A stretch of DNA of 64,000 bases. Source: Trileptium ribeirensis (taxonomy: Eukaryota > Nematoda > Enoplea > Enoplida > Thoracostomopsidae). Below, one piece after another: positions 1 through 64,000 of the stretch (its first letter is position 1; every line of letters begins with the position of its first letter). The position numbers and the translations under genes are program-made. The DNA lies in assembly GCA_030248225.1 (NCBI GenBank), contig JASANE010000115.1:1-64000 (forward strand), read 5' to 3'. The notes under the pieces were generated by a model, which was not told the DNA's origin, searched no databases, and saw nothing but the letters and a program-made list of their open reading frames with translations.

Positions 1-2629
1 ATTGTCAGATCCGAAGTTGAATAACCACTGGCAATTTTTAATTTTTTTCGTCCGGAAGGCCTAAGTATTCAGAGAGCAACATATCGGCGCCAAAATTTTT
101 TGTAACTAATTAGTAAACTTTTGTTTTCGTCTAGAGGAGGTACACCTGTCCGTCCGAATCCTCAACAACACGGCCGGGCAATTTTTAATTTTTTTCTGTT
201 GGAAGGCTAAGATTCCTTCAGGAGCAAAATATCGTTCGGCGCCAAAATTTTGGTGCAAAATCCAAGCCTTTCAGAGGGGAAATCGCAGGATGCTCTCTGT
301 GTCCTCGCGGAGCCCACCGACCCAGCGGAAAATACGATCGCTTTTATTTGCCGCCGCGGTCCTTCCTATTTTCAGATCGCAATCAAGATGAAGGCGGCAC
401 ACACGACGCAAACAATCGAATATTCATCGCCGAGCCTCCAAGCGCGCCGAGGGGGGGCCGAAAACGGAGCATCGGAATCAACCGCGTTGGGCCTAAACTG
501 TTTTCCCATTATAGCACCGCATAGAGCACCGCCACTTCGTTCGGGAACTCTTAGATCGCATTTCTCGGCCCCACGCCGAGGGAGGCGGGGGGGTCCCTGC
601 GTTTTTAACCCAATTGCATTCCACACCGAGTATCATTCCTGCTTTAACTCATATCAACAAAAGGGCCGACACAATTATTTCACGGTATTTCGATTTGTAC
701 CGTTTATCAGCTGCTGATTTATTTTTTTTTTCCCGTAACTGACTACAATCAAAGTTTGCTCACTGGCGATCTGTGCGGCGACCGGTCGATCATCATTTTA
801 TTGGTACGATTTGAATTCCCGAGTCCCCCAGATCACCGGCAGATGCAGGTACACCTGGATTCATAAAAATTTTTGGACGCAAAAATTGGAGAATATTTTT
901 TTTCCTAAGCCACGAGGGGTCTTGTTATATATATAACAATTCGAATTTACGCAGTTGAGGAGTCCATTATTCGAGACGCCACTATTCGTCGATTCCTCAA
1001 ATAACCACAGGCAATTTTTAATTTTTTTGTTCCGAAAAGCCTAACAGCCAGGAGCAAGACATATAATTTTTGTCCAAAATTTATTAATTTTTTAACTATT
1101 TAAAATTACGTTAAGCGTGTGAGTCAATTTTTAATATTTTTTCCAACAAAAATTGCACATTTTTCAATGAATAATCGCGGAAAACCTATTATTTCGATGC
1201 GTATAGTATTGTGCTGATGATTATGATTGTTGTTGATCACGGCAAAAATTTTTTATGTTAAACACTAAAACTAAAATGAGTTAGTTAACGAGCCAAATGA
1301 ATGAATTAATTAGCTATTTTTTCACTATTTTCCAAGGGGTGCTCAGAGCAACTACACGTGGGGTTTTTCTATGTCACTGATCAATGAAAACTACATCAGT
1401 CTCTGCTAGCTAGGCCGTATATGATATTCAGTTAGTTAATGAGTCAATTTGATGCAAGTTTTAAAATCATCTCAAAAAGTTTTTGCGCTTGAAGTTATCA
1501 CATTATGCCTAACCGTTAATATGTTATTTTTAAGCCACTAATTTCAATGTGTGTGGAATCAATTAATTAATTACTAATTAGTTGATATTAATAATACTTA
1601 ATCAATTTAATATTTAGCTAGCTACTGCTGCCTTAACTTGTCCATTTGACATCCAAATTGTCTCAAAAGTTGATACTTATTACAAATTCTCGCTAAATAT
1701 TTAGTTCAAAATACATGCATAAATAAGATATAAAACATCTTTTTGTAATTATTACGTGTATAATATTAAATTATGATCAGCCTGGGGCTCAGAACTTTAA
1801 ATTTTCGGCTATGAGTTTTAGTTGATGAAAAATTTAACATACTGGGGAAGGTGTGAATTTTTTATTATTGTAAAATTTTTACTTAATTATACAGTATTTA
1901 AAATCAATAAAGGAACTCACACAACTATATAAAAATTATCGCATTTGCGAAAAGCCCAAGCCCAACCCCTCTCATGGAATTGCATACAGTTCAATTCGTT
2001 TTTCTTATGGGACACCAGTTTAGAAGCTCAGTGATCTACAACAATTTAGATACGTCTGACAAATTTAACGTGGCATTGTCTCATATTAAAGGGACGGCTA
2101 AGATATAAAATAAGCAAAACGGAATTTTTTTCTCACAAAAGTGTTCAGTTTGAGACTTTGATCTACGGTTGTCATACATATTTTTTCAGAACTTTTTTTA
2201 ATTATATTTTATAGCTAGACCTAGTTTTCAGACCCACGGCAAAAAACACACACAATTTCCACTCGGCACTCTCCTGCTTCTCAACCACAGTCACACTACG
2301 TCAACAAAACATGATTGTTCACAGAATTTAATCCTAATTCTAGTAAGTTCAACATTTTTCCAGTTTTGAAATCATGCACAATATTAAACTTAGTATTAAC
2401 TGGAAGACTTAAGATGACTTTTGAAACAGTCATATCGGAAATGGAAACCAAAAGAAACGAGATATTCTGAAAATTTTTCAAATTTGGGGAAATTTCCGTC
2501 TGTATCCCTCAAATTTCAATTGATTGAAATTTGTACCAAAAAGAAAAAAAAATTCACCTGGCTGATAGAGACAGACTATTGTGAAAACTGCGTCACCCAA
2601 ATTTCCGACTACAATGTACCTTGAACCGA

Positions 2630-2810
2630 TTTTACACATATATATTTTTAAAACATATAAATATGTATCTCAAAAATATATAAATATAATTCATATATAT
2701 GTATATATTTCATACATATATGATACATTCCATTCATTCACTTGATTTATTCATTGTATTGATGTGTTTGTTTATATGTGTATGTGTATGTATGTATAAT
2801 GTGCCATAAT
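2630..2810. repeat. AT/GT-rich microsatellite in left arm
   Basis: Runs of TATA, ATATGT and TGTATG dinucleotide and hexanucleotide repeats. The mirror copy lies at about 6540-6720 in the right arm, with different repeat numbers. Confidence 0.7.
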
Positions 2811-4579
2811 TCAAATTTGCTACCTACTCTGTTTTACACTCATTTGCTCTTGACTGAGCCATGAAAACTCAACGAATAATTTCTATTTTTTCTGTGAAAT
2901 TTGATTTGAAAAATGTTCAAAAATTCATAATGACGAACGAGACAAGAAACAAGGAAGAAAAAAGAAAAACTCTGTGAGACAGCAAAATCACTGATTATTT
3001 GAATTTTTAGAAAAAAAATTTTTTTTTTCGAAAAAATATATAGACTTTCACTGTAGATAATTTTAAAATAAAAAACATCCATTTTCCTTTTTTCATTATA
3101 ATAGTTCAAAATTAACAATATTATATTTTTATTCATCAATGTTTTTTTTTCGAAATATATAACCTGGGAATACGGCCAAATGTCAAACACGGTCTGAAAA
3201 TCGGTTTCCGAATTAGGATTTAAATATTGGAGCCCCGGACGCACCCGCCCGCCGGTGGGGACCACACAAGTGTAGTGGGGGCGCTCCGAACGCGAATTGT
3301 TCTCGGCGGCAAAGAGGAGCGGCCGCAGCTAAGCTGTCGGCTAGGTGACAAAAAAAAAACTATTCTAGTGGTATAGTAAGAGACGGGTCATTGAATGATG
3401 GAGCTTGAATTTTTTTTGGGGACTTTTTTGGGGTCCCGCAAAAACTAAACCATCGCAACCATTAAGGAAATTAATTAAAAACTGTTTTTTTAAAGGCAAA
3501 CGTCAAATTTCCGGCAAAAACCACGAAAAGATAACACCGCGCGCTGTGAGAAGTTATCAAATAAAAAGGTGCTATAATTATTCAAGAAATCAAAGATAGC
3601 ACGAACGAAACAGCAATTTGCCAAGCGGGGCCCGTATCCCAAAAACGAGAAAACCAAACTACCGAAATTATGAATTTTTGTCTCTTACTCGATTTGATTA
3701 CAAACTGATTAATTTTTTTTGCTAAAAATATAATTTTGCAAAAAAAATTAAGTATTTTTGACACGGCCACGCCGCCCGTGTCCCGAATATACGCGTCCAC
3801 CACGCCCCGCACATCTGTCTTCGGCCCGCCGCGGACCGAACGAACTGCCTCGTACGATTGAGATTAACGATTCGAACCACAGATCTCGTTCGGAATCCCC
3901 CTCCGGGATTCTTCGGTCAATCAATGCCCTTCCCGTTCCCAACCCAACCAAGAAACTAATTAACCTCTCCTTAAAATTCTCATGTCTTCAGAGTTGATTT
4001 TCGCTAACATGGGAATCCGTCGTTGAAGGACCAGTGGCCTCAGTCGGGGGACCAATGCAGTGACAATACTTCTCAAGCATCCAATGTATTATAACTGTAC
4101 CGAATCTGCAAAACTGAAAACAGTTTAATGTGTGCTTTTTCAAAAAGACGCATTAGCCGGATTGAAATTACTTTTTCTGTAGGGTCTTGTTTCAGAACGC
4201 GCCGGGACAGCCCTATATGTTCAAATGTCGCATAAACCAGGACTGCGCATGGGCTGCGGCTATACGAGATGAGCTCTGGAATATTGAATTCTTTGATAGC
4301 CGAGGACCCGCGGGTTGGCTAACCCTCGGTACGCGTTCAACGTGAGGACGCGCGGGGGTGTAGCGCGAGGATTGTACTTCCGATATTTTTAATAAATGTC
4401 TGACTGAGTATGATTTAGTGGGCACGTAATCTGAAATTTCGGTTGAGGTCTAAACTCGATACTAGGTGGTTTTCGCCGCTGCTTGGTTCCATTTATTGAT
4501 CAGTGAGAGCCGCCATTCGATATGGCTCAATTTTTTTCCTCTTTGTTAAGAACTACTTATAGCCGAATGGTCCATTCAT

Positions 4580-4620
4580 TCATAGGCGCTATCTAAATGT
4601 CTTTTAGATAGCGCCTATGA
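4580..4620. repeat. Perfect hairpin at the palindrome centre
   Basis: Positions 4580-4597 and 4603-4620 are perfect 18-bp reverse complements with a 5-base loop (4598-4602). The near absence of a spacer is what a folded single molecule or a recent head-to-head duplication would leave. Confidence 0.9.
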
Positions 4621-7600
4621 AATGGAATGGACCATTCAGTCTTTTAAGTAGTTCTTAACAAAGAGGAAAATTAAGCCATATCGATGGCAGCACTCACTGA
4701 TCAATAAATGGAACCAAGCAGCGGCCTGTAGAAACCACCTAGTAATATCGAGCGTTGGTATTAAAGAGAACCTCAACCGAAATTTCGGTACATTGCCCAC
4801 TAAATAGTACTGCTACGTCGTTTAGACATTGTAAAAATATCGGAACCTTGAAAATGTCTCATGTCAGAACCTCCCCGCGCGGAAATGTCCTCACGTTGAA
4901 GGTACACATTACCGAGGGGTTTAGCCACAACCCGCGGGTATCCGCTATCAAAGAATTCAATATTCCAGAGCTCATCTCGTATAGCCGCACCCATGCGCAG
5001 TCCTGGTTTATGTGACATTTGAACATATAGGGCTGTCCAGCACTGCATTCCCTGAACAAGACCCTACAGAAAAAGTAATTTCAATCCGGCTAAATAGCGC
5101 TTTTGGAAGCACACATTAAACTGTTTTCGTTTACAGATTCGTACAGTTATAATACATTGGATGCTTAGAAATATTGTCATGTCATTGGTCACTACCACAA
5201 CTGAGGCCACCTAGTCCTTACAACGACGGATTCCCATGTTATAGAAATGACTCTGAAGACATGAGAAATTTTTAAGGAGAGGTTAACTAGTTTCTTGGTT
5301 GGGTTGGGAATGAAGGGCATTGATTGACCAAAGATCCGGAGGATTCCCAAACGAGTATATAATTAATTTCGATCGATTTTAATCTCGATGCTCAAATACC
5401 GAGGTACGAGGGCAGTTGCCTGGTCCTCGGGGGGTCTTCGGTCACCCGGCGGGGTGAACCGAGGCGGATGTGCGGTACATTGGACACCCATATATTCGGA
5501 ACCTGCGGCATCGCCGTGTGGGATATTCCGCTGTGGGAATGCTTGAGTTTTTGCAAAATTATATTTTTAGCAAAGTGGTGACAATAGTTTGTAATCCGGA
5601 TGAGTAAGAGACAAATTGATAGGCTGAGATCCTTGGTTTACTGGCTTGGATTCGGTGCTTGGCAATGCCTGTTTCGTTCGTGCTATTGTTTGATTTGCTT
5701 GAATAATTATAGCACCTTATTATACCGATAAGGCTCTCAGCAGCGCGGTGTTATCTTTTCGTCGTTTCCGAAAATTTGACGTTTCCAGGCTCAGGTTGGA
5801 ATTTGACAGTTAATTAATTTCCTTAATGGTTGGGATCGCGGTGATGGACTAAACTGCGGATGCAAAACCCGTCGAGCTGCATCATTCAATGACCGGTAAT
5901 AAACGATATACTACTATACCACTAATAATTTTTGTCACCTAGCGACAGCTTAGCTGCAGCCCACTCAAATATTTTTGGCCGACGATACACGTTCGACACC
6001 ACTACACTTGTGTGGTCCCAGCAAGTGTTGGGGGCGGGGGCATGCGAAATCCAGGCTTTCCAATATTTAAATCCTAATTTGGAAAAACAAAAATGTCTCC
6101 ATTATGTTGCAGGGACCGTGTTTGACATTTGTGGGCCGTACTCACGTCCAGGCGCTGACCCTCCAATACTTCGATGTCTAAAATTTTACACAACAGTTTA
6201 TATATTTGGAAAAAAACATTGATGAAATGATATAATATTGTTAATTTTGAACTATTATAATGAAAAGGAAAATGATGTTCTATTTTAAAATTATACAAAT
6301 TTTCAGTGAAAGTCTATATATTTTTTCGAAAAAAATTTTTTTTCTAAAATTCAAATAATTTTTATAGTAGAATTTGCTATTGCTAGCAAGAGTTTTTCTT
6401 TTTTCTTCCTTGTTTCTTGTATCATCATTATGGATTTTTGAACATTTCAAGGTCGAATTTCACAGAAAAATAGAAATTTATTCGTTGAGTTTTCATCACT
6501 CATCAAGCAAATGAGTGTAAAACAGGAGTATACACAATTTGAATTATGGCACATTATACATACATACACATACACATATAAACAAACACATAAATACAAT
6601 GAATAATCAAGTGAATGAATGGAATGTATTATATATGTATGTATTTGAAATATATACATATATATGAATTATATTTATATATTTTGAGATATATATTTAT
6701 ATGTTTTAGAAATATATATGTGTAAATCGGTTCAAGGTACTATCTAGTACGGAAATTTGGTGAAAACACGGTTTTTCATCCACAATAGTCTGTCTCTATC
6801 AGCCAGGTGAATTTTTTCTTTTTAATTACGAGAATAATTAAAATGGGTAAAAATTTGAGGGATACCTAGGGTGACGGAAACCCTGGTAAATGGTATGCTA
6901 CTGATCTGTTCGTTTCTTTGGTTCCATGAAGACCGCTGTGTTTTTTCCGATAATTAGGCTGTTTTCGAAACCAGTCTTAGTCTTCAGTTAATACTAAGTT
7001 TAATATTGTGCATGATTTCGAAACATATTCTGGAACTTGAACTTACTAAAGCTAGGATTAGGATTCTGTGAACAATCATGTTTTGTTGACATCATATAAC
7101 TGTGGTTAGAAAAGCAGAAATGCATGGAAATATCTGTGTTTTTCGTAATTCTTAAAAACTAGTGTTTACCGTTTAGCTATGATCCCAACTAAGGTAAAAA
7201 AAGTTCTGAAAATGCTATGACAATGGTTTAGATCAAAGTCCTCAAACGGGAACACTTTTGTGAACCCGTTTTACTTATTTTATATCTTAGCCATATATTT
7301 TAATATAGACAAGATGCCACATGAGAATTGTAAATTTGTAGACGTATCTAAATTGTTGTAGATCACTGAGCTTCTAAACTGGTGTCCCATAAGAAACGAA
7401 TTGAACTGTATGTCCAATTCAGTGAGAGGGGTTGGGCTTGGGCTTCTTCGCAAATGCGATAAGTGATATTTATATAGTTGTGTTGCTCTTGAGCCTTTGT
7501 TGCAACTTTAGATGCTTGTATGAGCTAAGTCAAAAACTTGATAATAAAAATTCACACCTCCCCATATATTAGGGTAATTGACTAAAACTTCATAGGGACA

Positions 7601-9513
7601 AAAATTTAAAGTTCTGAGCCCAGGCTGATCATAATTTAATACTAGTACACGTAATAAATTACAAAAAGTGAGCGGAGAAAAAGGCAAAGTGTTTTATATC
7701 TTATTTATGTATACATGTATTTGAACTAAATATTTAAGCAATTTATAATAAGTATCAACTTTTAGACAATTGATGTCAAATGGACCATACAAGCAGGCAG
7801 GTAGCTAGCTAAATATTAAATTGAACTAGTATTATTAATATCAACTAATTAGCTAATTAATTAACTGATTAGCACACATGAAAAAGTCATAGCGCTTTAA
7901 AAATAACATATTAACGGTCAGCGCATCGATAACTTCAGAGCACAAAAACCATTTTGAGATGATTTTAAAACTTGCATCAAATTGACTAATTAACTAACTG
8001 AATATCATATACGGCCTAGCTTAGGAGTTTCAGCAATGTTATTCATTGATCAGTGACATAGAAACCCCACGTGTGCATTGTCTGAGCACCTTGAAAATAG
8101 TAAAAAATAGCTAATTAATTGGTAATTAGCTAGTTAACTAACTAGTTAGCATGTTTTTAACATCCTCGAATAGTAATAAACAGCAGATTGGTAATCAGCA
8201 CTGAGAGATGTACTATACGCATCAAAATAATAGGTTTGCACAAATTATTCATTGAAAAATGTGCAATTTTTGTTTGAAAATATTAAAAATTGACTCACAC
8301 GCTTAACTAATTAAATAGTTAAAAAATTAATAAATTTTGACAAAAACTATATGTCTTGCTCCTGAAGGATATTAGGCCTTTCGAACAAAAAAATTAAAAA
8401 TTGCCCCTGTGGTTATTGAGGACTTCGATCGACGGACGGACAGACATGTGTGGCGACGTATCGAATAATGGACTTGTCAACTAGTAAATTCGAATTATTT
8501 ACTTGTATTGGCGGTCCCGCGTTGTCGCCGAGGTTGTTTGATCCGCTTCCTGATATCTTCTCCAATTATGTTTACGTCCAAACAATGAATCCAGGTGTAC
8601 GTTTCTTGTGATCGCCACGAAAGTACCGTTCGACCGGAGGAATGTGTGTCGGTGAGAATTGTGGGGACTGTTCGTCAATCGGTACGATGATGATCGACAG
8701 TCGTGCACACAGATCGCCAGTGAGCAAACTTTGATTGTAGTCAGTTACTGTTATAATAAATCAGCAGCTGATAAACGGTACAAATCGAATACAGTGAAGT
8801 AATTGTGTCGTCGTTTCGTTGATATGAGTCAAAGCAGGAATAATACTCATCTGAATGCAATTGGGTTAAAACCACAGAAACCGTCCTCCTCGCATTGGGG
8901 CGAATACGACGGTTTCGGTGGTTTTAACCCGAACGAAGTGGCGGTGCTCTATGCAGTGCTATAATGAATCGTTGATGTAGCCGAAGGTAATTAAATTCGA
9001 TGCTGCCATTTCTGATGTAACCAGCGCCTTGGAGGCTCGCGATGAATATTTCAATTGTTTGCGTCATATTGTCCGCCTTCATCTTCATTCGATCTGAAAT
9101 ACAGAAGACCGCGGCAGCACCAGAAGCACAATAAAGCAATCATCTTCGCTGGGGTCGATAATTCGCGGTTCTCCGCGACACAGACATGTGGTGCCGATTT
9201 TCCCCTCTGACGAAAACAAAAGGCTTTGCTAATTCACCAAAAAATTTTGACACAAACGATATGTCTTGCTCCTGAAGGATATTAGGCCTTCCGAACAAAA
9301 AAATTAAAAATTGCCCCAGTAGTTATTGAGGACTTCGATCGACGGACGGACAGACAGGTGGTGCCGATTTTCCCCTCTAACTTAACCGGCGAAGGTAAGG
9401 TATACTACAGCACAATATATATATCCATAGCTAAGCATATGATAAGGAAAAGTTACATCGCTAAGTACGTATTGCTAACATAACTCCATAGGTCAAGAGC
9501 AATACTCGCTCTG

Positions 9514-10373
9514 CTAATTCAAACCTCTTTTCATTGCCTCTACAAGAATCATTTGAGCTCCGACAGTCTCTGGGTTGAGTCTAGCTCTGTCTTTCCGAGT
9601 AACTCTGCCACCAGTTGAAAAATATCTCTCTGATTCAGCATTCGAAGCTTGAATAACCAATATTTGCTTTGCAGCACAGGAAAGAAGTGGAAAACGAAAC
9701 TTCTGGTGACCCCACCATTTTAATGAAATGAAATGAAAATCGGTAGAAAACATAGGCGCGGCCAATGATTCGTAACGTTCAGTTTCTTGTCGGAAGGCAA
9801 GCTCGAATTCAGCTTCTGTATAGATGTGCCTCGACTTTGAGTGTTCTGTGGAAGTACGGTATTTCGCAAATGAGTCCAACTTCGAAGCCTTCGAGGTGCT
9901 TGGCCCTTGTTCACTGCTCACAGGTGCCGTTTCAGCAGCAATAGCAACATTGACCGGATCTGTGTTGGGTCGTTGGGAATTTGGTTTTGCGAAAGCTTCA
10001 ACACATTGTATAGCTTGCTTTCGAAAAATAGCCTTATCATTCGGATTCTCGCAAAACAAAAACTCTTTCAACGTAGGATCCAAATATGTCGCAGCAAAAT
10101 GCAAGCTTGCTATACTGGTCCACATTTTATCATCCAGCGTTTTCACCAGCTCTGCTTTGAGAACGTTGGCGGAACGACTTGCGGCAGTGATCCTGCTTGG
10201 TCGAAGGACCATTGTGCACGCAACTCCGAATACTTCAGCGCCATTTTCGTCGTAAACCGCTCTAAACAGTTTCCAAACATCACTACGCTTTGTGGTTGAC
10301 TCCTTTAATGTATAAATTCCTTCTTTTATTTTTTCGTTATATCTGTTTCCATTATATACTCTAAATCATAAAT
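9514..10373 (-). pseudogene. hAT-superfamily transposase, internally deleted
   Basis: The minus-strand frame has its clearest open part at 10212-9514 (232 codons). Its C-terminus has the hAT dimerisation signature: WWG near residue 166, then a hydrophobic segment, then NAESERYFSTGGRV and the RxRLxPE region. Upstream of the ATG at 10212 the same frame stays open to about 10350 and carries a BED-finger-like start (SDVWKLF, then a single VACT instead of a full Cys pair). The RNase H catalytic core expected between the finger and the C-terminal domain is missing, and the finger runs directly into the last third of the protein. hAT transposases are usually 500-700 residues, so this is a deletion derivative and is not expected to be active. 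Confidence 0.8.
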
Positions 10374-10818
10374 CTTGCTGTAATAAGAACAACATTACAA
10401 CAGTAAGGCACTTTACAAATGTATTCACAAAAGAAATTTACAACCGTTGGGTTTCTACCCAAGGTAATTGCAGACATATTAATTCAACTCTGCTGCTACG
10501 TGGCTTCGTAGTAATCTCAGCAAATTCGCAATTGAGTGAGCCGAGATTTGGTGAATCGTTAGATCCTACCCATATCAATGGAACGTTAGTAGCTACACAG
10601 TTACCTCTTGCACTGGCCGGCCTTGGTAAAATATATGCACTTGTATACAAGTCATGTTCCAGTGACTATGTCCCTTAAATAGTGTCACGTGCTCGTGTGG
10701 TTTACAAAAGTGAATAAATTTTTTTGCATTGTTTGTAAATTTTCTTTTCAGGCGAAACCATGTGTTTGTGTTTGTAATTGCTTGAAACTAATTGCAGAAG
10801 GTGCCTCTAATGTAAAAG

Positions 10819-10906
10819 ATAACCGGGTCATCCGGGCAAGGGTGTGACCCGGTGACCCGGTCGAAAAATGTGACCCGAATGACCCGGTGACCCGGTTTCA
10901 ACGCTG
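10819..10906 (-). repeat. Short tandem/subterminal repeats of GACCCGGT
   Basis: At least six variants of GTGACCCGG(T) occur within 90 bases. Arrays of short motifs like this next to a terminus are typical transposase-binding subterminal repeats of hAT elements; that role is inferred. Confidence 0.55.
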
Positions 10907-11690
10907 ATTGAGACGAAATTTGAAGGAAGGCTGTTTGAACATATTTAGCTTTACAATTCTATATTGCCCATATTCTGTACTCAGCCGCACTTTTAAATGT
11001 TTGTATTCTACTTACTAGAACCTAATGTATACATTTATATATGTGTTCCAGAACAAACTAATGTTATAAACGCCAATGAATTTTAGATTTCGAAATGATA
11101 AACTTACGGCATAAACTTACTATGATTCTATAATTTTTGCTGCTTTACAAAACTATTACACCACTGCTTTTTAGACAGGCTTTTATACGTTTACTGTCGA
11201 ATTATTTTATTGCGAGACAAACTGTTGCGCTGCTATGGTGCGAATATAAACTATTTTTAGTTGGCGCTTGTGTATGTGTACGTTCAAAGCGCTTTTGAAC
11301 GCAAATATTTTGCGTTTTGTGTTATATTATTCGATATTGTCAGATGGTCATTATGCTCATTGTTTTGGATGGTACTTTCAACCTTCTTTTCTTAAGTCAG
11401 CATAATATAAATTGAATTCTAAGACATTTGTCATACATATATTTACGTCAATTTTAAAGAGAATTATAACTGTTGAAATTAATATGTTGCAGCAGTGACA
11501 GTTGAACATTTATCAAATCTAAAGAATGAGGTAACCCTGTATATGTTGCAGCGTTTTCCGTCGGTGGGCCACAGCAACCAACATAAGGGGATGTCACATG
11601 GTTCCCAAAATTCTAACAAACCCTGGTTGCAACACAGTATTTTTCTATATTTTCCCTTGATTAATGATACCAAAAATGCATTACGGAGGA
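10907..11690. other. Intergenic, nothing recognised
   Basis: AT-rich sequence on both strands with no frame that looks coding, no repeat arrays and no structured RNA that I can recognise. Confidence 0.5.
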
Positions 11691-11717
11691 GCGTTCGCAG
11701 TTTCTGGGGGGGGTCAG

Positions 11718-11802
11718 GTCGAAAACGCACGTATCATCAAACACGGGCCAACATTTGAGTGTAGGGAAGTGTCATACCCTTCCTTAATGGACTCTTGATA
11801 AT
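11718..11802 (+). mobile_element. One end of a MITE (same family as 23736-24152)
   Basis: The stretch from CGAAAACGCACG to the TTAATGGACTCTTG region closely matches the right inverted repeat of the MITE at 24076-24152, including the central ATCAAACACG motif. The opposite end is not recognisable upstream, so this is a partial copy. Confidence 0.55.
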
Positions 11803-12763
11803 ACTAATATTTAATTGAGTTGTTCCTTACCTGGGTTATAGATTTTGTTCTGATTTTGATAAGGGTTAATTTAGAGAGAGTTACATTTTCAAGATGCTAT
11901 ATGTTTATACATTTAGAACTCAGGTTTTGTGTGTACAAAATTGAAAACGGCCAAAAGGCTAAAATATTTTGTTCGGTTATATTTTAATTTACAGATTTTA
12001 GTGGGTGTTAGGTATACCGTAACTGCGAGTTGAGTCTTCTAAAATTTAGACATGCTATATGGATTTTGGTCCACAGTTTTCTACAAATCTGTGTCATTCT
12101 CCTATTGAAGGAGTTTTGTGAACTAAAAGTTGTGTTACTTTTATTGCATTAGCTGGTAGATCATTGTATATAAACTAATGCACAGATATGTAGCACTGCT
12201 TTAAAACTGCATTATTGGCATTGTTATGCTATAAATAGTATATACTTCGGCAATTTACTAGTAAACAATCATATTTTCGTCAAAATAACTTGTTCAAATT
12301 TTACAAAATACAAAAAAATTAATTAGAGTGTGCTTACAGTGATATCACATAGGGACGAATCCAAAATTCACAACGGATATATTTTTACAGCTTGCAACTT
12401 TATTTTTGTATATATTGACAATTTTACCAGGTTGAAACGAAAAACTGCTTCAAAGTAGGGTGAATTTTCACTATAAGCACAAGGACACTCTGGAGTATTT
12501 TTAGACGTTAAGTTTTCTGTCAACAAAATAACATCATTTAAGGAGAATAAAGCAGTAACGCTAACAAAAACTCAAATTACAATAAAAAATTATTTTTAGC
12601 TGAAAACATAGCCATACATGAAGCGCTTAATTATGAATGTATCTTGTAAATGAAATGACTCTTGTCATCCAAATGTGCAGCGTGATAGTTCTATTGAGTA
12701 CCTGGTCGAAAGCTTTCATTGAAGTCTAGAATCTGTTCGATTCATCGTATTTACTACCTGCGC
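11803..12763. other. Intergenic, nothing recognised
   Basis: AT-rich, with no convincing coding frame or repeat. It may be upstream sequence of the Ser-rich frame that follows. Confidence 0.5.
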
Positions 12764-13807
12764 ATGACAAACTCTCCAGTGCTGAACACATTAGCATTTA
12801 TAATTGATGTACTCTTAAACTGCTGTTATTTGAGACCCTCGTCTATGATGTCGTCATTACCGCCAACTGGTTCCCGACCACATGCCTCATCAAAATCGCA
12901 AGAACAAGATCTCCTATCTTTGACACTTAATCTTCACAAAAAGCACGTAGAACTTTCCGCCAAGTATGGCGATCTTTTCTTTATGCCAGCATCTCCTTCG
13001 CTATTTCCACGATCGGCAACCGCCGCAAGACAGTCTTCGATATCGTCTAGAACAAAAGAGGCGAAAGACTCTCATTTTGATAAAATAGAAAATCCATGCA
13101 CATCGTCGAGCGAACAATGTTCCTCTGCTAATATAACAAGAAATAATTTACGTGTTCCTCAACAAGATCGTATTTATACACCGTCTCGTCGGAAAATTTC
13201 AACGAGAATTGTCAAATCTTCATCCCGCAGTAGTAGTTCACGCGCCGGTTCACATTGTGATCTGAACAGCATGCAAGATGTTCAGCGTCAAAATCAGCCG
13301 AGAAACAATTGTTCTTGCTCGAGTTTGAGTCTAAATCAAATGAATGCTTCCAGCACAACTTCTCTCAATTCGTTGTCTCGGACAAGCAGTCGGGCATCGT
13401 TGACAAGCGCTGGATCTCGTAGTAGCAAAGAGACTACTCCAGTTCAAGCATCGGCAAAACTGAAAGAACAAAAAGCAAAAAATTCCCTTGAATCTCGAAA
13501 TGCTGATAACGAATTTGAACCGCATGCGGACTATGAAAATTTACGTTGTAAAGCAATCAGTACGGAAGAAATTAATCGACGTAAGCAAGCAGCTGCCAAG
13601 CGGAAAGCTAATTTGGCAATTGATAGTGCTAATCAAATTTTCCCCGGTCTTTGTCTGGGCGCCTCAGTTTTTCAATCCGGTGCTATGATGAAATTTTCTA
13701 TTATTGGCAACGAAATTCACAATATTATTCGAGTCCACCTTAAACGAGTAAGCTATTTCGGCATAGCGATAATTTCGAAAAAGCTTATATCGATAATAGT
13801 GAGATAA
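12764..13807 (+). CDS. Hypothetical Ser-rich protein, unidentified
   Basis: A long plus-strand frame with ATG candidates at 12764 and 12845; the second opens the low-complexity, probably genuine part. Composition is strongly biased to Ser, Arg, Ala and Gln, with repeated SSSRSSS and SLNSLSRTSSR type stretches, as in disordered cytoskeletal or scaffold proteins. Near the end are a basic segment (EEINRRKQAAAKRK, about 13568-13610) and the ILE-rich FPGLCLGASVF region. From about 13730 the DNA resembles the SINE near 15110, so the true exon probably ends before that, perhaps at a GTAAGC donor at 13748. I do not recognise the family. It lies on the same strand as, and upstream of, the tropomyosin exons, so it could be a separate gene or part of a larger spliced gene. 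Confidence 0.5.
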   Translation: MTNSPVLNTLAFIIDVLLNCCYLRPSSMMSSLPPTGSRPHASSKSQEQDLLSLTLNLHKKHVELSAKYGDLFFMPASPSLFPRSATAARQSSISSRTKEAKDSHFDKIENPCTSSSEQCSSANITRNNLRVPQQDRIYTPSRRKISTRIVKSSSRSSSSRAGSHCDLNSMQDVQRQNQPRNNCSCSSLSLNQMNASSTTSLNSLSRTSSRASLTSAGSRSSKETTPVQASAKLKEQKAKNSLESRNADNEFEPHADYENLRCKAISTEEINRRKQAAAKRKANLAIDSANQIFPGLCLGASVFQSGAMMKFSIIGNEIHNIIRVHLKRVSYFGIAIISKKLISIIVR

Positions 13808-13869
13808 AGGTGAAGTTAGAGAGTAAAACAGACGCATGAAACTATTTGTTACGAATACATAATCACACA

Positions 13870-14100
13870 TGCTTGATTCCCGAAGACCAAGGGGTATCCG
13901 GATACTTGGTGGAGGCCTTCGCCCTACCCAGGGGTAAGCCTGTCGCAAGGGGTCGTCGGGGTGGGAGGTCTTGGCCGGGTCACCTATGTGTTCGGCGTCT
14001 GCGGCGCCTTAAGGGGGAGATTGGGTTGGATCGCCTGTCAAGGCTTCGGGAGAGGAGGGGGTCCGACCCTCAGAGAGGTAATACCTTCGTTTGAGCATGC
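13870..14100. repeat. GC-rich island, probable inserted repeat
   Basis: Sharp base-composition change to GC-rich sequence (GGGGTCGTCGGGGTGGGAGG and similar) inside AT-rich surroundings. It includes a TATCCGGATA palindrome at its left edge. There is no convincing reading frame. It probably marks a short interspersed element, but no family is recognised. Confidence 0.35.
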
Positions 14101-14690
14101 ATTATATATAGTATATTACTGATAATAAATACGGCGCTTAACTAAAACAGGAAGTTATAATGCTTATAATAGCAAATACGAATGCTACATTCTGACTTCC
14201 AGTTATATGTTTCCCTTCGAAAGATCACACGGTGCAATTCGTATGCGTTATCATCATTTGTGATTAACATCTAGCTTGAACTTTGTCTCTAAAAATAACT
14301 GATTTCAGAAGAACTAGTAAAACGACCACATCATTAGATATGGCATAATGCATATATGTGACCCAGCGTCATACTCTTGTGCAAAATTCGCCTTTTATGA
14401 ACTATTGCCTAAACTAAGTTTTCGTCATTCATTTTTTAACACAAACTGCTTGTTTTAAGGTCTTTGGTAATAGGCCAGTTTGCAGTTAATAAGGATACTT
14501 TCACAAGGCTGAGCTTGAGCACAGTGAATTAACTTTCTTTCGCATTCGCAACGCTCTTTTTCAAGTACCATTAGGCTACTAGATTTTATCGTTTATGCTC
14601 CTCCAATGATTTTTAATGTTTTTTATGCGAAATACACATAAAAAATTTATTATATAATTTTGGCTAGTTAATTACTGGTGCCAATTCAGG
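14101..14690. other. Intergenic or intronic, nothing recognised
   Basis: AT-rich sequence without a coding frame or a repeat that I can name. Confidence 0.5.
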
Positions 14691-14691
14691 A

Positions 14692-14916
14692 GCAGCTAAA
14701 GACGTATTTCCATGGTATGGCAAAATAGCTGTGTTAGATCAAAATGCAGCAAGTTTTACAAACAAGTGTTTTACCACCAAAGCTATAGCGAACGATCTTC
14801 ACAGTGGAATTTCCACTGTTGCACATGTCTGTCATCGCTTTTGGCGGACCATTTTGGGGCGAAAGTCACGTTTTCTAACCATAGAGCATTCTCGGAATTA
14901 TTACTTGGTTCTGTAA
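14692..14916 (+). other. Orphan open frame after a possible splice acceptor
   Basis: After CAATTCAG (AG at 14690-14691) one plus frame is open for about 75 codons, ending in the SINE at about 14918. It contains an aromatic FPWYGK segment and LDQNAASFTNKC. I do not recognise it. It could be an isolated exon, a fragment of a mobile-element protein, or chance. Confidence 0.2.
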
Positions 14917-14917
14917 C

Positions 14918-15320
14918 GCTCCTTGCAAGGCGAGCGAGCAAGTACACGCATGCGATCTTACAATATTCGTCGAAATTATTTAGTACAACACATTCAAACA
15001 TAATAAGTTGTTGTCGAACAACTGTAATAGTTAATGGGTTAATCATGCTGCATAGTGAAATTTGATTAAATATGCGGCATACTAAATTTTGATTAACTGT
15101 TTATGTTCTTAATTCGAGTCCACCTTATTTATTTACATTTCGGCATCGATAAACAATTACTGGTTACCGCGAGGTATCGGACCCGAACGCTGGGGTAAAA
15201 GGCACGTTGAGCTATCCATTGAGCTATCTCGGTGCTATTGGTTGGAGCTTTAAGGCTCCTTGCAAAGCGAGCGAGCAACAAGACGGCGTGCGATCGTGCA
15301 GTATTCGCCGAATTTATGCG
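14918..15320 (-). mobile_element. tRNA-derived SINE copies (one partial, one fuller)
   Basis: Sequence beginning with the GCTCCTTGCAAGGCGAGCGAGC motif occurs at 14923 and again at 15255, each followed by the ATTCGxCGAA motif. The second copy carries a tRNA-like head at 15162-15235 on the minus strand. The unit recurs at 15845-16200. Confidence 0.65.
15162..15235 (-). repeat. tRNA-like SINE head
   Basis: Read on the minus strand this 74-nt stretch has a canonical A box (TAGCTCAATGG) and a B-box-like GTTCGGGTCC at the right spacing. The acceptor-stem ends do not pair over seven bases, and the sequence sits inside a repeated unit. I therefore call it a tRNA-derived RNA polymerase III promoter rather than a working tRNA gene. 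Confidence 0.6.
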
Positions 15321-15844
15321 TGGGTAAACTTAAGCTAACCCCACACACCATCCTATTTTGTAATAATCGATGTCGAATTGCAAACCCTTCTTACGGAAAA
15401 TGGCTGAATTTCATTCGGTTTTTCGCTAACTGAAAACTGTCAAAATCAAATCCAAGTACCAGAAATTATACCTTGCCTTGGGACAGAATTTCTGCGTTTC
15501 AAATTTGCAGAATGTCGGTTCTCTAATGCGAATTATTTAAACTTGGATTATTCAGTGTTCGCGAACAAATTTTGTGGAAATATGACGTCGAAAGCAAATC
15601 AATTCTGTAGTTGAGCTCTTAGTGCTCGCGAACAAACCGGTTTAATTCAAATACGACAAATTTTCGTTCTCCAAGACTTAGGTAGATTTACTTGAATTTT
15701 AGCTAACACAAAATTGCTAGATTCCAATCTCGAGCAGTGCATTCGCCAACAGTTTTACGCCAATTTTCAATTTGCCAACAAGCGTTCCGTAACAATTTTT
15801 ATATTGCGAAATAGAATAAGTTCGCGAAGTCACTTTAAGTTTAC
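15321..15844. other. Spacer between SINE copies, nothing recognised
   Basis: AT-rich, with no coding frame. Short phrases such as GCGAACAAA and AATTTTGTG recur, but no clear array is formed. Confidence 0.4.
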
Positions 15845-16200
15845 TTGCACATTAATACAACACAGTCAAACATAATAAGTTGTCGAACAACTGTAGGAGG
15901 GTTAAATAGGCGACTTACTGAATTTTGATTAAATATGCGGCATACTAAATTTTGACTAACCCTTTACGTCCTGAATTTATTTACACTTGGAGAATTAATA
16001 AACAATTATTGGTCACCTGCAAGGTACTCATCCCCGAATCCTGGTCCGAAAGCCACATTTACTAACCATTGAGCTATCTCGGAGATATTGCTTGGATCTT
16101 TAATGCTCTTTGCAAAGCGAGCGAGCAACAACACGCGGTGCAGTCGTGTAGTATTCGCCGAATTTAGTTAGCGCAACACATTCAAATAAAAGCTGTAAAA
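15845..16200 (-). mobile_element. tRNA-derived SINE, third copy
   Basis: Shares the ACATAATAAGTTGTCGAAC, ATTAAATATGCGGCATACTA and CTTTGCAAAGCGAGCGAGCA blocks with 14918-15320, in the same order and orientation. A tRNA-like head lies at 16011-16085. Confidence 0.65.
16011..16085 (-). repeat. tRNA-like SINE head, second copy
   Basis: The same A box as the copy at 15162 (TAGCTCAATGG) and a degenerate B box (GGATTCGGGG). It is 75 nt, minus strand, within the repeated unit. Confidence 0.55.
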
Positions 16201-16431
16201 CAACTCCAGAAGTTAAACGCTTAAAAATATTGCGAGGCATGTAATTCGGTATTTCAAACGCAGTTTAAAAACATCTAAAACTCTGTCGCGTCAGGCATAG
16301 AAATATTAATGATAATAATGTACATATTCAAGTAAGTGTACCTCATTGAAGTCCTCGTATTTATTAACGTATTATATCATAAGCAAAAATGAAACTGAAA
16401 TTATTACCGTACTATTTTTTATACATTTCAG

Positions 16432-19400
16432 GCTGAAGCAGAAGTGTCAGCGCTTAACAAGCGCATTCTAAGCGTCGAGCAAGATCTTGAACGTGCCGAG
16501 GAACGGTTGAAAATTGCAACAGAAAAGCTTGAAGAAGTTACTCATGTTGTTGATGAAAACGAGCGGTAAGCTGGTTGATGCTCTTGAATAGTATCATTTT
16601 CTGATAAATGGTAAAATTAAATACATAACTCGTTATTGAAATGTTTTAGCTATTTCAGATGTAATTGCACCTGTTTATTCAGGTGCTAAGCGGGGATATG
16701 TCTAGTTTTTGATGTATGTGGTGCGTTTAAGGCTATTTGTCTTTAACAATAAATTACGGCAATGACTCAGTCGATTCAGGAATGTCAGTTAAACAAACAT
16801 GTTTCAGGCTAAAATAAGCTCTCGAACATTACTGTTATCGTTTGTCTCTTGGCTGTAAGTCGATCGCTTTAGCAAAAAGTTTTACACTGCGTTTGATTTT
16901 TCGTGGTGACCTGTGGCTATAATGTTGCTCAGTAGGAAATACTTAGGGATAGCTTTAAATTTTATGACAAAATTGTAAAAATTTACGTCTTGTGTGATTC
17001 CAGTCGGATTGGAATACTTTACAAATACTTGCAGTGTATGTAAAATTAAAAACGAAGTTATGCAGTTCTGCGTTGTAGGTTTCGAAGGGTGTCACCGAAG
17101 CATCGTATATATTAAACGATCATTTTTCAGTTAACTTTTTATACTATTTATGAAAGAAGATTAAAATACTTTTTTTATGTTAAAATATTTTGAATTTTCT
17201 GTTACCACGTGGGATTATTCAGCTCAGATTTTCACGGTACATATAACCTTACAGTCGTAAACGTATAACAAACTCAGTCTTCTGTGCACAACAGTATAGA
17301 CGATACCGTAAACGAGCGAAAGCCCTAATGTTGGTTCATAATATTCTGATACCATTACGGCAGGCCTAATTTATATAATCTCTAACAGAATTTAGAATTT
17401 GATGGGAATTGGAAGAAAAGATGATCTATGTAAAGTCTTGATTGTCGTCTTTACAATCGTTATACGAATTGATTAAACGTGAGTAAACTAGGGGTACGCA
17501 CTCCTAACTTGATTGGACCGCTTAGAAATTGACGGCCAGACATAGAAAATCTAAAAGGTTACGTCATGCTTTTGAACTATTAAATGTTGACTAATGTTAA
17601 AGTTATGTATATCCACCTCTCCGTTCTCGTCAGAAAATCAAAACCTGCCACTAAAATTTGTGTACATTTGACGAATTTCAACAACGGTTTCATTCATGCT
17701 CTTATGAATTAGGAGTTATCAAGCTATAGGGCTTTCTTATGCTGGCAAGCAAAATTGAAAAATGATTACTAGCAAAATTAGTATTATTCGACTTTCACAA
17801 ACAGCAACGAGATGAACAGCGATAATTTTCGCTCGCTTCTTAATCAATGACCGAATATTTCATTAACCACTCAACCGATCCTGCTGAAATTGTAGTTATT
17901 TTAATGTTCACAGGAAATGACGAGCAAAAAGTTCAAAATTTCGCCAATTTGCATATGTGATTAGTTATCGGACGAGAGGACAGTTGCCTTTATAGATTGT
18001 TTTCACTGTTTTATCGCACATCAGTATTTTTAACACATTTTCAATAAAACACTACACCAGTAGAGTGCTCTCATCTAGCCGAGACGAATGGTCAATATGG
18101 CCATATTTTGAAGAAAAACTTTTTGGGTTCCAAAGGGGGGACCATTGGGACCTCAAAAATAAAAAAAGTTTTTTCAGGGCTGTGAATAAAATGTATATTT
18201 TTGAACCGCCTCATCGAGCTGAATCGATTAGATACCAAAATCAGCTCTGTATTTTCAAAATTGACCAAATTCGGTCTGGAAGAGGGATAATGGAAAAGAA
18301 CAATCGATTTACCGTGTACATCCCCGAGTATTTTTTGATTCTGGTGCCGGGTATGGGGTCAAAATGTGGATTTTTTGCCCATTTTACCCCATTTTAGTAC
18401 TTTTCACGGAAGCAAGGTTATTTTGATCTTAACTTTCGCATTTGTTTCTCTGTTTGGTTTTATTTCATAGCAAAATGATAAATGCCGATGAGCGTTTTTG
18501 TTTTTCGATAAAGGCTCCGGTTCTGCAGTTACGGAGTTTGAGGTACGGGGGAATTGCGCCCCAATGGTTCCTCGATCCAAAATATGAAAATTTATTCTGA
18601 CGTCTTGGGCGGCTGATAAGTTTCACCTGGGATTTTCGGGCATGGAAAACTCATTGGCAGTGCTGGTTTTGTTCTGTGACCCATGGTTTCATGGGTACGG
18701 GGTCAGGGGTCATAATGAGGGTTTTACTTTAGTTTAGTAGCTTTCATGGAAGCAAGGTTATTTTATCTTAACTTTCGAATTTTTTTCTCTGGTTGGTTTT
18801 ATTTCCTAGTAAAATGATAAATGCCTATTCGCATTTTTTGTTTTTCGATTGAGGCTCCGGTTCTGTAGTTATGGTGTTTGAGGTATATATGTCATTCTAG
18901 CGGTTCCTTGACCCAAAATTCTAAAATGTGTTGAGGCCCTGGGCGGCTGATAGCACGCACCTGGGGGATTTTCGGGCATGGGAAACTTGTTGCCGGTATT
19001 AGTTTTGTTCTAACTTGTGCGATATTGTGTAATATCCATATATAGCATATCGGCGTATGCTATCGAGAGCTGATTGGCTCTGCACGCACGAACCGTAGGT
19101 ATACCTATGCTTCACTATGTTCTGCAATCTCGATAGAGTTACTTGTTATAAAATCATGTAGCGAAACCGCAGGGAAGGACAGTGTGATATTACCAATGAA
19201 ATTTACATTGATGTCACGTAGTGACCATGTACATCATGTACCTAATGCATGATCATGTACATAACGTAGCGACAATACGTTCTGAACATATGAGCCAAAT
19301 GTGGCCAGATGTTAACGAGTTATATTCTGTAATAACAAAATGAGTCTTTGGTTATACACGTAAAGCCCGAAAATGGTTAATGCTGGGAAAACAGTGTTAA

Positions 19401-22400
19401 TTTTGCTACTGTTCGACTCAGTTAGTTGCGGAGGTTAAAATCTCTATAGGAACTATATCTTTAACAGTAGTTTTTTCGGCTTTTTGGTTGCACTTGATGC
19501 CGAAAATTTCCGGAAGAATATTAGCCATTTGTACCGAATTGAAGAGCTTAGTTGAATAGAGCAAATCAGCTGTATTCTTGTGTAAACGACATTAGGTTAA
19601 GCGAGTGTTGTAATAAATGGTCGTTACCTTTCACCGGATTTAGCCCATTTTGCGACCATCCGATGCATCAATCCGGTCCGAGCGTTATATAATACTGTAC
19701 AATTACTAAAATATGATAGGCTGGCGGGCTCCAACGGAGAATAGTCGACAAAGTTTCTGTAGCAATTTGCGCTGGGTTCCCTCGTACGAGCGTGTTATTA
19801 AGCAATATTACTTCCACAGGCATGCCACCTAAAGGCCCATCCTCTGTGAAAATGTGCGCTATATGGTTCAACCTGACTACAAAAGATAACAGGCAAAACG
19901 GGCTGATATGAGCTTGCAACATTGTGTTGTTTGCCTCTGCTCCCGAAAAGTCGGAAATATAGGCACAATATCGTAGTTATGCACGCAAAGATTTAAATGT
20001 TTTCTATAGATAAAACCCAAATACCTCGACCGATTGCTTAAATACTACCGTTGCAGTAAAATTTCACTAATTACATAGTGCAACATAAATAATATGAACG
20101 CCAACTATGTGACTCTATTTTGACAAGTTTTGTTAAAACATAAAAATTTTGATATTTGCATTTGTGCATTTGAAGGTGTATCTTACTTTATGATAGTACC
20201 TATCACAATATATATATATGTAATTCGTATGTGATGCCTACTGTTGCCCACAACAGAACGTAATATGCGGCGAGCTTCATCGTTGAGTACAGGAATAACA
20301 GGATTGAAACATACATTTTCTGAATTAATAATGTCTGCTATTACCTAGGATAAACCCAACAATAAATATAGGGATTATATTTATTTATACTTTCAGGATG
20401 AGAAAAGTACTAGAGAATCGTATTTGTCAAGACGAGGAAAAACATCAACAAATTGAAACAGATTTGACCGAAGCTCAACTTATGACTGAAGAGTCAGAAC
20501 GTAAATACGATGAAGTAAGTTTCATTTAGTACGCAAAATCGGTTGTGTTCATAGTTCAGTAATAATATTTGTTTAAATACTGTGCATAGTTATATTTTCA
20601 AAGATTTATTTGGTGTTAATGCATTGTATAGGTTTTTCGAACATGTCTTGCTTCACCTACAGTTGAAAACTTGACATCAGTATCGTAGGACGAAAATTTA
20701 ATGTTTCAGCCTTAGCTATAGCTTAGTTTTTGGGTCAAGCAGAGTATAGAATAGAATTAGATTTGGTTTAAATGGTCTAAAATTTATACGATCTGACTGG
20801 GGGAGAAAAATTCACATCAGCCGTTTTTTTAGTAAATCTATGAAGTAATATCTTCATATTGTCATATCGTCATATAATGGTAAATTTTTTCTGCGCGCTT
20901 CGAATAGCAATATTATTGATCTTTCTGCTAAACCACACATTCTCTTTCTCTCTAATCCTACATTAGTAAAGTTGCATTTTGTTGCACATAATCGTGGATA
21001 TATACATATATGATATATATACTTGTTAATATCAATTAAGATGATTTTATTTTTATAGTATAAACATTAACGACGTTACGCTTGTTTTGCTACTTCAGTG
21101 AAATATCGTTTCATGAAATATTAGAGTACAACGTTACAAAACATTAGTCTAAAGTCAAAATATATTTCAGGTTGCTCGAAAATTGGGCATGGTTGAGTTG
21201 GATTTGGAACAAGCGGAAGATCGCGCTCAAGCTGGCGAAATGTGAGGCTAGTGATATTTTGGCTTGTTGCTGATGAGCGGATTTCACGTGGTATCCGTAA
21301 CAGACACAAATTAGACATTATCAGATTTCAAAATTATTGTGTATAATTCATAAAATTATATGATGTTTAGCAAATTCACATGTCCTAAACGTTTTTTATA
21401 TTTTCTGTTTAAAAAGATTTATGTTGAAAAATAAGTATTACGATAAATTTGGTGTATGACATTTAGTCTAATCAGCAGCAGCAGCAGCTGATATTTCAAT
21501 CTACTGAAGAGTGTGACACTATTCTCGTTTGCCTTGCTAGGCGGCGGTAAACCACGATTATTTTCGGCTTTACCGCTTTTAATCAACAGTGTCAAACATG
21601 ATTAACCTCATCGTCTGGGACAACCCACTTAGGACCGCCCATGTTCTCTTATTACCATATTTACGGCCCATACATGCTCTTGCACAAGCAAATCTTGACC
21701 CAAGGTTTTGTACATTAAAAGCAAACCTCCTAATCCTTGAAAATCAAATTTACGCCACCGGATTTATGCAGAATCAAATTTCAGGCCCTTGATGTTTCTG
21801 GGATTTCGAACGTTTTAGTTAAATTTTTCGAAAATTTAACATTACCAGGAAAATAGAGGTCTGAAACTTGTAGTCCATGAATATGAGTGGGGTGCAAATT
21901 TAGTGCCCCGAATAATATTTTGGACTTTAAGTCGGTGGTCAAAGAACATGCAGGTATGTTACGTTCATAACCGACAGTGTGAGCTAACATGGGAGAGGAG
22001 GGCAAAAAGAAGGGCCGAAACGTATAGTGAGAGACCTTAACAAAGCAAATTAGAAGTGTGTTACATTCTTTTACAGAATGCCGTCGGCTAATTGTCTAAT
22101 CCGACGAACTATAATTACCTCGATTACTTTGTTTTCTGCAGAAAAGTCGTGGAACTTGAGGAAGAACTGCGAGTTGTCGGAAATAATCTAAAGTCGCTCG
22201 AAGTTACTGAAGAAAAAGCACTTGAACGAGAAAATGTTTATGAAGTGCATTTGCGAAACCTTACATTCCGCCTTAAAGAAGTGAGTGAGGGTAATCAAAG
22301 TCTTTCTAGTACGATGTAACTTAAATTGTATGGTATTTGTAAGTTATGTTCATAAAGCGTGTCAGCAATAGTTTCAGCAAAATTTTTAAAATGTGAGTTA

Positions 22401-25400
22401 ACTTTGTGGCAGCTGAGCATATACTGACCCACTGCGTTCCTTTACGGAGCATTGCAACAATTATCATGGGACCAGAAGTACGGAAATAAAATGGCTTATG
22501 CAGCTGAGTTTATCAACATCCCTTTAATACTTTTCAAAGGGCTAGTAGCATTTGTCTACAGTATAAAGTGAAGTCGAAGTGAAATTAGTTGTTTTAGCAC
22601 TACAACTGTAGCAAACAAGCACGAGGTCCCAGGGGGTGGCTGGTTCTTCGGGGAAGGTAAAGGGCGTTCGGCTTCGCAGAGAGAACGTCAGCGAGTTGGA
22701 GGGAGCGTAAGTTTTCGAAATTTTACAGGGCTCAAAATTTTTCCTAATTTCTGCCAATTTCTCCAATTTTTCCCAATTTTCCACCGATTCTTGCTAAAGT
22801 ATTCCGCGGGCCTTGGGTGCGAGGGGTTGTAGGGCGCCCTGTTAAGGGCGTGGAACCGCTTTACAGCCGAGGGGTCCCGTGCCTTAGTGGTATAATCAAC
22901 CCTCCCCATGAGCATGTATGACCTAATCACTATTTTGGTTAGATAAGTTGAAACAAAAGTGACCTAGTGACATGAAGTTGTCCTGCTCAATATATTTAAG
23001 ATGTACATTTAAACCACCGGTGTAAACATGTTTAAAAGGAACCTTATAGGTGGTCTGGATAACAAAATGTTGCTGTATGCGTATTCTATGATCATAAACA
23101 CTATTGTGATTTGGCCAAACCAATCGATCCGCCATCAACGTATACATATAATTAGGGCAATCATTCTGTTGATCTTGGCCCAGGATATATTTCTAGTCCC
23201 TTGGTCCCTTGCCATGGAAAAGATAATAAGTGTAAAAAATTTCAGCCAGGGTCATTAATGTGTTGAAAATGTATCAGTGTAAATTAATTTACGCGGACAA
23301 CGTATTTCTAACTGTTGTTCCAAAATATGATTTTTATAACCACTGTGCTCTGTCCTATACATTTTACGATAGAAATGATAGAAGAGTTATTAAAGCTGGT
23401 GTTTTTTCAGCTAATATCATAAACAGTTTGAAGATTTTAGCCAAAGGGGTGTTTTCATTGCGGAGAAAAGCAAGCTTTCGAATATTTTTGCTCACAAATA
23501 TTAGTTTTCACTCCATGCTACTCGATCTACTAAGTTGATTATAAGAATTAACTGTACTAGGTTTTTCTACTAAAATCATACATACTGCAAAAGTTTTACA
23601 TAAATCAATTTTAGTGGCAAGTTGTAAATGACAATATTATTGCTGATTTCGCCCTAAAATGCGAGTTTTGAATAACTTACTTACTGTCTAGACAATAGTT
23701 TTTTCCGGTCCAGATGTTCCAATTACTATGACCATGAGTGCATTAGAGAAGAGTATGACACATCCCTGCACTCTAATGTTAGCCCATGTTTGAAGACGCT
23801 GGCTTTTCGGCCAGTTTTAGGGGTGTCGTCATGTATAAACCCCCAAGTTTTAGAGGGATGTAGCTCGAACCCTTCCAGTTTTGAGGAGGGCCGGTTTATA
23901 ATCAGCTACCGGTACAACCGACCCCCAAAAAATGGGGGTCCGACCGACCCCCAAAAAATGGGGGTCCGACCGACCCCACCACCTTAAAAACTGGGGGCGT
24001 TCATGCTTACTCCTTTCTAACACTGGGGGTCTGTACATTAAAACATGAAGACACCCTAAAACTCGTTCGGGGTAACGCCGAAAACGCCCGCGTCATCAAA
24101 CACGTGCAAACAATAGAGTGCAGAGAATGTCATACTGTTCTCTAATGCACTCTTGCTATCACTAAACGCTGGTCAAATTTAGACCATTAAGCTATATATT
24201 GATAACAAAACAAAATGTCGACTGATTTGGTTCAAAGTCAAAGCAGTATTGTTTAGGTTGACTATTTAGATTTTAGGTTTTTGTTAACGTTCTTTTTTAC
24301 ATTCTTAATATATCTGAAATTTTTTTCAGGCCGAAACTCGCGCTGAATATGCTGAACGCAACGCTCATGTTCTACAGAAAACTGTTGATAAACTTGATGG
24401 TTTGTGTTTTTCAAAATTAATTTTGAAATATGTACAGCTGCATCGTTGACGTCAACGGAACGCTAGCTCAAATACATAACTAGGACAGCTGGGTTTTCCG
24501 GTCCGAACTTTACAAGCAAATCTTTGTCGGACAGGTCATACGTCCAACTGCTTTTCGTAGGTTGATGTTTATACTTCAGTGCCCCTTGTGACTTTTGATT
24601 AGTCAAAAAAGTAATTATGTCAATGAAAAGAATTACAGCCTACCATTCTCGTTCTCAAAAATGTATCAATATAAAGTTAGATGTACTTGGAGAGAAAAAT
24701 TTAAACAATAACAAGTATAACGGCATTAGTTAGAAAATAGTCCATCGCGACGATCTTTTTCAGTTTTGTCCGAATGAGGAAGATATTAAGGTACAACAAG
24801 TCGTTTTACCTGCTATTTTAGTCTTTGCTTCCTGGCCAAGCCGGTGACAGTTATAGATACAAACCTATGCACCTGTTTCTGAATTATAGTTTAATTTTGG
24901 ATTAAACCGGAAGCTATACGTTTCAAATTTTTGCACAATCAATAAATTTCTGCTCAAAGATATAATTTTTCTAAGTCGCAATCATTTTCTACGTTTCAAT
25001 TACGTGAAATGTCCGTGAAAAAATTCTTAAAACAAACGCCAAATATTAAAGGGATTATGTCAAACTTTTCCTGGTAGCGTGTCATGTCAATTTCTCCCAA
25101 GCTAGGGCGCTCGTATAAAGTTGGCCTGAAAGCTACGCGTCTAAGCCTAACTTGGCCTTACAAATGAACATCGAATTTACGTCCTGCTGCACTCATGACT
25201 AACTTTTCGCAGAACTGTTATTGGAGGCTTGACATGATGCGGTTACAGACATGTATCGTAAGCTTAGCATTATACAACACAAAAATACCAGATACGTTTG
25301 AGCTAATCAACACATGCAGATGCCAACTATTTCAAAAAAGCCAAATTTTATCCAAGATAGCCAACAACACTTCACATGCATTGCTTATACGCATACATTT

Positions 25401-26272
25401 TATAATTCAAGTAATTCAAGTGGTTAATTTTTCGTATCGGACCTGGCGGGCCAAGACTGATTTAACCAACGCTCGGACCAGCTTGGCTAGATTGCACAGG
25501 GGTCGCCGGCCGAGCTGTGGCCCGATTCTTTGGCTTTACTGTGTAGACAGGAACGTGAATATTGCTCTTTGTGATAAATGAAACATCTAGACGAGACCAT
25601 ATGTTAATTTAATACTACATAATAACATTATATGCATACTGCATTAACGTTTCGAGCAGTAAGATTACTATTATATCAGGACGAGGGCAAATGTTTCATT
25701 AGATGACACACAGCTAAGCTGCCACAGGCTGCTTGTGGTACAAACGTTTTCTGGTAAATCGCTGGTCTAATTAGGCTTTCGGAGATTGTTTGGCTTCTGG
25801 CCCCAGATGATGCTTACCGTAGGTATTTTGATATAAATATTTAGACTGTATATATTATGCCACTCGTGCCTGTATTAAACCGTCTTCTTACTGTGTACTT
25901 TTGTTAAAACACTGCATTTTTAGTAAATATTAACTCATACACTTCTATGATAAAGCTTATTTTTAACGGTTCTGTGGAGAGTCAAAGTCTGGCGCTTTGC
26001 AATGCTACTTTTCACACATTTGCAGAATGGTGTTTGATATTTTAAAAATTTACCTCGCTAAGGCGAAATTTTTCAATGAATGTCTGCGGAAAATTGAGCG
26101 AATTAACACTCATCGCGCAGTCACACTGCGATTATCATTGTATCTATGTTTTGTGTAAACATCTGTCTAACACCCTGTTCTTGTTTCAGATGAGCTACAA
26201 GTGGAAAAAGAACGATACAAAAATATTTCCGAAGAGTTGGAACAAACATATCAAGAACTATCTGGATATTGA
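16432..26272 (+). CDS. Tm: Tropomyosin, exons for residues 81-284 (5' exons absent)
   Basis: Actin-binding coiled-coil protein of thin filaments. Six exons are visible: 16432-16565, 20397-20514, 21171-21241, 22142-22280, 24330-24399 and 26190-26272, every one with a GT donor and AG acceptor. Their lengths (134, 118, 71, 139, 70, 83) add up to 615 nt, i.e. 204 codons plus stop, matching residues 81-284 of a standard 284-residue tropomyosin. Boundaries match those of animal TPM exons 3, 4, 5, fused 6-7, 8 and 9. Diagnostic segments are [12 protein letters not shown] at the start, [19 protein letters not shown] in the fused exon, and the C-terminal ELSGY. The heptad pattern is unbroken, without frameshifts. 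Codons are divergent from the usual nematode or arthropod sequence. Exons 1-2 (residues 1-80) are not seen in the 16 kb upstream. Confidence 0.95.
18405..19012. repeat. Intronic tandem duplication, period about 330 bp
   Basis: Block 18405-18700 is repeated at 18738-19012. Shared anchors include GGAAGCAAGGTTATTTT, AAAATGATAAATGCC, GAGGCTCCGGTTCTG (one base different), GGGCGGCTGATA and TTTTCGGGCATGG. The copies differ at roughly one base in six by eye. It lies in the first visible tropomyosin intron, and no coding frame is conserved. Confidence 0.7.
22610..22910. repeat. GC-richer intronic insert, possible SINE
   Basis: Composition change with GGGGTGGCTGGTTC, CGCGGGCCTTGGG and CCTTAGTGGTATAATC, the last resembling a tRNA A-box region. 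The boundaries are unclear. Confidence 0.3.
23736..24152. mobile_element. MITE with about 75-bp terminal inverted repeats
   Basis: The left end 23736-23810 and the right end 24076-24152 are inverted copies starting GAGTGCATTAGAGAA, with about 80 percent identity by eye. The interior (about 265 bp) contains short tandem copies of CCGACCCCCAAAAAATGGGG at 23928-23975. There is no coding frame. The element sits in the tropomyosin intron between the exons at 22142-22280 and 24330-24399. A second partial copy is at 11718-11802. I see no convincing target duplication. Confidence 0.75.
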
Positions 26273-26454
26273 AAACCTAAAAATACAGGAAAAAGTTTAT
26301 GTACGCTTTGTTTGTGAACTAAACAGGCGCATTTCCAAGTTTGTTTCGTAGTTTTTTTAAAGCTAAATTGAGGTACTGTTCCAAAGATACAAAATTATAA
26401 TTTCATATGTCATTTTAGCAACTGTTTTTTATAATATACGTTTGAAGTATATGT

Positions 26455-26460
26455 AATAAA
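26455..26460 (+). terminator. Candidate poly(A) signal of tropomyosin
   Basis: AATAAA, 183 nt after the tropomyosin stop codon, in AT-rich 3' flanking sequence. Confidence 0.6.
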
Positions 26461-28084
26461 ATGTACTTGTTTGGAATATTCCATCAGAATAATGTACCTT
26501 ATTGCAAATTAGAAGGAGGTTTTGTGCATGAAAAGGATAGCTAAACGCTTGAATAACTTCTAATTTATCATTTAAAGCCGAAGTGATTTACGTGCCATGC
26601 GATGCTTTATTAATCCAGGTCGACGCCGCGAATTTACTCAGTACCAAGGAACGCCGTAAAGTGAGCCATAACAACGTACGGGAAAACATAAAACTACATA
26701 TTCAAATAACATAACACGTTACAATTGTTAATTGGCAGCGCTGGTCGTGAAAGGATTCAGAGTTATTCAACGAGTGTAAGTATCTGGAACTCAACCAGAA
26801 CCAAATATACTTATCTACGCGCACTTAGACACCTGACGTTACTTTAGTGTTCCTTAGTTTGCAGAAAACATATCCGGCTATGACAATTAGTTCGCCATGA
26901 ACATAGCAGAAGTAAGTTTGCGTTACTACTTGGAACACGACTTAGACCTAAGTTTGTAACCTGTAACATCAGCAGTAAGTTGCAGACGGACAGAGGAAGA
27001 TCAGCATGTTTTGCACTTACAAAGTTCGTATTGTTATATAAGTACGTGTTAACATTCTCGGGAAGACTGAAGATTGTTAGCTTACAGGTCCACATTTATT
27101 AGATTCCAAACTTTAAATCCTAACTCAGGGTCAGAACCAGATCTGCATGCATTTATGTTTAATTCCTACAATAATCATAATGTAGGTCCCGCAGACCCAT
27201 GATATACAAGCGTATTAACGGCCGAGTAGTACTTAATAAATTTAAACTTAAACTTCCAAGCATAACATTTATTTAATGTTAGATTGAATTTATCTGACAA
27301 AACTTAAGTAATTGCTTGTTTGCTTAATTCGACACTACATGTTACCACGTGGTGTGAGTGTACACATTTTATGTGAACGCTATATTATTTACCAACATGC
27401 TGAGTAAAATTTGCCACCTTTTATGTGATCTCCTATCTTATCTATTTCGTTTCATTTTCTGTTTTTGACTTTGCTACGGGCTTATAATACCCATCTGCTG
27501 TTTAGAAATTGTGCACCTGCATTTCATACAAAAAATTTTCCGGTCCGTTCGCCGGTCCGGATTGCCTCTGTTCAGATTGACTCTGTGGCGCTACACGGCG
27601 TTCGAGGTAGGCGGCTTAAAGATACGACCGTAGTTGACCAGCAATTAATCTTTTTCCCAACCACGCGACCAAAAACGCAGGCCTATAAACACTGTTATGA
27701 TACTCGTTATCCTGCAAAATGTATCGCGTGGTGCGTGTCAGGACAAGCCAGGGCATTGCGCAGAATTTTCACAATTCAGGACTCTCACACAATTCTGGCA
27801 GACATTTTTGTGGAGACTTTACCTTCGAAAAACCGCTCCTCGCACGTAGAAGTAAGTTTTTGTTTGCTATATATATTAATAATTTTGTATTGTTCAAGTG
27901 AATGGAACCTAAGGGGTGAAGGAAAACCGACAAAACGCGCGAGGTACACCATTTTAATAAGGGGTAATATAATTTCACCGATTTTAGACTTTTCCTGAAA
28001 TTAGGATAAGCTAGGGTTACTGCATCATCATTAGGGCTTACCAGATCTTTAAAGTAGTGCCATTAGCATCACCAACCTTTCCCC
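26461..28084. other. Intergenic, no supported gene
   Basis: A plus-strand frame is open around 27465-27998 and ends near a GTAAGT at 27850, but its composition does not look clearly coding and I recognise no domain. Otherwise nothing is seen. Confidence 0.4.
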
Positions 28085-28240
28085 GTAAGTACTTAGGCGC
28101 CTACATTTAGGTGCTTAAACGCTCATTTTTCTAAGCCTGAAGGAACAACCAAAATAACCAAAAGTTGCCGATTTTTGGGACTGCACACCTCCACGCGGTC
28201 TTGACTACACATTTTACCGAAAACCGGGGCCACCCACCAA
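28085..28240 (+). repeat. Diverged fragment related to the LTR
   Basis: Starting exactly at GTAAGTACTTAGG, this stretch parallels 30079-30232 of the 5' LTR: the same order of ACTTAGG, TTAAACRC, CAACCAAAATAACCAAAA, a TCCACGCGG/TCCACGGGG GTCTT block, and GAAAACxGGGxCCACC. It lies outside the retroelement, so it is an older relative or a solo fragment. Confidence 0.55.
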
Positions 28241-28493
28241 CACAGAAGTAGATAGAAAATATGGGTTTTGCCCCCCCACACAAGTGGGGGTGAGTGGGGT
28301 GGACATATGGTCTTCAAAAATTATCTCTCTGAATACCACTGACATGGACATTGCAACCTAACTTGATTAATGATCACGGTGTCCCCACACAAGTGTGGTG
28401 ACACAAGCAGCAATGGGGTGAAGCAGAAATTAAGCTGATCAAGAAAAATTTTTCTGACTGAACAATTCATGTAAGAAATTGTCTTGTGTGGGG

Positions 28494-28695
28494 TTATATA
28501 ATATATATGTGGGATTCTTTGTGGGCTATAAAATATATATGTGAGGTAGTTTGTGGGGATATATAATATATATGTGGGGTATATAATATATATGTGGTGG
28601 TATATAATATATATGACGGGTATTTGTGTGGAGGTATATAATATATATATGTGGGGTATATAATATATATATGTAGGGTTTTTGTGTGGGGTGAC
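28494..28695. repeat. AT-rich tandem repeats near the Polinton left end
   Basis: About eight copies of a 20-35 bp unit built on GTGGGGTATATAATATATAT. Subterminal tandem repeats are common in Polintons; the same GTGTGGGG phrase flanks the array on both sides. Confidence 0.6.
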
Positions 28696-28782
28696 ATATG
28701 GTGAACAGATGATTCCAACTTACATAAGAACTAACTTCACCGCGTTTAAATCAGTAGCATCGTTTCCATCAGTTTCTTTCAA

Positions 28783-29115
28783 ATGGCTGCACAATCGTTG
28801 GATTTATATATTGATACGGATATAGTTACCGAAATGGATCTTGCGTCACCAATATTTTCACCAACACTGTTCCGGGACAACGGCGAGGATCAGCTGGACG
28901 CGTCTTTGAAGCAAATGGATAAGACGCGTCAATTTGTGGATCGCGTGTAAGACCAAATGGACGACTGCAACAATTTCAACGAGGATCGTTTCTAGAGCGT
29001 ATTGACGACCATCTTATCGCTCGATATACAGAAAGTACAAAAACTCGTTAGATTCAACGATAGGTCGCAGATTGGTGACAACGCAGTCAAGATAATTCAG
29101 AAGTTGAAGCGATAA
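28783..29115 (+). pseudogene. Polinton left-end gene, 5' half, interrupted
   Basis: ATG at 28783 opens a frame of 110 codons ending with TAA at 29113. It is broken by in-frame TAA at 28948 and TAG at 28993, but composition on both sides of each stop stays coding-like (acidic N-terminal half, then a Lys/Gln-rich helix-like segment). Six bases after the last stop a TIR element begins. Beyond the opposite end of that element, at 56140, a Cys-rich frame continues on the same strand. I infer one gene split by insertion. Function is unknown. If it is one gene, the small acidic helix plus Cys-rich tail could be a minor structural or regulatory protein, but nothing in the sequence decides this. Confidence 0.5.
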
Positions 29116-29955
29116 TACTAATGCGGCGTTCACGTTATAATGTCCCCAACGTTTGGAACCTATGTACACCACACAGTGTCAGATACACTGTTGACAACAG
29201 GGTGTCTTAGACACCCCATGGTTTTAATAAATTTTTTCAACGGTAGCTAGTTACGCGTATTACCATTTTGTCGATAGTGTCAGGCACACCGTGTCTTCTG
29301 GCAGTTTTACTGACAGTGTTCAGAATTATTTGAGCAGTGTTCATATGGGCTTGATACAAATATCGAGAACTTAGAAAAAACTACACAGGACAGTTGATTA
29401 ATAAACCGCATTAGCTACAGACGGTGTCCGTTATAGTTAATTGGCGTTATAGTTAATTGGTAGCTAAGGGTGCGTACGACACTGTCAAGATAAAATGTAG
29501 TATCTAGTGGTGTGTCGTGTAACAGCCCGAGATTTTTAGGGATTTCTAATAAGGCCAAAAGTAGGGAAACATTAAAAGTAAGGACAAAACAAGGAGTAAA
29601 TCTAACGGGACGGGCGATCGGATACCGGTTTAGCGTGATTCCGGTATTATATGGTGTGTGCATTCATTGTTGTTATAAAATAAAACTCATATCTTGCTTG
29701 TTGTATCATCACGCTCCACCTGCCTGGCATGCGCGGGCATGATTATTGTCGCATGAGATATAACAAAATAGGAACCCAAATTGCAGGTGTCCGGTCGACC
29801 CGAGGTGGATTCAATGATAATATGTACATTTGTAAAAATTTTTGGATGTGTGTATAAAGAAATGTCACTTTATTTTATTCTACTTTATATGGTAAAAGAG
29901 GGTGGTAAAATGTGAAAGGAAAGCGATCAAACCTATCAAAAAGTCATTTTTCCAG

Positions 29956-30078
29956 GGCCTACTTAAGAACGAAATTTTTATATCTTCTGACACTTCAGGC
30001 CATGTAGGCTTATACCGTTACCAAGAGGGCTCCCTAAGGCTTCAAAATTTTGTGTTCGGGCCAACTTGGTCCTCACCG
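29956..30078 (+). other. Candidate trapped host exon in 5' LTR (WD40-like)
   Basis: An acceptor-like TTTTTCCAG ends at 29955 and a strong donor GTAAGTAC starts at 30079. The 123 bases between encode one uninterrupted frame whose core SSDTSGHVGLYRYQEGSLRL reads like a WD40 blade (Ser-Asp, then Gly-His-Val and an aromatic strand). The same exon with the same splice sites is in the 3' LTR. Presence inside an LTR suggests capture of a cellular exon. The WD40 assignment is by eye only. Confidence 0.4.
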
Positions 30079-30794
30079 GTAAGTACTTAGGGACCCCTAA
30101 GTAGGCGTTTAAACACCCTATTTTCAAGGCCTCCTATCTCCACAGAAATAACCAAAACTCCCCAATTTTTCGATCTCTACATCTCCACGGGGTCTTACCC
30201 TAACAGTTCCACTGAAAACTGGGACCACCTAACTTAACTGGTCCGAGCAGGACCCTAATAACTCTCCCGGGACAACAAAATTTCCTGTTTTCACCGTACG
30301 AAACCGCCTCTAACAGGCCACCTATGGGAGCTATATTAAATTTAATATTTCTATAAGTAGGCGACCAGCCAGGTCGTGAACCTGGTCCCGCCTCCGGCCG
30401 CTTACTATTCTCGGTTCACCTGCAACACCAAATAAACTCCAGAACAACATAATAAGTTGGAGCCCTCTAAGCGCCGATATATTTTCCTGTTGATAAGACC
30501 TCGCGCCGACCAGGGCGAGGTTTAGTTGTTATTTGCTTTTAGCCACAACAAGCTCTGCTCGTGAGCATCGATCATTTTCGACCGGCGGGGCTTTATGATA
30601 TAGCAGCCGTATTTGTGTTATTTCTAAGTTTGTTGTTGCGCTGTTTTCTTTTATGCTTGAGTTGCCATTGCCGTGTATATGCCATTGCTATGTACATATA
30701 AGCCGGTTAGAATTTTTGAAAATTTGAAATTTTCAGATGTTGGAGATCAGCCAGGGTACTGAGGAACAGCAGACAAAAAGGGGGTAGCTGAGAG

Positions 30795-30802
30795 TATAAA
30801 AG
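30795..30802 (+). promoter_or_regulatory. LTR TATA box (5' LTR)
   Basis: GAGAGTATAAAAGGAAAGGG, a strong TATA element conserved in both LTRs (also 53722). It predicts transcription starting about 30 nt downstream near GGGACCAGTCGG and defines the approximate U3/R border. Confidence 0.7.
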
Positions 30803-33638
30803 GAAAGGGCTCGACGCAGCGTCGGGACCAGTCGGAAAATGCCGCTATAAAGGCGGCGGTTTTCTTCTGCAGGCGGTTGTCGCATTTTGTTTTGCTGTTT
30901 TCAAAATTTTGGGTTTTCGTTTTCGGTTTTCTTTTATTTGCTCAGGGGTGACTCCTACTGTGTAGAAACAGGACGTAGTTCCCCCTGGTGATCTTTCTGA
31001 CTTTGAAATCGACTAGGAGTGGTCGCCCTTGCTGGTGCTGGTTCGTCCGAAGGATGCTCCGCGCACCCGCAAGTGCGACCCCAACGCTGTTGAGAAAGGG
31101 CACGCAAAAAATATCTACGAAATTCAAATTCTCGACTGGTTCCCCGCTCGCCGGGTCATAATTTTTGGTTTTAGACCCGGGGGCGAATTCGATATGTAGT
31201 GATGTGAACGGGGTTAATGGGATAAGGAATACATACGAGAAGACGGAAGGACATAGGGACACGGGAGGGGTAAGGTGTTGAAGCAGGACGTGTAAAATAA
31301 AAGATTAATAGCGTGTTGACCTGGAGGAAACCGCTGAGACAGCGGATAGTTGAGTACGTGAGCATCCGTGCTAGGCTAACCTGTCAAAATTACGAGCATT
31401 TGATCCCTGAGCGTTTCAGCTAATCGACCCCGGTTAAGTCTTCTAAACAACACAGTCTTCCAGGCCGTTTAGACACGGTAGAAAACTTTCATAATTTACA
31501 GCAAATAGTTCAGGATCCCGCCACAAATTGGCGTTATACAACATTTCTAAATTTTCAGACGACCTCCAAAAGACCATGGAGCTTCTGTTGACTCGTGCTC
31601 CACCCGCGCTCGCTTTCAAAGTAGCAGTTTGAATTGAGACTAAGTCATAGGAAAATTTATGAGAACAACTCCAGGTCACACGCCTTAAAGACCCACTTGT
31701 TGGGCAATCAGGAATCCTCCAACCCCCGGACGGACGCAGTCATTTGCACTCGGGAAACATTTCAAAGAAAATTAAAAATGGAACCCCTGACGCTAGCCCC
31801 AGAAATTCGAGCTTCTACTCTGAGATCAGTGCTTCTCCGATGAAAATTCAATCAGCTAGCCCCTAAAATTCCAGACGGGTCTCAGGCCGTTTAGACACGG
31901 TAGAGCACTCCGTCACGCAATTTTAGTAATGGAATAACTCTCGATGGGTCGATGCGGCTGCTCCATAGGGAGCGACGTATCAGCACCTTTCGTGTGTTAT
32001 TTCCTCCCATTTTCCACGATTTTTGGCAAATCCACCATTCTAATTCTACAGGGGTGTCCGAAGTGTTTTCAAGCTTAAATCACAACTGGTTTCTTTTGGT
32101 TCTCAAACTAAGCAATTCGTTGAGGGCGCGGCAGCACGCGCCCTATTCACGCTTGCAAATGACTGCGGACTTCCACTAAATTCCAAGGAGTAAAGTACCA
32201 AACTAAGGAATGAGACGGAGTCAGCTGCAACGTATAGTCGAGTCAAATTTTTAGGAAATTCGTGTGCTCGCACCCGTTAGTGGAGCGACAACCCTGAGAA
32301 AGACCCCAAAGCAAGTGTTTTCCCCAACTTTCCAGGAAGGAAAACTTATAGGCGCGGACCCATAAACCGTTTAGACACGGTGGGTTCCGGTATAGCGCCC
32401 TGTTTTCATGCCAAGTTATAATTTCAAAATCTTCACAAGGCCAACAATGTTCGGGAGACGCGGCAGCGCCTCCCTCTTTTGACAAAGGCCCACGCTTTCT
32501 ATCTATCTGACCCTGGCGCACGCAGAGTTTGATGACAAACTTTCATTACAAGTAATCAGCAGCTGACGTCCGGCCTCAAGATAACAAACGGCACATAGAT
32601 GGAGCACAGAGTAAAAAGGGTAATAGCAAGGGGATGTCTGATAGTCCAGAGCGTTTTCATGGGCGAAGTCACCAAACGGTCGGCAAGGGAAGTTGATTTC
32701 TGCGTCCCGTCAGGCGGGTAAGACAGACCACAGGGTACAAAATGTGGGCGCAAGCTGAATCGATTTTTAGGGGTTTAATCAGGTTTCACATCACTCGTTC
32801 GGTACTTAAGTATATCACGGGGTGCCCTGCGAGGTACCCATGTATTTTGGTGTACATAAATTATCTTGGTTACTCGAATGTGATAACTTGCCGTTTATCT
32901 AAATAAAGTGTTAGCGTGTGAAACTTATAGTCGGCGATATGTGCTTAGTGTAGTGATTAAATCAGCGCTTTAAAATCATAAATCAGAAGTGAACCTAAGG
33001 CTAAATCTCAACCTATAGGACCTCGACTATACTTAGGTCAAGTAAGGCTTTCCTAAGTTGGCGAGGAAAGTACGCCATCTGTTAAGGCTCCGCCGCAGCG
33101 ATGATTGGTAAATCCAAGCTTTGGTTAGATCTTGAAATTCGCAATTTGGCTCACTCAGTAGTTGGTGCACGGCTTTACTCAAATTTATTCGCACTAGACA
33201 AGAACCCTGGGGATTGAGCTCCAGGTGTTCCCTCAAGCTGCCGGTTCGGCAAGGAACCTCTAGTGGAACCAACCAAATTTATTGTCTGAACTAGGCTCCC
33301 GCGCATCCGACTGAAACAAGGAATCGCACCTCCATTTAGGATTTAAATAGAATTGAGGGAAAGGCGAGTCAGCCTTATTACCTGCGAGCAGGCTTAGGGG
33401 TTGACTCTCCCTCAGGGGGACCTGCATGCCACTAGACACGTGGGCCAATATAGGGGCCAGGCCGAACACCCTGGTTAACCCGCCGGCAGCCTACTAAGCT
33501 AAGCGGTTCCCTTAGGTTATCTAGCAGATCACCGGGGAGTCGTGGAAGCCGGGGTTGTCCGGGCACCACGCCAAGAAAAATTGGTGGTGCAGCTGGGATC
33601 CCTTAGGGCCAGAACTGGTCCTAGTACATAATTTTAAT

Positions 33639-33656
33639 TGGGGGCCACGCCGTGAG
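33639..33656 (+). other. Candidate primer-binding site
   Basis: TGGGGGCCACGCCGTGAG starts 10 bases after the end of the 5' LTR. TGG complements the CCA of a tRNA 3' end. The 10-base gap is wider than usual and I have not matched a specific tRNA. Confidence 0.4.
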
Positions 33657-35419
33657 GAGGCGTCCGTAAAATTTCTTTAAGGATAAAAGAATTTCTCTAT
33701 CTCTAGGTATCGGACCTCTCGCATGATATCAATATAGTACTCCACGGGAAGCGAAAATATTCTAGCTGGTTGTATGGAATGGTGCCGTGTATGAGTCTAG
33801 GACTAGCGTATATCTCGAGGTTTATATTTTCACCCTGCACGGTGAATCAAATTGTTGTTAATTGTGAGCATGATCAAATATGCAATAGAGCGCACAGGTT
33901 GGGGCTTGATGCCGTTGTTATATGGGTCACTGTAACTGGCTCGAACTCACCTGCCGAGCATTTTGAAATTTAAGAGCTTAAGGTACTGGGAGTTGACCAA
34001 CACAAGGGCGTTGAGCCGCCAAGGTGTGCGCGTTTTGAGTGAAGTAGTGGAACGTAAACGAGTAGTGTAACTCCAGCGGAAAGGAAGAGCCCGGCGTACA
34101 CTGGTTTGTGGAGCCCCACAGATCCCTCCGGCGTTGCCTGTTGCGATAATGGCCTCAGAGGGTCATCATTTCAGGTTTGATCTTAGCTGCACAGTGTTGC
34201 TTAAATTAATTACTTATTATTCTTTGGTTATTATCTATTGTTATCGACGGCTTATACTACCGTTTAATCGCCCACGATTGTGCCCGACTCATCACTGACA
34301 TTAATCGACACCACCAGTAACGGTAAAACTATTCCTGCAGCACGGAGTGAGCTAGTGACACTGCTAAATCGTAACTCCAACTGAACTTTTCAGCTTCACG
34401 GTTAAGACTATTGTGAAATTGCGACACCGTTGCCTGGAGTGCCCCTGGAATAACTACGGGAATTCAATCATCACTCCCTTAGCGCCATTAGTGCAGCACT
34501 AGTAATCGTGTAAACCACGTCATCGTCGGAATCACGTACTACCGGTCGCAAAGTATCGAACATTTCGGCGTGAACGGAGATAATCGGAGCGATCAGGACC
34601 AACGTATTGGGGCAAAACAATTAGTGTGCTTTCGTGGCCATGGAAACGAAAGGAACGTATTTTCGAAGGACAATTGGCCGCAATTAAATTATTGGAACAA
34701 TGGTCAGTACTTCGCTTTAGAGCGTAGTTCTGTGTAGTATATTGTGTTTTAACATAATTTTATTACTTGTATATTGGTAAAGGAATTTAGAAAGAACTTA
34801 TTCTAATTTGTTATGCTTGCTTAATGCTATCGCACGTGCGTCCGGACTGAGCGTTGAACGAATTTTTGGCCATCTACCTAAAATTTCGATAGTTCTGTGA
34901 CTAAACTATTATCTAGTTAGGAGGTAGCCTCATCGGATCGTTTTCGGGCCGCTGAATTTCATCAACCCAACACTTTCTGATAAGATCGCATCACGAATTT
35001 CTAGAACCAGTAGGAATTGACGCCGGAAAATTCGTAAATAATACAAGGGTCCAGCCAGAGTATACTGGCCCGGAGAGTTCTTAAGTGAATATCTAGTTTG
35101 CTTCTTCGGAATTGGATGTTACGAGCAGACAGTGAAAACTGGTGAGAGTACTCGAGTTCTACTAGGGAAGTGCAATCGCAAGTAATACGAGTGATCGAGC
35201 GAGGTGAAAAGTTCACACCAACAGTTACATACTTAAGGAATAGGTACACCAGTATAATAGTAAAGCTGAAGCGTGCCGTACAGTAGCAATTCTGCTATTA
35301 AAGTAAACACCTATATTTCACGCTATATATATTTATCATCCATGCCCTTGCCAGGCTTGGAACACGGAAGCCCCACAACTTGAAACAAATAGGGCTTATA
35401 AATAAACTCGGAATCAAAA
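33657..35419 (+). other. Retroelement 5' leader, no supported gene
   Basis: A 1.76 kb leader between the LTR and gag. No open frame with coding character; packaging signals and splice donors are expected here but none can be singled out. Confidence 0.5.
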
Positions 35420-36637
35420 ATGTCTGTACCAGCGAGCGCAATTAGAACGCCGACTAGCAGCACATCAGGAGAAAAATCAGGAAGGCACGCCACCCCAAAT
35501 GGACCGGTACGAACGGGACCCATTAGTAGCAATCCTACAGCAGCTAACGTAAAGGGCAACCACCGTGGCGCCTATAATACAAGTGGGGGACATTCCGCCG
35601 TTTTCAGGAGCAGCACATCAGGAGTAAATAATCTAGGAAGTGGCACAGCCACCACGGCTGATAGTACAAATGGACCAGGTCCCACCGTAAACGGGGACCC
35701 ATTAGTAGCAATCCTACAGCAGCTAACGCAAAGGGCAACCACCGTGGCGCCTATAATACAAGTGGGGGACATTCCGCCGTTTTCAGGAGCTGACGGACAG
35801 GACTTCGAGGCCTGGTTAGCCACCTACGACAATCTGACGGATGCGAACGGATGGACATTAGATCAGAAACTCATTTGCTTCCCGACTGTATTGAAAGGTG
35901 AGGCACTTAAAATTTACGAAAGCTTCCCGGACTGCCAGAAACAAACGTATGAAGCCCTTTGCTATAACGTGGGTTTCATGTACTCTTCCTCCCAGCGAGA
36001 TGAGGACGCCTTAATCACGTTACGCATGCGCATACAGGGAGAACGAGAATCAGTCGCTATGTACGGACTAGACCTCCAAAACTTAGTGGACAAAGCGTTC
36101 CCGGAGGTCGAAGGCGAACAACGTGACGCGTTACTACAAAAATTCCCGCGGCAAGGACTGAGAAAAGAATTAAAATCTGGCGTAATAGGGGAGACTTACC
36201 CATCCTTCAAGCATATGATAGACAAGCTTAAGTATAAAGAAGATGCCATTATAGCGTCCCAAAAGGAAGTTATCGGAGTACCGGTTCGCAAAAGCAGCCG
36301 GTCCAAGACAGTAAACTGCATATCTCAAGGCGCGGAGAACACGCAACTGGTGGATCAGATCCGTGAGGCACTAGATGAGAACAAGCGCACCACAGCTGGT
36401 AGCGATGCTACTATCGCTCGGCTTATTGATCTACTAGATAAGCGCACGGAACAACACCAACTAAATGCAATGATGCAGAATAACGGAGCACCGCAGATAG
36501 GCGCAAGTGCAGTACCACCGCCAGTACCAGTCGGAAACCAGTGTTTTCGATGTGGCTATATAGGGCATTTCGCTAGAGAATGTCCGTATTCCGAATGGAT
36601 GTGTACGATCCATTGCAAAATGAATACACACGTTTAG
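35420..36637 (+). CDS. gag: Gag (capsid/nucleocapsid)
   Basis: 405 codons from the ATG at 35420. Residues 1-95 are Ser/Thr/Gly-rich. A retrotransposon Gag capsid region follows, starting at PPFSGADGQDFEAWLATYD (about residue 120), with the helical LMRMRIQGERESVAMY-like segment near 205-220. A single CCHC zinc knuckle, CFRCGYIGHFAREC, is near residue 380. Just after the knuckle the frame ends; the next frame (36580) continues with an Arg/Tyr/Gln-rich basic tail, so Gag is probably longer in the functional element. The N-terminal part contains a 99-bp duplication read in a different frame from its source (35513-35611 copied from, or to, 35691-35790). Structural protein of the cytoplasmic particle. 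Confidence 0.9.
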   Translation: MSVPASAIRTPTSSTSGEKSGRHATPNGPVRTGPISSNPTAANVKGNHRGAYNTSGGHSAVFRSSTSGVNNLGSGTATTADSTNGPGPTVNGDPLVAILQQLTQRATTVAPIIQVGDIPPFSGADGQDFEAWLATYDNLTDANGWTLDQKLICFPTVLKGEALKIYESFPDCQKQTYEALCYNVGFMYSSSQRDEDALITLRMRIQGERESVAMYGLDLQNLVDKAFPEVEGEQRDALLQKFPRQGLRKELKSGVIGETYPSFKHMIDKLKYKEDAIIASQKEVIGVPVRKSSRSKTVNCISQGAENTQLVDQIREALDENKRTTAGSDATIARLIDLLDKRTEQHQLNAMMQNNGAPQIGASAVPPPVPVGNQCFRCGYIGHFARECPYSEWMCTIHCKMNTHV

Positions 36638-37701
36638 TCACACGCGCAGCGCCTAATTACACGTACAATGCACCGCCACCTCCCGCTATTGAATATGCTA
36701 GGCCACCACCGCAGTACAACAATCGCCCTCGCTATCGGGTAGTTGAACCTAGACGTGGAGGACCATACTCGCGACGCGATGAGTGGAACAACAAGGCTAA
36801 TCAGCGGGGATACACTGGTTATGGGCAGCAAGGATACTATCGCCCAGAGCCCGCAACCTACAACACGTATGGAAATGGCGGTCAGACCGAATATTATAAT
36901 AGATCTCGCGGACGTAGCGCTAATGAGTACAACCAGCGAAACAATGGATATGACCCAACACACGAGCGACGCTACGCTGCACCACCCCAATTATTGTCGG
37001 CAGAAGCCGCTCCGTTTCGACCGCGCACACCTAGCAATGGTTGGAATAATACAAATCAGCTAGGAGCAGTGCCCCGAAATAGACCCGCCCAGGCACCAAT
37101 AAATAACAACGAGCGAGGGCATCGTCGCAATGCCAGCGTAATGTCAGTGACCAAAACAGCAGATCCTGAGCTAGCACACCGCCTAGATGTCATGCGACAT
37201 GAAATGTCCACGTTGGAAGAACGCGCAGGAGCTGGCTTAGGCACCCGTTCGGCACAAGTTAATATGCTGGTCACTGAAGATGAAGCAATGCACCAACATA
37301 ATAACACGCATTTTGAAATTGAGCCGGAACACCTATACGACATTGAGACAGAACCAGGTTTGTATCAAGTAAATCTATTGCAAACAAATAGGGACACACC
37401 ACGCGAATGGTTACAAGCGACCGGGTCGCGGAGTGGCAACGCACCAAGCCAACCACAAGAAGATGAAACACTTGTATACGGAGAATACAGATATGGTAAA
37501 ACACAAAGTGACACTGAACCCATACGGCGCTCGGCTTTGTTGCCTCCAACCCCTGGCGCGCAGGGTGTGACCCGAGACTCTGTGAATAATGGTTGGCCAA
37601 CCAACTTATTGTATATCCCAATCGGAAGTCAGCGCGAGGAGATGAAGAGTACCGAGATACCGAGCAGAGGAGTGAGAGGGGAGGAGGAACCGAGAACCTA
37701 A
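36580..37701 (+). CDS. Gag C-terminal extension or second ORF (basic, Tyr/Gln/Asn-rich)
   Basis: This frame overlaps the end of gag by 58 bases in the -1 frame. The first 120 residues are rich in Arg, Tyr, Pro, Gln and Asn (PPPQYNNRPRYR and similar), as in RNA-binding nucleocapsid tails. The last third is acidic and Glu-rich. There is no enzyme motif. Either a -1 ribosomal shift or a one-base loss links it to the zinc knuckle. There is no classical slippery heptamer in the overlap that I can see. It probably acts with Gag in RNA binding. Confidence 0.6.
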   Translation: MSVFRMDVYDPLQNEYTRLVTRAAPNYTYNAPPPPAIEYARPPPQYNNRPRYRVVEPRRGGPYSRRDEWNNKANQRGYTGYGQQGYYRPEPATYNTYGNGGQTEYYNRSRGRSANEYNQRNNGYDPTHERRYAAPPQLLSAEAAPFRPRTPSNGWNNTNQLGAVPRNRPAQAPINNNERGHRRNASVMSVTKTADPELAHRLDVMRHEMSTLEERAGAGLGTRSAQVNMLVTEDEAMHQHNNTHFEIEPEHLYDIETEPGLYQVNLLQTNRDTPREWLQATGSRSGNAPSQPQEDETLVYGEYRYGKTQSDTEPIRRSALLPPTPGAQGVTRDSVNNGWPTNLLYIPIGSQREEMKSTEIPSRGVRGEEEPRT

Positions 37702-40085
37702 TGGAACTAATGGAACCAAATGATCCTGATGTGCCGAGTGAGAAATATGGGAGATGGCCGTTCGGACTTCGGGGGCCGATTAATAGGGCATCCGTGTCTA
37801 GCAATGACCCAAACGCTGGCACGTGTAACCCATCTCAGGCGGCTGCACATCGGATGGAACCTAAGAACCTAGCGGATGGAGAACCTAATGAAATGGAACC
37901 TAGAGAGACGCCGTTCGGACTTCGGGGGCCGATTAATAGGGGTCGCGTGTTTGGCAATAGCTCTAGCGCCGGCACGGCACAACCTGGTGAACCCGCGAAT
38001 TTTCATAGGCTTAGTCAAAATTGTGTGTGTCTAGCGGAACCAGAAGAACCTGCGGAGGAAATTGTGAACCTAGCGGAACCTAATTGTGAACCTAAGAACC
38101 TAGCGGATACTGAGAACCTAATGGAACCTAGCGGAAGGAATGGATTACTGAGGAACCGAGAACCAAGGGAACTAAATGAACCAAGGAACCTAGCGGATGC
38201 ATCCAACTTAACTATACTGACTTCCACCAATTTAGGGCGGCCGTGTGAGGCCCCTGTAGCTTTTCAACCGACCGGGGAAGACCGTAAAGGACATTGGTCA
38301 GGTGCGATGGAGGCCTTCGGAACACGGGTCAGTCCGATTGCCCTAGCTCCGTTCAAAATTCTAAAGCGTATGTGTACCCTAGTAACTTTAGAGGCCGGGG
38401 AAGACCGTAGAGGACACTGGCCAGGAGAAGGGAGGCGTCGGGAAGTGAGCTGTTGCGATGGCCCGAGCTCCGTTCAAAATTATAATTTATGTGTAGGACC
38501 AAATCCGAACAGGGTTCGGTCCCTAAGTGTAGAAGCCGTAGGATCCGACCAGGTCGGAAGCCGCGGTGATCGTTTGTCGTTGTATAGTAGCTCCATCCGG
38601 CCGGTGAGTATGTGTGCGGCCGACTGCGACCGGGTCGGAGCCGGTATGTTTGCATCGTGTGTTGAACCGGGGGAAGAAACTGTGCAACATGTGAGAGAAA
38701 AGGGTTTAGGGCCACACGGAGACAACGCCGAGCCGAGTGCCGACAATATTACCAGCATAGAGAATCATGATGATCGAGCTAATATATGTGAAATTATGGA
38801 ACCTAACGATGAGAAAGTGGAACTCAGTAACCTAGAGGAGAATAATGTAGACAAAAAGGAACCAACAGTAACCAGTAAAAGCTCGAGAGTTGTGATAATA
38901 ACGCCTATAGTAAATGACAGGACACAGAGAGCAAACATAATGGCACCCCCGCAGCAGGAAAACAATATGGAGATTGTTACGTGTCAGCTAAGTACAGAAG
39001 CTGCCTGTGAAATAGGAATCAACCCAACCGGATCGCCGGTTGACTTGACGGAAGTAATCGAACAAGCACTAAAATCACCTAAATCATTGGGAAACGTACA
39101 AACTTCCGGCCGAGCAGGCATGGTTCCCGCGATTAGTTACACAGACACACATTTGACAGAACATAAGTACACGTCGGATCAAGGGTATGCACAAATATGT
39201 AGGCAACAGACATTGGATATTATATTGAGGAAATTATACGCATTAGAGAACAGCAGCGAATTAGTAGAACCGCTGATCTTACAAGGATTTCCAGACGAGG
39301 AGCAAATTACATTACTGGGGTCGGATTCAAAATTCGTGCCCGCAGTCAAACCGGAATATTACGGCAAATGTCCCCATTACATTCTCGCGCTGCCTAAATT
39401 ACGTTTCGGAGAAGAACGAGCACCAATAAGAACGCTATTTTATCGGCGGGTCATAGCTGTGTCGGAGCGGATATGCCATGCCCACCAGTTGCTCAGAGCT
39501 CGGGTGGCTGGGACGGCCCGAATCGACCGACGGCGGGACGCTGCCGTTTTGTCAGGGCTGTTAGGGTTCGCATCTCCGTTCCTACACACTATGCCGGGGA
39601 TACACGTTAGCAGTAGCATGTTGAAACACCTAGAGGGACTCTTGGAGATCGTTGCCCGGGTCATTAATTCAATGAGCATCACGCAAGCAATCACTGAGGT
39701 ATATCGATCCCAAATCCCTATTCTACAGACATGCATCATGTGCGAGGAAAGACACAATATAAACTTCATGCCTAAAGAGGAGTGTGCGTTCACCACCTAT
39801 CATGGCGAATGGGACTACACCGGGAATCTGTCCGCCGATTATGGAACCATTAGGAGAAATGGGACAGTATCCATTCGACCAAGCCGCACACATGGATTGC
39901 ATACGGCCCATGAACTCATAGCGTATAGGGAAGCCAACTTGGAGTTTTTAGAAACCATAGTAGGTGCACCATACTTGTTGGATAACCTAGTCACGGAATT
40001 CGACGAAACCGGACCCAAAGTTCCGGTGCTGTCAGCACAACACACCGTATACGCTAAATGGCCAACGCGCTTTTCAGGGAAGTAA
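37593..40085 (+). CDS. Large ORF of unknown function between gag and env-like region
   Basis: 830 codons, again -1 relative to the preceding frame and overlapping it by 109 bases; no ATG at the start. The first 300 residues are low-complexity repeats: NLAEP/NLMEP-like units, a duplicated FGLRGPINR segment (37757 and 37914), and a duplicated GEDRKGHW/GEDRRGHW segment (38277 and 38400), all visible as DNA direct repeats. From about residue 520 the sequence looks globular, with Leu-rich helices around 600-720, a Cys pair (CIMC) near 715 and an aromatic stretch at 730-760. I recognise no retroviral enzyme or capsid motif. Its place before the glycoprotein region might suggest an envelope-associated or Gag-like role, but that is a guess. 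Confidence 0.6.
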   Translation: MANQLIVYPNRKSARGDEEYRDTEQRSERGGGTENLMELMEPNDPDVPSEKYGRWPFGLRGPINRASVSSNDPNAGTCNPSQAAAHRMEPKNLADGEPNEMEPRETPFGLRGPINRGRVFGNSSSAGTAQPGEPANFHRLSQNCVCLAEPEEPAEEIVNLAEPNCEPKNLADTENLMEPSGRNGLLRNREPRELNEPRNLADASNLTILTSTNLGRPCEAPVAFQPTGEDRKGHWSGAMEAFGTRVSPIALAPFKILKRMCTLVTLEAGEDRRGHWPGEGRRREVSCCDGPSSVQNYNLCVGPNPNRVRSLSVEAVGSDQVGSRGDRLSLYSSSIRPVSMCAADCDRVGAGMFASCVEPGEETVQHVREKGLGPHGDNAEPSADNITSIENHDDRANICEIMEPNDEKVELSNLEENNVDKKEPTVTSKSSRVVIITPIVNDRTQRANIMAPPQQENNMEIVTCQLSTEAACEIGINPTGSPVDLTEVIEQALKSPKSLGNVQTSGRAGMVPAISYTDTHLTEHKYTSDQGYAQICRQQTLDIILRKLYALENSSELVEPLILQGFPDEEQITLLGSDSKFVPAVKPEYYGKCPHYILALPKLRFGEERAPIRTLFYRRVIAVSERICHAHQLLRARVAGTARIDRRRDAAVLSGLLGFASPFLHTMPGIHVSSSMLKHLEGLLEIVARVINSMSITQAITEVYRSQIPILQTCIMCEERHNINFMPKEECAFTTYHGEWDYTGNLSADYGTIRRNGTVSIRPSRTHGLHTAHELIAYREANLEFLETIVGAPYLLDNLVTEFDETGPKVPVLSAQHTVYAKWPTRFSGK

Positions 40086-42580
40086 GTAGCAGACCAAATC
40101 GTGAAGAACTATTGTACCTAAGACTGTTGTGGTTACGTAAGCCCGCTCAAAATATCTGGCAAAGTGACCCAATGGACGACATGGACCTAGTTCCAACCCC
40201 GGATAATGACGCTGACATAACATTCATTGACGAAGAGGAACTTGAAAGTGAGTTGAGTGCAGCACTCAGTGACGCTAGCGCGGACGAATTCGACATGCCC
40301 GCGATTGAATCACTCGACTTCGACGACCTCACCTCTGAGTTAAGTTTCTCCGCGGACAATGGGACTGTCAGGCATGAACACGATACTACCGTTGATAGGA
40401 GTAACCAGACATCACCGTCTGGGTCGGTACGGTCTTCTTCAAACGGATTAGGACAAAGAGTAAAAGGTGCAGTTGGATTGCTAAACCAGGGAGCTAAGAT
40501 AATGGGACTACTAATAGCATTACTAGTCCTCCACCAGTTAGGGCAAACCCACGCTATTGCCACGCCATTTTCGGACCAAGTCGCACGCTTAGGAGCTATG
40601 GTAAATCCACAGGTGGGCACGCTGATCGAACCACAAGGTTTAGTGATTACTGCTTCGCAATCCACTTTCTTACCAATAATCTTACGGTTATCCTTGGATG
40701 GATTACAACCTAGTAGGCAAGCAACGGGTATGGCATGGTGTGTATATACTCCTCGGGGTAAGCCATGTTTGGGGAATTGTTGTCCCAACCCAAATTGTAC
40801 TACCATGCCGGATTTACAACAAAATGTTCAGGAATTAGAGAGAGTATTAAGGAGCACTTATCAAGGCGTATTAGACACTAGTTACTACATGGAACTAATG
40901 CGCGAGTATTGCGAGGCGAATTCTCAGGATTTCTAGGTGTAGGTGAGGAACCAAAGGTCTCAAGGAAAGAAGCGATTTCTCGCCGCATTAGCTGGAGCAA
41001 CCGGTGTAGTGACAGGATTTCTAGGTGTAGGTGTAGCGTTAACCAACGCTGTGCACCTTAAGGACTTAAATAAGCAGGTACTCGCGTTATATAAGGAAAT
41101 GAGAAACACAATGTGACCTATGGTAATTCGCGAGCGATCATGAAATTAACGCACGCTAATGAGGAGTTGTACTCATTTCTACATCATGAGATGCATGAGG
41201 TAGTTTCTATGATCGATCAGGTAAGATGCCAAAAGCAACGCTATGTTACAGTGGTTCACCGCGAGTTAGTTAACTATATGTTTCGCACCAGCCTTAGGTC
41301 CTCGGTTGACGCCGTCATGGAAGCCATGATGAGCGGCCGATTATCACCTAAAGTAGTGGACGCCTCCACGCTCAAGAACTTATTTCAGAAGAACTCGCAG
41401 ATAGCGCAGACAATTCTAATACGAGAACCTGCGCTGGCCTATCAATTCGGGCAAATATACCCAGTACATATCGATCTAGGGTCATTCAAATTTGCCTTTA
41501 TATTGCGAGTTCCCTTAGTCACGTCGGATGATGTCCGATCCTACTTTCGAATTTACAACGTTGGCTGGAACGTTCCAGAGCATGGCGCCCACATGAAGTT
41601 ACCATTGCCTGATTACGCTACCCGGGTTGAACGAGCACGGTACGAGGTACTTAAACTACATGCATGTAACACGCGACCAGATATTGCGTTCTGCGAGATA
41701 CACGCATTGGGTAACGGACCATACATCGCGCTGTTTGGACTGGATCATCATGGGCGCGGACGCTCCGGATGAAGCTCGTCAACTTTGTAGGAACAGCGCA
41801 TTGGTCGGGCCAATGGCTAATCACACCGATGTTTACACTACAGCACAAGGAGTCTTAATCCGAACTGCTGAACGCAAGGCCGTCGTCTCCAAGAAGAAAC
41901 ATCTTAGTCACGTTACCCGAGGAGAGACGATTGACATTGCAGACAACGGGGTTTTGTGGCTGTCGCACAGTAACTACACCCAGCTCGTGGTCGGGCCACT
42001 TATGCTGGCTAGCGCTCTCGACGCGCAGGAAGTCACGGTTCACATTGGACCCAACATCACCGTCCACGACTTTCCGGAAATACCGCTCAAACCGATTGCT
42101 TGGAGCTCATTGGAACACGCCAAAGCCACTAATTTACAAGTCCAGCAAATAGCGGACGAACAGCTGAAGAAGGTAATCGACTTTCCATACATCACTACAA
42201 CAGGAGTGGCTCCCTACCTATGGATGCTCATCGTGCTAGTAATTGCTGGCATAGGGGCAATAATTTACTTCAAGAAGAAAGCTGGCTTCTGCCCTAAGTG
42301 TATAAAAGGGCGCCTACAACGCTGGTGGCAACAACGACCGTGCGTTCGGGAGGAGCTAAGGCGACCCGAACTGCATGTTAAGACGGACGATGAGTATGGC
42401 ACCACAAACACGCCTCGACCCACTGTTTCAGCCCCAGCTGCTTCCACGGAACAAGTCGAGTTACGAACGATGAGTCCTCGCCGCTCAGCTCGAATAAATG
42501 CTACTGCCGAGGACGAAAGCGTTGTCCTGGTAGAGCCCACGGAACTTTTTGCTGTGTCTGAGCGATCCCAGCGTAGAGGA
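40058..42580 (+). pseudogene. env: Env-like class I fusion glycoprotein region, broken
   Basis: The ATG at 40058 overlaps the previous ORF by 28 bases. The N-terminal 140 residues are acidic. A hydrophobic signal/anchor segment (IMGLLIALLVLHQL, near residue 150) and a Cys-rich surface-type region follow. Two in-frame TAG codons at 40934 and 40940 interrupt it. The same frame then resumes with a basic cleavage-type KKR followed by a hydrophobic Ala/Gly/Val fusion-peptide-like segment (about 40985-41045) and heptad-like helices. A shift at about 41113 and another near 41630 follow. The last part (to about 42290) has Cys residues, NxT/S sites, a transmembrane segment (about 42213-42272) and a Lys/Cys-rich tail. 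The layout resembles baculovirus F/errantivirus Env proteins, which mediate membrane fusion. Its position before pol is unusual. Confidence 0.7.
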
Positions 42581-42589
42581 CATCGCACT

Positions 42590-43099
42590 GTAGCCTACCA
42601 TCGACAGGTAAACGCAATGCATCACATGGACGAACCCCTACTCATCAATGCTTTTGTGTACCGCACACCGGTACTTACACTAATAGATACCGGGGCGGAC
42701 GTTTCCATAGTGTAACAATATCTGGTTAGTAAGTTAGGCCTCCAGCCGCAGCCCGACGATTCCACTAGGATAGTATCTGCCACCAAACAGGAATTAGCAC
42801 TAGACGGCAGCATCAGCGTACCTTTGTCGATCGGGTCCATAAAGGTACAGACAGAATTCTTTGTCACTAAAACCGCACCTTATCACTGCATCATAGGAAC
42901 AAATTTCATGTCCCAACTGCCAAAGTGCATCATAAATTTTAAAGAGCGTTGCTTAGAAATAGCAGTAGATGAGGAAGAGGCTAATATACCTTTTGCCGGA
43001 TTAGAACGGTATGACCCGCCATTAATCGCCGTAATGTGTAGGAAACTCACCACAATAGAACCCAACACTGAAACCTTCATTAACGCGATCCCCAAATAG
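42590..43099 (+). pseudogene. Aspartic protease (retropepsin), in frame with env-like tail
   Basis: The catalytic segment LIDTGADVSIV (about 42680-42712) is followed at once by TAA at 42713, then the same frame continues with the flap region and CIIGTNFM (the second conserved ILG/IIG element, about 42890). One active-site Asp per chain is as expected for a dimeric retropepsin. The domain is about 130 residues. It is in the same frame as the transmembrane tail upstream, so an Env-protease fusion would be translated unless splicing or processing separates them. The frame ends at 43099 and RT follows in the -1 frame. Confidence 0.8.
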
Positions 43100-43128
43100 C
43101 TGATACAGGAGTAGGGCCGGCATTATTC

Positions 43129-44877
43129 GTGCCTGCACCGGAAATGGTAGATATCGCAATGGCCCACGCATTAATATTAAGAAGCCAAAGAACAATACCA
43201 ATCGCAGTATTTAATTTCGGAAACACACCGGTCACTATTTATGCCGGACAAACAATAGGTCACATGGAGATAATGATGAACCCAAATGTGCAGTTCCTGA
43301 AAGGCACAAACAAAAATCTGATTCGATATGAGGAACATAAGCCAGCGAAGCACTTAAATAACATCACCACCCACCCTGAAAGAATTATTCAACATATCGA
43401 AGCAGGAAAAAGTTCAATCGACCATGAAAGAGCTCAAACGATCTTGAGTAAGATAAACTTCGATAAGACTTTATTGTCCCCATTTGAGTTAAAACAACTG
43501 AAAACTGCGATCGCTGAGAACGCAGACGTCTTCAGCACGCACGATTTTGATCTAGGGCGTTACACTGAACATAAACACCGCATAGAAACCGGAGATGCTA
43601 AGCCAATAAAGAAAGCACTGTATCGACTAGCACATTCCCTACGCGAACCGCTTAGGGAGGAACTAAACAGCATGCTAGATGCGGGACTAATATCGCCATC
43701 AAGCTCACCTTGGGGATCACCAATAGTGTACGTAACCAAGAGTGATGGCTCACTCCGGCTCTGTGTGGACTTTCGTAAGGTAAACACAGTGGCAGAACAA
43801 GATGCATATCCATTACCCAGGATAGATGATATTTTAGGATGCCTCCGAAACACTAAATTAATGTCTAGCTTAGATTTAAATAAGGGTTTCTGACAGCTAG
43901 AGCTCGATCCAGAAACAAAAGATAAGACATCCTTCGTAACAGTTCATGGACAATACGAATACAAAGTCCTGCCGTTCGGATTGAATTCGTCCCCAGGGGC
44001 TTTTCAACGTTGCATGTCCATGATTTTAAAAGGGTTAGAATGGGAAAATGTTTAATCTACATAGATGACATACTGGTATTTTCACCAACGTTCGAAGATC
44101 ATTTAACGGATCTAATTAGAGTGTTCGACCGTCTCCGCAGAGCCAATTTGAAATTGAAACCGTCGAAATGCCACTTTGGCCGAGGTAGTCTAAAATATTT
44201 AGGACACATAATTAGCACAGAAGGTGTAAAACCAGATCCCGAAAAGGCAATAGCAATCGAGGAATTCAAACGTCCAGAGACGTTGAAGCAGCTTCAAAGT
44301 TTCATAGGACTATTAGGGTATTACCACAAATTTATACCAAACTACTCGGACATATGCGAACCACTCAGTAAGTTAAAGCGCAAGGATACTGAATTTAAAT
44401 GGACACTTAGGTGTGAAGACGCCTTTAAGAAATTAAAACAAACGCTACTAGATGAACCCGTGCTAGTGCACCCTGACTTTACACAGCCGTTCATTTTACA
44501 AACGGGCGCTTCAGTATACGCAATGGGCGCAGTGCTCTCGCAGAAAACTAAACAAGGCCTCAAGCCCATAGCATACGCAAGCAAAGCTCTGCTAGATTAT
44601 CAACGTAGATACCCGCAATCGAAGCTGAAGCTCTCGCGATCAGATGGGCAGCGCTACACTTCAAGCATTATTTAGTAGGGCACAAATTTCATGTCGAAAC
44701 CGATCACAAGCCCCTAAAAGCCTTGTTTCACAAGCCAGAAATTCACGCTTATTGCAGTGGCGCAGTGAGTTACTGCTTGAATTCGCAGGATTTGAAATAC
44801 AATACAGGCCAGGCAAAGAAAACGGCAATGCCGATGCTTTGTCGCGGGACCCTAGGTACGACTTATCCATAAGCTAG
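43129..44877 (+). pseudogene. pol: Reverse transcriptase and RNase H
   Basis: The RT fingers/palm start near 43590 with LYRLAHSLREPLREEL and SPWGSPIVYVTKSDGSLR, then the LSSLDLNKGF motif, where TGA at 43891-43893 replaces the expected Trp codon. VLPFGLNSSPGAFQRCM follows, then YIDD, the catalytic box, at about 44056, after a one-base loss in a T run near 44050. Connection and RNase H follow (LQTGASVYAMGAVLSQ, with Gly in place of the usual Asp at the first acidic position, then ETDHKPLKAL and GKENGNADALSR). At least three one-base frame changes occur (about 44050, 44615, 44730). The order protease-RT-RNase H-integrase is Gypsy-type. Confidence 0.9.
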
Positions 44878-45281
44878 GAACCAGGAGATACGTATGAAAT
44901 ATTAATGATGGGTCGGGACCCACTGGACCCCGCCCACCAACGACATGTGCAGCATGGGACCAATCGCACCTGCCGTATCCCGTACGCACAGTAGCACCAC
45001 TCACCACAGGCGCACCAACCCCTATAACAGGAAGCCCAGTAGCTCCCCCAGGCCAGCCAAACCCTGAAGCAATCCCATCGCACTTAGTCCCCGACACGCA
45101 AATAACTACAGTACCCCCAGCAACGCTAACCCAACAGGCAGCCACGCTAAGCGCAATTCCAATCCGGATGGATCCAGGGGAAACTCCAGTAATGTCGGTA
45201 CGCACTACAACTATCTCGGGTTCTGGAGTCGGACCTCAGGCTCGAGGATCAAAAAGGCCACACCGGCCTGAATGAGAAACC
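44878..45281 (+). other. Pro/Thr-rich linker between RNase H and integrase
   Basis: One frame is open for about 110 codons from about 44970 to TGA at 45272. It is dominated by Pro, Thr, Ala and Gln (TTVPPATLTQQAATLSAIP). No domain; probably a disordered spacer of the polyprotein. Confidence 0.5.
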
Positions 45282-48200
45282 GTGGGTCTAAGAGCAACTA
45301 CACTACCCACAGAACAGGAATTTGATAGGCTCATGAAATTAATGATGTACTACGAAACAGAAATACTACCGACCGTTAGGATCGAGGACGCACAGGACAC
45401 TCGCGAAAACATCTACTTACCGTTCTTTTCAGATCTCCCAGATTTAAATTTAGTACGGCTCTTACCATATATACAACGAAATGACCCGGAATTGGGTCCA
45501 ATTTGGTGGTATTTGTACAACAAAACACGGCCCAGGGCCGAGCTAGGCGCACTAAGAATCAAAATGCTAGCTCATTATTTTGAATTAGCTCAGGATACTA
45601 AGATACTGTACATGCATCCATTACAACCAGGAGACATAAACTATAAATTACGTGTCCCTATCACGCTCGTACAACAAATACTCAAACATGAACATAACAC
45701 CTTATATGGAGGATATCCTGGCCATGATCGGCTCATCGCTAAATTGAAACAATTTTATTACTGGAAAGGTATGTCATAACACGCACAACAATGGATCAGG
45801 CGATGCACTCTATGTCAATCCGCGAAGGACCCGATTTCTCGGATAACCACCGGATTGGGCAGGGTTCCGTTGGCAAATCAACCAATGTATCGTGTATTCG
45901 TAGACATACTCGATATCCAGGTCAGATCACAAGCAGGCAATCGCTACGTTATTGCATTTATAGATCAATTTACAAAATTCGCAGTAGCGGTAGCAATAAG
46001 GCACCAGGATGCACATACTGCCGCTCACATATTTTTATATGAGGTAGTTAATAAGTACGGAGCTCCCAGGGAGCTATATTCTGATAGAGGAGGTGCTTTC
46101 ACCGCACACATGTTTGAAAGCCTGTGCCAGGGGATGCACATATTTCGGCACATGAGTTTAGCTTACCACCCTCAAGCAAATGGTGAGATTGAAAGATTCA
46201 ATAGAACATTATTATATCTATTAAGAGTAAGCGTACCGCAAGATGATCACCATTCATGGGATGTATCATTACCATTTTGTGTAATGGCTTATAATTCTTC
46301 GGTACGCACAGCCACCAAATATCCGCGATTTTTCCTAATGCATGGATTTTATCCTAGGTTACCCGGAGAATACGACACGCATAGTGCAGCCACAGGATAC
46401 ACTGGAGCTCACTCATATAGAGCCAACGCGCAGCGCTGGATGGCTTCTATTAGGGAACGCGCATACCAATCAATGAGAGCCGCGCAGGAAGTAAATCGGC
46501 TAAGGTACGATAGGCGAGCTCGCGAACCACGCTATCAAACGGGGGAATTAGTCTGGGTTTATAGACACGATACCACACCAGGAACGTATAGAAAACTCAC
46601 GCCCCGTTGGTGCGGACCATACGAAATACTAGGGATCACACCGCCGTGCATGCGTGTAAGAATGCATTCTAATCCGGAAGGTATGGCGCATGTGGTACAC
46701 CTTAATAGAACTAAGCCGTGTTTTAGGGCATTAGATCCAGTGCCTAATGTAGGAGACTGTCTAGGTCAAGTACACGCCTCCGTTCTAGAAAGGGGTTTAG
46801 ATGAGCCAACTCAACGAATTATCGCTGATAGGGATGTTGTAACAGAAATCGAGCCTGTCGATGAGGTAGCAGTGCGCACAGTAAGAACAGCAGTCAGTGA
46901 TAGTTCGGACACTGAAAGTATAGAAATGGGTGACCCCAACGATCCCAACTTCTACCGCCGGACATACGCAGAAATCGAGGCCGAACAAGCAGCAACGGAG
47001 CACATCGAGTACCGGACGCACGATTACGAACCGCAGAATCAAAGGACAGTCAGGAATCGGATTCCACGGACTGATCCGGATAGAGAAATAGAACCATCTT
47101 GGCCACCAATGTCGCAAGAGCAGGTTACCAGCCGAGAGGCCTTTTCATACATACCAGAACCTGGTAGCCGAGACACGCAGGTAGAATACGGACGACATAC
47201 TGTACCAGTGACCACGATGGAACGAATAGCGGCCACCAGCGAGGAGGTTCCATTTGGCGTACCGACTGTAGGTGTCCGAATACCCGAAGGACAACACTTT
47301 TACCCAGCGGACATCACGCTGTCTACAACACCAAGAGGAGCTTCAGGAGGAATCGTCGTACCTGGACCATACACCTCCGGAGATCTACGTTATGCAATCA
47401 TGCTCGCTGCTCAGGACCATCCATTATTTCAATCGCGACCCGCCGAACATATTATAGCGTCACGACTAAGGGTACCAATGGAGATGGCAACTCAAACTGT
47501 AGGGGACTATACAACAATGCGTCCCTATAGCGCTCCACCAGCAGCTGCCGACAGACCTATGTCTCCCCACCACTATGTCTTTCGTGAGGCGGCTGTTACT
47601 CAGCCACCTCCAGGGTCGCCGATGTCCAGCTACTTGTTGGAGACTTCGGGAGAAGGCACAACCATGGACGTAAGAGCAGCTGAAGCAGACGACAAAGTGA
47701 CCAGCCAAACATCACAGGAACCATCTTCCACCGAGCGGCTCGGTCAGGCAGGACAGGAAACATCAAGTAGCGACTCTAGGACACAATCGGGAACTTCTGG
47801 CTCATTAAGCGAATTCACACTTGCCGGATCAAGTAGCGAAGCGCCAGCGCCTCTAAGAAGAACTGGACGTCCAGTGACCTTGAGTACTCCTCCTCGAACA
47901 CGAGCCCCACCGGATGAGCGAGGAAAGAGCCTTGTTGGAGGAGCCACCCAACGGAAACAGGTCACATCGACACGAGGAAGCTCGACTATCCGGTTTGCTA
48001 GTACCGAACAACCAGGACCGTCCACAGTAACTATCACCGAACTAGTACACCCCGTCACCACTACTACCACTTCCTCAGGAATAATACGACTCAGCACTGC
48101 CCAGGCAACAGCACCGACCAGACACCTCCTTCATCGCCAGGCTAGAGACCGGGTCTTTAGACCATATGGCGTAGCATCGGACGAGGAAGTAGGAGACGCC

Positions 48201-48491
48201 CTACGTAGGCCCAGACGAGTGACTTTCCTGGAACCAACAGCGACTACTAGCGAAACGACCGGAACCTCTACCAGACTGGCATCTACTACTCGCACGCAGT
48301 CCACCAGTGTCACCACCTCAATGACCAGTGCACCAATCTCGACACCCCAACCATTTCGTAGAGGCGAACGCTCCCTAGGCGAAACTCGACCATCAACCTC
48401 ATTCTCACGATATCCTTCCAGCCAAGAATTACACCCTGCGGCTTGGCGACAACGGACACCCCGACCACCAGCGTACGAAGAATCTGATTAA
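45282..48491 (+). pseudogene. Integrase with very long disordered C-terminal tail
   Basis: The N-terminal zinc domain (HEHN...GHDRL...CTLC, HHCC) spans a TAA at 45777-45779. The DDE core follows in the same frame: first Asp in VFVDILD (about 45900), second in YSDRGGAF (about 46080), Glu in NGEIERFNRTL (about 46190). An SH3-like C-terminal part ends near VVHLNRTKPCF (about 46720). Another 580 codons follow, rich in Ser, Thr, Pro, Arg and Glu without a recognisable fold, ending at 48491. Integrases of this group normally end within about 100 residues of that point. The tail might hold a separate accessory protein or a targeting region; nothing in it decides between them. Confidence 0.88.
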
Positions 48492-48589
48492 GACGATCCA
48501 GACTTACGAGTAGACTGACTCAACCCGTGCTAGCACGTACCTCTAATCATGCAAACGAGCAACCATAAAAAAGGGGGAATTAGAAGAGG

Positions 48590-48682
48590 GAAATATATAT
48601 ATATATATATATAAAAGTCCGGAATATATATATATATATATATATATATAGATACAGATACATGTATATATATATATATACA
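48590..48682. repeat. AT dinucleotide microsatellite
   Basis: Three (AT)n runs separated by short unique sequence, between integrase and the first NADAR-like gene. Confidence 0.85.
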
Positions 48683-48743
48683 ATTTTATTAGTAGACAAG
48701 ATCATTATGACACCTAGACTTATTCCCGGCATATACATTATAG

Positions 48744-50015
48744 ATGCATCGAGCTCACAGCACCAACAACATCAATGCCCGTTTGATCCCAAAGGGCGTG
48801 CGGCACGCACCAGTGGACATCGACGGGCACGTGTTCCCAAAAGTGCCTCAATACCTCGTGGATCGAGCAGAGCGCTGTGAATTCTTTTCGCTCAAAAGCA
48901 AAAGGTGGAGCTACCTGTCCAACGAACATTCCTCCGCCGATCGCTTCGAACACGACGGGAGGCGTCTCGCCAGTGCTGCCGAGCACTACCATCTCAGCAT
49001 CCTGGAGCTGTTGGGACGCGACGAGGAAGCAAAGGAGTTGGGCGAAATGGACATCTCCCCAACCGAACTCCAGCTCCGCAGCATCGCCCTACAGCGCCAG
49101 ATCCCGCATAGTGTTCGGCGGTGGCACATGTCCTACCGGGCACACCTGATGCGGCCGATTCTGTTGGCAAAATTCAACATCGATGAGTACGCCGAGGAGT
49201 TGGAAAGAACCGGCAGCCGGCCACTCCTCAGCGACTCAATGGACAACTTTTGGGGCACGGGCATGCCCCCGGCCCAATGCAGCGGCCACCGAACAATCTG
49301 CCATAACGTTACTGGCCGGTTGCTCGAGGAGATCCGAGCTTTCAATCGCGACGGGTTCGTTCGATGGCCACGGGTAATAATCGTCGGCGACGAGCAGGCC
49401 CTGCCGCTCCTCGACGTAGCCGACGAGCACAACTGGCTCGTCCTCACTTACCCAACGCTGACAATGGTCGAGCTGCTGCAGTGGGCCAATGCACTATTGA
49501 CGCCGCAGACGGACTGCATCTTCGTCCTTGGCGGTTATGACGACGTGTGGCTGGAACCGCGGAAAGCATTCTCGCCAGGTGCCTATTTCAAGCGCATAAA
49601 ACGGCACCTGGGAGTACTGGATCGGCGCGCCCGGGAAGATGCCGCCATCTACGTTGCGTCGCCTCCCCCACACTGGAACGCCAACAACTACACTGTCGAC
49701 ACCTGGGGACGGCAATTCCGCACACGGAAAACGGAGCTCACTATCAGCCACCAATCGCTCCGTAACGTAATCATGCCACGATGGCCGGCGCCACTCATGG
49801 AACCCGAAGCCTGGGACGCGGTCGGACCGTTCAACCAGGGGGAGGACCGGCGGCGTTGGAACAAACCTGTTGTGGCTCCAACGTGCCACCTCGAATTGGT
49901 CGCGTGGATAGAACAAAACATTCAAAGCGCGGACATTATCCGGCGGCTTATGGAGCGACCACCGCCAAAAGAAGAATATCATGACTATTCTGATAATGAG
50001 GAGCCAAGTATATAA
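48744..50015 (+). CDS. NADAR-like plus SGNH-like accessory protein A
   Basis: 423 codons, intact, ATG at 48744. The N-terminal half has the NADAR (DUF1768/YbiA) pattern: EFFSLKSKRWSYLSNEH (about residue 45-62) in place of the usual Phe-Leu-Ser-Asn-Phe strand, SAAEHYHL (about 76-84) carrying the conserved Glu-His-Tyr, MRPILLAKF (about 135), DNFWGTG (about 171-177), and HNVTGRLLEEIR, matching the Asn-x-x-Gly-x-Leu-Leu end. NADAR proteins act on ADP-ribose derivatives; several remove ADP-ribose from nucleic acid or protein. The C-terminal half has FVLGGYDDVW and ASPPPHWN, resembling the GxND block and fold of SGNH hydrolases, though the terminal Asp-x-x-His is not evident. It is a tandem paralogue of the next gene. 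GC content is higher than the flanking DNA. Function in the element is inferred. Confidence 0.75.
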   Translation: MHRAHSTNNINARLIPKGVRHAPVDIDGHVFPKVPQYLVDRAERCEFFSLKSKRWSYLSNEHSSADRFEHDGRRLASAAEHYHLSILELLGRDEEAKELGEMDISPTELQLRSIALQRQIPHSVRRWHMSYRAHLMRPILLAKFNIDEYAEELERTGSRPLLSDSMDNFWGTGMPPAQCSGHRTICHNVTGRLLEEIRAFNRDGFVRWPRVIIVGDEQALPLLDVADEHNWLVLTYPTLTMVELLQWANALLTPQTDCIFVLGGYDDVWLEPRKAFSPGAYFKRIKRHLGVLDRRAREDAAIYVASPPPHWNANNYTVDTWGRQFRTRKTELTISHQSLRNVIMPRWPAPLMEPEAWDAVGPFNQGEDRRRWNKPVVAPTCHLELVAWIEQNIQSADIIRRLMERPPPKEEYHDYSDNEEPSI

Positions 50016-50255
50016 AGAGGTGGCGGGTACAGGCAAAGAATTGTTAGAGCAGTTTAGAAAGTTGGGAGCAGGGAAGAAACTAAATGTTTAAATCATCCGG
50101 AGATGATAGAGACGCAAACCGCTATACAGGCTAAATTCACTTGAGATAGGCACTTTAACCCAACGACGCATGCACTTGGAAAATAAAGATAGGCAAGGCA
50201 AGCGGTGCGTTAAGCAGATAAGTGTATACTAGATTTATCTAAGTTCCCTTTATAG

Positions 50256-51495
50256 ATGAGCACCAGCAACATCGACGTGACACCAAACCGAAAATCCGGC
50301 GGACGACTACCAACGGTCGGACCGTACGCTCCGCCGGAAACTGCCTTATTCCAGCTACCTACAATCCCGGTCTACCGAGTGGACCTGAATATGCCATATG
50401 CCGCATTCCTCTCGCATGGTACGTATTGCCCAGAGCTGTCGAACATGCACGAAACGCCAGTGCCGTTCAGCAACGATTGCGTCCTTGCCAACTCCGTAGA
50501 GCGGCATTACGACGTCCAGGTGCTGGCACTTCTGGAGCACCATGACGCCGCTCGAGAACTCATCGCATCCACCGACACACCCCTGCAGATCAAATCCCGG
50601 GCGCGAGTGCTAAAGGATGAACTAATCGACTACGTCACTAGCGCTCGCCTTAAGCCGCTGTTGGAGCACATCATGCGCCCAATACTGCTCAAGAAATTCG
50701 CCATCCCGGAGTACGCGCATGTGCTCCAACTTACCGAAAATCAACAACTACTCGAAGCCTCAACGGACTCTTTCTGGGGTGTCGGACGCTCCAGTCAGCA
50801 ACTGCAGAATAAGGAGGCGCCCGGACGCTGCCATAATATCATGGGACGCCTGCTCGAAGAGGTGCGCGAATTCCGCGCCACAGGCAACGTGCGGTGGCCC
50901 CAGACAGCCATATTGAGAGACGCGTTGGCCCTACCCCTGTTGGAAATGGCCGAGGATAATAACTGGTTGGTCAATGGATGGCCAGACACTCATCTCGCCC
51001 GGCTTGTCCAGGCCACCAACGCCATCGTCACGCCGCAGCTGAAGTGCATCATCCTACTAGGCGGCTACAATTACATCTATCGAAAGGCGCCTCTGGAGCA
51101 GCTCCATGCGACAAATCCAAACGCGGCATTCAAGAAGGTAAAGCGCCATCGGGGTTTTATCAAAACGGGTAGCGCCAACTACAACCATCATTATAACACC
51201 GCCTATACCGCGTTGGGTTGCTACCAATCAGGATGCCACGTCCTGGACGGCTGAGCTGAAACAAATCCTGATCAACCATCGTCAACGGTATAACACGCTT
51301 CACAACGTGTTTATTCCAACGTGGCCCGTCGCATTCAACACACCCGATGCGTGGGAGAGAGACGAGCCACACATGGAGTGGGGCGAGCGACCGCAGTTCC
51401 GCGAGCCGATGGTATCCAACTACTGCCGTCGCAACCTACGCGAGTGGGTAAGCCATTTGGTTCGCGACGCTGAGTTGAAACGCTTGGCACCCTGA
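50256..51495 (+). pseudogene. NADAR-like plus SGNH-like accessory protein B (one frame change)
   Basis: The ATG at 50256 opens 332 codons. The frame changes near 51170, and the other frame carries the rest to TGA at 51493-51495. It is colinear with protein A: SVERHYDVQ for the Glu region, MRPILLKKF, DSFWGVG, and CHNIMGRLLEEVREF. The C-terminal half has ILLGGYNYIY (an SGNH block III-like Gly-Gly-Tyr-Asn), IIITPPIPRW, and WERDEPHMEW, which could supply the block V Asp/His that protein A lacks. The duplication is old, since the two differ at most positions outside these motifs. A possible job is reversal of host ADP-ribosylation against the element; this is inference. Confidence 0.7.
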
Positions 51496-52443
51496 GCGAT
51501 TGCGAATAGAAAAGCGGAGCGTTAGCAGCTAACGCAAAGCGAGAAAAGGTAGAAGGGCATGGAAGAAAGTAAGGTCGATAGGCACGGTCTATTGAGAGGC
51601 GCATAGGGAAGAGTAGTCCTAGGCGAAAAGCGCGAGTACATACCTAACTAACAGCAGTAAGATACAGCTAAGGTAACAGCTTACTGTAACAGTCACAAGC
51701 ATTGCTCGTAACTGAACGAGGTAGAAGTAAAAGTTGCAACTTTGATAGGTCGAAAATTACAGAATAAAATTACCAAATAGAATACCCGAGACTGATAGCA
51801 TCGAAAGCCAACCTTTTAACAAATTGAAATAAACTAGAGGAGTAATCGATTTCCAGCTTATTACATGAAAATTGCTTAAAGAAACCCTGGGTCAGGGCAC
51901 AACCGGCAGCCGGGTCCTTTCTTGGGCTGAACCAAATCCATGATGGAGGTACGTGCTAGCGATGTATGTATATATATATACCGTTTTAATAATAATATTG
52001 TGTGCATATGTGTAATGTTTAGAACGTTAGCTGAAATTTAAATAGATCAAGTGAGACACACCTTCAAAACATTACGAATAAAACTAGAATTAAAACTTAA
52101 ACTCAAAATATTATAAACCATAAGGGAAAACTTCCAAAAATGTCGAATAATAAGGGAGAAGGGAGGCGTTTTTGGTGACAACCAAACAAGTTGAACGTCC
52201 TTCTACCCTCGTTTTAGCAAAATTTCTAGTGTAATTGTAGGCCCAAAACGGGCTAAATTTTCCCAAATGGGCCAAATTTTGCAAATTGCGCATTAGTTTT
52301 ACTCAACTTACACCAAGGGCTGTACATCATACTAGATACAAAGGGCAAAATTTTACGAAAACCTTACACTTTTCTATACTTACTGGGTAAAATAATTTCT
52401 ACCATAAGTAAGGAGTCTAATAAATCCAAAAATATTTAAGAGA
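51496..52443 (+). other. 3' untranslated region of the retroelement
   Basis: No coding frame. A purine run (AAGGGAGAAGGGAGG, about 52151-52165) lies 280 bases before the 3' LTR, while the bases directly before the LTR (AAGAGA) are only weakly polypurine. No other feature seen. Confidence 0.5.
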
Positions 52444-52884
52444 TGTAACAGCCCTAGATTTTTAGGGATTTCTAATAAGGCCAAAAGTAGGGAAACATTT
52501 AAACTAAGGCCAAAACAAGGAGTATATCTAACGGGACGGGCGATCGGATACCGGTGGAGCGTGATTCCGGTATTATATGGTGTGTGCATTCATTGTTGTT
52601 ATAAAATTAAAGTCATATCTTGCTTGTTGTATCATCACGCTCCACCTGCCTGGCATGCGCGGGCATGATTATTGTCGCATGAGATATAACAAAATAGGAA
52701 CCCAAATTGCAGGTGTCCGGTCGACCCGAGGTGGATTCAATGATAATATGTACATTTGTAAAAATTTTTGGATGTGTGTATAAAGAAATGTGACTTTATT
52801 TTATTCTACTTTATATGGTAAAAGAGGGTGGTAAAATGTCCGGGAAGGAAAGCGATCAAACCTATCAAAAAGTTATTTTTCCAG

Positions 52885-53006
52885 GGCTACTTAAGAACGA
52901 AATTATTATATCTTCTGACACTTCAGGCCATGTAGGCTTATACCGTTACCAAGAGGGCTCCCTAAGGCTTCAAAATTTTGTGTTCCGGTCAACTTGGTCC
53001 TCACCG
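52885..53006 (+). other. Candidate trapped host exon in 3' LTR (WD40-like)
   Basis: Copy of 29956-30078 with the same acceptor and GTAAGTAC donor (53007). It is 122 nt, one base shorter at its start, and the downstream frame is unchanged. Upstream of it an ATG at 52815 is in frame for read-through translation. Confidence 0.4.
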
Positions 53007-53721
53007 GTAAGTACTTAGGGACCCCTAAGTAGGCGTTTAAACACCCTATTTTCAAGGCCTCCTATCTCCACAGAAATAACCAAAACTCCCCAATTTTTCG
53101 ATCTCTACATCTCCACGGGGTCTTACCCTAACAGTTCCACTGAAAACGGGGACCACCTAACTTAACTGGTCCGAGCAGGACCCTAATAACTCTCCCGGGA
53201 CACCAAAATTTCCTGATTTCATCGTACGAAACCGCCTCTAACAGGCCACCTATGGGAGCTATATTAAATTTAATATTTCTATCAGTAGGCGACCAGCCAG
53301 GGCGTGAACCCGGTCCCGCCCCCGGCCGCCTACTATTTTCGGTTCCCCTGCAATACCAAATAAACTCCAGAACAACATAATAAGTTGGAGCCCTCTAAGC
53401 GCCGATATATTTGGCTGTTGATAAGACCTCGCGCCGACCATCGCGAGGTTTAGTTGTTATTTGCTTTTAGCCACAACAAGCTCTGCTCGCGGGCATCGAT
53501 CATTTTCGACCGGCGGGGTTTTATGATATAGCAGCCGATTTGTGTTATTTCTAAGTTTGTTGTTGCGCTGCTTTCTTTTATGCTTGAGTTGCCATTGCCG
53601 TGTATATGCCTTTGCTATGTATATATAAGCCGGTTAGAATTTTTGAAAATTTGGAATTTTCAGATGTTGGAGATCAGCCAGGGCACTGAGGAACAGCAGA
53701 GAAAAAGGGGGTAGCTGAGAG

Positions 53722-53729
53722 TATAAAAG
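53722..53729 (+). promoter_or_regulatory. LTR TATA box (3' LTR)
   Basis: The same TATAAAAG and flanks as at 30795. A start here would read outward, toward 56014 and the Polinton. Confidence 0.65.
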
Positions 53730-56139
53730 GAAAGGGCTCGACGCAGCGTCGGGACCAGTCGGGAAATGCCGCTCTAAAGGCGGCGGTTTTCTTCTGCAGG
53801 CGGTTGTCGCCATTTGTTTTCCTGTTTTCAAAATTTTGGGTTTTCGTTTCCGGTTTTCAAGCTTAAATCACAACTGGTTTCTTTTGGTTCTCAAACTAAG
53901 CAATTCGTTGAGGGCGCGGCAGCACGCGCCCTATTCACGCTTGCAAATGACTGCGGACCTCCACTCAATTCGAAGGCACTCAGACGAGTGAAGTACCAAA
54001 CAAGGGCATGAGACGGAGTCAGCTGCAACGTATAGTCGAGCCAAATTTTTAGGAAATTCTTGTGCTCGCACCCGTTAGTCGAGCGACAACCCTGAGAAGG
54101 ACCCCAAAGCAATTGTTTTCCCCAACTTTCTGGGAAGGAAAACTTATAGGCGCGGACCCATAAACCGTTTAGACACGGTGGGTTTCAGTATAGCGCCCTG
54201 TTTTCATGTCAAGTTATAATTTCAAAATCTTCACAAGGCAAACAATGTTCGGGAGACGCGGCAGCGCCTCCCTCTTTTGACAAAGGCCCACGCTTTCTAT
54301 CTAATCCTGGCGCACGCAGAGTTTGATGACAAACTTTCATTACAAGTAATCAGCAGCTGACTTCCGGCCTCAAGATAACAAACGGCACATAGATGGAGCA
54401 CAGAGTAAAAAGGGTAATGGCAAGGGGATGTCCGATAGTCCAGAGCGTTTTCATAGGCGAAGTCACCAAACGGTCGGCAAGGGAAGTTCATTTCTGCGTC
54501 CCGTCAGGCGGGTAAGACAGACAACAGCGTACAAAATGCGGGCGCAAGCTCAATCGATTTTTAGGGGTTTAATCAGGTTTAACATCACCCGTTCGGTACT
54601 TAAGTATATCACGGGGTGCCCTGCGAGGTACCCATGTATTTTGGTGTACATATGTGGTGACACGTCACCAGCCCCGTTTTCTTATCGTGATACGCACGGT
54701 GTTTTGCATATCGGGAACGCTAGCTACGTTGTATATGTGTGTTTACGATTATATTTTTCGTTCACTTCTTCTTCACGGTTTTTCAATCTTGTTAGATAGT
54801 GTTTATGCTCAAAATAAATGATTTTCTGATGTTTCTAATGTCTAATCGGAGTTCAGAGGGACGTCTCAGGGTTCAAAAATGATTAGGCGACCTTCATTAT
54901 AACTGGCTTCATTCACAATAAATATATTTCATTTATTCAATATAACGTACCTTAAACCCTCCCGTGGCGTGATATGGTGCCGCAAGCCTGGAACTTGATT
55001 GGCCAAAGTTTAACGTAAAGCAGTGTTCCAGATAGTGTTTGCCGATTCGCACATCCATTAGAATGGAATTTAGTTTTCCAGGCAGTCAATCTTCAAAGTT
55101 TGGAATAACTTTTTCAGTTCAAAATGTACGTCCAATTTGTTTTCTCGAATCCCGGGGTCATACGTCGGACACTCCCACTTCCGTTTCGTGATTACTCAGA
55201 CATTAACGCCGAGCAATTGTCGGTAGCAACCCTGCTTGCATTATTATTGGTTATCTTGGTTACTCGAATGTAATAACTTGCTGTTTATCTAAAGTGTTAG
55301 CGTGTGAAACTTATAGTCAGCGATATGTGCTTAGTGTAGTGATTAAACCAGCGCTTTAAAATCATAAATCAGAAGTGAACCTAAGGCTAAATCTCAACCT
55401 ATAGGACCTCGACTATATTTAGGTCAAGTAAGGCTTTCCTAAGTTGGCGAGGAAAGTACGCCATCTGTTAAGGCTCCGCCGCAGCAGTGATTGGCAAATC
55501 CAAGCTTTGGTTAAATCTTGAAATTCGCAATTTGGCTCACTCAGTAGTTGGTGCACGGCATTACTCAAATTTACTCGCACTAGACAAGAACCCTGGTGAT
55601 TGAGCTCCAGGTGTTCCCTCAAGCTACCGGTTCGGCAAGGAACCTCTAGTGGAACCAACCAAATTTATTGTCTGAACTAGGCTCCCGCGTATCCGACTGA
55701 AACAAGGAATCGCACCTCCATTTAGGATTTAAATAGAACTGAGGGAAAGGCAAGTCAGCCTTATTACCTGCGAGCAGGCTTAGGGGTTGACTTTCCCTCA
55801 GGGGGACCTGCATGCCACTAGACACGTGGGCCAATATAGCGGCCAGGTCGAACACCCTGGTTAACCCGCCGGCAGCCTACTAAGCTAAGCACTTCCCTTA
55901 CGTTATCTAGCAGATCACCGGGGAGTCGTGGAAGCCGGGGTTGTCCGGGCACCACGCCAAGAAAAATTGGTGGTGCAGCTGGGTTCCCTTAGGGCCAGAA
56001 CTGGTCTTAGTACATCGTACACCCTCGGCAATTCATTTACAGAATGGGTGTCACCCTGACTGTCTATACGGTAGGGTCGCGACTACAGGGGGTCAAAAGT
56101 TCCAAACAGCGGGGACATTATAACGTGAACGCCGCATAA

Positions 56140-56364
56140 GATGAATGTGACGCTTGCTTCAACGATCAACCAAGTCAGGCGGATCAAATGGCGTTTGGTG
56201 GATGCACGGAAGAGCCCAGATACAACCGATGTGACATTATTGATGCATGTACAATGCTAAACACTGAATTTAAGGAAAACTGCATAGTGCTGTTATTGAT
56301 AAACTGTATTAAGTTTTTAATAAAACATTTCATCCTTGCCATAGGGAATCATCAGACGGCTTAG
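56140..56364 (+). pseudogene. Polinton left-end gene, 3' half (Cys-rich)
   Basis: Immediately after the right TIR and its TAA duplication, a plus frame runs for 74 codons. It has CDACF near its start, then a Gln-rich stretch, FGGC and a further Cys pair, suggesting a small metal-binding or disulphide-rich tail. The poly(A) signal AATAAA at 56319 lies before the formal stop at 56362, so the true stop probably lies in another frame, with a frame change near 56280. It converges with the minus-strand gene ending at 56406. I infer that it belongs with 28783-29115; the family is not named with certainty. Confidence 0.5.
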
Positions 56365-56405
56365 CGGCTACCGTTATGTTTTTCATTTATTTATAAAATA
56401 CAATT

Positions 56406-56786
56406 TTACAATTTCACGATTATAAATAGCAAACAATACAGGTATATACATGACAATTGATACAATGTATAATCAAATGATTGTCCTTTCTTCATTTCTT
56501 TGACAATATGATCAACCAATTTGATCATTACCCGCCGTTGTTTTTGCAGCTGTATTAAATTGTGCTCCTCTTCCGATTGCCCATCGATATAATCTCCTGT
56601 TGCTTGACCTGGAGCTAAAATCATCCACGTTTGCTTGCCAATAAGCAATTTCTGCATGTAGATATACATTGCGCACATAGTGTTCCATTATTGGTACGCT
56701 TCGCGAATATTGATTCCAATGTATTGCTGACGAAGCACCTTATCCAAATCATATGTTGCGAGATGTTTCATAAACTTCGCTCCCAT
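56406..56786 (-). pseudogene. Polinton unknown protein, one in-frame stop
   Basis: The ATG at 56786 starts 126 codons ending at 56406. A TAA at 56690-56688 (codon 33) interrupts an otherwise coding-like frame. Residues after it are Gln/Lys-rich with a predicted helical LIQLQKQRRVMIKLVDHIV stretch, then a hydrophobic tail. No family recognised. It is the last gene of the minus-strand block and converges with the plus-strand gene ending near 56340. Confidence 0.45.
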
Positions 56787-57131
56787 AAATGTTGGTGAAT
56801 GTATATCCACGATAAATACCAACCGCTAGTACCTGTATAAGTCCATGTTTATAAGGAATTGATAACTTGGTAAATAAATGCTCAAATACATCAAATAGAT
56901 AAACCATCTGTGCGCTCCGTTTAAGACCTTTCGACGGTTTCAATCGAACGTTAAAATGAAGATTTGAACATGTTTTATTAATCCATAGAATATTGTAATC
57001 GTTTGATGGGTTCCACTTTTCACTTGAACCGTTTGTCCAGCCTTCGAAACACACAGTTTTTGTACAATTTTGGGTTTTACATATATCGGTACGCTGTACG
57101 CTTCAGAGCAATATAATCGTCTCACCAACAA
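56749..57131 (-). CDS. Polinton unknown protein(s), overlapping frames
   Basis: Two minus frames overlap (57131-56940 and 57054-56749). The second is the more protein-like: Trp-rich start (CFEGWTNGSSEKW), then VYLFDVFEHLFTKL and an aromatic end. They may be two parts of one gene with a frame change near 57050, or a continuation of the reading region after the major capsid. No protease or other known Polinton motif is visible. Confidence 0.35.
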
Positions 57132-58491
57132 TTGTTATAAGTAATGCAACATATAATGCAATAAAAGGTTTTATCCATACTTAATACAAATGTATCTTTA
57201 GACCTTTTAAGACATTTTATTCCAAAACACTTCCCTTTTTCGTTAATATGTAGTTCAGAGGTAAACTCTCTCATTGCAAATATCACAATTGCATGTTTCA
57301 ACTCCTCTACAAAATCTATTGATAGTCTTACCTGCCCATCTGACGGGTTTGAAACATAATTACAATCACTACTGTGAGCTTTACTTAAATCTATACAAAA
57401 TATTTGATATCCTGCGCCACATCTACACCCAACTTCAGTCAAACCTAAGTTTTTAGTGCTACCATTTAACGCATATAATGTATTGTAAAACAGTCTCATA
57501 TCATTACCAGCTTTACACGGTAGGGAGACATTACAAGGATATCTATCATCATTCATAAATACTGTAAAGCTTTTCATATCAGGTAGACTTAGCTTAAACA
57601 AGTTTGATTTTGCTGCACCTGTGTACGCTTCCAGTGTTATTCCCCAAATATATATTCTTCGAGGTAACACACCATCAAAAATTGTCCAATCTACGTTTTG
57701 TAGACCTTTATTTACAGACAATGTATTTATTTTATATCTTATTGCAGGAAGTATAACTGCCCCAATTCTATTTTGAATTTCAAGAGCTTCTTTTGTTAAT
57801 CGTGCTTTAGGTATATAGAGTTTGAAATCATTGATACGAATTTGAAATTTATTAGATGGTTCATGCAATAGTATTAGAGATGGTTTACTTCGCGTAAATT
57901 TAAATTCCAATTTTGTTTTTGGCGGTAAGTATTTGGGAGTTAAATGTGCATCGATAATTAGTGGAAAATACGTTTCACATTTTTGTGATCTTATTACAAG
58001 TGAATTTCGATAAACGAAACCTACATTATCTTTTAGGTCATCAAACATATATGACTGATCAGGTTTGTAAAGATATCCTGCTAAATATTGTTTTCTTTGT
58101 TCCACACTCATATATAACATATACAATATGTATGTCATCCAGGGGTGTGTTTCTGATTGAAAGTTATTGGTTCCCCATTTATTTTCATCTCAACAGATGA
58201 AAACAGCGCATACCCAAACATATTACATGGTGCAATTTTAAGATCTACATCTTTAATCTCCTTACCATCACTTTTCATTATTTGAAATTCAATATATACA
58301 AATATTTCAGATAAATCAATCAAGTCAAATGCACTTTCACCAATTTTAAAACGAAACGAGTCATCTGTATCAGTGCTCGATAAAGTTGTTTCACAAGCGA
58401 TTTCAATCATTTGTGTTGACATGATTGAGTCTGGAGCAGGGCACTTATCACCCCGCCAATTAAGGTTTGCCACACCGCATACGTTTGACAT
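57122..58491 (-). pseudogene. MCP: Polinton major capsid protein (double jelly roll)
   Basis: Two frames. 58491-58135 carries the N-terminal part (IEIACETTLSS, DLSEIFVYIEFQI, NMFGYALFSSVEMKINGEPI), and 58138-57122 the rest, joined at an ATGA overlap that is a one-base frame change. The family is the Polinton/adintovirus capsid related to the uncharacterised C. elegans protein F54H12.2, recognised by the DSI start, the alternating strand pattern, the Asn-Gly-Glu-Pro turn, LYNTLYALNG, GYQIFCIDLSKA, and the IVIFAMREFTSELHI end strands. It forms the hexon-like trimer of the icosahedral shell. Combined length near 450 residues fits. The last 30 residues look unrelated and may lie past the true end. 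The minor capsid gene lies upstream on the same strand. Confidence 0.8.
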
Positions 58492-58616
58492 TTTTCTTTG
58501 CTGGTTTACGATGCTTTTTAAGACTTTTCTTCTTCTTAATGATTGGAATAGCTTTTAGAAGCTTTCTCGAATTAAAACATAGAGGTAATATTTTTGAAAC
58601 TATTTGCTAAATGCAT

Positions 58617-59243
58617 TCATCCTTTTAAAGAACTAAACCACAATCTTAATATCATCTTTGCATTTGGAAAGAACTCAACACTTTGAAATTCTGAATCAAG
58701 CACTTCAAATCGGAATGCATTTAACATGCGACTGTTTAATTCTAGGTTCACTGTATTTTTCACACTAGATGAAATAACGTGTAGTAATGGTTTATATTTT
58801 CCATTTACTAATCGTTCTTTCACAAAAGAACTCATAAACGTGGGTTTGTTATGTTGCATGTTGACACATTTGTTTCCAACATGTTTCCCGTTTTTCAAAT
58901 GTAAAGAGTTGAAACGGAATAATATTTGTGTTTCCGAAGATATCTTAATTTCAGCCTTACCTAAGATATATACGCTGACAAGATCACAGATGGGGTCAAC
59001 TGTAAACTCAATATCTTGACTAAATGTGTTTAGGTAAGATCACAAAGTGATGATATTATAGTAGCCTTTATCAACAGTAAACCGTTTCCAAGATTTATTT
59101 ATGAAATATTCAACAACACCACCCTCAATATTTTTGTATTTGGTGGGAAGCTGATCATCCAATAGTTTAACTTTTGTAGCGCAAAATGCTGTCGGAAACT
59201 CAACAACCGGTTTGTTCAGATTGCAAACAACAACAACTTCCAT
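58617..59243 (-). pseudogene. Polinton minor capsid (penton-like) protein
   Basis: The ATG at 59243 (MEVVVVCNLNKP) is followed by a frame that ends at 59040. A second frame without ATG is open from about 59037 to 58617 and continues the strand-rich pattern (DIEFTVDPICDLVSVYILGKA; VNLELNSRMLNAFRFEVLDS; MILRLWF). Total about 200 residues, as expected for a single-jelly-roll vertex protein. The position next to the major capsid gene supports the call; the sequence alone is only suggestive. It starts 11 bases after the TBP-like frame ends. Confidence 0.6.
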
Positions 59244-59253
59244 GATTTTTGAT

Positions 59254-59659
59254 TACATTTTATTAAAGTCTTTTAAGGATATTATATATGTATTGCAAGA
59301 CAAATAGAAATCATTTATACACTTACAACCAGTTATAACTACATTCCCACTCCCATAAATCAAACCCGCACCCTCCCCAATCTTAAGTTTCATACTATTA
59401 TACAGCTTACTTACATTACAGTGTACTTGGATCTTAGACTTTCATATACGAAAGGTAAATTTAAGTTAAATCCACATTTCAACATTCCAACATTTTTAAG
59501 TTGTACGTCAAATTTTCGAACGCATGAATATCCCAAATCATTTAATATTTCGTACACTATGTGCAAAATTTGTTTTGCTTCACCTTCTGACTTCACCCCC
59601 ACAAGTACAATCTTTCCATTGGAAAAAAGTAAATCGTTCCACTCGGTTTGAATTTCCAT
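59254..59659 (-). pseudogene. TBP-like protein (TATA-binding fold), two half-repeats in two frames
   Basis: Frame 1 (59659-59411, 82 codons) contains LLFSNGKIVLVGVKSEGEA, then a 20-residue helix and FDVQLKNVGMLKCGFNLNL. This reproduces the order in TATA-binding protein: Phe-x-Ser-Gly-Lys strand, Gly-x-Lys-Ser-Glu helix start, then the Phe-x-(V/I)-x-Asn-(V/I)-x-Gly strand at the start of the next repeat. Frame 2 (59393-59254, open upstream to about 59445) contains GLIYGSGNVVITGCK, which matches the second-repeat Phe-x-Ser-Gly-x-Val-Val-x-Thr-Gly-x-Lys strand-turn, followed by a helix. The two are separated by one frame change. The first strand pair of repeat 1 is not seen. A role in late-gene transcription is inferred. 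Confidence 0.65.
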
Positions 59660-59768
59660 ATTCCACCATTAAATAGTAAAATATCAAAGTCAAAATTTTA
59701 AAGTACACAAGATAAATATAACAAATCAACGCTGCATCCAATGTTTGATGTTATTGTCATATTTGTTA

Positions 59769-60261
59769 TCATTTGTTTTCGTCTCGAATTTCCATCCATA
59801 ACCCACCCAACTTGTTTAGTCTTTCCATTCGCTCATGTCTCGACTTTTTACATCGAGCACGCTTTTTCCGATTCCCCAGTAGAAGCCTGATTCTGATGCT
59901 GCCGCTATTATCGCATTTTCGTTTCCCATTACTGCAGCACGTACGTGAGGTAGTTGATGAAATTTCGGTTTCATCGCAACTTTCATGACGTTTACAGCGC
60001 GGTCGCAGTATCGAAATTTGCGACCTGTTGTCCAAGTTGCTTGTGTATTGATGGTTTATAAGAGTTCATAATATGATGATATGCGATTTTATCGTTGAAG
60101 TACCGAGCCTTTTCGCTTTGATAGCATTGTTCAACGCAGATGTAGGTTACTCCATTAATAGTTATTTTAGCAATATTAAAATTATTAAATAAACTCCATC
60201 CAGATCGGAATAAAACAAGTGGTTTCCCATCAGTGCTAACGCGATACTTGGTATGTTCCAT
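59769..60261 (-). pseudogene. NADAR-domain protein of the Polinton, two frame changes
   Basis: The domain is complete across three frames. Frame 1 (60261-59992): SLFNNFNIAKITINGVTY, then VEQCYQSEKARYFND with the conserved Glu, and the LGQQVANFD strand. Frame 2 (59993-59816): VMKVAMKPKF and FYWGIGKS, the Trp-Gly-x-Gly motif (the preceding Asp is Gly-Phe here). Frame 3 (to 59769): NKLGGLWMEIRDE, matching Asn-x-Leu-Gly-x-Leu-Met-x-Ile-Arg. NADAR enzymes hydrolyse N-linked ADP-ribose or riboflavin intermediates; in phages and defence islands they reverse ADP-ribosylation of guanine. It lies between the small conserved Polinton genes and the TBP-like gene. I infer a counter-defence or repair role. 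Confidence 0.8.
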
Positions 60262-60451
60262 TTTCGGTAATGATGATATCCATGTTAGTGAACCTTTTAT
60301 ATATTAGTAAATACCCCATATGAATATGATTGGTTTGGTTTACCCACACAAAATTCTCCATTTGGTTTTCTGCTCAGCTACTTTACCTTTCCTGCCTCTT
60401 CCAAAAGCTGACAAAGGAACTCCTCTAAGAAGTGATTCAAATTAATCAGAG

Positions 60452-60747
60452 TCAAGAGACATCAGAGACATCTGAGACAAAATACTTTACCAAATCAAGA
60501 ATATTGGAACCCACAGTCTTATCCGAATAAATTACGTTATTATTATCATTTAGTTTTAAATCTTTAATATTGTTTAACGTTAATTTAGCTTTAGATCGTA
60601 AATTTTTAGGAAACATGAGCGACAAATCTGGTTTATTTCTAGTTTCATAAACAGTCACTTCATTTTTATTGGTTCTTTATCTTGTAATTACCCACTCTTA
60701 ATAATATCTAACCAGCTAACCGGTACCACTGCCATCTTACGTGCCAT
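60452..60747 (-). pseudogene. Small conserved Polinton protein (MARKM start)
   Basis: The ATG at 60747 (MARKMAVVPVSWL) overlaps the end of the previous gene. The frame meets TAA after 19 codons, and a second frame, 60658-60452, continues with a Leu/Lys/Asn-rich helical sequence. A Polinton family begins with a similar Met-x-Arg-Lys-Met-x-x-Val-Pro segment; I recall it as a frequent neighbour of the next gene but cannot assign a function. Confidence 0.5.
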
Positions 60748-61012
60748 AATGTTTATTAAAATAATTAATAAAATGCTTGACCACAGTAGGTTTTAGTAAC
60801 TTTTTCTTTTTAGAAATTGAAATACGTTTGCTTGCAATACTTTTAAGAACTTTACTCTTAGTTTTAGTATATTGTATGATATTATGTGCAATTTCTGCAA
60901 ATGTGTTCAGTAAAACCATAGGTACAACTTTAATTACAGTAGATATAACTTTAGCTGATGATCCTTCAAGAAACTGCAGTGCTGTTAGATTACGTTCAAC
61001 CGTTCGCGACAT
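60737..61012 (-). CDS. Small conserved Polinton protein (basic C-terminus)
   Basis: 91 codons, intact. Leu/Val-rich helices (VPMVLLNTFAEIAHNIIQY) followed by a very basic segment (KRISISKKKKLLK). The layout of a short hydrophobic helix pair, then a Lys-rich motif is shared by a small protein found between ATPase and capsid genes in many Polintons; it may be a DNA-binding core protein. The function is not established by the sequence. Confidence 0.5.
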   Translation of the reverse strand: MSRTVERNLTALQFLEGSSAKVISTVIKVVPMVLLNTFAEIAHNIIQYTKTKSKVLKSIASKRISISKKKKLLKPTVVKHFINYFNKHYGT

Positions 61013-61040
61013 GTTTAATAAATTTAAAAATTAAACCTTT

Positions 61041-61761
61041 TTAACAATAAACAAACATGTAACTGTCATCGGGGAAAATACATTGTCTCGCCCTGAGCAC
61101 ACTTTCTGTTGCTGGTTTTAGATCAAGAAATAGATAACCATACGGTTCCCTTGTTGCTTGCTCAAATGCGCTTGAAAGAAAATCTAGGTTTGAAGGCCAC
61201 ATTTGCCTTCCCATGCTATGTATCATTGACTGATCACGGAATTTGGGAAATAGAGCCATATACTTTCCGAGTTATTGATCGCATGTATTTACCTTCATGA
61301 TATAAATTCTGTGTACCAAAATTGTGCTTAACTTATTATGACGCATACGGAAAATGCTGCTGCAAGCTTTTTATCATTTGAGGCCTCAATAATTAAATCG
61401 TGCAATACACATAAAACGTGTGTCCTGTGTCTGTGGGAAATTCAGAAAGTATACCTTCATGTAGTTCAAAGTTGGGTATTTCGCTCAACATTTTAGCATA
61501 TATATCTTGAAAAATGCTGAAGTATAAACTTTTCTCCACCTTTTCATCAGTACACGTGTTTAAGTAATCTATAAAACAAAGTGTTTTTCCACTTCCTGTT
61601 TGACCACTTACAACACATGTGAACGGTAACTCTAGAGGCAAAAGTACTTTATCACAGCTTGACATAGTTTGTGCTGTACAAGTTTTCTTATGTCTATGTA
61701 AATGTTGGCGAGGAGTATAAGATCGTTCACACTTGTTACATACATGATCCATAATTGTCAT
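61041..61761 (-). pseudogene. A32/FtsK-like genome packaging ATPase
   Basis: Starts at the ATG at 61761 with a C2H2 finger (CNKCERSYTPRQHLHRHKKTC region), then the Walker A SGQTGSGKT at about 61600. The frame breaks near 61395; the next frame carries the Walker B area (DLIIEASNDKKLAAAF, first acidic residue replaced by His). Two further changes lead to the QNLYHEGKYMRSI motif and the C-terminal frame 61259-61041 with FPKFRDQ and YLFLDLKPATESVLRARQ. This order (finger, Walker A, Walker B, Gln-Asn-Leu, Asp-Leu-Lys-Pro) is typical of Polinton packaging ATPases, about 240 residues in total, which pump DNA into the capsid. Confidence 0.85.
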
Positions 61762-61799
61762 GCGTTACATGATTAAACCTTTTTAAAAACTTTGACACC

Positions 61800-62490
61800 A
61801 CCATATTGTACCCTGTGTTCCCCTATTTTGTAACCCTGTGTATCCCTATTCTGTACCCCTACGGGTACGTATTGTACCCCTATATACCCTACATTTATGA
61901 TTGTGTACCCCTATGTTGTACCCTGTGCACCCGTATTCTGTACCCCTATGGGTACGTATTGTACCCACATATCCCTTACATTTACCACTATATACTCCTG
62001 TTGTACCTCTATTCTGTACCCCTACGGGTAGCTATTGTACCCATATATCCCTATACTTTACCACGGTGTACCTATATTCTGTACCATACGGGTACGTATT
62101 GTACCCATATATCCCCTATATTTACCACTGTATACTGCTGTTGTACCCGTATTCGGTACCCATACGGGTACCTATTGTATCCATATATCCCTATACATTT
62201 ACCACTGTGTACGTATATTCTGTACCATACGGGTACGTATTGTACCCGTACATCCCTTACATTTACCACTATGTAGCTGTATGTTGTACCCTTACGGGTG
62301 CGTGTTCTACCCATATGTCCCCTACATTTACCACTGTATACTCCTGTTGTACCCCTATTCTGTACCCATATATCCCTATACATTTACCACTGTGTACCTA
62401 TATTCTGTACCATACGGGTACGTATTGTACCCGTATATCCCTTACATTTACCACTATGTAGCCGTATGTTGTACCCCTACAGCGATTGTA
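61800..62490. repeat. Minisatellite inside the Polinton
   Basis: About nine copies of a 63-83 bp unit built from GGGTACGTATTGTACCC, CATATATCCC, TACATTTACCACT and TTCTGTACCCCTA. Each unit contains inverted GGGTAC/GTACCC pairs that can form hairpins. The array fills the gap between integrase (stop at 62477, which is inside its edge) and the packaging ATPase. Three plus-strand frames are open through it only because units lack stops; they are not genes. Confidence 0.9.
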
Positions 62491-63532
62491 AATCCTTTTC
62501 ATGTCCCCATGAATTCATTGATTTAGGGTATCCAAGCCACTTTACAAGGTACTCTATACACTTTTTGGTCTTGCGTTTGCGTATAATTTTCTCAATTTTA
62601 TATGAATCACCCACTACTTTAACGTTTTGCAGCTCTTGCGTATAAAATCTTCCCAATATAGTTTCCTTATTTGCATCTTCAAGCTCGTAAACTGGAGGAT
62701 TGAATGGTAGTTGTTTACTTATTGTAAACACTTCACGTGACCACAACTGGTTAAATCCACGTTCAAAGGAAGCCGTTCAATGGAAACACGTACAATATAG
62801 CCTAGTTGAAATTTATATCGAACATCCACATTTTGCGCTGGAAATAACTTTTCCCGAATTTCATCCTCATTATCAAAGTTTGAAGGTGTGAAACCATAAC
62901 TGTTTTCTGTATTGTTATAACTTTCTACAAGTGATTGAAGAATATTAATATATTTATGAGAATTGTTTGCTGTTAAATATTTCTAAATTTTTTATTTCAA
63001 ATTACGTATAAAACGCTCGGCAATACTTGCTTTTGTTTCCTTATTCTTAGCAGTATAAACATTTATACCATTTTCCTTGCAATAATCATATAAAAAGTCA
63101 TTTACAAACTCTTTACCATTATCTGTTTGAAACTTCTGAGGTTTAACTTGCTCAAAGACTGATTTTAATGCATTTAGAGTAGTAGAAGCTGTCTTATTTT
63201 TAACAGGTATAATCCAAGCATATTTGGAAAAGCAGTCGATAACTACAAGTAAATATTTTATGCCATCATTATATGATAACAAGTTACTCATATCAGCTAA
63301 ATCTGCCTGAAATAAATCATTTAAACCTTTAACAAACGGTACGTCTACGCTGAGATATTAATCTTCTAGGTTTATGTAAAGTATATGTTTCCTGACCACG
63401 TAACCAATCTTGTACTTCCCTAAGTTTTACTTTATAACCTCGTTGCTTAGCTTCTCTATAAAGTTTAGGAGCAGTGGAAAAACCTGCAATACTTGTAGGA
63501 TCGTAGTATATATCTTTAAATTTAGAATCCAT
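62477..63532 (-). pseudogene. int: Polinton integrase with C-terminal chromodomain
   Basis: Retroviral-type DDE integrase for transposon insertion. Fragment 1 (ATG 63532 to about 63345): IYYDPTSIAGF, LREVQDWLRGQETYTLHKP. Fragment 2 (about 63345-62992): FQADLADM with the first Asp, IDCFSKYAWIIPV, FQTDNGKEF with the second Asp, and KASIAERFIRNLK with Glu about 35 residues later. Fragment 3 (about 62974-62755): YNNTENSYG, then an SH3-like barrel (YKFQLGYIVRVS). Fragment 4 (to 62477): VYELEDANKETILGRFYTQEL, then a chromodomain, YKIEKIIRKR...EYLVKWLGYP...NSWG. At least three one-base frame changes separate the pieces. The chromodomain presumably guides integration to modified histones. Polymerase B follows upstream. 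Confidence 0.9.
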
Positions 63533-63574
63533 TCTTAACCTTATCACTAAACAAATTTTGTTTTTAAGACTTTA

Positions 63575-64000
63575 TTAAACATCAATATCAATATTCATAA
63601 GCAAATCATCATCATTACTATTAGACAAATCCTGTAACAATTCAATAAAGTGTTCATCATTAACTGTATACGTTTTGCAATGTCCATATACATACGAAGA
63701 AATACCGTCGTTCAATATATACCGTTTATCGTCATATGCAGATAAGCTCGTCTTATTAAGTGTCACTGTATTTAATACATGTTTGTCACTACGTATTATA
63801 TTCATTTTGTTCTTCATGTTACTACCACTGAATAAAATGTCATAATAGTCCCGGTGATGAATATCTTTCTTTACAACACCCTTCTTTACTCCCTTTGCCC
63901 GTTTCTTTTCCATACCTCCACATTTAATACTGTAAATTTTCGATCGGAGTCCAACAAATTCATCGATGGGTTTACCAATAGTCTCATCTTTCATTTTAAA
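63575..64000 (-). CDS. polB: Polinton DNA polymerase B, C-terminal end (5' part outside window)
   Basis: The frame is open to the right edge and stops at 63575. The visible 140 residues are the end of a protein-primed family B polymerase: EFVGLRSKIYSIKCGG, the basic EKKRAKGVKKGVVKKDI segment, HHRDYYDILF, and the final LSAYDDKRYILNDGISSYVYGH, which is nearly diagnostic for Polinton polymerases. Catalytic motifs A-C lie beyond the window. Past the Tyr-Gly-His the remaining residues are acidic and Asn/Asp-rich. This part shows no frame change. It is the 5'-most visible gene of the minus-strand block. Confidence 0.92.
   Translation of the reverse strand, partial: FKMKDETIGKPIDEFVGLRSKIYSIKCGGMEKKRAKGVKKGVVKKDIHHRDYYDILFSGSNMKNKMNIIRSDKHVLNTVTLNKTSLSAYDDKRYILNDGISSYVYGHCKTYTVNDEHFIELLQDLSNSNDDDLLMNIDIDV

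Follow-up and report, generated by a model that had tools for sequence, protein, structure and literature searches.

In the genome of the nematode Trileptium ribeirensis, mobile elements repeatedly carry NADAR as an accessory gene; sequence comparison places it in two Polinton types and two gypsy lineages. Two such elements occur in the window, the 64,000-nucleotide stretch analyzed here (contig JASANE010000115.1, positions 1 to 64,000, forward strand). A sequence-only reading of this DNA had placed two tandem NADAR proteins in an LTR element and a third NADAR domain in the surrounding Polinton. Profile searches agreed: the two LTR proteins match PF08719 (NADAR), and so does what is left of the Polinton copy. 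The named motifs (a Glu helix, Trp-Gly, and Asn-x-x-Gly...Arg) are also real, though the LTR proteins lack the catalytic Lys.

NADAR genes of the elements in the window

The following features were assigned, with their basis in parentheses.

29518..33629, plus strand: 5' LTR of the gypsy-type element, ~4 kb (blastn pieces against 52444-56015)
35420..36634, plus strand: Gag-like ORF with zinc knuckle (ORF list; knuckle read by eye)
43129..43890, plus strand: reverse transcriptase, first part (blastp against Pol of the second gypsy lineage, 34% across 249 aa)
44010..44672, plus strand: reverse transcriptase end and RNase H (RVT_1, 4.1e-11; RT_RNaseH_2, 8.8e-25)
45855..48488, plus strand: integrase with long C-terminal tail (rve, 3.4e-12)
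48744..50012, plus strand: ORF1, NADAR with altered active site and a C-terminal part of ~200 aa (PF08719)
50256..51492, plus strand: ORF2, tandem paralogue of ORF1, frame broken near 51142-51254 (PF08719)
52444..56015, plus strand: 3' LTR (blastn against the 5' copy)
57122..58491, minus strand: Polinton gene taken to be major-capsid-like, two ORFs (56% identical to its L013 counterpart across 316 aa)
59414..59668, minus strand: Polinton TATA-binding-protein remnant (PF00352, 2.4e-6)
59769..60261, minus strand: Polinton type-1 NADAR pseudogene, three frames (PF08719 and relatives)
61393..61761, minus strand: Polinton A32-like packaging ATPase, 5' part (50% to the L013 ATPase across 176 aa of this region)
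62477..63532, minus strand: Polinton integrase with chromodomain, broken, ends set by eye (62% to the L013 integrase across 193 aa of this region)

The LTR element has the LTR pair and the reverse transcriptase-RNase H-integrase order of Ty3/gypsy elements. Its LTRs aligned by blastn in three pieces with 94.7 to 96.4% identity, and each copy has a stretch absent from the other. The first 300 aa of the integrase ORF were 93% identical to L042, and the gene order of the element was repeated in a copy with 57% identity. Polinton genes on the minus strand lie to its right; with the left flank read by eye, the LTR element likely sits inserted within the Polinton.

ORF1 is a stop-free frame of 423 aa, with its NADAR portion at residues ~53 to 199 and a PF08719 score (E = 1.3e-7, 32.5 bits) slightly under the curated cutoff of 35.1. 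ORF2 (positions 50256 to 51251, 332 aa) scored over that cutoff (E = 7.4e-13, 49.5 bits) and is 38% identical to ORF1. The second LTR gene had been read as running from 50256 to 51495; it does encode a NADAR protein but is not a single open frame, ending at 51254 and continuing in another frame at 51142 to 51492. For the C-terminal part of ORF1, 0 of 12 members gave a Pfam match, and the by-eye idea of an SGNH-hydrolase was dropped on this result and a single PDB match at E = 0.91. Neither ORF1 by itself (E up to 0.01) nor a 16-row alignment (E up to 0.001) had a relative in the protein database, and viral contigs gave no relative of ORF2.

The assignment of the minus-strand genes to a Polinton/Maverick element rests on the integrase-chromodomain and A32-like ATPase genes, whose counterparts in L013, a type-1 Polinton, matched rve (6.2e-11), Chromo (8.8e-12), and Pox_A32 (8.2e-6). 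We take the gene at 57122 to 58491 to be major-capsid-like from its position among the genes; neither the window nor the L013 capsid-like gene had a Pfam match. The PolB and capsid pieces of L013 likewise gave 0 Pfam matches, PolB being presumed from position and a PolB motif, and the capsid-like genes of the two Polinton types align at 28%. The compact NADAR domain reported for this Polinton is present but not intact, since the copy is broken across three frames. One piece (59995 to 60261, minus strand) covers profile positions 17 to 83 (E = 9.1e-10, 39.5 bits), a second (59819 to 60055, minus strand) covers positions 85 to 136 with a score under the 35.1 cutoff (E = 1.9e-5, 25.4 bits), and the third frame, in the piece at 59772 to 60065, supplies the Asn-x-x-Gly...Arg end. 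Ala replaces the second catalytic Glu of its relatives.

Distribution, selection, and origin of the element NADARs

The 687-Mb host genome contained 2,317 NADAR candidates; the best-scoring 150 of these were scored, and all 150 were above the Pfam NADAR cutoff. Twenty loci picked by hand from the 150 were all in a mobile-element context: one Polinton type accounted for 11 and the second for 6, while the remaining 3 lay beside a UPF1-like helicase. A gypsy Pol precedes the helicase-NADAR pair in four of four cases examined (in L048, the Pol tail only, by eye), and in L044 this second gypsy lineage has RVP, RVT_1, RNaseH, H2C2, and rve in a single ORF. Self-comparison of L020, L024, and L027, none of which covers an element from end to end, revealed no LTRs. 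In viral contigs, the Polinton and helicase NADAR query set found one distant NADAR (L043), and a search of GTDB genomes found none. A COX1 remnant, read by eye, has AGA at two positions where Gly is usual, a pattern reminiscent of tunicates; GH6 gave no match, in a search whose control was silent as well.

Other copies of both element families keep NADAR under purifying selection. All relatives read of both elements have the domain; these were found via NADAR itself, so copies without it would be missed. The dN/dS ratio was 0.06 to 0.29 for the type-1 Polinton NADAR (16 of 45 pairs computable) and 0.10 to 0.19 for the Polinton capsid-like gene (13 of 15 pairs), with no ratio for the other 29 and 2 pairs because synonymous sites were saturated; L016 and L022, read out of frame, were left out of the type-2 part. 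A host genome search with ORF1 gave 100 match rows, including its own, among which stop-containing rows were common. The dN/dS of ORF1 was 0.075 to 0.26 in 17 hand-chosen pairs, with both the NADAR and C-terminal parts constrained; this is the constraint of good copies, because the 14 genes used (the window's, 12 fetched ORFs, and one 8-kb context, picked by hand) were chosen stop-free.

The elements had been said to carry their NADAR domains independently, a claim that the phylogenetic analysis did not establish. A tree uniting every element NADAR with the database relatives P0001 and P0002 in a single clade was not rejected (p-AU 0.14), nor was any of five groupings that included both relatives (p 0.14 to 0.43). 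Rejections obtained with P0001 and P0002 outside the groups (p 0.002 to 0.04) were gone once both were included. There is close to an even chance that NADAR was captured once or a few times and then exchanged among elements, in this host or in ancestral lineages, instead of being captured each time. Between two copies compared, synonymous divergence was higher in ORF1/ORF2 than in the integrase, pointing to cassette exchange, at least between relatives. Against this history, each element class groups separately in the tree, with the LTR NADARs on a very long branch; the backbone was not resolved, and the outside NADARs sampled were few.

Active sites and proposed functions

Residues were numbered as in the P. 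nicotianae NADAR. The mutagenesis study PMC11543638 describes the Lys as essential for guanine-ADPr hydrolysis, and the NADARs tested in that study and in PMC11125620 hydrolyzed guanine-ADPr; the latter calls the physiological role of eukaryotic NADARs unclear. At all 15 places read, the type-1 Polinton NADAR retained E43, K50, E125, D130, and W133. Catalytic residues were complete in four of five helicase-linked NADARs read, with E43, K50, and E125 present in L024, L027, and, piecewise, L020; one such NADAR of L048 lacks both Glu. The type-2 Polinton NADARs (n = 6) retained E43 and K50, whereas the second Glu is replaced by Asn in four and by Tyr in two, and Phe stands in place of Trp in all six. 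Neither LTR protein has the full E43, K50, and E125 set. In ORF1, K50 (seven residues past the first Glu) is Leu and E125 is Ser, Asn, or Val in all 14 genes. ORF2 has no Lys at K50 in either copy read (Val in the window, or Leu in an alternative alignment register).

Because their active sites are complete, the type-1 Polinton NADARs and most of the helicase-linked ones read are most likely ADP-ribosyl hydrolases or N-glycosidases. They would act on host-added ADP-ribose, probably on guanine of element DNA or RNA; alternatively, they might clear ADP-ribose derivatives produced by the host response. Given a changed active site under retained selection, the LTR copies are more likely binders or proteins of changed chemistry. 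These and some other altered copies may bind an ADP-ribosylated target, possibly as partner or decoy next to an active copy. We give somewhat less than even odds to this account, in which NADAR is a recurring element accessory whose complete-site copies remove host ADP-ribose and whose altered copies bind or have changed chemistry.

A rival possibility is that ORF1 and ORF2 are NADAR-derived binding or structural proteins that are no longer enzymes and serve, for example, in packaging or chromatin contact. The loss of the Lys from both proteins and of the second Glu from ORF1 fits this, as do the conservation of a C-terminal part without known match and the constraint on both parts. However, ORF1 keeps the first Glu and the Asp in 14 of 14 genes and the Trp-Gly pair in 13 (Leu replaces Trp in L038), ORF2 retains Glu at E125 with a loop shorter by one residue, and changed chemistry would give the same residue pattern. 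We consider this alternative quite improbable.

It is also unlikely, if somewhat less so, that the role of these NADARs is in the RNA metabolism of the elements or in nucleotide/riboflavin chemistry (as N-glycosidases or on RNA-end repair products) instead of in counter-defense. NCBIfam TIGR02464 (riboflavin-intermediate N-glycosidase) scored above its cutoff in all three Polinton and helicase NADARs tested, but this profile does not fix the substrate. An RNA/DNA helicase adjoins NADAR in one gypsy lineage, NADAR domains take part in trans-splicing in nematode SNA-3 (PMC9303266), and processing of RNA intermediates is proposed in PMC12477816 for NADAR-bearing retrotransposons. Repeated carriage by elements with DNA or RNA intermediates would nevertheless be better explained by a shared obstacle.

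The proposal that both elements undo host ADP-ribosylation stands as to carriage and selection. It may not fit the LTR proteins as enzymes, since they lack the essential Lys. The predicted expansion of host ADP-ribosyltransferases was not seen: PARP gave seven exon-level matches on five contigs, a set that looks ordinary, and DarT gave 0 candidates in the host genome. A Scabin-like ADP-ribosyltransferase had no match in the host, where the control search was silent too. Carriage of the domain under selection by several kinds of elements hints at a possible ADP-ribose-based defense that they have to undo. The fuller scheme, that the host ADP-ribosylates foreign nucleic acid, that two Polinton types and two gypsy lineages carry NADAR erasers, and that tandem complete and degenerate sites (in L048 and, in changed form, ORF1/ORF2) split cleaving from binding, is on the unlikely side.

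Relation to known NADAR systems

Several kinds of DNA and RNA elements keeping NADAR under selection make this genome a natural experiment on the purpose of NADAR, one that points to something met in the same cells by a DNA virus-like transposon and retrotransposons alike. The question is testable with single proteins (type-1 Polinton, helicase-linked, and LTR tandem).

Retrotransposon NADAR is already published: PMC12477816 describes a YbiA-family NADAR at the Pol N terminus of an Ectocarpus Gypsy lineage and a NADAR in ORF1 of a Crassostrea gigas Tx1 LINE. What is new is that elements of a single genome carry the domain repeatedly and under selection. Those cases share with this genome a retrotransposon-borne NADAR conserved across families; here, in contrast, the domain lies in separate ORFs past the integrase, which either form a tandem and bear a new C-terminal part or adjoin an SF1 helicase, and Polintons carry it too. 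Our literature search found no paper joining NADAR and polinton. Nidoviruses, iridoviruses, ascoviruses, and phages likewise carry NADAR as an accessory gene of selfish replicators, and the viral proteins are proposed to reverse host ADP-ribosylation or ADP-ribose signals (PMC9503650); the main text of that survey does not contain the terms polinton, transposon, retrotranspos, or retroelement.

The DarT1-linked and P. nicotianae NADARs described in PMC11543638 belong to the same profile family, and their E43, K50, and E125 recur in the NADARs of type-1 Polintons and in most of those read beside a helicase. Unlike the DarT1-linked system, no DarT was found in this host, and the LTR proteins lack K50. 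Nematode SNA-3, as presented in PMC9303266, likewise has multiple NADAR domains within a single system, including one that lacks the catalytic residues; SNA-3 is a host trans-splicing protein, whereas the NADARs described here are mobile-element genes.

NADAR genes in the window and across the genome

Three NADAR domains had been proposed in the window by the sequence-only reading. All three are real and were matched by the PF08719 profile in a Pfam search of the window ORFs:

48744-50012, first NADAR gene of the LTR element (ORF1), PF08719, 1.3e-7
50256-51251, second NADAR gene of the LTR element (ORF2), PF08719, 7.4e-13
Polinton NADAR, two pieces matching adjoining parts of one profile, 9.1e-10 and 1.9e-5

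ORF2 had been given as running to 51495, but its frame changes near the gene end. The Polinton carries its own NADAR domain; this copy is a pseudogene spread over three frames. The LTR element spans ∼29.5 to 56.0 kb. Its two LTRs measure about 4.1 and 3.6 kb, and the pieces that align between them are 94.7 to 96.4% identical. Polinton genes lie to the right of the element; the flank on the left was judged from inspection by eye. Between Gag and Pol (37593-42715), long ORFs were seen by eye, with a transmembrane stretch near 42200-42300 running into a protease-like DTGA motif. By this inspection, the interval may hold an envelope-like gene before Pol; 37593-40082 and 41627-42712 had no match in the Pfam scan. 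A repeat array of TGTACCC-type units (61839-62526) separates the Polinton integrase and ATPase genes, and two other stretches of the genome (L015 and L028) contain ORFs made of similar repeats.

Searched with PF08719, the whole genome (687,459,628 bases, 20,229 contigs) yielded 2,317 candidates; the control for this search was positive in 3 of 14 known genomes. Of these candidates, the best 150 were scored, and all exceeded the curated cut-off (E values, 2.3e-38 to 3.5e-33), each better than every NADAR of the window. The original observation is thus correct and smaller than the true extent. Twenty places, hand-picked from the top of these 150, were fetched with flanks. Marker proteins placed type-1 Polinton genes beside NADAR in 10 of the 20 and a second Polinton type in 6; L023, with two NADARs next to type-1 minor-capsid-like ORFs, is an 11th type-1 context. 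A helicase accompanied NADAR in three, and none of these 20 top-list places had a host-like gene context. The two Polinton types are 43% identical in integrase, 37% in ATPase, and 28% in the capsid-like gene. Both encode a TATA-binding protein, and the terms Polinton and TATA-binding protein already co-occur in the available portion of the literature.

TATA-binding protein genes (PF00352) in Polintons
L013:5393-5932, E 1.1e-32
L028:5281-5808, E 3.5e-30
L012:1009-1536, E 4.8e-20
window 59414-59668, minus strand, remnant, E 2.4e-6

A gypsy lineage with a helicase

L024 and L027 each have a helicase ORF (1,151 and 1,128 aa, respectively) that matches AAA_11/AAA_12 and precedes NADAR; the solved structures nearest to the L024 helicase are NAM7/UPF1. 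L020 carries a 56% identical relative, broken after 970 aa. Gypsy Pol lies upstream in all three: a profile scan of one upstream stretch (L044) revealed protease, RT, RNase H, and integrase, and the other two stretches are 71 to 83% identical to it. A fourth place, L048, read by eye, has a Pol tail, helicase, NADAR, and second NADAR in order, so that the helicase-NADAR pair follows gypsy Pol in 4 of 4 places examined. RT and integrase are 33 to 47% identical to those of the window LTR element. The UPF1-like SF1 helicase ORF after Pol measures 1,128 to 1,215 aa in L024, L027, and L048 and is broken in L020; such an ORF is not known from described elements. A literature search, judged by titles among the records available, found no report of a gypsy element with a helicase.

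A genome search with the helicase-linked NADAR (150 rows scored of 1,610 candidates) included Polinton places (L017, L018, L019, L023, and L025) among its weaker rows. By our own count of the scored rows, two NADARs lie less than 1 kb (about 0.9 kb) apart on at least 10 contigs:

C2231, C9988, C12323, C16111 (L048), C1631, C17622, C7579, C19064, C8969, C19008

Active-site residues, selection, and origin

The catalytic residues of the P. nicotianae NADAR are E43, K50, and E125; the Lys is described as essential, with Arg substituting in vitro (PMC11543638, available part). These positions were mapped onto 8bau and YbiA by alignment. Type-1 Polinton NADARs keep E43, K50, E125, D130, and W133 at 15 of 15 places, as do L024, L027, and, across its pieces, the broken L020. 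By eye, L048 keeps all in its first NADAR, and its second lacks both catalytic Glu (E43→Gly, E125→Lys). In type-2 Polintons, E43 and K50 are kept (6/6), E125 is Asn (four) or Tyr (two), and W133 is Phe in all six. ORF1 of the LTR element keeps E43 in 14 of 14 genes, with K50→Leu in all and E125 replaced by Asn (six), Ser (five), or Val (three). The ORF2 copies in the window and L042, inspected by eye, keep both Glu, with a loop one residue shorter at the second; at K50 they have Val, or Leu in another register. Because the Lys is called essential, the LTR proteins are, judging from sequence, unlikely to be ordinary guanine-ADPr hydrolases.

Type-1 NADAR dN/dS was 0.06 to 0.29 (16 of 45 pairs unsaturated at synonymous sites), near the 0.10 to 0.19 of the capsid-like gene in 13 of 15 pairs. 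P0001, a protein of a public 8,228-base contig, is 59% identical over 98% to type-1 NADAR. The tree places it within the type-1 group, and the gene may therefore also occur outside Trileptium ribeirensis.

Counting its own row, ORF1 has at least 100 matches in the genome; 99 candidates out of 2,519 were scored. Among these 100, 61 are at 68 to 100% identity and 39 at 55 to 59%, and 28 of the latter are stop-free by our count, in which two C10392 rows may be one gene. Across 17 chosen pairs from 14 ORF1 genes, dN/dS was 0.075 to 0.26; by part, in four pairs, it was 0.11 to 0.23 for NADAR, 0.11 to 0.25 for the C-terminal part, and 0.15 to 0.51 for the first 45 residues. L042, from the 57% group, has the window's order of integrase, ORF1, and ORF2, with ORF2 also broken. 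Between the two, identity is 93% over the first 300 aa of integrase, 86% in the pol ORF, 57% in ORF1, and 62 to 70% in ORF2. Synonymous differences rise along the element (integrase, 0.43; pol tail, 0.53; ORF1, 0.63; ORF2, 0.74 to 0.82), with the bootstrap range of integrase separate from those of ORF1 and ORF2. From this one pair, the ORF1/ORF2 cassette therefore seems to have split earlier than pol, as by module exchange; constraint on ORF1 in the same pair is looser (0.25 versus 0.05 to 0.10).

NADAR had been said to be carried independently by the two elements. In the tree, every element class forms one group, ORF1 and ORF2 together forming one, on an open backbone. A single clade that unites every element NADAR with P0001 and a second database relative, P0002, is not rejected (p-AU, 0.14). 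The tree thus does not decide between repeated capture and a single capture followed by exchange.

Host enzymes and known NADAR carriers

A host defence by ADP-ribosylation is a hypothesis. Undoing such marks is plausible for type-1 Polintons and helicase-linked genes and doubtful for ORF1/ORF2, the LTR proteins from which the idea arose. The expansion of host ADP-ribosyltransferases that had been looked for did not appear. DarT gave 0 candidates (control positive in 1 of 14 known genomes), PARP gave 7 exon-level matches on 5 contigs from 14 candidates (control positive in 0 of 14), an ordinary number for an animal, and no Scabin-like protein was found in a search whose control was silent. From these searches, there is no sign of an expanded ADP-ribose writer; a novel type of writer would escape them. 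In a broken COX1 remnant (L047, contig C17193), AGA stands at two positions that are normally Gly, which hints weakly at the tunicate code.

A literature search found no publication joining NADAR and polinton, and neither YbiA nor DUF1768 appears among the matches listed in the available results of a wider search. In its available part, PMC12477816 places NADAR in retrotransposons, namely, an Ectocarpus Gypsy lineage and oyster Tx1 LINEs, and the gypsy elements described here likewise carry it. The available part of PMC9503650 surveys viral NADARs, iridoviruses and nidoviruses among them; a text search of its main text found neither polinton nor transposon, whereas here NADAR also resides in Polintons.
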